Positions 1 to 48,615 of a stretch of DNA of 48,615 nt are shown piece after piece. The DNA comes from an uncultured Ruminococcus sp. (GTDB lineage Bacteria > Bacillota > Clostridia > Oscillospirales > Acutalibacteraceae). The stretch covers positions 1 to 48,615 of the forward strand of contig CADBYC010000020.1 of NCBI GenBank assembly GCA_902798755.1, read 5' to 3'. Under the pieces are notes generated by a model. That model saw nothing but the letters and a program-made list of their open reading frames with translations, did not search any database and was not told where the DNA came from. Position 1 is the stretch's first letter. Each line of letters opens with the position of its first letter. The position numbers and the translations under genes are program-made.

Positions 1-5
1 AATGA

Positions 6-452
6 TTAGCCTTGGATCTGAATGGTCTTGCGTTCCGGAAGCGCTACCGGCTTCTCCTTCGGGAAGTCAAGCGTCAGGACGCCATCCTCAAACTTGGCAT
101 GGACATCTTCTTCCTTGACATTCTCGCCGATATAGAAGCTTCTGGTCATGGAGCCTTCGTAGCGTTCCTGATGAACGATCTTGCCCTTCTTATCCTTGCC
201 TTCTTCTTCGAGGCCCTTGGAAGCGGTAATCGTCAGGTAGCCATTCTGCAACTGCAAATCGATCTGATCCTTTTTGAAGCCCGGCAGGTCCACCTTTAGC
301 TCATAGCCTTCATCGTGTTCCTTCAAATCGGTCTTCATCACATGAGCCGCATGTTTGCCATACAGCTTGCGATCCACATCGGATTCAAAGCCTCTGAACG
401 GGAAGCCCATCCAGTCATCAAACAAACTCTCTCCAAAAATACTCGGTAACAT
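6..452 (-). CDS. Small heat-shock protein, Hsp20/alpha-crystallin family
   Basis: A 148-residue ATP-independent holdase chaperone that would bind unfolding proteins in the cytoplasm. The N-terminus (MLPSIFGESLFDDW) is typical of bacterial Hsp20. The alpha-crystallin domain covers about residues 38-135, with the conserved LPGFKKDQI segment and the C-terminal FEDGVLTLDFP strand, and the length is normal for the family. The start is fixed by GGAGG at 461-465 (complement), 8 nt before the ATG. It is transcribed alone, leftwards, from a promoter that carries a CIRCE operator, so HrcA repression with heat induction is expected. The family assignment is direct from the protein; the regulation is inferred from the operator. 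Confidence 0.95.
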   Translation of the reverse strand: MLPSIFGESLFDDWMGFPFRGFESDVDRKLYGKHAAHVMKTDLKEHDEGYELKVDLPGFKKDQIDLQLQNGYLTITASKGLEEEGKDKKGKIVHQERYEGSMTRSFYIGENVKEEDVHAKFEDGVLTLDFPKEKPVALPERKTIQIQG

Positions 453-549
453 AAGTCATGCCTCCTTTGATACTGCAATCTTTTTGTTTGTTACCTGAGC
501 AAGGGGATGGAGGTCATCTATTCAATCTTCATTCCTCTGTTCGATTATG

Positions 550-578
550 ATTGTAACACCGTTTTTTAGCGCTGTCAA
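550..578 (-). promoter_or_regulatory. SigA-type promoter of the hsp20 gene
   Basis: Read on the minus strand: TTGACA (573-578), a 17-bp spacer and TACAAT (550-555). The -35 box lies inside the CIRCE element, so bound repressor would block RNA polymerase. Confidence 0.85.
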
Positions 579-592
579 GAGGAGAGTGCTAA
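566..592. promoter_or_regulatory. CIRCE operator (HrcA binding site)
   Basis: TTAGCGCTG (566-574), a 9-bp spacer and GAGTGCTAA (584-592). The consensus is TTAGCACTC-N9-GAGTGCTAA: the right arm is perfect, the left arm matches 7 of 9, and the spacer length is exact. It overlaps the -35 box of the hsp20 promoter, as expected for direct HrcA repression. Confidence 0.88.
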
Positions 593-689
593 TTCTTACG
601 TAAACATTTTGTGAACATATTCATATTTATATAATAATTTCTCCGAGATTCCGGTCGCCATCTAGTTTTACCAAATCTGATACAGTTAA

Positions 690-1195
690 TATCACTGCTC
701 CTATTCCTCATCACTACTCAATTACGCCTACCGTATAGCAGAATACTGCATTAGAAATGGACTAAAGAATACTAAGGACGGTCTTTGGAATGTGTCGCTC
801 AAAGAACTCAAGGAAGTCTTTGACGCTACTTATACCGGTACTGAGAAACAAAACGAGGAAATCTACAGAGAGCTGATGACTCGAGAAGAGATCAACGAAC
901 TCATCATGACTGAAGATTGCATTGAGATGGCATATCACTTGCGCTTCTGTCCGGAGTGTCAACAAGGTGGGATCGCTGGAGCGGCATCGCTGTTGTCTGT
1001 GCTGGGCTGCAATATCTAACTAAGAGAGATGTGCAAGCCTATTATGTTTGTCTTGAGATTGAAGTGGATGGCAAGAAATACTATCATGTTGTAGATGAAC
1101 ACCAGAACGATGATATTTTTGAGGCTGATGATAAGTTTCAAAAGGAAATCGATGGATTGATAGAGGATTGGAAAAAGCGAAAAGGGATTGTCTAA
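690..1195 (+). pseudogene. Frame-disrupted remnant of an unrecognised ORF
   Basis: The first frame is open from 690 without a good start codon (a GTG at 792 has no ribosome site) and ends at 1019. A second frame, overlapping from about 956, continues to 1195. Both halves read like real protein: acidic, helix-rich text in the first (KELKEVFD, TREEINELI, FCPEC), and KRDVQAYYVCLEIEVDGKKYYHVVDE followed by a charged end in the second (positions about 1020-1195). The simplest reading is one gene that lost its 5' end and suffered a frameshift near 950-1000. I do not recognise the family. Two short real ORFs are possible but less likely, given the missing starts. Confidence 0.35.
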
Positions 1196-1248
1196 ATCAA
1201 CTCACCGACCGCTTATCAATTATAATTCTAATTTCGTAATAAAAAATG

Positions 1249-1298
1249 AACGCTCTGTTTTTCGGCAGCTTATCAAAACCGGGAAACAGGGCGTTTTT
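1249..1298 (+). terminator. Intrinsic terminator after the 690-1195 remnant
   Basis: Arms AACGCTCTGTTT (1249-1260) and AAACAGGGCGTT (1284-1295) pair with one G-U, followed by TTT. It serves the plus-strand ORF remnant. Confidence 0.65.
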
Positions 1299-1401
1299 GT
1301 GTTCAATTATTTACTTAGCATAAAGGAACTATCTTTGAGAAATGGCTTAGGAATGAGAAAAACCATACCATCGACATTGTATCAACGGTATGGTCTTGAT
1401 A

Positions 1402-1477
1402 TGGTCGGAGTGAAGGGATTTGAACCCCCGACATCCTGCTCCCAAAGCAGGCGCGCTACCAACTGCGCTACACCCCG
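1402..1477 (-). tRNA. tRNA-Pro (anticodon TGG)
   Basis: The minus strand gives a complete 76-nt cloverleaf with encoded CCA. The acceptor stem is CGGGGTG/CACTCCG with discriminator A, the D-arm contains AGCGCAGTTGGTAGCGC, the anticodon stem is CCTGC/GCAGG around loop TTTGGGA (anticodon TGG), and the T-loop is TTCAAAT. It stands alone, with no second tRNA beside it apart from the broken copy at 1616-1647. Confidence 0.95.
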
Positions 1478-1615
1478 AAATTTTTATGAAATTGTTCTGT
1501 TTGTGGTCATCGTTGTGGTCAAGCGGTGTTTTACCGAACTTGAACTCGTGAAAGAACCCAATGTTTAAGCGAATGTTTGGAGCCGTTCGGCGGAAAAGAC
1601 GGAAAAAGCTCCTTA

Positions 1616-1647
1616 CTCCCAAAAAAAGCAGGCGCGCTACACCCCGA
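1616..1647 (-). pseudogene. tRNA-Pro fragment with internal deletion
   Basis: The plus strand reads CTCCC, a run of A, then GCAGGCGCGCTACACCCCGA. This matches the complement of the intact tRNA-Pro from its anticodon stem to its 5' end, except that 12 nt are missing between two GCGCTAC direct repeats in the D-arm. The A run in the anticodon loop is also longer. It cannot fold as a tRNA. It is most simply a relic of a partial duplication. Confidence 0.6.
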
Positions 1648-1761
1648 TGTTGTTTTATATTAACGACTGACATTTTTACCAAAAACGCACCGCTCACAGC
1701 GTGTTCAATTATACCCGAATATAAATTTTTTGTCAACCGCAAAAAACCTCGATGATTGCTA

Positions 1762-1790
1762 TTGTGTTTTGTCGAAAAAAGGAATATAAT
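1762..1790 (+). promoter_or_regulatory. Promoter of the 1860 membrane protein gene
   Basis: TTGTGT (1762-1767), 17-bp spacer, TATAAT (1785-1790), about 70 bp before the ATG. Confidence 0.6.
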
Positions 1791-1859
1791 ACATTTTGCA
1801 AATACGACAAGTCGTTTTTGTTGCTTGATTGTCACACAGATTCGGAGAGGAGGGTTCAT

Positions 1860-2990
1860 ATGTGCACGCGGTTATTCAGGATCGTAGTTGCCTTAGCGGT
1901 GATGATAGTCGCTGTATTTGGCTTTGCAATGCAGACATCGGCGCTGGATGATACCTACCGCTTCGATGATATTGAGATGTCGATCAAGTTCCCGAAGAGT
2001 TTTCATGTCATCACTATCAATTCTGCCCGTGACGACCCCGCATTTGAAGAGGTCAAGCTTGATTATGATGAAACGATGACCGCATTCAAGGCTGCCGACA
2101 TTTATCTGCGCGCGTATGAATCTGAATTGACGTACCAGATCAGCATGACTGTGACGAAGAACGAGAATACGACGTCGATCAATAATTATTCCGATCTGAC
2201 TGCCGCTGACCGCAAGTCGATTCTCGACACCGTGCAAAGCGACGAGAGCGTCAGTACAGCGGTAGAAGTAAAGCACAACGGCAATATCTTTATTGATTCC
2301 CAGCGACAGGTTGCGGTAGACGGTGAAACGGTCTATATCAATCTGAGCGATACCGTTATCAACGGCATGCAGATCGATCTGACTCTTCAGAAAGTCGGAG
2401 AGGAGATCACCGCCGAGGAAGCGAAAGCGCTGACTAATGCGGCAAATTCTTTGAGCTTCGATCATATCCGCCGTAATACAGGCCCCGTGTTCGATTGGTG
2501 GCGCCTGCTTCTGTGGGTCGTGATCCTCGCGGCTTTGGCAGTAACGATTTCATTCATCTATCGCCAGTACAATGCCGCAAACAAGCGAAAGCTCGAGGTG
2601 CGCCGTAATCTCAGAAAGAATATTTCCGAAGCATCTTCTGATGAGCCCGCTCACGCCGAGTCGCCAAAGCCGATGACCTTTGAAGAATCCCTTGGCTATA
2701 AAGACGACGAGGAATTCTCCGAACGAGCCGACGCCGACGAAATGGCGGGAATGGATATCAAGATCAGAGAGCGCGATCCCAACAAAGGAATCAATTACTT
2801 TGAGGACGAGGGCAAGGGCATCGACGATGGTACCGATTACTTTGATACGTATTTTGAAGAGCCGACTGAAAAACGCGCATGGTACCAAAAGCTCGGCAGC
2901 GCGATCAGCTCCAACTTCAAAATAGCGATTAACCATATCGGCATCTTCTTCAAAAATCTTTTCGCAAAAATCTTCAAGAAAAAGAAATAA
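1860..2990 (+). CDS. Secreted, membrane-anchored protein of unknown function
   Basis: 376 residues. The start is the ATG preceded by GGAGAGGAGGG; the frame is open further upstream but without a ribosome site. An N-terminal signal segment (about residues 1-29, ending near MQTSA) is followed by an extracellular domain of some 190 residues. A single transmembrane helix (WWRLLLWVVILAALAVTISF, about residues 215-235) comes next, then an acidic, probably disordered cytoplasmic region and a very basic end (KNLFAKIFKKKK). The topology is therefore outside domain, one helix, inside tail. I recognise no domain. It has its own promoter and a strong terminator, so it is monocistronic. Possible roles in envelope sensing or stress are guesses. 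Confidence 0.85.
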   Translation: MCTRLFRIVVALAVMIVAVFGFAMQTSALDDTYRFDDIEMSIKFPKSFHVITINSARDDPAFEEVKLDYDETMTAFKAADIYLRAYESELTYQISMTVTKNENTTSINNYSDLTAADRKSILDTVQSDESVSTAVEVKHNGNIFIDSQRQVAVDGETVYINLSDTVINGMQIDLTLQKVGEEITAEEAKALTNAANSLSFDHIRRNTGPVFDWWRLLLWVVILAALAVTISFIYRQYNAANKRKLEVRRNLRKNISEASSDEPAHAESPKPMTFEESLGYKDDEEFSERADADEMAGMDIKIRERDPNKGINYFEDEGKGIDDGTDYFDTYFEEPTEKRAWYQKLGSAISSNFKIAINHIGIFFKNLFAKIFKKKK

Positions 2991-2997
2991 CGTAACG

Positions 2998-3027
2998 AAA
3001 ACGGACAGGCATCACGCCTGTCCGTTT
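2998..3027 (+). terminator. Intrinsic terminator of the 1860 gene
   Basis: A perfect ten-base-pair stem, ACGGACAGGC/GCCTGTCCGT, with loop ATCAC, flanked by A and T tracts. It could act in both directions. Confidence 0.85.
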
Positions 3028-3093
3028 GTATATGTTAGATCAACATAATCGCAATTGAGCCAGTTTTAGGGAAGAACAAAACTGCCAAAAACA

Positions 3094-3140
3094 AGAAATC
3101 CGAAACAGTCACCAACGATGACGATTTCGGATTTGCTCTG
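3094..3140. repeat. 47-bp palindromic repeat, copy 1
   Basis: Identical over 47 bp to 20673-20719 and in the same orientation. It contains the inverted arms AAATCCGAAA (3096-3105) and TTTCGGATTT (3125-3134), so the transcript would form a hairpin. The wider gap 3031-3347 holds this repeat, the start of the AT-rich element at 3277 and nothing else I can support as a gene. With copy 2 it bounds the accessory region that contains the serine recombinase. Confidence 0.85.
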
Positions 3141-3276
3141 GTGTGTCCTATGTGTATAAAAAAGATTTTTTTCGAAGGGTTTGCGCCAGAGACTTGAACG
3201 CACGAAAACAAATTTGAAAACACAGCAACAAAAGCAAGAAAGCCAAAGTGTTCCGAACTATCATTATTAAACAGTT

Positions 3277-3362
3277 TTTCAGTTTTAAGTTTTCAGTATT
3301 CATTTAGAAAATCCTGTCAGCAGGACTGAAAATTTAAGACTTAAAACTTAAAAATGAATAAT
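3277..3362. repeat. AT-rich inverted-repeat element overlapping the recombinase 3' end
   Basis: The left part (TTTTAAGTTTTCAGTATT..., 3283-3304) shares 22 identical bases with 36326-36347 in the purN-purO gap. The right part (3336-3362) is roughly its reverse complement (GACTTAAAACTTAAAAATGAATAAT). The arms enclose a small hairpin, AATCCTG/CAGGA. It looks like a short non-autonomous element. Its right arm supplies the stop codon of the recombinase gene. Confidence 0.55.
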
Positions 3363-4862
3363 ACAAAGCAAAAATCCTGCCACGTTGTGACAGGATTTTC
3401 GCTTTGGTGGAGCAGAGACGAATAAATCCGAAAAATCCTCCAAATCCTTCTGATAAAGGGTTTCGGCGTTCTCTTTATAGTTGAAGTAGAAGATGATCTT
3501 GTCATCGTACAGCACGATCGCGTTGACAAAGCTATCGATCATATTCTTCCTGTGCTTCGGATTCTTTGGATCAAAGTTTCTGAATCGCTGAAGCCAGAAA
3601 ACGATCTGTTCCCTAGTCAGAATCGGCTTTTTGATTGCCTCCGAAGCCAGCCTGACTTCGAGTTCCTTTTTCCGATCTTCGAGCTTGATCAATCGGTTTT
3701 TGGTGGTCTCGGTGATAATTCCCATCTCGATTGCTTTCATCAGGTTTTCGATTCCCGATTCAGCCTCGGCAAGCTGGCGCCTGAGAAGTTGAACTCCGTT
3801 ATCCTCTTCGCCTTGCGTCTTGATGATTTTGTCTGCAATCAGATTGATGGCGGAATCGTCTTGAATAATTTTCCGGATTTGATCGATCACCAGATCCTCA
3901 ATCAGATCCTTTTGAACAGCTTTCTTATCGCAGCCGCTTTTCCGTTTTGCGGATACACACTTGTAGTAGCGATAGGTTTTATCCCATCGGCTGGTACCGC
4001 TCTCGCCTACCATGAAGGATTTACAGTTACCGCAGTAGAGCTTTGTAGTCAGAATATACTCCTCGCCTGATTTCTTTCGGGCGGGCTTTTTTCTGTTTGC
4101 GTTTAGTTTGTTGTTGACGGATTCAAACATCTCTTTCGGGATGATGGCAGGGATACCGTTTTCGATAACGATCTCTCTGAATTTGTATTCTCCGATATAT
4201 CGCCGATTGGTCAGCATTTTGGAGACAACGGATATCTTGAATGGATTTCCTCTTCGGTTGCGGAGTCCTTTATCGTTGAGCGCAGTCACGATTTCTTTCA
4301 TTGTCATCCCGCTGTCATAAAGCTCGAAAACTTCACGGACGATGGCGGCGGTTGCAGGTTCGATCTGCAGATGCTGTTCGTCATCTACATAGTAGCCGTA
4401 TGGGATCGTACCTCCGTTGAATTTGCATTTGTAAGCATTTTCATTCATTCCGCGGAGCACCTTTTCAGCAAGCTCGGCTGAGTAATACTCCGCCATGCCT
4501 TCCAAAAGAGATTCAAGGATAATACCTTCGGGACCCTGCGAGATTGCCTCGGTAGCGGAAACCACACGCACGTTGTTGCGTCTCAGGATCGCCTTATAGT
4601 GTGCGGAATCGTAACGATTTCGGGCGAAGCGGTCAAGCTTCCATACGATGATGACCTCGAATTGTTCTTTGGCGCTGTCCCGAATCATTCGCTGAAACGC
4701 TGGACGATTATCTGTCTTTGCGGAGAGCGCTCTGTCGATGTACGTCTCGACGATTTGAATATCGTTCTTCTCAGCAAACGCCATACATTCTCTCAGCTGT
4801 CCCTCAATACTTTCTTCCCTTTGATTATCGGAAGAATACCTTGCATAAATTACACCATTCAT
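3348..4862 (-). CDS. Large serine recombinase (site-specific integrase)
   Basis: 504 residues. The N-terminal resolvase domain starts NGVIYARYSSDNQ with the catalytic serine at position 10 of the Y-x-R-x-S motif, and WKLDRFARN carries the conserved DRxxR. A recombinase domain follows (SGMTMKEIVTALNDKGL, SKMLTNRRYIGEY), then a zinc ribbon (CGNC ... CVSAKRKSGC) and a coiled-coil region before the C-terminus. Such enzymes integrate and excise mobile elements through a 5'-phosphoserine intermediate. The last ~20 residues are encoded across a terminator-like hairpin (AAAATCCTG...CAGGATTTT) and into an AT-rich repeat, so the natural C-terminus may have been extended or replaced. It is probably the integrase of the accessory region that follows. 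Confidence 0.93.
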   Translation of the reverse strand: MNGVIYARYSSDNQREESIEGQLRECMAFAEKNDIQIVETYIDRALSAKTDNRPAFQRMIRDSAKEQFEVIIVWKLDRFARNRYDSAHYKAILRRNNVRVVSATEAISQGPEGIILESLLEGMAEYYSAELAEKVLRGMNENAYKCKFNGGTIPYGYYVDDEQHLQIEPATAAIVREVFELYDSGMTMKEIVTALNDKGLRNRRGNPFKISVVSKMLTNRRYIGEYKFREIVIENGIPAIIPKEMFESVNNKLNANRKKPARKKSGEEYILTTKLYCGNCKSFMVGESGTSRWDKTYRYYKCVSAKRKSGCDKKAVQKDLIEDLVIDQIRKIIQDDSAINLIADKIIKTQGEEDNGVQLLRRQLAEAESGIENLMKAIEMGIITETTKNRLIKLEDRKKELEVRLASEAIKKPILTREQIVFWLQRFRNFDPKNPKHRKNMIDSFVNAIVLYDDKIIFYFNYKENAETLYQKDLEDFSDLFVSAPPKRKSCHNVAGFLLCIIHF

Positions 4863-4922
4863 TCGTTCTCACCTCTTCTTCAAAGTTTGTTAGATATTAG
4901 CGCGCCTGAAACATTTTGTCAA

Positions 4923-5546
4923 CTAAAACAGATCCTCGATCTTGCATGCCAGAATATCGGCAAACAAGTTCAGCGTTTCGAGCTTCGCTCGCTTGAGATC
5001 CTTCTGCCCTTGCTCATAGGCTTGGATCGTTTTCAGGCTGATGCCGGAGATTCTCGACAGGCTTGATTGAGATAATCCCATTCTCTCTCTTTGCCGTTTC
5101 AACCCGATTTGTTGATTCGCCGTTCGCTTGTTCATCTTATCAAAGAACTTCTCGATCGGCGCTTCATGCAGCGTTTGGTACATTCCGATCAACTCCGAAA
5201 AGCCAACGAGCGAATGGAGCTTTTTGTAAGACTGCTCCGACTTGATCTGATACTGAGCCAATGCCCAGCCTGCCCAGTATTCGGGTGAGCGTTCAAAAGC
5301 AACATAGTCGGTGTTGTCAGATGGGATGTTCAGTTTATCAAATACCATGTTCACGATCTCTACAGCGGAGTGTCCCAATACGAACTTCGGATTGCCGTCC
5401 TCCAGCTGCTTAGCGATTCCCGAAATAACAAGGTAGTTCCAAAAATCGTCTCCGTCTGTTTTACAGAAGTTGACTGCATAATCAAAGCACTCGGCGACCA
5501 GGTCGATCGTCTTTTCATCAGAATAATTATCTGCTAAAGTCTTCAT
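4923..5546 (-). CDS. XRE-family HTH protein, probable antitoxin/repressor
   Basis: 207 residues. The C-terminal 64 residues are a Cro/cI-type helix-turn-helix (LKRQRERMGLSQSSLSRISG ... IQAYEQGQKDL). The first ~140 residues are a helical domain I do not recognise, with a distinctive FERSPEYWAGWALAQYQ segment. Its start overlaps the end of the upstream DUF3990 gene by 20 bp, so the two are translationally coupled. A DNA-binding partner beside an ADP-ribosyltransferase-like toxin suggests an antitoxin that represses its own promoter. The palindrome at 6238-6249 is a likely operator. The HTH is seen directly; the antitoxin role is inferred. Confidence 0.75.
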   Translation of the reverse strand: MKTLADNYSDEKTIDLVAECFDYAVNFCKTDGDDFWNYLVISGIAKQLEDGNPKFVLGHSAVEIVNMVFDKLNIPSDNTDYVAFERSPEYWAGWALAQYQIKSEQSYKKLHSLVGFSELIGMYQTLHEAPIEKFFDKMNKRTANQQIGLKRQRERMGLSQSSLSRISGISLKTIQAYEQGQKDLKRAKLETLNLFADILACKIEDLF

Positions 5547-6213
5547 TCTTCATGTTCCTTCCCATGATGTCCCGAATGAACAAACCATTCACGACATCGT
5601 TGTAGCGTTCAACGCTCAGATACTGTGTTCTCGCTTCGCTGTCTCTCTTCTCTCTCAACGGAAAATAGATACTGCTGTCAGCGTATTCGCATTTGTCTCT
5701 GTCAAACTGAACAGTGTCAAATGCCTTCTTCGATTTCAGCACTACCTGCTCGCCAAGTTTGCCCAGGCGCATCGCGCGGGATAACTGCTCAAGGGAGATC
5801 GTGTTGCTGATAAAGTCCTTCGCAAAGGAGAAGTAGGAGTCATCCGCACGATAACCGATGATGATGTCGTAGGGGGTAATATCGACGGAGAAATTCTCAA
5901 TGATATACTGCTTGGCGACCTGAGCGATCGGAACCGTCGTGCTGAAACGCCTGTTCTTTATCAGTATTGCCAGCCAGTTCAAGATATTATACTTTTCGTC
6001 GGACAGGTTCAGTATGCTCAATCCGTCGGTATCGATGGTATAAGCGTTGGCATAACCGTCCTGACCGCGCTCTCCGCAAGCCCACTCTTTCGCAAGCTCG
6101 ATAGACTCTGTGCAGTAGAAGCCTGTGCCGTAGTCGTTGTCAGGTTTGCCTTTTCCGAAAATAGGCTGACCTACGATATGATCACTGCCGTGATATAAAA
6201 CTAACTTGCTCAT
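5527..6213 (-). CDS. DUF3990-type ADP-ribosyltransferase-like protein, probable toxin
   Basis: 228 residues beginning LVLYHGSDHIV, followed by NDYGTGFYCTE at about residues 27-37. This YHGS ... GxGFYxT pattern is typical of DUF3990, a family with an ADP-ribosyltransferase-like fold seen in toxin-antitoxin loci. FSVDITPYDIIIGYRADDSY and a final LGEQVVLKSKKAFD segment also fit that family. It is the first gene of a two-gene unit with the XRE protein, read leftwards from a well-formed promoter, with ribosome site GAGGTG just before the ATG. The target, protein or nucleic acid, cannot be told from the sequence. Confidence 0.72.
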   Translation of the reverse strand: MSKLVLYHGSDHIVGQPIFGKGKPDNDYGTGFYCTESIELAKEWACGERGQDGYANAYTIDTDGLSILNLSDEKYNILNWLAILIKNRRFSTTVPIAQVAKQYIIENFSVDITPYDIIIGYRADDSYFSFAKDFISNTISLEQLSRAMRLGKLGEQVVLKSKKAFDTVQFDRDKCEYADSSIYFPLREKRDSEARTQYLSVERYNDVVNGLFIRDIMGRNMKNEDFSR

Positions 6214-6231
6214 GATATCACCTCTGTATAT

Positions 6232-6260
6232 ACTATACTACTGAAGTAGGATAATGTCAA
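6232..6260 (-). promoter_or_regulatory. Toxin-antitoxin promoter with palindromic operator in the spacer
   Basis: The minus strand has TTGACA (6255-6260), a 17-bp spacer and TATAGT (6232-6237). The spacer holds the inverted repeat CTACTGAAGTAG (6238-6249), ideally placed for repression by the XRE partner. Confidence 0.75.
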
Positions 6261-6390
6261 GTGTGTGAAACAATAAAGATAAATCATTTATAATACACAA
6301 ATTAGCGAAACATACCAAGAGATAATTCAAACTAAATCTGTATTGCTTGACAAGTTAGAAAACCATAAGTACGGTTTTTAAAATCAATTA

Positions 6391-6419
6391 TTGATTGTCC
6401 CCATGCTTTATGATATAGT
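6391..6419 (+). promoter_or_regulatory. Promoter of the helicase-methyltransferase-nuclease cassette
   Basis: TTGATT (6391-6396), 17-bp spacer, TATAGT (6414-6419), about 40 bp before the helicase start. It is divergent from the toxin-antitoxin promoter. A second TATAAT lies close by at about 6426. Confidence 0.55.
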
Positions 6420-6457
6420 AATTATGTATAATTATGTCATAATGGCTGAGGAGGGAA

Positions 6458-9289
6458 ATGATTGTGATTACCAAGTACCATGCAAAGTATTATGCCAATT
6501 TACTTTCTTGTCAAGCGGTAGGCGGTAATATTGACAGTCTGTCTCAGTCTCTTTTAAATGCATCTGTTGATATTAATCCTCATCAGATTGAAGCTGCACT
6601 GTTCGCATTCAAGTCACCCTTGTCCAAGGGTGTTATCTTTGCTGACGAAGTTGGTTTAGGTAAAACGATTGAAGCTGGATTGGTTTTGTGTCAGTTATGG
6701 GCTATTGGCAAGCGAAAAATTATTATCATTTGCCCAGCTTCTATCCGAAAGCAGTGGGGCTACGAACTTACTGAGAAGTTCGGTATTGATAACGAAGTAT
6801 TAGATACTAAAAACTACAATCAATATCTGCGTATAGGTGCTGAACCGTTCGATCAAAAAAAGGTTATCATCTGCTCTTACTATTTTGCGGCGCGCAAAAA
6901 GGAAGAGATTAAAAGACGCGGTTTTGATTTTGCAGTTATTGATGAAGCACACAAACTACGTAATGTCTATAAGAAGAACGCTAAAACTGCCCAAGCGCTT
7001 AAAGATGCTCTTTCGAATGTTAAAAAGCTGTTATTAACTGCTACACCTTTTCAGAACTCCTTGATGGAGCTTTTTGGCTTGACCAGCGTTATCGATGATA
7101 ATGTATTCGGCGATGCACGTTCTTTCCGTGCTGACTATGTTTATGATGAAAATATAACAGATCTGAAGCGTCGTATTGCACCATATTATACTCGTACGCT
7201 TCGTAAGGATGTCAAGGAGTATATCAATTATACGAATCGTCTTCCGATTACGCAGGAATTCAGTGCGACAGATTTAGAATCCAAACTATATGACGATATC
7301 TCAGAATTTCTAAGAAGAGAAGATGCGTATTCCGTTCCGAAGCGTCAGCGCATGTTGACTACGATGATCATACGTAAGATCCTTGCTTCATCTACCTATG
7401 CACTAATTGGCACTCTGCGTACCGTTAAGCAGAGATTGGAACAAATGCTGAAGGATGAAACGGCGAAGCAGCTCACGCTAGCAGATTATCTGGATCCTGA
7501 TGAAGCAGATTTGTACGAAGAGGACGATGAAGAAGAGAACCTGTTAGAAGACGATACCATTGATTTAGAAAAACTGCGTGACGAAATACATACCATAGAT
7601 GGCTTTATCGAAACTGCGCTGATGATAAAGTATGACACAAAATCAACTGCATTACTGCAGGCGCTGGAGCAAGCTTTTGCTATGCTGCCGCGCACAGGAG
7701 CAAAACGCAAGGCGCTCATTTTTACCGAATCCACCAGAACGCAGCAGTATCTGAAAGAGTATCTTGATGAACATGGATACAAGGGCAAGATTGTGCTGTT
7801 TAACGGTTCCAACAACGATCCTGAATCCAACGCCATTTATGAAACTTGGTATGCTAAGAATGCTTATAACGGCAAGGCGAGCGGTATCAAAGCGGCTGAT
7901 AAGCGTGTAGCAATCGTTGAGCACTTCCGTGACGAAGCTGAGATCATGATAGCAACCGAGGCGGCGGCAGAAGGTTTGAATCTCCAGTTCTGTTCTCTTG
8001 TTGTCAACTATGATTTGCCTTGGAATCCGCAGCGAATCGAGCAGCGTATTGGCAGATGCCATCGTTACGGACAGAAGTGCGATGTCGTTGTCGTCAATTT
8101 TGTCAACAAAAGGAATTTTGCCGATGTACGCGTGTATAATCTGCTCTTAGATAAATTCCATCTATTCAGTGATGTGTTCGGCGCCTCGGATGAAGTACTC
8201 GGACAAGCCGATGCGATCGATTTTGAAAAGCGTATCTGGGAGATCTATCAGGAGTGTCGTACCGAGGAAGAGATCAATGCTGCATTCGAAAGACTCCAAA
8301 GCGACCTTCAGGATCAGATCAGCGATAAGATGAAAGAAACGCGTGAACAGGTTCTGGAGAATTTTGATATTGATGTTCAGGAGCGTTTGAAACTATCGCG
8401 CGAGAAAACCGGAGCTTTCCTGTCTCGATATGAGCACATCTTCTGGGAGTTAACTAAGTTTGTGTTAAAAGATGATGCGGAATTTGATGACATCACACAC
8501 TCTTTCCGTTTGTTGACACCTCTTGCAGGTTGTAGAATCGGAAAATACGATTTGCTTTCTTGTTTGGCAGACGGTATACCTTATCGTTTGTCGCATCCAT
8601 TAGCGCAGTATGTTATCCAAACCGCATTAGGTTATGAGGTTGGTGAAGGCGCTGTAGAATTCAGCGAAGGCGATTCAAAAATAAAAGTCACATTACCGGA
8701 ACACCTGAAGAACAGCAGCGGTTATCTGGTATTGTCAGAACTGGATATCTCTGCTTTTGAAGATGAACAGTACTGTCTGTTTACTGCGTTTACAGATGAC
8801 GGCAGATTTCTGACTCAGGAGGAATGTGAAAAGCTGTTTCTGTGTGCCGGTTCCGAAACAGATTTCAGCGGCATTTCGGAAGAAGTAAAACGTAAGCTCG
8901 GCGTTAATGCAAAGCAGCACACAAAGAGCAAACTGAATGAAATAGACAGTCGTAATCTTGTCTATTTCAAAGAGGAAGAAGAGCGTATCTTCCGTTGGGA
9001 GAAAGATATCATTGATTCCATTGAGAAGGAACTCGATGTTGTTAAACGTTCGATCCGTGAGCATGAACGCCTTTCCCGCACAGCGGCTAATATGGAAGAA
9101 AAGCTCGCCTTCACCAAAAAGATAGACGAGCTGGAACGAAAGAAGCGCCGTATGCGCAATACGCTTGCCGACAGAGAGGACGAAGTAAGTCAGCAGAGAC
9201 GCCGTATGATAGAAGAACTTGATCGCCGAATGGTCAAGACAACCGCTACCGATGACATTTTTATAATCAGATGGTATACAAAGGAGTAA
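6458..9289 (+). CDS. SNF2-family helicase/translocase of a DNA-modification defence cassette
   Basis: 943 residues. Motif I is DEVGLGKT (63-70) and motif II is DEAH (162-165). TATPF follows at 194-198, with motifs V and VI in EAAAEGLNL and QRIEQRIGR (525-533, followed by CHRYGQ). This is the HepA/DrmD-like SNF2 branch of dsDNA translocases. An acidic insert lies near residue 350 (DPDEADLYEEDDEEENLLEDD, 7496-7558). The C-terminal third contains a long predicted coiled coil (about residues 850-930). Start: ATG after GAGGAGGG. It is the first gene of the cassette; the methyltransferase begins 4 bp after its stop. Similar helicases sit beside adenine methylases in class 1 DISARM, but no drmA, drmB or drmC is present here. 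Confidence 0.9.
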   Translation: MIVITKYHAKYYANLLSCQAVGGNIDSLSQSLLNASVDINPHQIEAALFAFKSPLSKGVIFADEVGLGKTIEAGLVLCQLWAIGKRKIIIICPASIRKQWGYELTEKFGIDNEVLDTKNYNQYLRIGAEPFDQKKVIICSYYFAARKKEEIKRRGFDFAVIDEAHKLRNVYKKNAKTAQALKDALSNVKKLLLTATPFQNSLMELFGLTSVIDDNVFGDARSFRADYVYDENITDLKRRIAPYYTRTLRKDVKEYINYTNRLPITQEFSATDLESKLYDDISEFLRREDAYSVPKRQRMLTTMIIRKILASSTYALIGTLRTVKQRLEQMLKDETAKQLTLADYLDPDEADLYEEDDEEENLLEDDTIDLEKLRDEIHTIDGFIETALMIKYDTKSTALLQALEQAFAMLPRTGAKRKALIFTESTRTQQYLKEYLDEHGYKGKIVLFNGSNNDPESNAIYETWYAKNAYNGKASGIKAADKRVAIVEHFRDEAEIMIATEAAAEGLNLQFCSLVVNYDLPWNPQRIEQRIGRCHRYGQKCDVVVVNFVNKRNFADVRVYNLLLDKFHLFSDVFGASDEVLGQADAIDFEKRIWEIYQECRTEEEINAAFERLQSDLQDQISDKMKETREQVLENFDIDVQERLKLSREKTGAFLSRYEHIFWELTKFVLKDDAEFDDITHSFRLLTPLAGCRIGKYDLLSCLADGIPYRLSHPLAQYVIQTALGYEVGEGAVEFSEGDSKIKVTLPEHLKNSSGYLVLSELDISAFEDEQYCLFTAFTDDGRFLTQEECEKLFLCAGSETDFSGISEEVKRKLGVNAKQHTKSKLNEIDSRNLVYFKEEEERIFRWEKDIIDSIEKELDVVKRSIREHERLSRTAANMEEKLAFTKKIDELERKKRRMRNTLADREDEVSQQRRRMIEELDRRMVKTTATDDIFIIRWYTKE

Positions 9290-9293
9290 ACCG

Positions 9294-12200
9294 ATGAGTG
9301 AAAAGTTAAAAAGATTCACTGATTTGATGCAGGAGATATTTGAGCTCGATAAGTCTGATCTCGATTTCGGTATCTACCGCATTATGATTATCCGAAAGGC
9401 AGAGATCGAAAAGTTCCTGACAGTGCGTTTGCCGGAGTTGGTGCAAGATACTCTTAAGCCTTTTGCACAGGGCAATAAAGAGGAAACCCGTGCTGAAATG
9501 GCTCAGATTGAGAAAAGCGCATCAGACATGGGTATGACGGTGGACGATCTTCCTGAGACGGCGCCTTTGAAACAAAAGTATACTCAGCTTCGCAAACAAC
9601 TTGCGGAAGGAACAGATCTTTCAGCATTGGAGACGGATGTTTATTCTGCGCTTTACTCTTTCTTCAATCGCTATTATGAAGAAGGCGATTTTATTTCCAA
9701 GCGCCGATACAAAGAGGGCGTTTATGCTATCCCTTATGAAGGTGAAGAAGTCAAGCTTTATTGGGCAAATCAGGATCAGTATTATATCAAGACCAGTGAG
9801 AATTTCAAAGATTACTCCTTTACTGTTGCTGATCACACCGTTCATTTCCGCTTGGTAGACGCGACAACCGAGCAGAATAATAACAAAGAGAGCAAGGATA
9901 AAAAGCGCGTCTTTATGCTTTTTACCGAGGATGAAGAGAATCATCCGGGCATCAAAACCTTTGAGTATAATGAAGATGCCAAAGAATTCATCATTCGTTT
10001 TATCTATGATATACCCGAGGATAAGAAAAAGAAGTATGATGAATTGAATTACACTGCTATCAGTGAATGGTTGGTCAAGACGCGGATTCCGATTTGGCAG
10101 GAGCTGTTGGTACGTAATATCCCCAGCGGCAAGAAAGGGAAAATGATCGACCTGCTCGAAAAGCATCTGAAAGGATATGTAGCAAAGAATACCTTTGATT
10201 ATTTTATCCATAAGGATCTGCGCGGGTTCCTCAGCCGTGAGCTTGATTTTTATATCAAGAGCGAGGTCATGCATCTCGATGACCTTGATACCGACCATGA
10301 GGAACGCGTCGAGACTTATCTTGCAAAGGTTAAGGCGATCAAGCGCGTCGGTAAGATCATCATTGATTTCCTTGCCCAGATCGAAGATTTCCAGAAGAAA
10401 CTGTGGCTCAAGAAGAAGTTTGTCGTAGAGACAAATTGGTGCATGACGCTCGATAAGGTAGACGAGAGCTTTTGGCAGGAAATCATCGAGAATAAAGAAC
10501 AGATCAATGAATGGATCGCGTTGTATGCGATCGACGAAGCGGAAGGCTGGACAAATCCGCCCTCCCTTGATTTCTTGCGCCAAAATCAGAATCTTAGCAT
10601 TGATACCAAGCACTTTGACACTGTATTCAAAGAGCGCCTTGTCGCAAGTATCGAGAATCTGGACGAGCAGACCAATGGATTGATGATTAATGGAGATAAT
10701 TATCATGCATTATCTTCTTTGCAAACAAAATATCGAAGCAGAATAGATTGCTTCTATTTAGATCCGCCTTATAATGCAAAATCAAGTGAGATTCTGTATA
10801 AGAATAATTATAAAAACTCAACATGGTTATCATTTATCGATAACAGAATAGAACTTTCAAAGCAACTTCAAAATCTAAATGGAGCGATTGTTTTTGCAAT
10901 TGATGAAAACGAACAAGTGAATATTGGAAGGTATTTCAAAGAAAGTATTGATGAAACTAACTATTCTGTTGATTGTATCACGGTAATACATAATCCGGGA
11001 GGAATTCAGGGAAGCAACTTTTCTTATTCTCATGAGTTTGCATATTTTATTTACCCAAATAAAAGTGGATACATTACAAAAGAGAAGAGAAATCGGGAAG
11101 AGAATCCTGAACTGACTCCGTTCAGAGATTGGGGAAAGGAAAACTCAAAAAGAACAGAATCACCAAACTGTTTTTATCCAATTATCATAGATTTGCAAGG
11201 GGCAGTTATCGGTTTTGGAGACATTCCTCCGACAGATTTCCATCCATTTTCCTCTAATGAACGCGAGGGAAACACGATTAAAGTTTGGCCGATTGATATA
11301 AACGGGATTGAAAGGCGCTGGCGTTTTGCACGAGACACAGTAGAAGCAATTAGGGATGAACTGAAAGCGGATTTCGGAAAAGGTGTCTGGAGTATCAAGC
11401 GCGCCAAAATGTTTTATACCAGAAAAACAGTCTGGGATAACCAGAAATACAGTGCTAATGTTAGTGGGACACAGCTTTTGGCACAAATAATCCAATCATC
11501 GTTCTCATTCCCTAAGTCTTTGTATTTGGTAAAAGATTGTATCATGGCTTGTGAGCAGAATAATTCTCAACTGGTCATGGATTACTATGCCGGATCCGGT
11601 ACTACCGGTCATGCTGTGATTTCCCTTAACCGAGACGATAATGGCAACAGAAAATACATCCTTGTTGAAATGGGCGAATATTTTGATTCCGTTACCAAGC
11701 CTCGTATGCAAAAGGTCGTCTATTCCGCAGATTGGAAAGACGGTAAACCGCAGAATCGTAATACCGGTATATCTCAGATCATCAAGTACATGACCTTAGA
11801 GAGCTATGAGGATGCGTTGTCCAACATTCAGCTTGACGATGATACACATGGGATGCTCGGATTATTCAGCGATGACTATATGATTCACTATATGCTCGAC
11901 CTCGAGAGTCAGGGAAGTCTGCTGAATCTCGACGCCTTCCGTGACCCCTTCTCTTACCGTATGAAAATCACCGAGAAGAATGAATGCAAAGAGCGCCCTG
12001 TGGATGTGATCGAAACCTTTAACTATCTGATCGGTTTGACCGTTATACATCAAGGTGCAACAGTTTCGTTTACGACAAAAGCAAATAACGACGGCGAGTA
12101 TGAAGGCGCTGTTGATTTGGTAAAGGACGCATTCGGTCAATACTCCTTCCGTCAGATCGAGGGTACCCTGCCGGACGGAAGGCGCGCTCTCGTCATCTGG

Positions 12201-12407
12201 CGAACCGTCAGCGATAATATCATTGAGAGCAACGCGGCTCTTGACGCATACTTCCGCAAGTACCGCGTCAATCCAGCCGATCGCGAGTATGACATCATCT
12301 ATGTAAACGGCGACAACAACCTCGAGAACCTCCGCACCGACGACGAAGCATGGAAGGTTCAAATGACCGAGCTTGAATTCAAATCCCGCATGTTTGAGGA
12401 AGAGTAA
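9294..12407 (+). CDS. Long beta-class N6-adenine DNA methyltransferase (type III Mod-like)
   Basis: 1037 residues. The catalytic motif DPPY is at 490-493 and the AdoMet-binding motif DYYAGSGTT starts at 763. This order (motif IV, target-recognition region, motif I) defines the beta class, which includes type III Mod subunits. About 480 residues precede the catalytic domain, and about 250 residues follow motif I. It would modify adenine in a host site and so label self DNA. Ribosome site AAAGGAG precedes the ATG. The segment about 10680-11580 (catalytic motif to recognition region) is far more AT-rich than its flanks: 14 G+C in 60 bases at 10801-10860 against 32 in 60 at 10261-10320. That suggests exchange of the specificity segment. 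Confidence 0.9.
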   Translation: MSEKLKRFTDLMQEIFELDKSDLDFGIYRIMIIRKAEIEKFLTVRLPELVQDTLKPFAQGNKEETRAEMAQIEKSASDMGMTVDDLPETAPLKQKYTQLRKQLAEGTDLSALETDVYSALYSFFNRYYEEGDFISKRRYKEGVYAIPYEGEEVKLYWANQDQYYIKTSENFKDYSFTVADHTVHFRLVDATTEQNNNKESKDKKRVFMLFTEDEENHPGIKTFEYNEDAKEFIIRFIYDIPEDKKKKYDELNYTAISEWLVKTRIPIWQELLVRNIPSGKKGKMIDLLEKHLKGYVAKNTFDYFIHKDLRGFLSRELDFYIKSEVMHLDDLDTDHEERVETYLAKVKAIKRVGKIIIDFLAQIEDFQKKLWLKKKFVVETNWCMTLDKVDESFWQEIIENKEQINEWIALYAIDEAEGWTNPPSLDFLRQNQNLSIDTKHFDTVFKERLVASIENLDEQTNGLMINGDNYHALSSLQTKYRSRIDCFYLDPPYNAKSSEILYKNNYKNSTWLSFIDNRIELSKQLQNLNGAIVFAIDENEQVNIGRYFKESIDETNYSVDCITVIHNPGGIQGSNFSYSHEFAYFIYPNKSGYITKEKRNREENPELTPFRDWGKENSKRTESPNCFYPIIIDLQGAVIGFGDIPPTDFHPFSSNEREGNTIKVWPIDINGIERRWRFARDTVEAIRDELKADFGKGVWSIKRAKMFYTRKTVWDNQKYSANVSGTQLLAQIIQSSFSFPKSLYLVKDCIMACEQNNSQLVMDYYAGSGTTGHAVISLNRDDNGNRKYILVEMGEYFDSVTKPRMQKVVYSADWKDGKPQNRNTGISQIIKYMTLESYEDALSNIQLDDDTHGMLGLFSDDYMIHYMLDLESQGSLLNLDAFRDPFSYRMKITEKNECKERPVDVIETFNYLIGLTVIHQGATVSFTTKANNDGEYEGAVDLVKDAFGQYSFRQIEGTLPDGRRALVIWRTVSDNIIESNAALDAYFRKYRVNPADREYDIIYVNGDNNLENLRTDDEAWKVQMTELEFKSRMFEEE

Positions 12408-12409
12408 TC

Positions 12410-13345
12410 ATGGCAACGACAATACCAAGAACACTATATCATTACTGCAGTATTCCCACATTCTTTAATATAGTAAAGAACAAGTCTATTTGGTTATCAG
12501 ATATTAGCAAATCAAATGATTCACTTGAACTCAGATGGATTAAGGAACAGTGTCGATATTACATACTAAAAGTATGGGTGGATTATGTTAGGTCAGTCAA
12601 AGAATCAGTTAATGATCTGTCGTTAGTAAGCTTTGATGATTTCGAAAATGTTCAGAAGTTTAGCGAGTTAATTGCCAAATACGACTTAACAAAAAGCTGG
12701 GTCTTTTGTCTTACAGAGAAGAAAGACAATTTAGGTCAGTGGCGTGGATACGCAGATGACGGTACCGGTGTTTGTATAGGATTTAAAACTGATTTTTATT
12801 CTATGATTGACGCAGTCGCTCATTATATTGACAAAGATGCAGATTTACACTTTAGAAAAGTTCGATACACAAAAAAAGAAATCGAAGACTTCTTTTATAA
12901 TGCTGCTGAATTGTCTAAGATAGATGCCAGTATGTCTTGTCAAGAAGTGATCCGGTTATTGAATTCTGCTATCAGCTTTACAATGAGTAATGCTGAGTTC
13001 TTTAAAAACGATGCCTTCAAGGAAGAAAAGGAATGGCGTTTAGTTTATACGATGGAAACAAGCGATTTATTAAAGGGTAAGGTTCCCGGTATGGAAAAGT
13101 TCAGCGAAAAGATTACTGATATGTCTATCGGAAATTTCGGTTTTTCTACAAGAAGAGGAACAATAATATCGCATATCGAAATTAGTTTACCAAAACTTGA
13201 TTCTGTTTTTTCGAGCATTACAATTGGACCTAAATCTTCGCTTTCCATAAATGACGTGAAGTTGTTTTTATTACATTCTGGTGTAATAAAGAACACGGAA
13301 AACCTTTCAATAAAAATCGAAAAATCAAAAGTATCATACAGATAG
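12410..13345 (+). CDS. DUF2971-family protein
   Basis: 311 residues. It starts with LYHYCSIPTFFNIVKNKSIW and IWLSDISKSNDSLE, then has WVFCLTEKKDNLGQWRGYAD and GVCIGFKTDF, and later VRYTKKE and EEKEWRLVY. This is the characteristic DUF2971 pattern. The family has no established biochemical activity that I can state with confidence, but it recurs near phage-defence genes. It starts 3 bp after the methyltransferase stop and ends 12 bp before the nuclease gene, so it is in the same transcript. Its base composition is visibly more AT-rich than that of the nuclease gene, which suggests later insertion between the modification and restriction genes. It may be an effector or abortive-infection component. 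Confidence 0.8.
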   Translation: MATTIPRTLYHYCSIPTFFNIVKNKSIWLSDISKSNDSLELRWIKEQCRYYILKVWVDYVRSVKESVNDLSLVSFDDFENVQKFSELIAKYDLTKSWVFCLTEKKDNLGQWRGYADDGTGVCIGFKTDFYSMIDAVAHYIDKDADLHFRKVRYTKKEIEDFFYNAAELSKIDASMSCQEVIRLLNSAISFTMSNAEFFKNDAFKEEKEWRLVYTMETSDLLKGKVPGMEKFSEKITDMSIGNFGFSTRRGTIISHIEISLPKLDSVFSSITIGPKSSLSINDVKLFLLHSGVIKNTENLSIKIEKSKVSYR

Positions 13346-13356
13346 AGAGATAGATT

Positions 13357-16300
13357 ATGGCTAAGAAAAAGAATGTCCCCGATCTGACATTTGATGAACA
13401 ACTGATACTGTTCCGCTATTTCCTGCATGAATTAGGAATAGAGGGATTATCAACGCTGAGCAGAAAACTGAACAGCACAGAATACGAAGGCGTCGACGAA
13501 AGCGGAAGAACCTATTTTTCGCTGTATATCGAGCAGTATGCCAAAACGCGTGGAATAGAGATGAACTTTGACAAGCTGCGCGTGTATGACGAGAATATCT
13601 GTCGCCATACCAGAAAAATCAGTGAGAAGCGCGGAACATTACGCTGGAAATATTTTCAGTATATTTCTCTGCTGTTTACAGAGATGTATCTCGACCGCTA
13701 TTTCGGCGACAAAGAAGCATTTTGCAGCGACCTGAACAATTATCTGGATTCATTAATTACGGAGTCATTCGGTAGGATCGGATTTGAACATTATACCGTT
13801 GACAAGCTGAATAAACTCGCCTATATGTGCGCTACCGGCAGCGGTAAAACGCTGATCATGCACGTCAACATACTGCAATTCAGTTATTACTTCAAACGCG
13901 CCAAAAGAGCAAACAGCCGTCTTTCGATCAACAAGATCATTGTCCTTGCTCCGAATGAGGGCATGAGCAAGCAACATCTGGAAGAATTGACGCTGTCATC
14001 TATCCATGCTGCGATCTTCGATAAAAACTGGAGCTTCAAATCTCGCCAGGACGAAGTTATTGTCATTGACATGAACAAGCTCAAAGAAGAAGGAAAGGTC
14101 AAAACCGTTTCTGTCGACAGCTTTGAGCAAAATAACCTTGTGCTTGTTGATGAAGGGCATAGAGGCTTATCCGGTGACATCTGGTATGATTATCGAACCA
14201 GACTATCAGCCGATGGATTCTCTTTTGAGTACTCCGCTACATTTAAGCAGGCTCTGAAAGCAAGCTCGACGAAAAAGGAAGATAAAGCGCTGATGGAAGA
14301 GTACGGAAAGTCTATCATCATGGACTATTCGTATAAGTACTTCTATGAGGATGGATACGGCAAGGATTATCGAATCTATAATCTCAGAGACAGCATCGAT
14401 GAAGAACAGCGGCATCTGTATCTTACGGGAGGATTACTGTCGTTCTATCAACAGCTGAAGCTGTATTCCGAAGCCGGTCACAAGCTGAGAGAATTCAATA
14501 TCGAAAAACCGCTGATGGTATTTGTCGGTAATCGCGTCACCACATCTACATCAAAAGGTGAGCTGACTGATGTTGAAGAAGTACTGGATTTCCTTGATAA
14601 ATTTGTACGCAACAAGGCTGTTTCTATCAGAAGGATCAACGATGTCCTTATCAAGGATACCGGATTAACCGACGCCTCCGGAAACGATTTGTTCTATGGC
14701 AGTTTCAATGCGCTGGAGCATATTTTCGGCGGTACTCCCGACGCGACAGTTATCTTTGAAGATGTTCTGCGGCTGGTGTTTAACTCCGATACCGTAGCGG
14801 ATGAACCGCGCTTGCAGCTAAGAAACATCAAACAGGTACCGGGGGAAATCGGTATGCGAATCGGCAGCGAAGGCGAGTACTTTGGTGTAATCAATATCGG
14901 CGATACTGCAGAATTGATGAAACGCCTCAACACAAGAGATATCGATACGGATAATGAAGAGTTTATCTCAGAATCTATGTTCCGTTCTATCAACAGCAAA
15001 GACTCGCGCATGAATATCCTGATCGGTTCGCGTAAGTTTACCGAGGGTTGGAACAGCTGGCGTGTGTCCACGATGGGATTGATCAACTTTGCTAAAGGCG
15101 AAGGATCACAGGCAATCCAGCTTTTCGGACGCGGAGTAAGACTGAAAGGATATCAGGGATGTCTGAAACGCTCCCGTAGATTGGATGACAGGAGAGTCAC
15201 TATTCCACAGGATATCGAGATTCTTGAAACACTGACTATCTTCGGCGTAAAGGCGCAATATATGGAAGACTTCAAAAGATATCTTGAACTTGAAGGCGCT
15301 CCGGTCAATGATAATCTTCTGGAGTATAAGATGCCGGTTATCAGTCGCTATCACGAAGTTAAGGATAAAAATCTGCATGTGATCCGTGTGCGCGACGGAG
15401 CCAACTTTAAGCGCCAATCACGCAGAATGGTGCTTGATGTACCGGATGAAGGATTTAAGCGTTATCTGTCAAGAAGCAAAACACGGATCGATTGTCGCAG
15501 CAAGATTCAAACAATTGATTCTACCTTCAGCTTCAAGTTGGAATCGAGCCCCGAAGAGCATACTTTGCCCAAAGACAAACTCCGGTATTTGGATTATCAG
15601 AGAATCTTTGAGGAGCTTGAACAGTATAAGAATGAAAAGTTCTATTATATTATCAGCATCGAAAAAGGAAAGCTGGAGAGTATTCTGAATGAAGATTATT
15701 GGTACTCTCTGCTGATACCGAAAAGTCATCTTGAGATCGATACGGTTGAAAAACTAATCGCTGCTACCGATTATGCTGTGTTGGCGCTGAAATCCTATAT
15801 GGACAAATTCTTCAAGTATGAGAAAGAGCGTTGGGAAGCTCCGAGATTGGAATATAAGATACTTGAAGAAGATGACAACAATTTTGTTGACGAATACAAA
15901 ATCACCTATGCTCCACAGGGCGAATGGGATCATACAGGAGAGGACCTGGATAGATTTGTATCGGATATCAGTGCAATCCTGACAGAGCAGAAAGGCTTAG
16001 ATGTTTATGAAAAGCCCGCTTTCCGTGACAGACTGGTACTGTTTGATTTTCGAGCACACTTGTATGCTCCTTTGCTTTGCCTGCAAAAGAGTAATTTGAA
16101 AATCCAGGTGACCCCGGTCAGCCTGAACGAAGATGAAAAGAAGTTCGTGGATCTGCTGCATGATTATGTCAGCAGTAATCCGGAGATACTGAAAGATAAA
16201 ACACTGTACCTGTTGCGGAACAAAAGCAAGACAGGTATGGGTTTCTTTGAGGCGGGCAATTTCTATCCCGACTATATTCTTTGGATAAACAGCGACGATA

Positions 16301-16596
16301 CAGAGTACATCTCCTTTATTGATCCAAAGGGGTTGCTGAATCTTAATCCGGATGATCCGAAGATCCAGTTCTCGAAAATAATAAAAGAGAAGGAAGAACA
16401 GCTGTCGTCGCAAGTTACAGATAAGCAAATCGTTTTGAATTCTTTTATCATGTCAGGAACGAATGAGATGGCTTTGAACGAAAGATGGAGAAGACCGGAT
16501 ATTCCGGATCAGCAAGCTTTCAGAGAAGAGAGAAACATCTATATGTTAGATGATGACGAATGCATATCTAAGATTATGGAAAAGATTGTTGTTTAG
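13357..16596 (+). CDS. Type III-like restriction subunit: helicase plus PD-(D/E)xK nuclease
   Basis: 1079 residues. Walker A is ATGSGKT (159-165), the Walker B box is DEGH (265-268), and the SATF motif III and motif VI QLFGRGVR (up to residue 595) follow. The C-terminal nuclease signature is YPDYILW with D972, then FIDPKG with D989 and K991, a complete PD-D-x-K site. An N-terminal extension of about 150 residues precedes the helicase core. The ribosome site is weak, so coupling to the DUF2971 gene is likely. It should cleave DNA that the upstream methyltransferase has not marked, driven by ATP-dependent movement. Terminator at 16637. Confidence 0.9.
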   Translation: MAKKKNVPDLTFDEQLILFRYFLHELGIEGLSTLSRKLNSTEYEGVDESGRTYFSLYIEQYAKTRGIEMNFDKLRVYDENICRHTRKISEKRGTLRWKYFQYISLLFTEMYLDRYFGDKEAFCSDLNNYLDSLITESFGRIGFEHYTVDKLNKLAYMCATGSGKTLIMHVNILQFSYYFKRAKRANSRLSINKIIVLAPNEGMSKQHLEELTLSSIHAAIFDKNWSFKSRQDEVIVIDMNKLKEEGKVKTVSVDSFEQNNLVLVDEGHRGLSGDIWYDYRTRLSADGFSFEYSATFKQALKASSTKKEDKALMEEYGKSIIMDYSYKYFYEDGYGKDYRIYNLRDSIDEEQRHLYLTGGLLSFYQQLKLYSEAGHKLREFNIEKPLMVFVGNRVTTSTSKGELTDVEEVLDFLDKFVRNKAVSIRRINDVLIKDTGLTDASGNDLFYGSFNALEHIFGGTPDATVIFEDVLRLVFNSDTVADEPRLQLRNIKQVPGEIGMRIGSEGEYFGVINIGDTAELMKRLNTRDIDTDNEEFISESMFRSINSKDSRMNILIGSRKFTEGWNSWRVSTMGLINFAKGEGSQAIQLFGRGVRLKGYQGCLKRSRRLDDRRVTIPQDIEILETLTIFGVKAQYMEDFKRYLELEGAPVNDNLLEYKMPVISRYHEVKDKNLHVIRVRDGANFKRQSRRMVLDVPDEGFKRYLSRSKTRIDCRSKIQTIDSTFSFKLESSPEEHTLPKDKLRYLDYQRIFEELEQYKNEKFYYIISIEKGKLESILNEDYWYSLLIPKSHLEIDTVEKLIAATDYAVLALKSYMDKFFKYEKERWEAPRLEYKILEEDDNNFVDEYKITYAPQGEWDHTGEDLDRFVSDISAILTEQKGLDVYEKPAFRDRLVLFDFRAHLYAPLLCLQKSNLKIQVTPVSLNEDEKKFVDLLHDYVSSNPEILKDKTLYLLRNKSKTGMGFFEAGNFYPDYILWINSDDTEYISFIDPKGLLNLNPDDPKIQFSKIIKEKEEQLSSQVTDKQIVLNSFIMSGTNEMALNERWRRPDIPDQQAFREERNIYMLDDDECISKIMEKIVV

Positions 16597-16636
16597 ACAG
16601 GTAAATAAAAAGAAGAATAGTACAGAATACAAGTGA

Positions 16637-16672
16637 GCAGAGGGATTGGTGTTAACAATCCCTCTGCTTCTT
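16637..16672 (+). terminator. Intrinsic terminator of the defence cassette
   Basis: A perfect twelve-base-pair stem, GCAGAGGGATTG/CAATCCCTCTGC, with a 7-nt loop, followed by TTCTTAT. Confidence 0.85.
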
Positions 16673-16793
16673 ATATACAGCGTATTCATTTGCAAATGCA
16701 ATTTGCCGTAGTGTCGATGAATATGAACGCGATATGTAATATTACGTTCACAAAAAGTTTACACGATTGATAGAACATAAATTCTATTTTCTG

Positions 16794-16823
16794 TTGACAG
16801 TTACAATAGAAAAATGCTATTAT
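16794..16823 (+). promoter_or_regulatory. Promoter of the 16888 gene
   Basis: TTGACA (16794-16799), 18-bp spacer, TATTAT (16818-16823), about 65 bp before the ATG. An overlapping TATAGT is at 16821-16826. Confidence 0.65.
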
Positions 16824-16887
16824 AGTGCAACCATAATTCTGAATATGTAAATGATCATTCATAGATTAGTAAATTGGAGGAGCTAAG

Positions 16888-17757
16888 ATGGCAGGTGAAT
16901 TTTCTTTATCACAGTACAAATCTAAATTGAGACAATTACAACAGAAACAAAGACAGGTTATTAACAATTATAATCGTGCGGTAGATAACTATAATCGAAA
17001 CATGAAGAAGGCCATTAATAATTATAATTCAGCTGTTAGAAAGCATAATGCTACCGTACGACATAACAGGCAAATAATAGCTAATGAATTGCGAAAGCTA
17101 AATTCGACTTCTGCTGCAATGCAGAGTGGGTATTCAACATCTTCGAGGATTATGTATCAACACTATGAAAATGTTGGAAGAGTGTACTATGAAGGAATTC
17201 CTGTGTCTCCAGAACAGGAGAGAATTCTTGACTTGATAGAGCAGGAACAAGCGAATAGTTTGACTACAGAAAATATAATAGAAGGAGATAATAGTTCAGA
17301 AGCGTTACCAGAAGATATTGAAATCGGGGATAAACTTGCTGTTGTATCTGAAGATTTAAACGACAGATGGAAGGGCGCTGTTTTTGCTTTAAATCCAAAC
17401 AATCCAGATGCGACAAGGCATTTCTGTACAAGCACCCGAGAAATTTTTACCGAGTTTCTCGAGATAAAAGCTCCTGATGATAAAGTTTTTGAGTATAATC
17501 CGCAGTGCCAAAAAACAGAGAGGGGAAATGCAACGCGTCGTGAAAAAATAGGATTCATGATGCGAAATACTAACATGGATGATAGTGTGGTTTCGTTTGT
17601 TGAAGCAGATATAAAAAACATTTTGGAATTGAATCATTTACTTAGCGGAGGAACTCACGGACCTGCAGGAAAATATACATTTGAAAAACTATTACAGGTT
17701 AAGAAACGTGTTGAACAGGGTATTCTATTTCTCTGTGAGATATCACAATCTGCATAG
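16888..17757 (+). CDS. Coiled-coil protein with a possible pPIWI-associating nuclease-like domain
   Basis: 289 residues. Residues 11-75 are a charged helix rich in repeated asparagine-tyrosine motifs: INNYN at 25-29 and 43-47, DNYN at 33-36. A linker with PEQERILDLIEQEQ follows. The C-terminal domain (about 150-289) contains RWKGAVFALNPNNPDATRHF, STREIFTEFL, RREKIGFMM and a final KKRVEQGILFL. The RWKGA, NPDATRHF and STREIFT elements recall the predicted nuclease domain described beside pPIWI proteins. That is from memory and untested. Start after GGAGGAG. It has its own promoter, is AT-rich and follows the restriction cassette, so a defence role is plausible. Confidence 0.6.
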   Translation: MAGEFSLSQYKSKLRQLQQKQRQVINNYNRAVDNYNRNMKKAINNYNSAVRKHNATVRHNRQIIANELRKLNSTSAAMQSGYSTSSRIMYQHYENVGRVYYEGIPVSPEQERILDLIEQEQANSLTTENIIEGDNSSEALPEDIEIGDKLAVVSEDLNDRWKGAVFALNPNNPDATRHFCTSTREIFTEFLEIKAPDDKVFEYNPQCQKTERGNATRREKIGFMMRNTNMDDSVVSFVEADIKNILELNHLLSGGTHGPAGKYTFEKLLQVKKRVEQGILFLCEISQSA

Positions 17758-17772
17758 ACTGAAAAAGTTTGC

Positions 17773-17800
17773 TTGACTTATTCTTTTTCTGTGGTATTGT
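17773..17800 (+). promoter_or_regulatory. Promoter of the 17827 gene
   Basis: TTGACT (17773-17778), 16-bp spacer, TATTGT (17795-17800), immediately upstream of the ribosome site AAAGGGG. Confidence 0.5.
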
Positions 17801-17826
17801 GTTGTGCTTGAAAGGGGTACGATACG

Positions 17827-18093
17827 ATGACCACATTAGAAGATTTCTACTTCGGAAACGTCAATCCAAGCGAGTATAATCAGAGCAAAGGCGTCAAGAA
17901 AAAGCTCTCAGAGATGTTGAAATTACTCAATGAATTCCGTCTTATACTCACGACCGAACAGCAAAAAGAAAAGCTGGAGCAGATCGAGAACTGCCAACTA
18001 TCTTTGATCGCTCTGTCTGAAAAGGACGCTTACATCGAAGGCTTCAAACTCGGTGTGAAGATTGCAACAGAGATTTATACAGAATCACAGTAG
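17827..18093 (+). CDS. Small DUF6809-like protein
   Basis: 88 residues. The pattern TLEDFYFGNVNPSEY at the N-terminus and YIEGFKLGVKIATEI at the C-terminus, joined by a helical, lysine- and glutamate-rich middle, matches small Firmicutes proteins of the DUF6809 type. No function is known to me. Ribosome site AAAGGGG, own promoter and terminator. Proteins of this kind are common in accessory and mobile regions of Clostridia. Confidence 0.7.
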   Translation: MTTLEDFYFGNVNPSEYNQSKGVKKKLSEMLKLLNEFRLILTTEQQKEKLEQIENCQLSLIALSEKDAYIEGFKLGVKIATEIYTESQ

Positions 18094-18130
18094 CGGTAAG
18101 ATCAAATGATCTCACTGCTGTTCTCATTTC
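18092..18130 (+). terminator. Terminator overlapping the stop of the 17827 gene
   Basis: AGCGGTAAGATC (18092-18103) pairs with GATCTCACTGCT (18108-18119), with one G-U and one mismatch. GTTCTCATTTC follows. The tail is a weak T tract. Confidence 0.55.
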
Positions 18131-18260
18131 TGATGTACTATTATGGAATGGTTTTCGTTACATAAATTGCAAAAGAATTGCTCTGAAACAACTGGTTTTG
18201 AGATGCATTTTTGAAGAAAAAACATAAGGTGATTGAGTCTTTTATATCCTCGTTTCTTGC

Positions 18261-18372
18261 TCGGGGACGGTGGGGACGATATTTTCTACACACCGTCAAA
18301 ACATTGAAAAGCGCTTAGAGAAGCGGCATTTTAGTACAATGCATTGTCGTCCCTGCATAATACCGTCCCCGA
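18261..18372. repeat. 112-bp terminal-inverted-repeat element
   Basis: The ends TCGGGGACGGT (18261-18271) and ACCGTCCCCGA (18362-18372) are perfect inverted repeats. Inside are further partial copies of GGGGACGA/TCGTCCCT. There is no ORF. It looks like a MITE-type non-autonomous element. The stretch 18094-18769 holds no gene I can support: only this element, the hairpin array at 18419-18645 and a terminator. Confidence 0.65.
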
Positions 18373-18418
18373 ATCAGAGGGACAAGAACAGCTCGTTGAG
18401 AACGGTTAATTATCTACT

Positions 18419-18645
18419 TTGACGAACATCGTATTTGTTCGATTTTGAAGCAGGAGAAAGAAGGGCGGCTTGCATTTTGCCGCCCTTCAAATTACAACGG
18501 ACGGCAACGCCGACCGTTAAGCCATTTTTGAGAGATTTCGAGTCACCTGTTTTAGGTGGCTTGCTTGAAGGGTTAATCCATCGTTTAGGTGCTGTGTGAG
18601 CCAAAACAGCCGATGATAGCAAGAAAATGTATAGGCTTGCTTTTT
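18419..18645 (+). other. Five-hairpin segment ending in a terminator; candidate structured RNA
   Basis: Successive stems are CGAAC/GTTCG (18423-18441), GAAGGGCGGC/GCCGCCCTTC (18460-18488), AACGGACGGC/GCCGACCGTT (18496-18518, one mismatch) and CACCT/AGGTG (18544-18558). A two-part stem CATCG-GCTGT/ACAGC-CGATG follows (18579-18615). AGCAAG/CTTGCT with a T5 tract (18618-18645) closes the segment. Such dense, non-overlapping pairing without coding support suggests a structured RNA or a structured repeat. No convincing -10 box was found, only TTGACG at 18419. The strand is inferred from the T tract. Confidence 0.45.
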
Positions 18646-18728
18646 AAATGGAAATAATAGTGCACAAAAGAGAAATATTTCTCTGCTTAGACAAAGAAAA
18701 AGTTGTCCGGATTAACTGGGTGTAATAA

Positions 18729-18752
18729 AGAAAAAACCGTCCCGAAGGACGG
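18729..18752 (-). terminator. Terminator of the dockerin-transglutaminase gene
   Basis: On the minus strand, CCGTCC-TTCG-GGACGG is followed by a T tract of eight bases with one break. It has a stable UUCG tetraloop. Confidence 0.85.
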
Positions 18753-18769
18753 CGATTCTTGTTGAGTTA

Positions 18770-19879
18770 TCAGCATGTATATTCCTTGATAATACACAGC
18801 TCACCCTGCACATCATAGCGTAGGGTGCAATCATCGTACTCGACCAGGCATGCGCAGTGACCGCCCGGAACGGATGTATTTGCATACAGATTATATGTAA
18901 TGATATGGCGGTCACAGTGCTGGTTCGACTCACCGCCCGGATAGAGAAGCATGGATTCAAGCCCCAGATCTCTGGCAGCGAAGGCTGTCAGAACCGCACC
19001 ATCGACGCACATGATTTGATCATATGTATAATGATCTCGAATGTATTCGGCGAAGGCTTTCATCTTTTCTCTGTTGGTCATAGACGAATTCCAGCACGCT
19101 TTCTCTGTTGATCGAACGACACTTAATATCTTTTCAATATCATCGAGAGTACGGTTGACATCGACATTGACAGTCACTCGGCGGATCAGTTCGCCCTTGT
19201 AATACAGTTCGATCGGAAAACTTCCGTGAGCTGCTCCGATACAACTGACCGTCGTCTGGAAAGGAAAGTACAGACCGCTCTTGTAATGAGCGTAGACATA
19301 GGCGAGCGGATTATCTTCTCTGTCTGTCACTTCGCAATCATAGCCGTGGAGGATTCCGTTTTCCTTTTCAATCAGATAACTCTCCTTGAAACGGCTGTCG
19401 GTGTAGTCGATCATGTTTCTGTAGTGACCGTTATTGACTACTGTCGTGATATCGTCCGGATCGATCTCGATCTTCGGTATGAGCATCAAGGTAATACTTT
19501 TATCGGTAAGTGTGACCTCTGAAGGGACCTTCTTCAAATCGAAGGTGACGCCTTCGACCGTAACATACCGATCGGTCGGTGACGGTTCTGCGACAGGCTT
19601 TGAGATCGGATAGCTATCTGATACATTCACCATCCATCGTTGCAGGTGTGACGCATCCATCACAGTCACGACACGGTCGCCGTCGATATCCGCAACAGAA
19701 GAAGTAACAGTGACAGGCGTTTGGATACCGATCGTGTATCGCTGAATAATCGTCGCGTCGGTGATACTGATCTCACCGTCACCGTCGACATCGCCTAATA
19801 TTCGGCTCTCAGCTTTGACGGAAACGGACATCATCATCGCCATACAAAGTGATAAAGATAATACAGATTTGATTTTCAT
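18770..19879 (-). CDS. Secreted dockerin-transglutaminase-like protein
   Basis: 369 residues. The start is the ATG behind GGAGG (an in-frame GTG six codons upstream lacks a site). Signal peptide about 1-23. Residues 29-85 are a type I dockerin with two calcium loops (DVDGDGEISITD at 30-41 and DIDGDRVVTVMD at 64-75) and helices ending in QRY and QRW. The C-terminal part resembles a transglutaminase/protease core, with candidate triad C291, H341 and D356 (IMCVDGAVLTAF, GGHCACLVEY, LRYDVQGE). Dockerins bind cohesins of cellulosome-like scaffolds. An N-terminal dockerin is less usual than a C-terminal one. Substrate unknown. The role is inferred from domains only. Confidence 0.82.
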   Translation of the reverse strand: MKIKSVLSLSLCMAMMMSVSVKAESRILGDVDGDGEISITDATIIQRYTIGIQTPVTVTSSVADIDGDRVVTVMDASHLQRWMVNVSDSYPISKPVAEPSPTDRYVTVEGVTFDLKKVPSEVTLTDKSITLMLIPKIEIDPDDITTVVNNGHYRNMIDYTDSRFKESYLIEKENGILHGYDCEVTDREDNPLAYVYAHYKSGLYFPFQTTVSCIGAAHGSFPIELYYKGELIRRVTVNVDVNRTLDDIEKILSVVRSTEKACWNSSMTNREKMKAFAEYIRDHYTYDQIMCVDGAVLTAFAARDLGLESMLLYPGGESNQHCDRHIITYNLYANTSVPGGHCACLVEYDDCTLRYDVQGELCIIKEYTC

Positions 19880-19907
19880 AACAGAAACCTCCTTCACGGT
19901 TTGGTGT

Positions 19908-19936
19908 ATTTTAGCTTAGGTTAGGAGGTTTTACAA
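19908..19936 (-). promoter_or_regulatory. Promoter of the dockerin-transglutaminase gene
   Basis: On the minus strand: TTGTAA (19931-19936), 17-bp spacer, TAAAAT (19908-19913), about 30 bp before the ATG. Confidence 0.5.
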
Positions 19937-20083
19937 GTAAAAGTTTTCAGTTAATATTTGTCCGGTGTGATACAAATCCGTTGTCAAATATTGTGGCGCA
20001 ATACAAAGAAAACGGCCGAACGGCTCCGAAGAACAGTTCGGCATATGCAAAGGATATACTAATGATAGTTTGATACCAAAGTC

Positions 20084-20112
20084 TTGACAAATATGTTCGA
20101 ATTTGATATAAT
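20084..20112 (+). promoter_or_regulatory. Strong SigA-type promoter of the 20323 ORF transcript
   Basis: TTGACA (20084-20089), 17-bp spacer, TATAAT (20107-20112): both hexamers are consensus. The gap 19880-20322 otherwise holds the leftward promoter, the leader hairpin and short leader ORFs. Confidence 0.8.
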
Positions 20113-20155
20113 AACAAACAGAAAGATAACTGAATACAGCCGATTCATAGTCCTG

Positions 20156-20176
20156 TGTGTCAACCTGCTTGACACA
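20156..20176 (+). promoter_or_regulatory. Leader hairpin in the 5' UTR
   Basis: TGTGTCAA-CCTGC-TTGACACA, a perfect eight-base-pair stem about 35 nt downstream of the expected transcription start. It is not followed by a T tract, so it is not a terminator. It could stabilise or regulate the message. Confidence 0.45.
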
Positions 20177-20237
20177 TGAGGCTATTTCATTTTCAGTTGC
20201 TCTTTCAAAATAAGCAAAACCAAATTTCGGAGGAAAA

Positions 20238-20279
20238 ATGAATTACAAATCCACCGCCCGATGGGCACAATCTATCTGA
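20238..20279 (+). CDS. Possible 13-residue leader peptide
   Basis: ATG preceded by CGGAGGAAAA encodes MNYKSTARWAQSI and stops. The ribosome site is excellent and the ORF lies within the transcript from the 20084 promoter, ahead of the 82-residue ORF. No similarity is recognised. It could be a translated leader or chance. Confidence 0.3.
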   Translation: MNYKSTARWAQSI

Positions 20280-20322
20280 ATCAAGAAGGAGGAATGACCG
20301 ACAAAGATAGAAGCGTTGTCTT

Positions 20323-20571
20323 ATGGCAACAACTCGCAAGACAATCACCGAAGCCGATTTAATGGGATTACCGCCCGATCCTAACACCGAGTGCGGAATC
20401 CCGGAACATGTATTGGAATCCATTGCACGAATGGTTCTCCCCGACATCATTGCCTTCTTTGAGACCGAGGAAGGACAAAAAGAGTTTGAAGCATGGAGAC
20501 AGGCGCAAGAGCTTTTGAAGCAACAGGACGAAGAAAAGAGCGACTGTGGGCCGGTGATCGGACAGATGTAA
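20323..20571 (+). CDS. Small hypothetical protein, mobile-element type
   Basis: 82 residues: MATTRKTITEADLMGLPPDP at the N-terminus, then GIPEHVLESIARMVLPDIIAFF, EEGQKEFEAWRQAQ and a charged end. Small ORFs with this LPPDP ... ARxxLPDIIAFF ... EGQKEF layout are, from memory, frequent in clostridial integrative elements near recombinases. The function is unknown. The frame cannot extend upstream (stop at 20308). The nearest ribosome site, GGAGG at 20288-20292, is about 30 nt away and beside another ATG (20294), whose 22-codon ORF runs through to 20362 across this start. Translation may therefore be coupled. The gene has a strong promoter and a terminator. Confidence 0.55.
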   Translation: MATTRKTITEADLMGLPPDPNTECGIPEHVLESIARMVLPDIIAFFETEEGQKEFEAWRQAQELLKQQDEEKSDCGPVIGQM

Positions 20572-20593
20572 ATCTCTCAGCGAGAGTATAAAA

Positions 20594-20625
20594 CAGGCAG
20601 GGAGCGTCAAAACTCCCTGCCTGAT
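20594..20625 (+). terminator. Terminator of the 20323 ORF transcript
   Basis: A perfect eleven-base-pair stem, CAGGCAGGGAG/CTCCCTGCCTG, with an 8-nt loop, followed by ATTCGATTAT. Confidence 0.75.
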
Positions 20626-20672
20626 TCGATTATACGGAAACAGCTCACATTCAGACAAAATCACGGAAAATG

Positions 20673-20719
20673 AGAAATCCGAAACAGTCACCAACGATGA
20701 CGATTTCGGATTTGCTCTG
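20673..20719. repeat. 47-bp palindromic repeat, copy 2
   Basis: Identical to 3094-3140 and in the same orientation. It lies 3 bp from the 3' end of the tRNA gene at 20723. On the minus strand its hairpin (AAATCCGAAA/TTTCGGATTT) followed by CTCATTTTCC could end tRNA transcription. It marks the right edge of the accessory region. Confidence 0.85.
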
Positions 20720-20722
20720 CTG

Positions 20723-20799
20723 TGGTGGGCCATCAGGGACTCGAACCCCGGACCGACCGGTTATGAGCCGGTTGCTCTAACCAACTGAGCTAATGGCCC
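20723..20799 (-). tRNA. tRNA with CAT anticodon (elongator Met, possibly Ile2)
   Basis: The minus strand gives a 77-nt cloverleaf with encoded CCA. The acceptor stem is GGGCCAT/ATGGCCC with discriminator A, the D-arm contains AGCTCAGTTGGTTAGAGC, the anticodon stem is ACCGG/CCGGT with loop CTCATAA (anticodon CAT), and the T-loop is TTCGAGT. The anticodon stem lacks the three G-C pairs of initiator tRNA. Elongator Met and lysidine-modified Ile2 cannot be told apart safely by eye. Confidence 0.93.
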
Positions 20800-20814
20800 T
20801 CATTTAGCTAAACC

Positions 20815-20843
20815 ATTATAGCAAGTTCTATGAAGTTTGTCAA
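20815..20843 (-). promoter_or_regulatory. Promoter of the tRNA(CAT) gene
   Basis: On the minus strand: TTGACA (20838-20843), 17-bp spacer, TATAAT (20815-20820), ending 16 bp before the tRNA 5' end. Confidence 0.85.
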
Positions 20844-20924
20844 CACGGTTTTTCAGCCTTATTTTCATACAATTTGCGTAGAAAAAACACGGTGAAAACA
20901 TCGGATATTTCTCTTTGTTATCTC

Positions 20925-20953
20925 TTGTATTCGCGTTTTTATCAGTGTATAAT
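20925..20953 (+). promoter_or_regulatory. Promoter of the 20997 gene
   Basis: TTGTAT (20925-20930), 17-bp spacer, TATAAT (20948-20953), 43 bp before the ATG. Confidence 0.65.
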
Positions 20954-20996
20954 GACGATATGAGGAAAGAGCCTAAATACGATAGGGGGAGTCTTT

Positions 20997-21413
20997 ATGT
21001 TAGAGATCTATTACGGCGAAGGAAAAGGCAAAGAGCGCGTGTGTATCGGAGCGGCGATCACAGCGGCGCTCCGAGATAAAAATGTCCTTTTGGTGAATTT
21101 TCAGCAGAAGGTCGATAATTATGATAAGCTGTTTGCTATCGCTCCGCATCTCACGCGACTGACCCTCGAGCCGAACACAGGCGTGCGTGAGTATTTTGAC
21201 CATGCTGTGCGCATGGCGCTGAGCTTCCAGTATTCCGTACTGATCCTGCACGGCGTTTTTGATTCGGTAGATTCAGGGAAGCTGAGCGCCGCAGAGGTAT
21301 ATGAGTTCCTCTCCAACGCTCCCGACAGCATCGAGATCATCTGCACAGGTACGTCGGTACAAGAGAAATTTCTGCCGCTTGCCAACGAAATCGTGGAAAT
21401 GAAACAAGGATAA
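20997..21413 (+). CDS. CobA/CobO corrinoid adenosyltransferase-like protein with degenerate P-loop
   Basis: 138 residues. The overall pattern follows CobA/CobO: an N-terminal P-loop-like GEGKGKER at 7-14, KNVLLVNFQQK in the second strand, LILHGVFDSVDSGKLSAAEV near 80-100 and IEIICTGTSVQEKFLPLANE towards the end. Authentic enzymes read GNGKGKTT; here the threonine that helps bind ATP-magnesium is replaced by glutamate-arginine. The protein is also about 50 residues shorter than usual. It may have lost adenosyltransferase activity or use nucleotide differently. Monocistronic, with its own promoter and terminator, directly upstream of the pyrimidine genes. Confidence is good for the fold and low for the activity. 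Confidence 0.7.
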   Translation: MLEIYYGEGKGKERVCIGAAITAALRDKNVLLVNFQQKVDNYDKLFAIAPHLTRLTLEPNTGVREYFDHAVRMALSFQYSVLILHGVFDSVDSGKLSAAEVYEFLSNAPDSIEIICTGTSVQEKFLPLANEIVEMKQG

Positions 21414-21430
21414 TTTAGTGAAAACGACTG

Positions 21431-21459
21431 AGCGGAGAAGGCTTTTTTCTCCGCTTTTC
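21431..21459 (+). terminator. Terminator of the 20997 gene
   Basis: AGCGGAGAA (21431-21439) and TTCTCCGCT (21447-21455), perfect nine-base-pair stem, followed by TTTTCATTTT. Confidence 0.85.
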
Positions 21460-21554
21460 ATTTTATTTCCCGGGATTATTTCACAAGAGAATAATGACGA
21501 CGGATTTTAGGCAAAATCACCAGAATTTATGCACTTAACGAAGAATAAACCTAT

Positions 21555-21583
21555 TTGACAGAAGTACCCGTCTATGGTAAAAT
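21555..21583 (+). promoter_or_regulatory. Promoter of the pyr/pur gene run
   Basis: TTGACA (21555-21560), 17-bp spacer, TAAAAT (21578-21583). It gives a leader of about 155 nt before pyrC. The gene-free stretch 21414-21745 holds this promoter, the preceding terminator and the attenuator-like leader. Confidence 0.8.
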
Positions 21584-21654
21584 ACAAACAATCAATTATT
21601 CAACAAATCTTTAAGGCGATACTGTGATATCGACAAGATCTGATAATATGGATA

Positions 21655-21711
21655 CGGGTCATAGCACCCGGGATTTTGTGTGTGCAGTCTCGCCGTGGGT
21701 GAGGCTTTTTG
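21655..21711 (+). promoter_or_regulatory. Attenuator-like leader with terminator upstream of pyrC
   Basis: The terminator is GTCTCGCC (21687-21694) paired with GGTGAGGC (21698-21705, two G-U pairs), then T5. CACCC (21665-21669) can pair with GGGTG (21697-21701) and break the terminator. CGGGT (21655-21659) can pair with ACCCG (21666-21670) and release it. The three pairings form a plausible antiterminator switch. No canonical PyrR site or ykkC-type riboswitch was seen, so the signal is unknown. Confidence 0.55.
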
Positions 21712-21745
21712 TTTAATAATCGGCGTTTATGAAAGGAGAATGACG

Positions 21746-22960
21746 ATGGGTGATATCAAGATCTATTCCTGTAAAATGAACGATAAGACAGATTTTTTGC
21801 CCTCGGTAGACCGCGCTCTTTTCTGCCCTGAGGACTCTTCGCAGTGCTCCGATAATATTGTTGCCTTTCCCGGCTTTTGTGATGTGCATGTGCATTTTCG
21901 CGAGCCGGGATTTTCTTATAAAGAAAAAATATCCACCGGATCACGCGCCGCGGCACGCGGAGGCTACACCGCCGTCTGCACAATGCCGAACCTCGATCCC
22001 GTCCCCGACAGCGTCGGGCATCTCAGAGAACAGCTCGCTGTCATCGAACGCGACGCTGTGATCGACGTCCTGCCCTACGGCGCGATCACCGTGGGCGAGA
22101 GGGGAGAGCAGCTTTCCGACCTCGAGGGTATGGCTGAGGACGTCGTCGCTTTCTCTGACGACGGCAGAGGCGTGCAGAGTGAAGCGATGATGAAAGAGGC
22201 GATGAAGCGCTCTAAAGCGCTCGGCAAGCTGATCGTCGCTCACTGTGAGGATAACAGCCTGCTGCACGGCGGCTATATCCACGACGGCGACTACGCGAAG
22301 GCACACGGTCATCGCGGCATCTGCTCACAGAGCGAGTGGGGGCCCATCAAGCGCGATATCGAGTTGTGTCGGGAAACAGGCTGCGGCTACCACGTCTGCC
22401 ATATCTCGACCAAAGAGAGCGTAGAGCTGATCCGTAAGGCAAAAGCCGAGGGCGTAGATATCACCTGTGAGACCGCTCCGCATTACCTCGTCATGGACGA
22501 CAGCGATCTGATCGAGGACGGCCGCTTCAAGATGAATCCGCCCTTGCGGGATAAAGCAGACAAAGAAGCGCTGCTTGAGGGTATCAAGGACGGCACGATC
22601 GACATGATCTCTACCGACCACGCGCCCCATTCCGCTGAGGAAAAGGCGAGAGGGCTCGAGAAATCCGCCTTTGGTATCGTCGGTATCGAGACCGCCTTTC
22701 CTGTTCTCTATACCAAGCTTGTCAAGACGGGGTTCATCACGATGGACAGACTGATGGAGCTGTTGGCGTTCAATGCGAGAAAGCGATTCAATATTCCCTT
22801 AAAGAATAATGATTACACGATCTGGGATCTTGACAGAGAGTTCACGGTTGACCCTCGGGATTTCCTGTCGATGGGTAAAGCGACGCCCTTTGAGGGCTGG
22901 AAGCTCAACGGCGTATGCCTGATGACCGTCAAAGACGGCAAGGTCGTTTACAAGGCTTAA
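21746..22960 (+). CDS. pyrC: Dihydroorotase
   Basis: 404 residues. Third step of UMP synthesis, closing carbamoyl-aspartate to dihydroorotate in the cytoplasm. The metal-binding HxH is at H48/H50 (FCDVHVHFREPGF), the catalytic aspartate is D291 in STDHAPHS, and AHCEDNSL and ETAPHYL supply further metal ligands. This is a class I (zinc amidohydrolase) enzyme of normal length. Of the in-frame starts, the ATG at 21746 is best placed, 7 nt behind GGAG. It is the first gene of the long pyr/pur run, behind the attenuator-like leader. Confidence 0.96.
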   Translation: MGDIKIYSCKMNDKTDFLPSVDRALFCPEDSSQCSDNIVAFPGFCDVHVHFREPGFSYKEKISTGSRAAARGGYTAVCTMPNLDPVPDSVGHLREQLAVIERDAVIDVLPYGAITVGERGEQLSDLEGMAEDVVAFSDDGRGVQSEAMMKEAMKRSKALGKLIVAHCEDNSLLHGGYIHDGDYAKAHGHRGICSQSEWGPIKRDIELCRETGCGYHVCHISTKESVELIRKAKAEGVDITCETAPHYLVMDDSDLIEDGRFKMNPPLRDKADKEALLEGIKDGTIDMISTDHAPHSAEEKARGLEKSAFGIVGIETAFPVLYTKLVKTGFITMDRLMELLAFNARKRFNIPLKNNDYTIWDLDREFTVDPRDFLSMGKATPFEGWKLNGVCLMTVKDGKVVYKA

Positions 22961-23036
22961 TTGGTTCAATCAACATTGAAATAGATATGAAAAAACTTTT
23001 CGGCGGATAAGCCGCCAAATTTGGGAGGTATGAAAA

Positions 23037-26000
23037 ATGGCAAAAAGAACAGATGTGAAGAAGGTACTTATCATCGGCTCGGGTCCGATCGTGATCGGTC
23101 AGGCTGCCGAGTTCGACTATGCGGGTACTCAGGCGTGTCTTGCGCTGAAAGAGGAAGGTTACGAGGTCATTCTTTGTAACTCTAACCCCGCTACCATCAT
23201 GACCGATACCCAGATCGCGGACAAGGTCTACATGGAGCCGCTCACCCTCGAGTATATCGCTAAGATCCTTCGCTATGAGCGCCCCGACGCGATCGTCCCC
23301 GGTATCGGCGGACAGACAGGTCTGAACCTCGCCATGCAGCTCGAGCGCAAGGGCATCCTCAAGGAGTGCGGCGTACAACTGCTCGGCACTTCCTCTGAGA
23401 GTATCGAACGCGCTGAGGACAGAGAGCTGTTCAAGGAAATGTGCGAATCGATCGGCGAGCCTGTCATTCCCTCCGAGATCACATACGATCTGGAAGAAGC
23501 GAAGAAAGCCGCTCAGGACATCGGTTATCCTGTCGTACTGCGCCCCGCGTTCACTCTCGGCGGTACAGGCGGCGGCTTTGCCAATAACGAAGAAGAGCTT
23601 GTCGAGATCGGCATGAACGCATTCAAGTTAAGCCCCGTTCATCAGGTCTTGATTGAAAAGTCCGTTAAGGGCTACAAAGAGATCGAGTTCGAGGTCATGC
23701 GTGACAGTAATGACACCGCCATCACCATCTGCGGCATGGAGAACGTCGATCCCGTCGGCGTCCATACGGGCGACAGTATCGTTGTCGCGCCGATCCTCTC
23801 CCTGAATGATAAAGATCTGAAAATGCTCAACGATTCCGCTATCAAGATCATTCGTGAGTTGAAGATTGAGGGTGGCTGTAACGTCCAGTTCGCGCTGAAC
23901 CCGACTTCCTCCGAGTATTATCTGATCGAGGTCAATCCCCGCGTTTCCCGTTCTTCCGCACTCGCTTCCAAGGCTTCGGGCTATCCGATCGCGAGAGTCA
24001 CTGCGAAGATCGCCATGGGAATGGCGCTTGAGGAGATCCCCGTCGCGGGCGGCACAGCGGCGATCGAGCCTTCTCTCGATTACATCGTCGCGAAGTTCCC
24101 GCGTTTCCCGTTCGATAAATTCGCCGACGCTCCCAACACCCTCGGTACTCAGATGAAGGCGACCGGCGAGGTCATGGGTATCGGCTCCACGCTTGAAGAA
24201 TGCTGTCTGAAATCCGTCCGCTCTCTCGAGACAGGCGTGTGCCACTTCCATCTTGCAAAGTTCGACAGCTTCACTGACGACGAGCTGTTCGAGTATATCA
24301 AGGAATTCAAGGACGATAACGTCTATGCTGTCTTTGAACTTCTCCGCCGCGGCGCTTCGATCGAGAAGCTCCACGATGTCACCATGATCACCGAGCTGTT
24401 CCTCGAGTCGTTCAAGAAGATCGTTGACATGGAGAGTACCTTAAAGGCGAACAAGGGCGATGTCGAGACCCTCAAAGCCGCTAAGATCATGGGCTTCTCC
24501 GATGAATATATTTCCACTCTCTGGGAAACTCCCGAGATCGATATCTACAATACCAGAAAAGCAAACGGGATCACGCCCATCTTCAAGATGGTCGATACCT
24601 TACATACGGGCAAGTACATCGCTTACCTCTATTCTTCCTACACAGGCGAGAACGCTTCCCGCCTGACCGACAAGAAGAAAATTATCGTCCTCGGTGCGGG
24701 CCCCATCCGTATCGGTCAGGGCGTTGAGTTCGACTACAGTACCGTCCACGCGGTACAGACCATCCGTCGTGCGGGTTATGAAGCGATCATCATCAATAAC
24801 AACCCCGAAACCGTTTCCACCGACTATACCACCGCCGACAAGCTCTATTTTGAGCCCCTCACTCCCGAGGACGTCATGGCGATCATCGACTTTGAACAGC
24901 CCGAGGGCGTTATCGCTTCCTTAGGTGGTCAGACCGCGATCAACCTCGCTCAGCCGCTGATGGACAGAGGCGTGAAGATCATCGGTACAGACTGTGCCGC
25001 GATCGAAAGAGCCGAGAACCGCGATAGCTTCAACGCGATCATCAAGGAGCTCGGTATCCCGCAGCCCGCGGGCAAGGCTGTTACCTCTATCGAAGAAGGC
25101 GTAGTGGCTGCCGCAGAGATCGGCTATCCCGTGCTCGTTCGTCCGTCCTTTGTCCTCGGCGGTCGTGCCATGCAGATCGTTTCAAAGGAAGAAGATTTAC
25201 GCCACTATCTGAAAACTGCTGTTGAAATAGATGAAGACAAGCCTGTTCTGGTAGATAAATACATCATGGGTAAAGAGGTCGAGGTCGACGCGATCTGTGA
25301 CGGCGTAGACGTATTCGTGCCCGGTATCATGGAGCTAGTCGAGCGTACCGGCGTACATTCGGGCGACTCTATCTCCGTTTATCCCTCTTTCTCTATCTCC
25401 GACAAGGTCAAGGGCATTATCTTACAGTACGCAAAGAAACTCGGTAAAGCCATCGGCATTATCGGTCTGTATAATATCCAGTTCATCGTTGACGAAAACG
25501 ACGATGTTTACATTATCGAAGTCAATCCGCGTTCTTCCAGAACCGTTCCGTTCCTCTCTAAGTCTACCGGTTACTCCCTTGCGGACATCGCGACCGAGGT
25601 CATTCTCGGCAAGTCGCTGAAAGAGCAGGGAATCTTCCAGCTTTATCCCGAGGAGAAGAAGCGCTACTATGTCAAAGTCCCGGTATTCTCCTTCCAGAAG
25701 ATCAAGGGTCTTGACGCTTATCTCTCTCCCGAAATGAAGTCTACAGGCGAAGCGATCGGCTACGATAAAAAGCTGTCCAGAGCCATGTACAAGGCGCTCG
25801 TCGCGGCAGGCACCAAGGTGCAGAACTACGGTACCGTTATTGTCACCCTTGCCGACGAGGATAAGGAAGAAGCGATCCCGCTCGTCAGAAGATTCTACAA
25901 CCTCGGCTTCAATATCGAAGCGACCGACCTGACCGCAAAGGTCATGCGTGGCAAGATCAGCGAGGGCAGCACCGAGATCCTCGACGCGATCCGCGCAGGC

Positions 26001-26183
26001 TACGTCAGCTACGTCATCAACACTCGCGCCATCATGTCGGGCGTGCACTATGAGGACGGCACCGCGATCCGCCAGACGGCTGTCGAGAACGGCGTGACCA
26101 TCTTCACATCCTTAGATACCGTCCGCGTTCTGCTCGACGTCCTCGAGGAGACCACGCTGACGATCTCGACAATCGACGCTTAA
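23037..26183 (+). CDS. carB: Carbamoyl-phosphate synthase large subunit
   Basis: 1048 residues. Makes carbamoyl phosphate from bicarbonate, ammonia and two ATP. Two homologous halves are clear: the N-terminal carboxyphosphate half begins KVLIIGSGPIVIGQAAEFDY and the second, carbamate-phosphorylating half begins IIVLGAGPIRIGQGVEFDY (about residue 547). Each carries an ATP-grasp fold (VNPRVSRSSALASKA, VNPRSSRTVPFLSKS). A C-terminal MGS-type allosteric domain fills about 920-1048. The length is normal. The small glutaminase subunit CarA is not next to it nor elsewhere in the window, so ammonia must come from a CarA encoded elsewhere. GGGAGG precedes the ATG. A GGCGG/CCGCC hairpin lies at 23002-23016 in the gap from pyrC. 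Confidence 0.97.
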   Translation: MAKRTDVKKVLIIGSGPIVIGQAAEFDYAGTQACLALKEEGYEVILCNSNPATIMTDTQIADKVYMEPLTLEYIAKILRYERPDAIVPGIGGQTGLNLAMQLERKGILKECGVQLLGTSSESIERAEDRELFKEMCESIGEPVIPSEITYDLEEAKKAAQDIGYPVVLRPAFTLGGTGGGFANNEEELVEIGMNAFKLSPVHQVLIEKSVKGYKEIEFEVMRDSNDTAITICGMENVDPVGVHTGDSIVVAPILSLNDKDLKMLNDSAIKIIRELKIEGGCNVQFALNPTSSEYYLIEVNPRVSRSSALASKASGYPIARVTAKIAMGMALEEIPVAGGTAAIEPSLDYIVAKFPRFPFDKFADAPNTLGTQMKATGEVMGIGSTLEECCLKSVRSLETGVCHFHLAKFDSFTDDELFEYIKEFKDDNVYAVFELLRRGASIEKLHDVTMITELFLESFKKIVDMESTLKANKGDVETLKAAKIMGFSDEYISTLWETPEIDIYNTRKANGITPIFKMVDTLHTGKYIAYLYSSYTGENASRLTDKKKIIVLGAGPIRIGQGVEFDYSTVHAVQTIRRAGYEAIIINNNPETVSTDYTTADKLYFEPLTPEDVMAIIDFEQPEGVIASLGGQTAINLAQPLMDRGVKIIGTDCAAIERAENRDSFNAIIKELGIPQPAGKAVTSIEEGVVAAAEIGYPVLVRPSFVLGGRAMQIVSKEEDLRHYLKTAVEIDEDKPVLVDKYIMGKEVEVDAICDGVDVFVPGIMELVERTGVHSGDSISVYPSFSISDKVKGIILQYAKKLGKAIGIIGLYNIQFIVDENDDVYIIEVNPRSSRTVPFLSKSTGYSLADIATEVILGKSLKEQGIFQLYPEEKKRYYVKVPVFSFQKIKGLDAYLSPEMKSTGEAIGYDKKLSRAMYKALVAAGTKVQNYGTVIVTLADEDKEEAIPLVRRFYNLGFNIEATDLTAKVMRGKISEGSTEILDAIRAGYVSYVINTRAIMSGVHYEDGTAIRQTAVENGVTIFTSLDTVRVLLDVLEETTLTISTIDA

Positions 26184-26246
26184 ACGAACCTGATCTCTGT
26201 TGCCGCTATCGGCAGTTATCATAAGAATCCTTTCATGAGGTGAAGT

Positions 26247-26981
26247 ATGCAAGATACCATTTTTACCATCATTGAAAACAAAATCATTGCAAAGGACGTT
26301 TATAAAATGCTCCTGCGCGGCGATACCTCGGCAATCAAAAACGCCGGGGAATTCGTCAATATACAGCTCGACGGCTTCTACCTGCGCCGACCGATCTCCG
26401 TCTGTGACGTCGAGGGCGATGTCCTCACCCTGATCTACAAGGTCGTCGGCAAGGGTACCGAAGCCATGAGCAAAATGACCGAGGGCACTGATTTGCAAGT
26501 CATGACAGGGCTAGGCAACGGCTATGATCTCTCCCTCTCCGGCGACAGCCCTCTGCTGGTCGGCGGCGGCGTAGGCGTACCGCCTATGTACCTGCTTGCC
26601 AAAAGATTGCTGGCACAGGGCAAGCGCGTTTTCGTTGTACTCGGCTTCAATACCGCCGACGAGGTCTTTTATGAAGAGGAGTTCAAGGCGCTTGGTTGTG
26701 ACGTGACTGTCACGACCGTTGACGGCTCTCACGGTGTCAAGGGCTTTGTCACCGACGCATTGCCCGAAGCGTATACCTATTTCTATACCTGCGGACCGAT
26801 GCCGATGTTCCGGGCTTTGAACAAGGCGGTCAAGACCTCGGGACAGTTCAGTTTTGAAGAGCGTATGGGCTGCGGCTTCGGTGCCTGCATGGGCTGTTCC
26901 TGCAAGACCCTCTTCGGTAACAAACGTATCTGCAAAGACGGCCCCGTGCTGAAAAAGGAGGAGATCATATGGGCAGACTGA
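26247..26981 (+). CDS. pyrK: Dihydroorotate dehydrogenase B, electron-transfer subunit
   Basis: 244 residues. FAD and [2Fe-2S] subunit that passes electrons from dihydroorotate oxidation to NAD. A flavin-binding motif (RRPISVCDV) and a nucleotide-binding GGGVGVPPMYLLAKRL are present. The four cluster cysteines are C209, C214, C217 and C229 (C-x4-C-x2-C-x11-C). It overlaps pyrD by 13 bp, as expected for subunits of one complex. Its presence identifies the partner as a class 1B enzyme using NAD rather than fumarate or quinone. Confidence 0.95.
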   Translation: MQDTIFTIIENKIIAKDVYKMLLRGDTSAIKNAGEFVNIQLDGFYLRRPISVCDVEGDVLTLIYKVVGKGTEAMSKMTEGTDLQVMTGLGNGYDLSLSGDSPLLVGGGVGVPPMYLLAKRLLAQGKRVFVVLGFNTADEVFYEEEFKALGCDVTVTTVDGSHGVKGFVTDALPEAYTYFYTCGPMPMFRALNKAVKTSGQFSFEERMGCGFGACMGCSCKTLFGNKRICKDGPVLKKEEIIWAD

Positions 26982-27886
26982 GTGTGAATCTCTGCGGGAT
27001 CGAAATGGACAACCCTGTCATTCCCGCTTCCGGCACCTTTGGCTATGGTTATGAGTTCGCCGAGATCTACGATATCAATTGTCTGGGTACTTTCTCTTTC
27101 AAGGGCACGACCCGCGATCCCCGTTTCGGCAATCCCACCCCGCGTATCGCGGAGTGCACTGCGGGCATGATCAATGCCGTCGGACTTCAGAATCCCGGCG
27201 TCGATAAGGTCATCGCAGAGGAACTTCCCAAGCTCAAACAGTGCTTCCATAAGCCCGTGATGGCGAATGTCAGCGGCTTTTCGATCGAAGATTACGCCTA
27301 CACCTGCGCGCTCCTTGATAAAGAGGAGCAGGTCGGCTGGCTCGAGGTCAACGTCAGTTGTCCTAACGTCCACGGCGGCGGCATGAGCTTCGGCACTGAC
27401 CCGCAGGCGGCGGCAGAGGTCACCAGAGCCGTCAAAGCCGTGACGACAAAGCCCGTCATCGTCAAGCTCAGTCCAAACGTCACCGATATCGTATCGATCG
27501 CCAAGGCGTGTGAAGCCGCTGGCGCAGACGGTATCAGCCTGATCAACACCCTGCTCGGTATGCGCATCGATCTTCGGACAAAAAAGCCGATCATCAAGAA
27601 TACGATGGGCGGCTTCTCAGGCCCCGCGATCTTCCCCGTAGCGCTGAGAATGGTCTATCAGGTGGCTCACGCGGTGAGTATCCCCGTCGTCGGCATGGGC
27701 GGCGTGAGCACCGCCGAGGACGTGATCGAAATGATGCTTGCGGGCGCTTTGGCTGTTGAAGTCGGCGCACAGAATTTAGTCGATCCCATGGCGTGTAAGA
27801 AGATCATCGACGATCTTCCCGCCGTCATGGATAAATTTAACATCAAAAATTTACAGGATATCATAGGAGGGGTACAGAATGGGTAA
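26969..27886 (+). CDS. pyrD: Dihydroorotate dehydrogenase B, catalytic subunit
   Basis: 305 residues. FMN enzyme that oxidises dihydroorotate to orotate, working with PyrK. Class 1 features: catalytic cysteine C131 in EVNVSCPNVHGGG, substrate-binding NAVGLQNPG, the KLSPNVTDI segment and a C-terminal phosphate-binding MGGVSTAEDVIEMMLAGA. Start ATG behind AAAGGAGGAG inside the pyrK end. It overlaps pyrF by 8 bp. Length typical. Confidence 0.97.
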   Translation: MGRLSVNLCGIEMDNPVIPASGTFGYGYEFAEIYDINCLGTFSFKGTTRDPRFGNPTPRIAECTAGMINAVGLQNPGVDKVIAEELPKLKQCFHKPVMANVSGFSIEDYAYTCALLDKEEQVGWLEVNVSCPNVHGGGMSFGTDPQAAAEVTRAVKAVTTKPVIVKLSPNVTDIVSIAKACEAAGADGISLINTLLGMRIDLRTKKPIIKNTMGGFSGPAIFPVALRMVYQVAHAVSIPVVGMGGVSTAEDVIEMMLAGALAVEVGAQNLVDPMACKKIIDDLPAVMDKFNIKNLQDIIGGVQNG

Positions 27887-28583
27887 GGACGTTATCGTAG
27901 CCTGCGACTTTTCCAGCGCGGAAGCTACCTTCAACTTCCTCGACAAGTTCGAGAACGAATCACGCAAGCCGTTCGTCAAGATCGGCATGGAGCTGTATTA
28001 CGCGGAGGGTCCCGCTATCGTGCGCGAGATCAAGCGCCGCGGTCACAAGATCTTCCTTGACTTAAAGCTCCACGATATCCCCAATACCGTCATGAAAGCA
28101 ATGCGCGTCCTGTCTGATCTCGATGTAGATATCACCAACCTCCACGCCGCGGGCACCAAGGCGATGATGAAGGCGGCGCTCGAGGGACTCACCCGCGCGG
28201 ACGGTACCAGACCGCTTCTGATCGCCGTCACCCAGCTGACCTCTACCGACCAGCAGGCGATGGAAAACGACCTGCTGATCAAAGAACCCATCGATCAGGT
28301 CGTCATGCACTATGCGAAGAACGCGATGGAATGCGGTCTCGACGGCGTTGTATGCTCACCTCTCGAAGCGGGCAAGGTACACGATACCTGCGGGCACAGC
28401 TTTTTGACCGTTACCCCCGGCGTTCGTTTCGCTGATGGTGACATCGGCGACCAAAAGCGCGTTATGACCCCGAAAGCGGCGAAAGAGATCGGCTCCGATT
28501 ATATCGTCGTCGGCAGACCGATCACCGCGGCGGACGATCCCGTAGCGGCATATAGAAGATGTGTAGAAGAATTTGTTGGATAA
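27879..28583 (+). CDS. pyrF: Orotidine 5'-phosphate decarboxylase
   Basis: 234 residues. Last step to UMP. The catalytic motif DLKLHDIPNT has D61, K63 and D66. The phosphate-binding end is VVGRPITAADDPVAAY, and TPGVRFADGD precedes it. Type 1 family, normal length. It starts within pyrD (8-bp overlap) behind GGAGGGG. A repeat element separates it from pyrE. Confidence 0.97.
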   Translation: MGKDVIVACDFSSAEATFNFLDKFENESRKPFVKIGMELYYAEGPAIVREIKRRGHKIFLDLKLHDIPNTVMKAMRVLSDLDVDITNLHAAGTKAMMKAALEGLTRADGTRPLLIAVTQLTSTDQQAMENDLLIKEPIDQVVMHYAKNAMECGLDGVVCSPLEAGKVHDTCGHSFLTVTPGVRFADGDIGDQKRVMTPKAAKEIGSDYIVVGRPITAADDPVAAYRRCVEEFVG

Positions 28584-28590
28584 TGCGAAA

Positions 28591-28743
28591 GGTTCCCTTT
28601 CCTAAGGGAGCTGTCACCGCAGGTGACTGAGGGTTGATACAGCGCACATCATAGGACTTTATGGATGATATGATGTCTCGTCGAACGGAACGACCCTCCG
28701 AGCTTGCATTACGGCGAGTCCGCCTCCCTTAGAAAAAGGAGGC
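28591..28743. repeat. MITE-like element between pyrF and pyrE
   Basis: Terminal inverted repeats CCCTTTCCTAAGGGAG (28595-28610) and CTCCCTTAGAAAAAGG (28724-28739), with inner partners GAGGGTTG and CGACCCTC. There is no ORF. It is the same family as 39822-39946. It leaves the AAAGGAG of pyrE intact just downstream. Confidence 0.7.
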
Positions 28744-28767
28744 TCAGAAAGGAGTATATTAATTAGT

Positions 28768-29412
28768 ATGGAACTGAATATTAAGATCGCGAAAGATTTA
28801 TTAAAGATAAAGGCGGTATTCTTCCGCCCCGAAGAGCCGTTCACCTGGGCGAGCGGCATCAAAAGCCCCGTTTATTGCGACAACCGCCTCACCCTCTCGG
28901 ATAAGGACGTCCGTACCGACGTTGAAGAGGGCTTGGCTGAGCTGATCAAAGAGAATTACCCCGAAGCGGAAGTGCTGATGGGCACCTCCACGGCGGGTAT
29001 CGCTCACGCCGCCATCACCGCTCACATCATGGGTCTGCCGATGGGCTATGTCCGTTCGGGTCACAAGGATCACGGCAGACAAAACCAGATCGAGGGCAGA
29101 CTCGAAAAGGGTCAGAAGGTCGTCGTCGTAGAGGATCTGATCTCCACAGGCGGCTCCGTGCTCGAGGTCGTCGACGTCCTGCGCGAAGCGGGCGCCGAGG
29201 TGCTCGGCATCGTGTCCATCTTCACCTACGGCATGCAGAAGGGTCTCGACCGTCTTGCCGCCGCTGATGTAAAGAACATCTCCCTTACTAACTTCGACGT
29301 GATCGCGCAGGTCGCTGCCGAGGACGGCTACATCAAGGCCGAGGACGTCGAAAGACTTATCAAATTCCGCAACAACCCCTCTGACGAGAGCTGGATCGGA
29401 GCACAGGCATGA
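28768..29412 (+). CDS. pyrE: Orotate phosphoribosyltransferase
   Basis: 214 residues. Transfers ribose phosphate from PRPP to orotate. The PRPP loop [12 protein letters not shown] lies at about 119-130 with E122/D123, and [11 protein letters not shown] and [10 protein letters not shown] carry the flexible-loop residues. AAAGGAG lies about 13 nt before the ATG, which is long but workable. It overlaps pyrB by 4 bp (ATGA). Confidence 0.96.
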
Positions 29413-30332
29413 GAAGCGTACTCGATATCGTCGATCTTTCGGTCGAAGAACTCGACGAGCTGATGAAAACTGCCTGCGACATCATCGACGATCCCGAAAA
29501 GTATCAGGAGGTTTGCAGACATAAGAAGCTCGCGACCCTGTTCTTTGAGCCCTCCACCCGCACCCGCCTGAGCTTTGAGGCGGCAATGTACGAGCTGGGC
29601 GGCAACGTGATCTCCGTGTCCTCCGCCGGTGCAAGCTCCGCCGCTAAAGGTGAGAGCGTTGCCGATACCGCCAAGACCGTTTCCTGCTACGCGGACATCA
29701 TCGCTATGCGCCACCCGAAAGAGGGCGCTGCGATGGTAGCGGCGCGCGCGGCTTCTATCCCTGTCATCAACGCGGGCGACGGCGGTCATAATCACCCCAC
29801 CCAGACCCTCGCCGATCTTCTCACCATCTATCGTGAAAAGGGTCATATGGGCAACCTCACCATCGGTCTTTGCGGCGATTTGAAATTCGGCAGGACTGTC
29901 CATTCTCTGATCAACGCGATGTCGCGTTATGAGAATGTGAAGTTTGTTCTTATTTCTCCTGAAGAATTAAAAGTTCCGAGCTATGTCAAAAAGGACGTCC
30001 TCCAGCGCAACCGTATCCCGTATATCCAGACCACCGATCTCGAGGGCGTCATCTCTCAGCTCGATATCCTCTATATGACGCGCGTCCAGCGCGAGCGCTT
30101 CTTCAACGAGGAGGATTACCTGCGCTTAAAGGACAGCTACATCCTCACCCCGCAGAAGCTTCTGAACGCCAAAGAAGACCTGTGCATCATGCACCCTCTG
30201 CCGCGTGTCAATGAGATCTCCATCGCCATCGACGACGATCCCCGCGCCTGCTACTTCAAGCAGGTCGCAAACGGCAAGTATATGCGCATGGCGCTGATCT
30301 TAAAACTCTTGAAGGAGGCGGGAACTATATGA
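29409..30332 (+). CDS. pyrB: Aspartate carbamoyltransferase, catalytic subunit
   Basis: 307 residues. Condenses carbamoyl phosphate with aspartate. The carbamoyl-phosphate motif [12 protein letters not shown] has S49, T50, R51, T52 and R53. [12 protein letters not shown] and [12 protein letters not shown] (H262) complete the site. Translationally coupled to pyrE upstream and pyrI downstream by 4-bp overlaps, so the holoenzyme is probably the allosteric B6I6-type complex. Confidence 0.97.
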
Positions 30333-30754
30333 ATATCGATTCCATCCGGGACGGCATCGTGATCGACCACATCACCGCGGGCCGCGGTATGCGGCTGTAT
30401 GAGCTGTTGGGGCTCGACGACCTCGACTGCTCTGTTGCGATCATCAAGAATGTTACCTCCAAGAAGATGGGGAAGAAGGATATCATCAAGATTGATTCCG
30501 CTACCCACATCAACATGGATGTCATCGGCTTTGTTGATCCTCAGGCGACCGTCAACATCATTCGCGACGGCGAGCTAAAGCGCAAGCGCTGTATCGAAAT
30601 GCCGAAGGAGCTGACGAACGTCATCAAGTGTATGAATCCCCGCTGTATCACGACGACAGAACAGGAGCTCGACCACGTGTTCCGTCTGACTGACCGAGAG
30701 AATAAAATTTACCGCTGTATTTACTGCGAAACCAAAGCTGAAAGGAAATACTGA
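30329..30754 (+). CDS. pyrI: Aspartate carbamoyltransferase, regulatory subunit
   Basis: 141 residues. Binds nucleotide effectors and joins catalytic trimers. The zinc-binding cysteines are C101, C106, C130 and C133, with the same spacing as in E. coli PyrI (x4, x23, x2). The N-terminal allosteric domain contains [20 protein letters not shown]. It overlaps pyrB by 4 bp and ends 2 bp before guaB. Confidence 0.96.
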
Positions 30755-30756
30755 TC

Positions 30757-32262
30757 ATGGCAACTTTTATCAATGAACCTGCCCATACTTTTAACGAATA
30801 TCTGCTGATCCCGGGCTACTCGTCCTCCGAGTGTATTCCCGCGAACGTTACTCTCAAGACCCCGCTCGTCAAGTACAAGAAGGGCGAAGAGAGCGCTATC
30901 ACCATGAATATCCCGCTCGTTTCCGCCATCATGCAGGCGGTCTCGGGCGACCGTCTTGCCGTTGCGCTCGCTACCCAAGGCGGCGTGAGCTTCATCTACG
31001 GCTCCCAGTCCGTCGAGGACGAGGCGGCGATGGTCAAGAGAGCGAAAAGCTATAAGGCAGGCTTTGTCCAGAGCGATTCCAACATCAGCCCTGACGCGAC
31101 CCTTGCCGACGTCATCGCGTTGACCGAGCGCACCGGTCACTCTACCCTTGCTGTCACCGAGGGCGGCAAGCCCGACGGCAAGCTCCTCGGCGTTGTCACC
31201 AGCCGTGACTACCGTATCAGCCGTATGGATAAGTCTGAGAAGGTCGAGTCTTTCATGACTCCCTTTGATAAGCTGATCTACGCTTATGAGGGCGCTACCC
31301 TTTCCGAGTGCAACGATATCATCTGGGATCACAAGCTCAATTCCCTGCCCGTTATCACCAAGGACGGCAGAATGAGATATTTCGTATTCCGCAAGGACTA
31401 CGACAGCCATAAAGCGAACCCCGACGAGCTGCTCGACGAGCACAAGCGCTATGTCGTCGGCGCGGGTATCAACACCCGCGACTACGCCGAGCGTGTCCCC
31501 GCCTTGATCGAAGCGGGCGCCGACGTGCTTTGCATCGATTCCTCCGAGGGCTTTTCCGAGTGGCAGAAGCTCACCATCGACTGGATCCGCGAGCATTACG
31601 GCGACACCGTTAAGGTAGGCGCGGGCAATGTCGTTGACGCTGAGGGCTTCCGTTATCTTGCTGACTGCGGCGCCGACTTCATCAAGGTCGGTATCGGCGG
31701 CGGCTCCATCTGTATCACCCGGGAGACCAAGGGTATCGGCCGCGGCCAGGCTACCGCGCTGATCGAGGTCTGCGCCGAGAGAGATAAGTATTTTGAAGAA
31801 ACAGGCGTATATATTCCCGTCTGCTCCGACGGCGGTATCGTATACGATCACCATATCACCCTCGCCCTCGCGATGGGCGCCGACTTCATCATGCTGGGCA
31901 GATATTTCGCCCGCTTTGATGAAAGCCCGTCCAATAAGGTCTCTATCAACGGCACCTACTATAAAGAGTATTGGGGCGAAGGCTCCCAGCGTGCACGTAA
32001 CTGGCAACGCTACGACCTCGGCGGCGACAAGAAGCTCAGCTTCGAAGAGGGCGTCGATTCCCTCGTGCCGTACGCAGGTCCTCTGAAGGACAACGTCGCG
32101 TTGTCGCTCTCCAAGGTAAAGTCCACCATGTGCAACTGCGGCGCGCTGACTATTCGTGAATTACAGCAGAAAGCGAAGCTGACCCTCGTGTCCGCTACCT
32201 CTATCGTCGAGGGCGGCGCGCACGACGTTATCCAGAAGGATAAAAGCTCAGCGATGAAATAA
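30757..32262 (+). CDS. guaB: IMP dehydrogenase
   Basis: 501 residues. Oxidises IMP to XMP, the committed step to GMP. A TIM-barrel enzyme with the catalytic cysteine C319 in [24 protein letters not shown] pair is inserted at about 95-225 ([34 protein letters not shown]). The catalytic loop reads GGGSICITR rather than the commoner GPGSICTTR, a variant that keeps the cysteine. AAAGGAAA precedes the ATG. It lies between the pyrimidine and purine genes, only 2 bp after pyrI, so it is co-transcribed with pyr genes. Confidence 0.93.
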
Positions 32263-32266
32263 AATC

Positions 32267-32314
32267 GTAGGGACGGTCATTGACCGTCCGCGGACGAGCA
32301 ATGCTCGTCCCTAC
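32267..32314. repeat. Short palindromic element between guaB and purE
   Basis: Ends GTAGGGACG (32267-32275) and CGTCCCTAC (32306-32314). It consists of two hairpins, GGACGGTC/GACCGTCC and GGACGAGC/GCTCGTCC. Same family as 38439-38542, which carries the second hairpin in reverse orientation. Confidence 0.7.
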
Positions 32315-32335
32315 AAAAACCGGAGGTATATGAAT

Positions 32336-32824
32336 ATGAAAAAAGTCGGAATCATCATGGGCTCTGACAGCGATCTGCCGATCGTCAAAAAGGCGACCGA
32401 TATGCTCTCGACCCTCGACATTCCCTTTGAGGTACACGTTTATTCCGCTCACAGAACACCTGTCGAAGCGCGTGACTTTGCGCTGAACGCCCGCAAAAAC
32501 GGCTTCGGCGTACTGATCGCCGCGGCAGGCATGGCGGCTCACCTCGCGGGCGCGATCGCCGCGAACACCACCCTGCCCGTCATCGGTATCCCCTGCAAGG
32601 GAGGTATGATGGACGGTCTGGACGCGCTTTTGTCCACCGTACAGATGCCCACGGGTATCCCTGTCGCGACCGTCGCCCTGAACGGCGCGGCGAACGCGGC
32701 GCTTTTGGCGGCGCAGATCATCGCCGTCGAGGACGCGGACCTTGCCGCAAAGCTCGACGCAAAACGTGCGTCCGACGCGGCAGTCGTTTTAGAGAAAGAT
32801 AAAGGAATCTCAGAGAGATTATAA
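32336..32824 (+). CDS. purE: N5-carboxyaminoimidazole ribonucleotide mutase
   Basis: 162 residues. Converts N5-CAIR to CAIR. Conserved [12 protein letters not shown] near the N-terminus, SAHRTP (H39) and the glycine-rich [15 protein letters not shown]. Two ATGs are possible; the second (32336) sits 9 nt behind GGAGG and is preferred over the one at 32330, which is too close. Class I length. No purK is next to it. Confidence 0.95.
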
Positions 32825-32827
32825 TGT

Positions 32828-32973
32828 AGTTAGGAGTGAGAAGTGAGGAGTGAGGAGTTTGAAATTTGTGCCGACGTTTTGTATTGACGGTAAGTATTGG
32901 TACGAATCACAAATGGGTGTGGGTAAAGCTCGTTATCAACTCCTAATTCCTAACTCCTAACTCCTAATTAAAT
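32828..32973. repeat. MITE-like element between purE and purF
   Basis: Long arms built of near-repeats (AGTTAGGAGTGAGAAGTGAG..., 32828-32860, and AACTCCTAATTCCTAACTCC..., 32938-32970) surround a unique core. The core motif TGGGTGTGGGTAAAGC (32914-32929) recurs as TGGGTGTGGGCGAAGC at 36285-36300. There is no ORF. Confidence 0.65.
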
Positions 32974-32986
32974 TGGGAGGTATATC

Positions 32987-34411
32987 ATGGGAGGCTTTTT
33001 CGGCATTACCTCAAACGAGGATTGCATGATGGACGTGTTCTTCGGCGTAGACTACCATTCCCATCTCGGCACCCGACGCGGCGGACTTGCCGCCTACGAT
33101 CCCGAGATCGGTCTCCAGCGCAAGATCCACAATATCGAAAACGCACCGTTCAGAACAAAATTTCAACATATTTTCGGTGAGATGCAGGGTACCTCGGCGA
33201 TCGGCGTTATTTCCGATACCGATCCCCAGCCCATGCTGATCCGCTCGCACCTTGGTACCTACGCGATCTGCAGCATCGGTATCATCAATAACGCTGAGGA
33301 GCTGATCCAAAAGCACCTCAAGTATTCCTACGGTCATTTTGACGCGATGACAGGCGGCAGAGTCAACGCCACCGAGCTGCTTGCCGCTCTGATCGACACG
33401 CAGAGTAGCTTTGCCGAGGGCATCAAATTCGCCCAGAGCATCATCGACGGCACACAGAATATCCTTATTCTGTGTGAGGACGGCTCCCTGATCGCCGCGC
33501 GCGACAAGGTCGGCAGACTGCCCGTCTGTATCGGCAAAAGCGAGTACGGCTACGCGGTATCGTTCGAGAGCTACGCGTACCAGAAGTTAGGCTACAACGA
33601 CGAGCGCGAGTTAGGCCCCGGCGAGATCGTCCGTCTTACGCCCGATTCTTTAAAACAGCTTTCAAAGCCCGGCAATAAAAAGCGCATCTGCTCCTTCTTG
33701 TGGAGCTACTACGGCTATCCGACCTCTACCTACGAGGGTGTGAACGTCGAAGTCATGCGCTATCGCAACGGCGCGATCATGGCACGCCACGATCAGGAGA
33801 ATCTCGGCGACATCAATGTCGATTACGTCGGCGGCGTTCCCGACTCGGGCACTCCCCACGCCATCGGCTACGCGAACGAGAGCAAAAAGCCCTTCGCCCG
33901 CGCGTTCATCAAGTATACGCCCACCTGGTCGCGCTCCTTTATGCCCCAAAACCAGAACGACCGCAACAAGATCGCGAAGATGAAGCAGATCCCCGTCTAT
34001 GACCTGATCACCGACAAAGACCTGCTCTTTGTAGACGACTCCATCGTCCGCGGCACCCAGCTCAGAGAAACGGTCGAATTCCTGTATGAGAACGGCGCCA
34101 AGAGCGTGCATATGCGCTCCGCGTGTCCGCCGATCATGTACGGCTGTAAGTTCCTCAACTTCTCGCGCAACACCTCCGATATGGATCTGATCGCGCGCCG
34201 AGTGATCCTCGAGCTTGAGGGAGAAGAGGGCTTCAATCATATCAAAGAGTATGCCGACGGCTCTACTGCCCGCGGCAAAAACCTGAGAAAGACCATTTGC
34301 GAGAAGCTGAAATTCGACTCGCTTGATTTCCAGTCCATAGATGGTATCGTCGAGGCGATCGGACTTCCCAAGTGCGAGCTCTGCACCTACTGTTGGGACG
34401 GCGAAGAGTAA
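32987..34411 (+). CDS. purF: PurF-like amidophosphoribosyltransferase lacking the N-terminal cysteine
   Basis: 474 residues. First step of purine synthesis in the family. The phosphoribosyltransferase half is intact: PRPP loop FVDDSIVRGTQ (D350, D351). Iron-sulphur-type cysteines are kept at C235, C380 or C387, and C463/C466/C469 (CELCTYC). The glutaminase half is altered. The protein starts MGGFFGITSN instead of MCG..., so the nucleophile Cys1 is glycine, and the usual HNGNLVN reads SIGIINN. GGAGG is 7 nt before this ATG, and no upstream start gives a cysteine. The enzyme probably uses ammonia directly, takes it from a partner, or is regulatory. A canonical PurF may exist elsewhere. Confidence 0.88.
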   Translation: MGGFFGITSNEDCMMDVFFGVDYHSHLGTRRGGLAAYDPEIGLQRKIHNIENAPFRTKFQHIFGEMQGTSAIGVISDTDPQPMLIRSHLGTYAICSIGIINNAEELIQKHLKYSYGHFDAMTGGRVNATELLAALIDTQSSFAEGIKFAQSIIDGTQNILILCEDGSLIAARDKVGRLPVCIGKSEYGYAVSFESYAYQKLGYNDERELGPGEIVRLTPDSLKQLSKPGNKKRICSFLWSYYGYPTSTYEGVNVEVMRYRNGAIMARHDQENLGDINVDYVGGVPDSGTPHAIGYANESKKPFARAFIKYTPTWSRSFMPQNQNDRNKIAKMKQIPVYDLITDKDLLFVDDSIVRGTQLRETVEFLYENGAKSVHMRSACPPIMYGCKFLNFSRNTSDMDLIARRVILELEGEEGFNHIKEYADGSTARGKNLRKTICEKLKFDSLDFQSIDGIVEAIGLPKCELCTYCWDGEE

Positions 34412-34565
34412 CGCGTTACTTTTTCCGCCTTTTGGAACGTTGTTTATGATCTTGAATGGCATTAACGGCGGGTCAAAAGTACCTGAGTGATGAACAAAAC
34501 ATCATCATAGGCACTGTTACTTTGTACTATTTCAAATGCTCTTTATGAGCAGAAAGGCAAGATAT
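34412..34565. other. purF-purM gap without a clear element
   Basis: 154 bp. It contains CGTTACTTTTTCC near its start and a looser GTTACTTTGTAC near its end, but no convincing inverted repeat, promoter or terminator. It is the only gap of more than 60 bp between pyrF and purL in which I see no defined repeat. Confidence 0.4.
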
Positions 34566-35615
34566 ATGATTAACAATTCTAAATCCGATGCTTACGCCGC
34601 GGCAGGCGTGGATATCACCGCGGGTTACAAAGCGGTCGAGCTGATGAAACAGCACGTCGCGCGTACCGCCACAGCGGGCGTATGCTCCGACGTCGGCGGC
34701 TTCGGCGGCTTATTTGAGCTTGATCTGACAGGCATTTCCAAGCCTGTTCTCGTCAGCGGTACCGACGGCGTCGGCACCAAGCTCAAGCTGGCTTTTCTGA
34801 TGGATAAGCACGATACCGTCGGTATCGACTGCGTCGCCATGTGCGTCAACGACATCGTCTGTGTCGGCGCAAAGCCGCTGCTGTTCCTTGATTACATCGC
34901 CTGCGGCAAGAACGTCCCCGAGCGTATTGCCGATATCGTCAAGGGCGTCGCCGATGGCTGCGTTCAGTCAGGCACCGCGCTGATCGGTGGCGAGACGGCT
35001 GAAATGCCCGGCTTCTATCCCGAGGACGAGTACGACCTCGCGGGTTACAGCACCGGCGTTGTTGATAAAGATAAGATCATTGATAATAAAACAATGGAGG
35101 TCGGCGACGTTGTGATCGCGCTTCCGTCCTCCGGCGTACATTCCAACGGCTTCTCTCTTGTCCGCAAGGTCTTTGACGTAGAGAACGCCGATATCAAAAC
35201 ACCTGTCGAGTCGCTTGGCGGCAAGAGCGTAGGCGAGACCCTCCTCACCCCGACCAAGATCTATGTCAAGCCCGTGCTGGCTCTGCTCGAAAAGGTGACC
35301 GTCAAGGGTATCTCCCACATCACAGGCGGCGGCTTTTATGAGAATATCCCGCGTTCCATTCCCGACGGTCTGTGCGCGAAGATCGACAAAAGCTCCGTCC
35401 GCATCCTGCCCATCTTCAAGCTCATTCAGGAAAAGGGAGGCATCTCCGAGCACGATATGTTCAATACCTTTAATATGGGCGTCGGCATGAGTATCGTCGT
35501 ACCTGCTTCTCAGGCGGACGAAGCGCTCTCTATCCTCAAAGCCGAGGGCGAAGAAGCCTATATCATCGGCGAGATCGTCAAGGCGCAGGGCGAGGAGAAA
35601 ATCGAGTTATGTTAA
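34566..35615 (+). CDS. purM: Phosphoribosylformylglycinamidine cyclo-ligase (AIR synthetase)
   Basis: 349 residues. Closes FGAM to AIR with ATP. Conserved [14 protein letters not shown] at the start, [14 protein letters not shown], the [13 protein letters not shown] motif and [13 protein letters not shown]. The ATG at 34566 begins the family's conserved N-terminus and follows AGAAAGG; the upstream in-frame ATG (34536) would add an unconserved decapeptide. It overlaps purN by 7 bp. Confidence 0.96.
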
Positions 35616-36217
35616 AGGCGAAGATAGCCGTCCTCGTGTCGGGCGGCGGCACCAATCTCCAGGCGCTGATCGACGCCCAGAACAGCGGTATCATCCACAG
35701 CGGCGAGATCGTTCTGGTGATCTCCAACCATGCGGACGCATATGCGCTCACCCGAGCGGAAAAAGCCGGGATCGAGAGCTTATATATTTCTAAAAAGGAA
35801 TTAAAAACGCAGGAAGCCTTTGAAAGCGCCATCATGACGGCGTTAGAAGAGCGCGGGATCGATCTGATCGTCCTCGCGGGCTTCATGTCGATCCTGTCCG
35901 AACGCTTCACCGCCCGCTACGACCATCGCATTATCAACATCCACCCGTCTCTGATCCCGTCCTTCTGCGGTCAGGGCTTCTACGGACTCCATGTGCACGA
36001 AGCGGCATTAGCTAAGGGCGTCAAGGTCACAGGCGCTACCGTCCATTTTGTCAACGAGATCCCCGACGGCGGCGAGATTATCGCCCAAAAGGCGGTTGAG
36101 GTGCAGGACGGCGACACGCCCGAAGTTTTGCAAAGACGCGTGATGGAACAGGCTGAGTGGATCATTCTGCCGCAGGCGGTGGAGCGCATTGCTGAACAGA
36201 TCAGCAATGCTAATTGA
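35609..36217 (+). CDS. purN: Phosphoribosylglycinamide formyltransferase
   Basis: 202 residues. Transfers formyl from 10-formyl-THF to [18 protein letters not shown] binds the phosphate. The catalytic residues are N110, H112 ([11 protein letters not shown]) and D153 (IPDGGEII). Translationally coupled to purM. Length normal for the family. Confidence 0.95.
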
Positions 36218-36352
36218 AGATTTAAGACTGAAAACTGAAGAATGAATAATATTGGTTACTCGCTTTGCTCAACACAATCATAATTGGGTGTGGGCGAAGC
36301 CCTCCCGCTATTCTTCATTTTTCAATTTTAAGTTTTCAGTATTCATTAATTG
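36214..36352. repeat. MITE-like element between purN and purO
   Basis: AT-rich arms (36214-36251 and 36308-36351) are near reverse complements: GAAAACTGAAGAATGAATAA against CATTCTTCAGTTTTC-like text. The core motif TGGGTGTGGGCGAAGC (36285-36300) is shared with 32914-32929. The right arm shares 22 identical bases with 3283-3304. It begins at the purN stop codon. Confidence 0.62.
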
Positions 36353-36369
36353 TTATGGGGGTATATGAA

Positions 36370-37089
36370 ATGAATATTTACAAGATCAATGACATCGCAG
36401 AGCTGCTCGACGGCAACAGTTATCCGGGCAGAGGTATCATCATCGGCAGAACCGCCGACGGCACCAAAGCGGCGACCGCCTATTTCATCATGGGCAGAAG
36501 CGCCAATTCCCGCAACCGCGTCTTTGTCGAGCGCGACAACGCGGTATTCACCGAGCCGTTCGACGCGTCCAAGGTCGAGGATCCCTCTCTGATCATCTAC
36601 GCGGCGATCCGTGAGTACGAGAACAACCTGATCGTCACCAACGGCGACCAGACCGACACCATCTATGAAGGTCTTGAAAAGGGTCTGAGCTTCAACAAAG
36701 CGCTCGAGAGCCGCGAGTTCGAGCCCGACGCGCCGAACCTCACTCCCCGTATCAGTGGCATGCTCACCTTCGAGGACGGCGATTTCACCTACCGGATGTC
36801 CATTCTGAAGTCTATCGATCCCGAGGGCACCGATTGCGCCCGCTACGGCTTTACCTATCCGTCCAAGGCGGGACTCGGTCACTTTATCCATACCTATGTC
36901 TGCGACGGTAACCCGATCCCGACCTTCCAGGGAGAGCCTGAACGCGTCGCCATCGACGACGATATCGACGCTTTCTCGGACAAGCTGTGGAACGCGCTGG
37001 ACGAGAACAACAAGATCTCTCTCTACGTTCGCTACATCGACCTTGAAACAGGCGACGAAGAAAACCGCCTGATCAACAAAAACGTATAA
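36370..37089 (+). CDS. purO: IMP cyclohydrolase, PurO type
   Basis: 239 residues. Closes FAICAR to IMP, the last step of the pathway. The N-terminal NSYPGRGIIIGRTADGTKAA and YFIMGRSANSRNRVF patterns are typical of the PF07826 IMP cyclohydrolase family, first known from archaea. It is unrelated to the N-terminal domain of bifunctional PurH. The start at 36370 follows GGGGGT; the frame is open upstream only through the repeat. It is next to a formyltransferase-only PurH, so the pair replaces the usual fused enzyme. Confidence 0.88.
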   Translation: MNIYKINDIAELLDGNSYPGRGIIIGRTADGTKAATAYFIMGRSANSRNRVFVERDNAVFTEPFDASKVEDPSLIIYAAIREYENNLIVTNGDQTDTIYEGLEKGLSFNKALESREFEPDAPNLTPRISGMLTFEDGDFTYRMSILKSIDPEGTDCARYGFTYPSKAGLGHFIHTYVCDGNPIPTFQGEPERVAIDDDIDAFSDKLWNALDENNKISLYVRYIDLETGDEENRLINKNV

Positions 37090-37098
37090 TAATCGCAG

Positions 37099-37219
37099 TC
37101 ATTGCGAGGGCTTTAGCCCGTGGCAATCCCACAAATAGGAGTAGAGCGTTTCTGTTGCATCTATCGGAATTAACGACAGAGGCTTTCCACGACGGGGGTG
37201 TTGCCCCTCCTCGGAATGA
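37099..37219. repeat. MITE-like element between purO and purH
   Basis: Ends TCATTGCGAGG (37099-37109) and CCTCGGAATGA (37209-37219), imperfect inverted repeats, with inner CGTGGCAATCCC and a partner near 37190. There is no ORF. A different family from the other gaps. Confidence 0.65.
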
Positions 37220-37242
37220 CAGAATATTTTGGAGGTTATATC

Positions 37243-38427
37243 ATGAAAGAATTTGAGTTAAAATACGGTTGCAACCCCAACCAGAAGCCCGCTAAGATCT
37301 TTATGCACGACGGTTCCGATCTGCCGATCGAGATCCTTTCCGGCAGACCCGGCTATATCAACTTCCTGGACGCGTTCAATTCCTGGCAGCTCGTCAAAGA
37401 GCTCAAGGAAGCGCTCGGGCTCCCCGCCGTCACTTCTTTCAAGCACGTCAGCCCCACCTCCGCGGCTGTCGGCATCCCGCTTTCCGATAAGCTCAAGAAG
37501 GCTTGCTTTGTCGACGATATCGAGGGTCTGGACGACAGCCCCCTCGCCTGCGCTTACGCGCGCGCCCGCGGCACCGACCGCATGTGCTCCTTCGGCGACT
37601 GGGTCGCGCTGTCCGATGTCTGCGACGTAACCACCGCCCTGATGATCAAACGCGAAGTCTCCGACGGTATCATCGCTCCGGGTTATGAGCCCGAAGCCCT
37701 CGAGATCCTCAAGAGCAAGAGAAAAGGCAATTACAATATCGTACAGATCGACCCGAACTACGTTCCCGATCCTGTCGAGCATAAGCAGGTATACGGCATC
37801 ACCTTCGAGCAGGGCAGAAACAACTTTGAAATCAACCGCGAGCTGCTCCGGAATGTCGTCACACAGAACAAAGATCTCCCCGAGAGCGCGATCCGCGACC
37901 TGATCGTTTCCCTGATCACCTTAAAGTACACCCAGTCTAACTCCGTCTGCTACGCGGTCGACGGTCAGGCGATCGGCGTCGGCGCAGGCCAGCAGAGTCG
38001 TATCCACTGTACCCGTCTGGCAGGCTCTAAGGCAGATACCTGGTTCCTCAGACAGAGCGACAAGGTTTTGAACCTTCCGTTCCGTGACGACCTCAAGCGC
38101 CCCGAGCGCGACAACGTCATCGACGGCTACATCAACCGTAACGAAGAGGACGTTACCGCTGACGGCAACTGGCAGAAGTACTTCACCGAGCAGCCCGCAC
38201 CCTTCACCGACGAAGAGCAGCGCGCCTATCTCGATACCATCGACAATGTCGCCCTCGGCTCCGACGCATTCTTCCCCTTCTCCGACAACATCGACAGAGC
38301 GTTCAAGAGCGGCGTCAAGTATATCGCAGAGCCGGGCGGTTCTATCCGCGACAACCTCGTCATCGAGTGCTGTGACAAGCACGGTATCGCGATGGCGTTC
38401 ACCGGCATGAGACTGTTCCACCACTAA
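37243..38427 (+). CDS. purH: AICAR formyltransferase (stand-alone PurH C-terminal domain)
   Basis: 394 residues. Transfers formyl to AICAR to give FAICAR. The catalytic SFKHVSPTSAA carries K67 and H68, and the substrate loop is GVGAGQQSRIHCTRL. The sequence begins directly at the formyltransferase domain (ELKYGCNPNQKPA); there is no MGS-type cyclohydrolase domain as in ordinary ~520-residue PurH. The start lies 7 nt behind GGAGG. The missing activity is supplied by purO immediately upstream. Confidence 0.93.
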   Translation: MKEFELKYGCNPNQKPAKIFMHDGSDLPIEILSGRPGYINFLDAFNSWQLVKELKEALGLPAVTSFKHVSPTSAAVGIPLSDKLKKACFVDDIEGLDDSPLACAYARARGTDRMCSFGDWVALSDVCDVTTALMIKREVSDGIIAPGYEPEALEILKSKRKGNYNIVQIDPNYVPDPVEHKQVYGITFEQGRNNFEINRELLRNVVTQNKDLPESAIRDLIVSLITLKYTQSNSVCYAVDGQAIGVGAGQQSRIHCTRLAGSKADTWFLRQSDKVLNLPFRDDLKRPERDNVIDGYINRNEEDVTADGNWQKYFTEQPAPFTDEEQRAYLDTIDNVALGSDAFFPFSDNIDRAFKSGVKYIAEPGGSIRDNLVIECCDKHGIAMAFTGMRLFHH

Positions 38428-38438
38428 GCGGCGGCATT

Positions 38439-38542
38439 GTAGGGACGAGCATTGCTCGTCCGCTGCGTTTCTGTCAGAAGAAGGTCAATGAGGAGCTATT
38501 GCCATTCCGAGAATGTTCCTTGCGGAATACGGACGACCCTAC
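38439..38542. repeat. MITE-like element between purH and purD
   Basis: Begins GTAGGGACGAGC and ends CGACCCTAC (38534-38542). It contains the hairpin GGACGAGC-ATT-GCTCGTCC, which is also present in 32267-32314 in the other orientation. There is no ORF. The purD ribosome site GAGGAGG lies just beyond. Confidence 0.65.
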
Positions 38543-38555
38543 GAGGAGGATATAC

Positions 38556-39821
38556 ATGAAACTATTAGTCGTTGGCGGCGGCGGACGCGAGCACGCCATC
38601 ATCAAAAAGCTGAAAGAAAATAAAGAGATCGAGAAGATATACGCCCTGCCCGGCAACGGCGGTATCGCCGCCGACGCCGAGTGCGTCGGTATCGGCGCGA
38701 CCGATATTGAGAACATCGTGAAGTTCGCTGTTGAGAACAGCATCGATTACGCTGTCGTCGCTCCCGACGACCCGCTGGTGCTTGGCTGTGTCGATGCGCT
38801 CGAAGAAAAGGGCGTTCCCTGCTTCGGACCCCGCAGTAATGCCGCGATCATCGAGGGCAGCAAGGTCTTTTCCAAGAACCTGATGAAGAAATACGGTATC
38901 CCCACCGCGGCGTATGAGGTTTTCTCCGATGCGGAAGAAGCTCTCGAATACATAAAAACCGCGCCGATCCCTACCGTTATCAAGGCGGACGGTCTGGCGC
39001 TGGGTAAGGGCGTTATCATCGCGACCACCCGAGAAGAAGCGGAAGAAGCTGTTATCTCCATCATGAAGGAAAAGAAGTTCGGCAAGAGCGGCAACAGTAT
39101 CGTCGTTGAAGAATTCCTCGAAGGTCCCGAGGTCAGCGTGCTTAGCTTCACCGACGGCAAGGTCGTCAAGCCCATGATCTCCTCGATGGATCACAAGCGT
39201 GCCGGCGATAACGATACGGGACTCAACACCGGCGGTATGGGCACCGTCGCGCCGAATCCGTATTATACCGACGCGGTCGCCGAGGAGTGTATGGAGAAGA
39301 TCTTCCTTCCCACCATCAACGCCATGAACGCCGAGGGCAGGACCTTCAAGGGCTGTCTGTACTTCGGCTTGATGATCACGAAGGACGGTCCCAAGGTCAT
39401 CGAGTACAACTGCCGTTTCGGCGATCCCGAGACACAGGTCGTCTTGCCGTTATTAAAATCCGACCTGTTCACCATCATGAAAGCCACCACCGACGGTACC
39501 CTTGCAGAAACAGAAGTGGCGTTTGACAATAAAAACGCCGCCTGTGTCATCATGGCGAGCGAGGGCTATCCCGTATCCTATGAAAAGGGCTACGAGATCA
39601 CCATTCCCGCCGATATCGCTCCCTGCGTATTTGTCGCGGGCGCTGTCGAAAAAGACGGCAAGCTCCTGACTTCCGGCGGACGCGTCTTAGGCGTGACCGC
39701 GATCGCCGATACTTTGCAGGAAGCGATCGACAGCTCCTACCAAATGGTAGAGCAGATACATTTTGACAACGCTTTTTACCGCCACGATATCGGTCAAAGA
39801 GCACTGAAAGCGAAAGAATAA
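38556..39821 (+). CDS. purD: Phosphoribosylamine-glycine ligase (GAR synthetase)
   Basis: 421 residues. Joins glycine to phosphoribosylamine with ATP. N-terminal LLVVGGGGREHAIIKKL, ATP-grasp elements PTVIKADGLALGKGVIIA and VVEEFLEGPEVS, then NTGGMGTVAPNPYY and EYNCRFGDPETQVVLPLL. The start at 38556 follows GAGGAGG. It acts directly on the product of PurF, two genes of the pathway apart. Confidence 0.96.
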   Translation: MKLLVVGGGGREHAIIKKLKENKEIEKIYALPGNGGIAADAECVGIGATDIENIVKFAVENSIDYAVVAPDDPLVLGCVDALEEKGVPCFGPRSNAAIIEGSKVFSKNLMKKYGIPTAAYEVFSDAEEALEYIKTAPIPTVIKADGLALGKGVIIATTREEAEEAVISIMKEKKFGKSGNSIVVEEFLEGPEVSVLSFTDGKVVKPMISSMDHKRAGDNDTGLNTGGMGTVAPNPYYTDAVAEECMEKIFLPTINAMNAEGRTFKGCLYFGLMITKDGPKVIEYNCRFGDPETQVVLPLLKSDLFTIMKATTDGTLAETEVAFDNKNAACVIMASEGYPVSYEKGYEITIPADIAPCVFVAGAVEKDGKLLTSGGRVLGVTAIADTLQEAIDSSYQMVEQIHFDNAFYRHDIGQRALKAKE

Positions 39822-39946
39822 GCCTCTCTTTTCTAAGGGAGGTGCCCCGACAGGGGCGGAGGGTTGACGGGGGTACGCGATGGATTTAGCGCTCCCCGAT
39901 CACCGTGACATAGACGTCCGGTGACAGCCCCCTTAGGTAAGGGGGC
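39822..39946. repeat. MITE-like element between purD and purL
   Basis: The left end TCTTTTCTAAGGGAGGTG and the right end CAGCCCCCTTAGGTAAGGGG (from 39925) are imperfect inverted repeats. The inner CGGAGGGTTGAC matches 28591-28743, so it is the same family. It begins at the purD stop codon. Confidence 0.65.
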
Positions 39947-39977
39947 GTTTACTAAGTTTCCTACGGAGGATACCCCA

Positions 39978-42900
39978 ATGGTATATAGAATATATGTAGA
40001 AAAACGAGAAGGACTGCAGAATGAAGCGAAAGCTCTGCTGTCCGAGCTGAGCGACCTTCTGTCGATCAAATCGCTCACAGACGTGCGCGTCATCAACCGC
40101 TATGACGCGGAGAATATAACCGAAGAGCTGTTCGATTACGCTGTGAAAGCCGTATTTTCTGAGCCGCAGTTAGATATCGCAACCGAAACGATCGACACAG
40201 AGGGCGCGACTGTTTTCGCGGTCGAGTTCCTGCCCGGTCAGTTTGACCAGCGCGCGGATTCCGCCGCTCAGTGTATCCAGATCATCTCTCAGGGCGACCG
40301 TCCGCTGATCCGTTCAGCAAAGGTCTATGTCCTGTACGGCGATCTGACCGATGCCGAGATCGAACAGATCAAGAAATACGTCATCAACCCCGTCGAAGCG
40401 CGCGAGGCTTCTTTGGAAAAGCCCGCGACTTTAGCGGTTCAATACGATATCCCCACCACCGTCAAGACCCTCGACGGCTTCAATGAGCTTGATAGGGAAG
40501 GGCTGGAGAGATTCGTAGCGGATTACGGCCTTGCGATGGACGCGGACGATATCGCGTTCTGCCAGCAGTATTTTCAGTCAGAGCGCCGCGACCCGACCAT
40601 CACCGAGATCCGCATGATCGACACCTACTGGTCGGATCACTGCCGCCACACCACCTTCCTGACTACCATCGACAGCGTCAAATTCGAGGACGAGCTTCTC
40701 CAATCCGCGTACGATGAATATATCAGTGTTCGCAAGAATTTAGGCAGGACCAAGCCGATCTGCCTGATGGACCTTGCGACCATCGCCGTCCGTCAGCTCA
40801 AAAAGGACGGCAAACTCAATAAACTCGACGAAAGCGAAGAGATCAACGCCTGCACCGTCAAGATGGACGTTGAAGTCGACGGCAAGACAGAGCCGTGGCT
40901 CCTGCTCTTCAAGAACGAGACCCACAACCACCCCACCGAGATCGAGCCTTTCGGCGGCGCGGCTACCTGTATCGGCGGCGCGATCCGCGATCCGCTCTCG
41001 GGACGCGCGTACGTCTACGGCGCTATGCGTGTGACAGGCGCGGCTGATCCTACCGTTCCCGTATCCGAGACCATCGAAGGCAAGCTCCCTCAGCGCAAGA
41101 TCGTCACCACCGCCGCGGCGGGCTACAGCTCCTACGGCAACCAGATCGGTCTTGCGACCGGCATCGTTGACGAGATCTACCACCCCGGTTATGCCGCTAA
41201 GCGCATGGAGATCGGCGCGGTCATCGCTGCCGCTCCTGCCGAGAACGTCCGCCGTGAAGTTCCCGCTCCGGGCGACGTCGTTATCCTTTTAGGCGGCGCG
41301 ACAGGCCGTGACGGTATCGGCGGCGCAACAGGCTCTTCCAAGGCGCACAACGCCCATTCGGTCGAGACCTGCGGCGCAGAGGTACAGAAAGGTAACGCTC
41401 CCGAGGAGAGAAAGCTTCAGCGACTCTTCCGCAACAGCGAGGCGACCCGCATGATCAAGCGCTGTAACGACTTCGGCGCGGGCGGCGTGTCCGTTGCGAT
41501 CGGCGAGCTTGCCGACGGCTTGGATATCGATCTCAACGCCGTTCCCAAAAAGTACGAGGGCTTAGACGGCACAGAGCTGGCGATCTCCGAGTCCCAGGAG
41601 CGTATGGCGGTCGTCGTAGAGCCTGAGAATGTCGAAGCGTTCTTAGCGCTCGCAAAAACGGAGAACCTCAACGCCTGCCCCGTAGCGGTCGTCAAAGCCG
41701 AACCCCGCCTCACCATGACATGGAACGGCAATAAGATCGTCGATATCTCCCGCGAGTTCCTGAATTCGAACGGCGCTGAGAAGCATATCGACATCACCCC
41801 CGCCGCTCCCCAGAATTACGATAAAACCATCAGCGGCACCTTTGCCGAGAATATGAAGCAGCTCGCTTCCGATCTCAACGTCTGCTCCAAACGCGGACTC
41901 TCCGAGCGCTTTGACTCCACCATCGGCGCGGGCACCGTGCTTATGCCCTTCGGCGGCAAAAACCAGCTCACCCCCATCCAGGCAATGGTACAAAAGGTAA
42001 GTGTCGAGAAGAAGCATACCGATACCGTCTCCCTGATGGCGTGGGGCTATAACCCGCTCATCACCGAGAAAAGCCCCTACCACGGCGCGTACTTAGCGGT
42101 CGTCGAGTCCGTTTCCAAGCTGATCGCCACAGGCGCTTCCTTTGAGGACGTCTATCTTACCTTCCAGGAATACTTTGAGAAGCCCGGTACAGACGGCAAG
42201 CGCTGGGGCAAGCCCCTGTCCGCTCTCTTAGGCGCGTTCAAGGCTCAGATGAACCTTGGCATCGGCTCTATCGGCGGCAAGGACAGCATGTCCGGCAGCT
42301 TCGAGGACTTAGACGTTCCCCCGACCCTCGTTTCCTTTGCCGTTACCACCGACAAGGCTGAAAATATCATCTCTCCCGAGTTCAAGACGGCAGGCGATAA
42401 GGTCTACCTGCTCACTCCCGATTATGACGAGAACGGTCTGCCCGAGACCGACAGCCTGATCGCGCTGTACAACAAGGTCACCGACCTCATGCGCGCGGGC
42501 AAGGTTATTGCCGCGTATACTCCCACCATAGGCGGTATCGCCGAAGCGGTCATGAAATCCGCTTTCGGTAATGGCTTCGGCTTCAAATTCAATGAAGATG
42601 TCGCGCTCGATAAGCTCTTCGGCTATTGCTACGGCGCGTTCCTGCTCGAGTCTGCCGATGATATCGACGGTACGCTGATCGGTACCGTTACCGACGACGG
42701 CAGCTTCACCTATGGCACGGAGTCCGTCGCCGAGAACGATATCTTAAATATATATGAAGACAAATTAGAGGGCGTATATTCCTGCAATATTCCCGATACC
42801 AAAGCCCCTGTCGAGAATTTCAGCTTTGAAGATGAGACCCGTCCGACCGCTTCCATCAAGGTCGCCAGACCCAAGGTGCTGATCCCCTCGTTCCCGGGTA

Positions 42901-43664
42901 CGAACTGCGAGTTCGATTCCGCCAAGGCGATGGCTGACGCGGGCGCTGAGGCTGAGATCATCGTTATCAACAACTTAAGCGCCGATGGTATCCGACAGAG
43001 CGTCGAAAAATTCGCCGACGCGCTGAAAACCGCTCAGATGGTATTCATTCCCGGCGGCTTCTCCGGCGGCGACGAGCCCGACGGCTCCGCGAAGTTCATC
43101 ACTGCGTTCTTCCGCAACGCCGCCGTCAAAGAGGGCGTGACCGACCTGCTCGATAACCGCGGCGGTCTGATGTGCGGTATCTGCAACGGCTTCCAGGCGC
43201 TGATCAAGTTAGGTCTTGTGCCCTACGGCAAGATCATCGACGCCGATGAGACCTGCCCGACCCTGACCTATAACACCATCTCCCGCCATCAGAGCCGTAT
43301 CGTCCATACCCGCGTCGCGTCCAACAAGAGTCCGTGGCTCTCTCTGACCAACGTCGGCGACGTCTACACCGTCCCGATCTCTCATGGCGAAGGTCGATTC
43401 CTGTGCTCTGAGGAGCTGGTACGCCAACTTGCCGCAAACGGTCAGATCGCGACCCAGTACGTAGATTTACAGGGCAACGCTACAACCGACGTCCATTTCA
43501 ACCCGAACAACTCCGTCTACGCCATCGAGGGCATCACCTCTCCCGACGGCAGAGTATTCGGCAAGATGGGTCACTCCGAGCGCAAAGGCAGCTACCTGTA
43601 CAAGAACGTCCCCGGCAACTACGATATCAAAATGTTTGAGGCTGCTGTCAAGTATTTCAAATAA
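39978..43664 (+). CDS. purL: Phosphoribosylformylglycinamidine synthase, single-chain
   Basis: 1228 residues. Converts FGAR to FGAM using glutamine and ATP. The large single-chain form fuses the synthase and glutaminase parts. The synthase half has YWSDHCRHTTF and NETHNHPTEIEPFGGAATC. A second AIR-synthase-like half follows (SIGGKDSMSGSFEDL). The C-terminal class I glutaminase begins VLIPSFPGTNCEFD, with the nucleophile C1069 in CGICNGFQ and the SHGEGRF histidine. No separate purQ or purS is needed. Start at 39978 behind CGGAGG. It is the last gene of the run, followed by a terminator. Confidence 0.96.
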   Translation: MVYRIYVEKREGLQNEAKALLSELSDLLSIKSLTDVRVINRYDAENITEELFDYAVKAVFSEPQLDIATETIDTEGATVFAVEFLPGQFDQRADSAAQCIQIISQGDRPLIRSAKVYVLYGDLTDAEIEQIKKYVINPVEAREASLEKPATLAVQYDIPTTVKTLDGFNELDREGLERFVADYGLAMDADDIAFCQQYFQSERRDPTITEIRMIDTYWSDHCRHTTFLTTIDSVKFEDELLQSAYDEYISVRKNLGRTKPICLMDLATIAVRQLKKDGKLNKLDESEEINACTVKMDVEVDGKTEPWLLLFKNETHNHPTEIEPFGGAATCIGGAIRDPLSGRAYVYGAMRVTGAADPTVPVSETIEGKLPQRKIVTTAAAGYSSYGNQIGLATGIVDEIYHPGYAAKRMEIGAVIAAAPAENVRREVPAPGDVVILLGGATGRDGIGGATGSSKAHNAHSVETCGAEVQKGNAPEERKLQRLFRNSEATRMIKRCNDFGAGGVSVAIGELADGLDIDLNAVPKKYEGLDGTELAISESQERMAVVVEPENVEAFLALAKTENLNACPVAVVKAEPRLTMTWNGNKIVDISREFLNSNGAEKHIDITPAAPQNYDKTISGTFAENMKQLASDLNVCSKRGLSERFDSTIGAGTVLMPFGGKNQLTPIQAMVQKVSVEKKHTDTVSLMAWGYNPLITEKSPYHGAYLAVVESVSKLIATGASFEDVYLTFQEYFEKPGTDGKRWGKPLSALLGAFKAQMNLGIGSIGGKDSMSGSFEDLDVPPTLVSFAVTTDKAENIISPEFKTAGDKVYLLTPDYDENGLPETDSLIALYNKVTDLMRAGKVIAAYTPTIGGIAEAVMKSAFGNGFGFKFNEDVALDKLFGYCYGAFLLESADDIDGTLIGTVTDDGSFTYGTESVAENDILNIYEDKLEGVYSCNIPDTKAPVENFSFEDETRPTASIKVARPKVLIPSFPGTNCEFDSAKAMADAGAEAEIIVINNLSADGIRQSVEKFADALKTAQMVFIPGGFSGGDEPDGSAKFITAFFRNAAVKEGVTDLLDNRGGLMCGICNGFQALIKLGLVPYGKIIDADETCPTLTYNTISRHQSRIVHTRVASNKSPWLSLTNVGDVYTVPISHGEGRFLCSEELVRQLAANGQIATQYVDLQGNATTDVHFNPNNSVYAIEGITSPDGRVFGKMGHSERKGSYLYKNVPGNYDIKMFEAAVKYFK

Positions 43665-43677
43665 TTGCAGACACAAC

Positions 43678-43710
43678 AAAACGCCGATGGATCAAGCTCC
43701 ATCGGCGTTT
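43678..43710. terminator. Bidirectional terminator between purL and the lipoprotein gene
   Basis: AAACGCCGATGGA (43679-43691) and TCCATCGGCGTTT (43698-43710), perfect thirteen-base-pair stem with A and T flanks. It ends both the rightward pur run and the leftward lipoprotein gene. Confidence 0.88.
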
Positions 43711-43735
43711 ATTCTTATGCTGTGTCGGTAATAAA

Positions 43736-44497
43736 TCAAGATTGCGTGATCGCGAGATTGATCTGGCGGACAGAGGCGGCGTTGTTAGTCGTGTCATAGC
43801 CAAAATAAACCGTGAGCGATTTATCGGACGTCTTATCGCCGTCCTGCGTGCTGTTGAAATAAGAGAGCTCAATGGATACGCCGCTGTCATCTGACGAGAT
43901 CTTGACCTCCGAGTTAGGAGCTCCGAGCTTGTCGATCACGTCTTTGAAAGAGGATTGATCCTTCAGACCGCTGTAGGCGTAGGAAATACCGAATTCATTG
44001 CCGATCATGTCGACCTCGCTGAGGACGCCCTCGTCGATCGGGAGCTCTTTCCCCGTGTCATTATTCGCCAGCGTGATATTGCAGATCTTGTCGCCCTTGG
44101 ACAGGGAGAGACCCGTAGACACATCGGGCTCAATGACCTTCTGGTCGGTACTCAGCTCAAAGCTGAGCTCCTTGAGCTCCTTGACGGTCGTTTTGCCGAC
44201 GGTAACGGTCTGACCGTCCAGCTCGGCGTCAAGGCTGAATTCGGCGTTCGGCGCATCTTGCGCGAACCAGTACTGATAGAGATATGACGGATCCTCCTGA
44301 TCCTGATCCTGCGCTTCCATATTCTTCATGTCGATGTTCGCCTCAACAAACGCCTTCGCCTTCTCAAAATCAGCGCGAATCGCGGCGGCGCCGTCCGACG
44401 ATACGGTCGGATTCACGTCGACGACCTTAGTAGCGCCGCAGGCGCAAAGGCTGACAATCAGTGTGAGCGCTAACAGTAATACTAATACTTTTTTCAT
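43736..44497 (-). CDS. Lipoprotein of unknown function
   Basis: 253 residues. A type II signal peptide, KKVLVLLLALTLIVSLCAC, places the lipidated cysteine at C20. The mature part is acidic, with a linker rich in D, Q and E (about residues 60-70) and beta-rich segments (LDGQTVTVGKTTVKELKEL, LDKG-type turns). It is probably held on the outer face of the membrane. No family recognised. GGAGG precedes the ATG. It has its own promoter and converges on purL. Confidence 0.85.
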   Translation of the reverse strand: MKKVLVLLLALTLIVSLCACGATKVVDVNPTVSSDGAAAIRADFEKAKAFVEANIDMKNMEAQDQDQEDPSYLYQYWFAQDAPNAEFSLDAELDGQTVTVGKTTVKELKELSFELSTDQKVIEPDVSTGLSLSKGDKICNITLANNDTGKELPIDEGVLSEVDMIGNEFGISYAYSGLKDQSSFKDVIDKLGAPNSEVKISSDDSGVSIELSYFNSTQDGDKTSDKSLTVYFGYDTTNNAASVRQINLAITQS

Positions 44498-44526
44498 GCT
44501 TTTACCTCCTGTAATAAAGTAGCATA

Positions 44527-44556
44527 ATTATAATGTATAGGAAAACGATTTGTCAA
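44527..44556 (-). promoter_or_regulatory. Promoter of the lipoprotein gene
   Basis: On the minus strand: TTGACA (44551-44556), 18-bp spacer, TATAAT (44527-44532). Confidence 0.75.
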
Positions 44557-44675
44557 TCGAAAAAATTGTGCTGATAGCCTATTGAAAACACAATATATAG
44601 TCGATTTGTGCAGAGTGCATAAAATTATTCCAAAAACTTCGGCGTATTTCTCAAATGTAAATTTTCTGTAATTTA

Positions 44676-44704
44676 TTGCATTTTCACCCCTTATAGTCTA
44701 TAAT
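44676..44704 (+). promoter_or_regulatory. Promoter of the S10 ribosomal protein operon
   Basis: TTGCAT (44676-44681), 17-bp spacer, TATAAT (44699-44704). It gives a leader of about 300 nt before rpsJ. The gene-free stretch 44498-45015 holds two divergent promoters and the structured leader. Confidence 0.78.
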
Positions 44705-44749
44705 AAACCCTGCGTGACTGCACAAGATATGCGATGAAGCGGGAGGTTG

Positions 44750-44770
44750 CAACGCGAAGCGTTGGTTTTT
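44750..44770 (+). terminator. Leader hairpin 1, attenuator-like
   Basis: CAACGC-GAA-GCGTTG followed by G and T5, only about 40 nt after the expected transcription start. Stem of six base pairs. Confidence 0.55.
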
Positions 44771-44823
44771 CCGTGGAGTATGTCCGATTTTAAACCGGGC
44801 GAAAGAATAGTTTGAGCTTTTGA

Positions 44824-44887
44824 TGACATTGGGGTTGCTATGTCATTACTGCGCCTGACATTGGGGTTGCTATGTCATTACTGCGCC
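44824..44887 (+). repeat. Tandem 32-bp repeat, two identical copies, each a hairpin
   Basis: Copies at 44824-44855 and 44856-44887 are identical with no spacer. Each begins TGACAT and has ATGTCA 16 bp further on, forming a six-base-pair stem. They lie in the S10 leader between the two terminator-like hairpins. Confidence 0.9.
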
Positions 44888-44902
44888 ACTGTGCTTCCGG
44901 TT

Positions 44903-44928
44903 GCCGAGATTCGGCTATCGGCTTTTTT
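44903..44928 (+). terminator. Leader hairpin 2, terminator with alternative pairing
   Basis: GCCGA (44903-44907) can pair with TCGGC at 44918-44922, followed by T6, to form a terminator. It can pair instead with TCGGC at 44911-44915, which would remove it. Further hairpins follow at 44944-44961 (AACACCC/GGGTGTT) and 44970-44988 (TCGGC/GCCGA) before the rpsJ ribosome site. Confidence 0.5.
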
Positions 44929-45015
44929 AACGGATGGGGTAGGAACACCCGGACGGGTGTTTGAAAAGTTCGGCTTCAGTCGTGCCGACCCAAACAATAT
45001 TTAGGAGGCGAAGAT

Positions 45016-45327
45016 ATGGCAGTCAAGGAAAAAATCAGAATCAGATTAAAGGGCTACGATCACCAGCTGGTCGACCAGTCCGCAGAGAGAATCGTTGCTA
45101 CCGCAAAGCGTACCGGTGCGAGAGTTTCGGGTCCTGTCCCGCTCCCCACCGAGAAGCAGGTCGTCACCATTCTCCGCGCTGTCCATAAGTATAAGGATAG
45201 CCGTGAACAGTTCGAGATGCGCACCCACAAGCGCCTGATCGACATTTTGAGACCGTCCAATAAGACAGTCGAGGCTCTTATGAGCTTAGAGCTCCCTGCC
45301 GGCGTTGAGATTGAGATCAAGTTATAA
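45016..45327 (+). CDS. rpsJ: 30S ribosomal protein S10
   Basis: 103 residues, normal length. [40 protein letters not shown] and [20 protein letters not shown] are hallmarks. It is also known as NusE in antitermination. First gene of the operon behind a structured leader; ribosome site TAGGAGG. A GTCGGC/GCCGAC hairpin (45391-45406) lies in the 106-bp gap before rplC. Confidence 0.98.
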
Positions 45328-45433
45328 TCGGTCATAACCCAAACCTATTATAATAAGACCATTCCCAACCTACCACGCAGACAGGGTCATGTCGGCAAAA
45401 GCCGACCAATAACCTAAAAGGAGGATATACAGA

Positions 45434-46066
45434 ATGCAGAAAGCATTAATCGGCAAGAAGATCGGTATGACACAGATCTTCGACGAGAAGGGAAAAGTAG
45501 TTCCCGTAACCGTAGTCGAGGCGGGTCCTTGCGTCGTATCGCAGGTCAAGACCGTCGAGACCGACGGCTACACAGCCATCCAGATGGGCTTTGGCGATAT
45601 CAAGCCTAAGCACGTCACAAAGCCCCTGCAGGGCCACTTCAAGAAGGCTGACGTAGCCCCCAAGAGAATTCTCAAGGAATTCAGATTCGATGATTGCTCG
45701 GCTTATGAGCTGGGTCAGGTCATCAAGGCAGATTTATTCGCAGCAGGTGACAAGGTCGACGTCACGGGCAAGAGCAAGGGTAAAGGTTATGCCGGCGTTA
45801 TCAAGCGCTGGAACTTCGCTCGCTTAAAGGAATCTCACGGTACCGGCCCTAACGCGCGTCACGGCGGTTCCATGGGTGCTTGTTCTTCTCCCTCCAGAGT
45901 ATGGAAGGGCAAGAAGATGGCAGGCCACCTGGGCGCTGAGAAGGTCACCGTTCAGAACCTCGCCGTAGTCAAGATCGACGCTGAGGATAACCTCATCGCC
46001 ATCAAGGGCGCCATTCCCGGCGCAAACGGCGGCTACGTTGTCATCAAAGACAGCGTAAAGGCTTAA
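45434..46066 (+). CDS. rplC: 50S ribosomal protein L3
   Basis: 210 residues. Early assembly protein near the peptidyl-transferase centre. N-terminal [20 protein letters not shown], central [19 protein letters not shown] and [20 protein letters not shown] (the loop with the usual methylated glutamine region), and a C-terminal [15 protein letters not shown]. Ribosome site AAAGGAGG. Confidence 0.98.
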
Positions 46067-46082
46067 GGAAGGAGGAAATCAC

Positions 46083-46706
46083 ATGCCTAACGTACAGGTT
46101 TTAGATATGCAGGGCAAGAAGGTTTCTACCGTAGACCTTGCAGATTCGATTTTCGGCATCGAGCCGAACGCGGCAGTTATGCACATGATGGTGGTAAGCT
46201 ATCTTGCTAACCAGCGTCAGGGCACCCAGTCCGCTCTCACCCGTAGTGAAGTTTCCGGCGGCGGTAGAAAGCCCTGGAGACAGAAGGGTACAGGCCGTGC
46301 CCGTCAGGGTTCGACCCGCGCACCCCAGTGGTACCACGGCGGCGTAGTATTTGCTCCTAAGCCCAGAGATTATCGCTTCTCTGTCAACAAGAAGGTCAAG
46401 AGACTGGCGATGAAGTCCGCTTTATCCGCTAAGGCTCAGGCTGAGGAGATCATCGTCATCGACAAGATCGCTTTCGATGAGATCAAAACCGCTAAGGCTG
46501 CCGCAATGCTCAGCGCAGTAGGCAGCGAGCGCAAGGCGCTCATCGTTCTGCCCGAGATCGACGAGAAGGCTATCAAGTCTTATCGCAACATTGCCGGCGT
46601 CAAGACCGCTCAGGTCAACGAGCTGAATGTTTATGACATTCTTAATGCCGACAAGCTGATCATCGCGAAGGACGCGCTCACTAAGATTGAGGAGGTATAC
46701 GCATGA
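46083..46706 (+). CDS. rplD: 50S ribosomal protein L4
   Basis: 207 residues. The long loop with [20 protein letters not shown] and [20 protein letters not shown] reaches into the exit tunnel. In proteobacteria L4 controls its own operon by binding the leader; whether it does so here is unknown. Ribosome site AAGGAGG. It overlaps rplW by 4 bp. Confidence 0.98.
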
Positions 46707-46993
46707 TTGCACAAGATATCGTAATCCGCCCCATCATCACTGAGAAGTCGATGCAGGACATTACCGCTAAGAAGTATGTTTTCGAGGTAGCGAAGAACGC
46801 TACTAAGATAGATGTCGCCAGAGCTGTAGAAGAGCTCTTCAAGGTCAAGGTCGAGAAGGTCAACACCGTTCACGTCCGCGGTCGTATGAAGAGACAGGGC
46901 CGTTTCGAAGGCTACACCCGTAGCTGGAAGAAAGCCTATGTACAGCTGACTGCCGACAGCAAACCGATCGAGTTTTTTGAAGGCATGATGTAA
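46703..46993 (+). CDS. rplW: 50S ribosomal protein L23
   Basis: 96 residues. Docking protein at the exit tunnel for trigger factor and [32 protein letters not shown] and [20 protein letters not shown] are typical. Coupled to rplD. The 106-bp gap to rplB contains a GGGATG/CATCCC hairpin (47052-47069). Confidence 0.97.
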
Positions 46994-47099
46994 GCCTGTC
47001 TCCGCGAAAATACAGAAAACTACTAAACGATTAACACAGGCATGAATGTATGGGATGCGCCATCATCCCGCAAAGCCATCATGAGGAGAGTGAAATAAC

Positions 47100-47905
47100 A
47101 TGGCTATTAAGGTTTATAAGCCGACAACTAACGCAAGACGTAATATGTCGGTTACGGATTTCTCCGGACTTTCCAAGGTCGCTCCCGAAAAGAGCTTGCT
47201 CGAACCTCTGAAGAAGCACAGCGGTCGTAACAGCTACGGTCGTATCACCGTGCGTCACAGAGGCGGCGGCAACAGGAGAAAATACCGTATTATTGATTTC
47301 AAGAGACAGAAATTTGACGTAGAAGGTATCGTTAAGACCATCGAGTACGATCCCAACCGCTCCGCGTTCATCGCGCTGGTCGAGTATGAGGACGGCGACT
47401 TAAGGTTGGCTACAAGGTAGTCGCAGGCGAGACCGCGGATATCAAGCCCGGTAACGCTCTTCCGCTCAAGAACATCCCCACCGGTACTTTCGTACACAAC
47501 GTAGAGCTTTATCCCGGCCGCGGCGCTCAGCTCGCTCGTGCAGCCGGCAACATGGCTCAGCTCATGGCTAAGGAAAACGGCTATGCGCTCCTCAGACTGC
47601 CCTCCGGCGAGCTGAGAAACGTACCCGAGACCTGCATGGCTACCATCGGTCAGGTCGGCAACATCGACCATGAGAACGTCAAGATCGGTAAAGCCGGTCG
47701 TAAGAGAAACATGGGTATCCGCCCGACCGTCCGCGGTTCTGTCATGAACCCGAATGACCACCCGCATGGTGGTGGTGAGGGTAAATCCCCTGTCGGCCGT
47801 CCCGGCCCTGTTACCCCCTGGGGTAAGCCGGCTCTCGGTTATAAGACCAGAAAGTCCAACAAGGCGTCCGATAAGCTCATCGTAAGACGCAGAAACAGCA
47901 AGTAA
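47100..47905 (+). pseudogene. rplB: 50S ribosomal protein L2, disrupted by an apparent 28-nt loss
   Basis: The first 100 codons are good L2 ([49 protein letters not shown]), then the frame runs into TAG at 47418. From 47399 another frame continues perfect L2 ([20 protein letters not shown] ... [15 protein letters not shown] ... [12 protein letters not shown]) to 47905. Compared with B. subtilis L2, nine residues like KRYIIAPKN are missing at the join. A loss of 28 nt would restore both frame and the usual 277-residue length. L2 is essential, so an assembly or sequencing error is likely. A real lesion would need a second copy or frameshifting. Confidence 0.9.
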
Positions 47906-47929
47906 GGCAGAAAGGAAGGAACTTAATTT

Positions 47930-48202
47930 ATGAGTAGAAGTACTAAAAAAGGACCTTTTGTTCAGCCGGTGCTGCTCAAAAGAGTTCAGGAAATGAACGA
48001 AAAGGGCGAGAAGAGAATCTTAAAGACCTGGTCAAGATCCTCGACTATCTTCCCTGAATTTGTAGGTCACACGTTTGCTGTTCATGACGGCAGAAAGCAC
48101 GTTCCGGTATACGTTACCGAGGATATGGTCGGTCACAAGCTCGGCGAGTTTGCTCCCACCCGTACCTTCCGCGGCCATGCCGGTTCCAAGACAAGTAAGT
48201 AA
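47930..48202 (+). CDS. rpsS: 30S ribosomal protein S19
   Basis: 90 residues. [20 protein letters not shown] at the start, [19 protein letters not shown]-like centre ([20 protein letters not shown]) and [15 protein letters not shown] at the end. Head protein contacting S13. Ribosome site AAAGGAAGGA. Intact. Confidence 0.98.
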
Positions 48203-48220
48203 GGCAAAGGAGAGATAAGA

Positions 48221-48556
48221 ATGGAAAGTAAGGCATATCTGAATTATGTCCGTATCTCACCTCGCAAGGTTTCCGTCGTACTTGACCTCATCAGAGGCAA
48301 GGACGTAAAGCTGGCGAAGGCTATTCTTGAGCAGACTCCTAAGGCCGCTTGCGAGCCGCTGTTAAAGCTGCTCAAGTCCGCAGTAGCAAATGCTGAGAAT
48401 AACCACGATATGGATGTGGCAAGTCTTTATGTGGCTGAGTGCCATGCAAGTCAGGGCCCCACACTCAAGCGTATCCGTCCCCGCGCACAGGGCAGAGCCT
48501 TCCGCATCGACAAGAAGACCTCGCACATCACCCTGGTGCTCAAGGAAAGAGAATAA
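48221..48556 (+). CDS. rplV: 50S ribosomal protein L22
   Basis: 111 residues. [20 protein letters not shown] and [18 protein letters not shown], with the C-terminal loop [20 protein letters not shown] that lines the exit tunnel. Ribosome site AAAGGAGAG. Intact. Confidence 0.98.
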
Positions 48557-48568
48557 GGAGGTAGAGTT

Positions 48569-48615
48569 ATGGGCCAGAAAGTTAATCCGCACGGTTTACG
48601 TGTAGGTATCATCAA
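48569..48615 (+). CDS. rpsC: 30S ribosomal protein S3, 5' end only
   Basis: MGQKVNPHGLRVGII is the invariant S3 N-terminus. The gene runs off the end of the window after 15 codons. Ribosome site AAGGAGG. Its position after rplV fits the S10 operon order. Confidence 0.95.
   Translation, partial: MGQKVNPHGLRVGII

Follow-up and report, generated by a model that had tools for sequence, protein, structure and literature searches.

The question raised by this locus, which lies in a window (the whole stretch analysed) of 48,615 nucleotides from an uncultured Ruminococcus sp., is whether its four adjoining genes form a defence system of four obligatory parts, as the original prediction proposed, or a smaller core that carries an additional gene. 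All four open reading frames are on the forward strand. Specifically, they encode a 943-aa SNF2-family dsDNA motor of the DrmD/RapA-like kind (6458-9289; Pfam SNF2-rel_dom and Helicase_C), the long beta-class DNA methyltransferase Mod of 1037 aa (9294-12407; Pfam N6_N4_Mtase, PADLOC MTase_III and motifs), a DUF2971 protein of 311 aa (12410-13345; PF11185) and Res, an SF2 helicase of 1079 aa with a C-terminal PD-DxK nuclease motif (13357-16596; Pfam ResIII, PADLOC REase_III and motifs). These genes are intact and, as had been predicted, tightly packed, with intergenic gaps of 4, 2 and 11 bp. We consider the locus to be, more probably than not, a horizontally acquired type III-like operon in which SNF2, Mod and Res are the first, second and third core genes, SNF2 being a dedicated motor, and in which DUF2971 is one exchangeable cargo gene embedded at the Mod|Res junction.

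The spacing makes a single transcript for the four genes likely, but the promoter predicted in front is without statistical support, the 29 promoter-like sites in 5400-18400 being no excess over shuffled sequence (mean 31.2, sd 5.5). Terminator-like sites in the same interval are barely above expectation (13 versus a shuffle mean of 10.0, sd 3.0). Of the strong terminator predicted behind the cassette, one strong inverted repeat of 13 pairs is indeed present 3′ of Res (16636-16668) and may act as a terminator, but its terminator-like score is on the reverse strand only.

The motifs of all three core proteins are intact. The SNF2 protein, whose best solved relative is RapA, has DEVGLGKT (63), DEAH (162) and TATP (194). 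In Mod, DPPY (490) precedes GSGT (767), which is the beta-class order, and DPPY is kept in 21/21 proteins of the aligned long-class set; the protein matches the PADLOC MTase_III model PDLC03646 with 687 bits, and its solved relatives are Mbo45V, a Mod (6k0w) and the EcoP15I Mod. Identity drops between motif IV and motif I, at about residues 540-740 (10911-11513, forward strand), a variable part that is presumably the target-recognition domain: compared per 50 aa with the related locus L021, identity is 4-40% here and 52-88% in the flanks, and in three genomes of the class the Mod match falls into two pieces with a gap at this part. Res, which scores 593 bits against the PADLOC REase_III model PDLC03654, has ATGSGKT (159), DEGH (265), PD (971-972) and DPK (989-991). 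An alignment of 21 long Res proteins has P971 and D972 in every sequence, D989 in 20 and K991 in 17; in the other four the motif lysine is replaced by H, which counts against the explanation preferred here.

The association of the core genes was surveyed with SNF2 as the anchor, using greedy ORF calls, in plasmids (6 loci from 691 matching records), regions of genomes of the class, viruses (69 loci) and the best 80 of 559 confirmed contig candidates. Short overlapping loci (L001 and L008-L019), four duplicates and six loci with an SNF2 protein below 850 aa were excluded, and 20 of the remaining 108 loci were set aside for short flanks, leaving 88 that could be judged. Among the matches listed, SNF2, Mod and Res occur together on one strand at 80 of these 88 loci, in agreement with the predicted set of motor, beta-class methylase and PD-DxK nuclease; Mod or Res is near SNF2 at 85, and neither is found at three, which count against the preferred explanation. 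In the complete loci listed, the order is SNF-MOD-RES in 74 of 80, and successive genes are separated by a median of 3 bp (at most 30 bp in 185 of 232 gaps). The complete loci span at least 12 named phyla, the phylum being known for 42 of the 80. The Mod-Res pair can itself be exchanged as a module, as counted from two loci (L034 and L100) with SNF2 proteins 84% identical and differing Mod-Res classes.

Genes between the core genes are frequent and diverse. Among the matches listed, 66 ORFs of at least 100 aa lie between core genes in 42 of the 80 complete loci, and 56 of at least 200 aa in 38; before filtering there were 70 ORFs in 43 loci, of which four were dropped for matching core profiles (L127 and L052 contributed fragments of Mod or Res, and L081 a weak SNF2 match). 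With a Pfam scan covering 30 of the 70 ORFs and a PADLOC scan covering 10 cargo proteins, the families include Abi_2, AIPR, SIR2 with HerA, GmrSD, Fic, RhuM and AAA/OLD-like proteins, as well as an embedded ietAS pair (350 and 1206 bits in PADLOC; below the NCBIfam cut-offs, at 267 versus 510 and 150 versus 900). The count also includes one IS256 transposase (L006) and perhaps other chance ORFs. Cargo presence changes at least 20 times on the SNF2 tree. At the Mod|Res junction, the window has DUF2971, and its two nearest relatives among the matches listed have an AAA_15 ATPase gene (L020, SNF2 82% identical) and nothing at all, the Mod stop overlapping the Res start (L021, SNF2 65% identical). 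These three states of one junction were counted in favour of exchangeable cargo. The genomes of the window and of L020 share just 52% identity in ribosomal protein L3, which was counted in favour of the preferred, horizontally acquired operon. That cargo is a special feature of SNF2 loci was also considered and is not supported, as in 15 of 46 SNF2-less loci (among the matches listed) Mod and Res are likewise separated by a gene. New defence genes may be sought in the cargo slot.

If the operon works as its parts suggest, Mod would recognise a short site via its variable domain and methylate adenine, leaving the host protected, while on unmethylated phage DNA a Mod-Res complex would use ATP and move along the DNA until Res cuts it by its PD-DxK domain. 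The SNF2 protein, as a RapA/DrmD-like dsDNA translocase, may serve as an additional motor, removing proteins from the DNA or uniting complexes. The DUF2971 protein could be a second-line effector from the same transcript, acting once restriction is blocked or failing; this is the weakest step of the explanation and is put forward tentatively.

The alternative that survives best, although we find it somewhat doubtful, is that DUF2971 and the other cargo genes are independent passengers in a safe and expressed slot, with no functional tie to the core. Such a reading accommodates the diversity of the cargo, which includes whole stand-alone systems (SIR2 with HerA, ietAS), the transposase in one slot and the occurrence of cargo without SNF2, but defence families abound in the repertoire and there are precedents for a functional tie. 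The embedding of defence genes in such operons has already been published: prrC or DarTG2 is embedded in type I restriction operons (in the accessible parts of PMC12707154 and PMC12255303), and in the accessible part of the former, PrrC is described as firing when the host type I enzyme inside whose operon it lies is inhibited, with PARIS likened to it as the same kind of guardian. Those operons resemble the window's in having a second gene, here of putative defence role, between restriction genes of one operon; they differ in that the carriers are of type I and the cargo is worked out, whereas here the carrier is SNF2 with a type III-like Mod-Res and the role of the cargo is putative. A wider and more speculative proposal, possible though we would not yet lean on it, is that SNF2-Mod-Res systems form a class, as yet unnamed, in which ATP-dependent restriction uses two different DNA motors, SNF2 is a true subunit and the gene junctions accept exchangeable guard effectors (DUF2971, AIPR, SIR2-HerA, ietAS, Abi_2 and others) that fire upon disablement of the core. 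It also becomes testable whether the embedded genes of restriction operons act as guards of the enzyme or just ride along, and the natural swaps among the window, L020 and L021 offer a ready comparison.

It is unlikely that the operon is an ordinary type III pair with SNF2 as a mere neighbour in a defence island. Anchoring the survey on Mod or Res does yield pairs without SNF2, which adjoins 5 of 51 judgeable EcoP15I-like loci (from the best 80 of 124), leaving 46 without it, and 9 of 13 in the long class of the window, leaving 4. L185 and L186 have a long Mod-Res without SNF2 nearby and count against SNF2 being needed everywhere. In the class with a 905-aa Res, SNF2 adjoins 14 of 15 judgeable loci, two of these 14 having a DISARM-type SNF2. 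(These loci overlap the viral part of the SNF2-anchored survey; loci lacking Mod, 8 and 3 in number, were set aside, as were 9, 2 and 5 loci that had no SNF2 and less than 4 kb of upstream sequence.) From the SNF2 side, however, the link is near-constant in presence, spacing and order, as given above for the matches listed, and the Res classes are distributed in keeping with the SNF2 tree, with 9 changes among 80 loci; the four groups on this tree require 10 changes versus a shuffled mean of 41.5.

The likeness to type III enzymes such as EcoP15I and Mbo45V consists of an adjoining beta-class Mod and a Res with SF2 helicase and PD-DxK motifs, of the match to solved Mods, and of one of the three partner classes being EcoP15I-like over the whole Res (348 bits against the solved EcoP15I Res, whole length). 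The window's operon differs in including an SNF2 gene, longer Mod and Res proteins and exchangeable cargo, and its Res is far from that of EcoP15I: a search of solved chains, among them EcoP15I Res, gave no match to the profile of this Res, and just 124 columns could be aligned to the EcoP15I-like class (probability 58.8%), both of which count against the preferred reading. The label 'type III' for the window's system is a provisional one, resting on Mod, the PADLOC names and the motifs.

Still less probable is a reduced DISARM system, in which SNF2 would be DrmD and DrmA, DrmB and DrmC would have been lost. DrmD models are those that the SNF2 protein matches best (676 bits against PADLOC PDLC02619, residues 30-657, compared with 195 bits against the HmaA model), and DrmD_b loci carry Mod, and partly Res, beside DrmA, DrmB or DrmC. 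But those 676 bits stand against 1351 and 1410, both NCBIfam DrmD cut-offs are missed (675 versus 950 required, and 277 versus 610), and a fully supported branch separates the 80 core SNF2 proteins from 8 DrmD_b proteins, of which two are identical, in a FastTree phylogeny that is unrooted and carries a long-branch warning between the group of L084 and the DrmD group. Moreover, DrmA and DrmB were not found, PDLC02575 and PDLC02583 having no match in the genome (89.97% complete, in 74 contigs); membership of DISARM was rejected on these grounds. This agrees with the predicted absence of drmA and drmB; the names drmC, pglZ and brxC, also predicted to be absent, do not appear in the PADLOC tables of the nine proteins around the cassette (for SNF2, the best 25 of 49 models). 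Searches of phage records gave no SNF2 match at E 1e-100.

Hma, named in the original prediction as a possible overlap, likewise combines a helicase, a methylase and an ATPase, and Hma or DUF499-centred BREX-related operons embed other defence genes (in the accessible part of PMC12255303). However, as far as described in the accessible parts of PMC8565338 and PMC12839542, HmaB is an m5C methylase and the Hma ATPase is DUF499, whereas the methylase of the window's operon is a beta-class N6/N4 enzyme, accompanied by Res. The Pfam and PADLOC tables shown list no match to DUF499, HmaB or HmaC for any of the four proteins of the cassette, and Hma membership was rejected. The set is neither DISARM nor Hma, and no name for the SNF2-Mod-Res core was found in the open-access papers searched. 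As to naming by existing tools, PADLOC models already give names to Mod (MTase_III) and Res (REase_III), and database records annotate the first core gene as 'SNF2-related protein', so that a widespread motor-methylase-nuclease operon is masked by annotation. Many stray DrmD-like matches would be accounted for if the three genes were regarded as a single system.

There remains DUF2971 as a defining part of a four-gene type, and this claim does not hold. Among the matches listed, the window's own locus is the one of 80 complete SNF2-Mod-Res loci in which the profile is found, and the gene is thus absent from most homologous loci, on which point the original prediction had let its four-part type depend; the three-part core survives. 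A dedicated four-gene system with DUF2971 as an obligatory subunit is very improbable, as its core-like spacing (2 and 11 bp to the neighbours) and the weak DUF2971-like ORF touching Mod in one EcoP15I-like locus are outweighed by this absence from 79 relatives, by the two nearest relatives having another gene or none at the junction, and by the plasmid relatives of DUF2971, most of which stand alone (as seen in 6 of 103 records). In that EcoP15I-like type III locus (L311), which has no SNF2, the ORF overlaps the start of Mod (34 bits, E 9.5e-9), an arrangement that fits cargo better than a four-part system.

Of 391 genomes of the class, 23 have DUF2971, 11 give SNF2 search matches and two have both, namely the window's own genome and another (G366) with an SNF2 of the DISARM kind and DUF2971 about 188 kb away. 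The window's protein scores 49 bits against PF11185 and a weak 41 bits against PADLOC PDC-S31. Its solved relatives number none up to E 1, and the idea of a DarT-like ADP-ribosyltransferase, taken from its YHY start, is not supported (hhalign probability 0.3% against one DarT sequence, DarT being found in 1 of 148 genomes); no activity can be deduced from these two comparisons, which counts against the preferred explanation. Used alone as the query of a viral scan, the DUF2971 sequence gave no confirmed relative, while an alignment gave 10. As a separate observation on the surrounding DNA, direct repeats around the island are candidate attachment sites, the repeat occurring a third time on a different contig.

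The original prediction described a packed four-gene cassette, and four intact genes are indeed found on the forward strand at 6458-16596, separated by gaps of 4, 2 and 11 bp. In order, they encode an SNF2-family protein (PADLOC DrmD-like, 676 bits), a long beta-class methyltransferase (Mod; PADLOC MTase_III, 687 bits), a DUF2971 protein (a weak PADLOC PDC-S31-like match, 41 bits) and a long Res protein (PADLOC REase_III, 593 bits), in which the expected PD-DxK site is intact, as are the ATPase motifs. Judged by spacing, the four genes likely share a single transcript. As for the flanking signals that had been claimed, a promoter and a strong terminator, promoter-like sites occur at chance level and terminator-like sites scarcely above it.

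Loci of SNF2 relatives came from four sources (plasmids, genomes of the class, genomes of species representatives, and viral contigs), and their genes and profiles were called by script. Duplicates excluded, this SNF2-anchored survey comprised 108 loci whose SNF2 is 850 aa or longer; 88 of them were judgeable, being complete or having 8 kb or more of downstream sequence. Mod and Res lie on the strand of SNF2 in 80 of the 88, and 12 phyla are named among the 42 core loci of known phylum. Successive core-strand genes are separated by a median gap of 3 bp (at most 30 bp in 185 of 232 gaps). DUF2971 occurs in only one of the 80, the window itself, so the proposed four-part unit fails and the conserved unit is SNF2-Mod-Res, three genes rather than four. 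As for the other eight surveyed loci, both Mod and Res are present in L121 (past a longer interruption) and L139 (on the opposite strand to SNF2), Mod was found in L004 and L096, Res in L077, and neither in L070, L107 or L151. In the L004 record, the annotation shows a DEAD/DEAH helicase at the point where the stretch is cut off.

Additional genes (cargo) are often found between the core genes. After removal of four ORFs matching core profiles, ORFs of at least 100 aa were counted there in 42 of the 80 loci (66 ORFs) and of at least 200 aa in 38 (56 ORFs), with at least 20 changes of cargo presence on the SNF2 tree. One loosely linked AAA_21/OLD-like cluster spans eight loci and two Res classes, with eight changes. 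The Pfam cut-off was passed by 20 of 30 scanned cargo proteins and missed by 10; the families are AAA_21/AAA_15, SMC-like, AIPR, RhuM, Schlafen AlbA_2, Abi_2, DUF4276, BRO-N, YhcG/DUF1016, DUF2130, SIR2, HerA, GmrSD, Fic, ParA-like ATPase and sigma factor. A transposase occupies one slot. PADLOC detects SIR2 together with HerA in L005, and HEC-01A (also a weaker AriA match) with HEC-01B in L075, HEC standing for Hma-embedded candidate. Two E. coli chromosomes beyond the surveyed loci add further cases: in the first the order is SNF2, Abi (AbiD), AIPR, Mod, Res; the second carries a pair of genes of ietAS, a published system, between SNF2 and Mod (L393:11379-14756; PADLOC 350 and 1206 bits, NCBIfam scores under the cut-offs). 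Moreover, of the 46 judgeable EcoP15I-like loci that lack SNF2, 15 have a gene between Mod and Res, and therefore cargo uptake is a wider habit of type III operons. Embedded defence genes are the subject of a preprint (Payne and others, 10.1101/2024.01.29.577857), as cited in PMC12255303 and PMC12629846; the former also places DarTG2 in a type I operon, and PMC2292703 calls AIPR common in restriction operons.

The nearest relatives of the window operon differ at the cargo junction itself. In L020 (82% identical in SNF2, 68% in Mod and 73% in Res), a 567-aa AAA_15 ATPase stands in place of DUF2971, and in L021 (65%, 53% and 61%, respectively) the junction is empty, with the stop codon of Mod overlapping the start of Res. 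Between the genomes of the window and of L020, ribosomal protein L3 shares just 52% identity, compared with 82% for SNF2, which indicates transfer of the operon from one lineage to another. The region between the two Mod motifs varies far more than the remainder, as would be expected for changing site specificity. DUF2971 itself occurs in 23 of 391 class genomes, and of six plasmid relatives (among 103 records) one adjoins qatC and qatD and one an abortive-infection gene. Its invariant residues (19 in the class-genome alignment, 21 in the viral-relative alignment) include polar and charged ones, which suggests an enzyme; comparison with solved chains (up to E 1) and with one DarT protein yielded no fold or activity for it, and in the open-access literature no paper linking DUF2971 with phage was found. 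A weak DUF2971-like ORF (L311:5771-6880, 34 bits) overlaps the Mod start of a type III locus that is EcoP15I-like and lacks SNF2.

Three Mod-Res classes are represented among the 80 loci: 33 are long as in the window, 36 are short with a Res of ~905 aa and 11 are short with a Res of ~980 aa. The profile of the last gives a full-length match to EcoP15I Res (348 bits), and that of the long class no match among solved chains. On the SNF2 tree (FastTree, unrooted) the Res class requires nine changes among the 80 loci. Including the DISARM group raises this to 10, where shuffling gives a mean of 41.5. SNF2 and Mod-Res are therefore mostly co-inherited, with recurrent exchange; for example, the SNF2 proteins of L034 and L100 share 84% identity, yet the two loci differ in Mod-Res class. 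In the reverse count, using viral loci found via Mod or Res (partly overlapping the SNF2-anchored ones), SNF2 adjoins Mod-Res at 14 of 15 judgeable loci in the ~905-aa class (two with a DISARM-type SNF2, scores 710 and 726), at nine of 13 in the long class and at five of 51 in the EcoP15I-like class (best 80 of 124 matches). SNF2 is thus a near-standard partner in the first, frequent in the class of the window and infrequent in the classical class. Two long Mod-Res loci of class genomes (L185, L186) had no SNF2 found nearby.

Eight sampled SNF2 proteins (two identical) split off with full support on the same unrooted tree, and two scored members reach 1410 and 1351 bits with the DrmD model, compared with 676 for the window protein. 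DISARM proteins were confirmed beside them, namely DrmA (L147, L094), DrmB (L147, L146), DrmC (L147) and DrmMII (L094). Mod was called in seven of the eight loci (L145 ends past SNF2) and Res in five; the 947-aa neighbour in L147 is only a weak REase_III match. This DISARM-type set is a motor-methylase-nuclease combination related to that of the window, whose system is without DISARM proteins; DrmA and DrmB are unmatched in the window's genome. DrmD_b stands beside a type III-like Mod, often with Res and DrmA, in L094, L146 and L147 (also L027, L028, L095 and L150).

No paper naming an SNF2-Mod-Res system was found in the open-access literature, a scope outside which most subscription papers and bioRxiv preprints beyond PubMed Central fall. 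Related arrangements appear in published texts: type III and SWI2/SNF2 restriction neighbourhoods (PMC2292703), SWI2/SNF2 and Mod/Res among the genes of one superoperon (a figure legend of PMC11090510) and methylase-SNF2 pairs on mobile elements, likened to type III enzymes (PMC5512222). According to PMC4490356, EcoP15I is a Mod2Res1 or Mod2Res2 complex that requires ATP, moves on DNA by diffusion and cleaves at two inverted sites, and PMC5512222 states that SNF2 proteins travel on dsDNA with the strands not separated. Together with RapA being the best match of the window SNF2 among solved chains, this leads us to propose that SNF2 would serve a type III-like enzyme as an additional motor. Directly 3′ of SNF2-Mod-Res, four loci (L069, L071, L073, L144) carry genes of ~380 and ~920 aa, in L071 SbcD-like and SbcC-like and followed by a PLD-like ORF narrowly under the cut-off; the SbcD-like and SbcC-like pair would be consistent with a role in processing DNA after cleavage. 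The least certain step is that cargo may guard the restriction core, by analogy with PrrC and PARIS, presented as guardians in PMC12707154.

The cassette lies in a 17.6-kb stretch framed by direct repeats of 70 nt (3076-3145 and 20655-20724, 89% identical), the right copy abutting a tRNA-Met gene. A third copy exists on another contig (90% over 49 nt), so these are no more than possible attachment sites. Within the stretch, the reverse strand encodes a large serine recombinase (3348-4862; Resolvase, Recombinase, zinc ribbon), a possible island integrase, and an HTH protein whose gene overlaps that of a DUF3990 protein (4923-6213; the latter PADLOC candidate PDC-M42A, 155 bits). Directly 3′ of the cassette, the forward strand encodes a predicted pPIWI-associating nuclease (pP_pnuc_1, 128 bits) and a DUF6809 protein (16888-18093). 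Elsewhere, a small HTH gene touches or overlaps the SNF2 start in L003, L005, L006 and L391 (L391:11814-12014), the last scoring 81.3, above the cut-off of 80, with the NCBIfam model for MAD1 from the methylation-associated defence system. For an SNF2 gene from a Salmonella plasmid, of the same family as the window's, DNA matches occur in 248 E. coli genomes out of 5426 and cover at least 80% of the gene in 29; the short ones could derive from different SNF2 genes.
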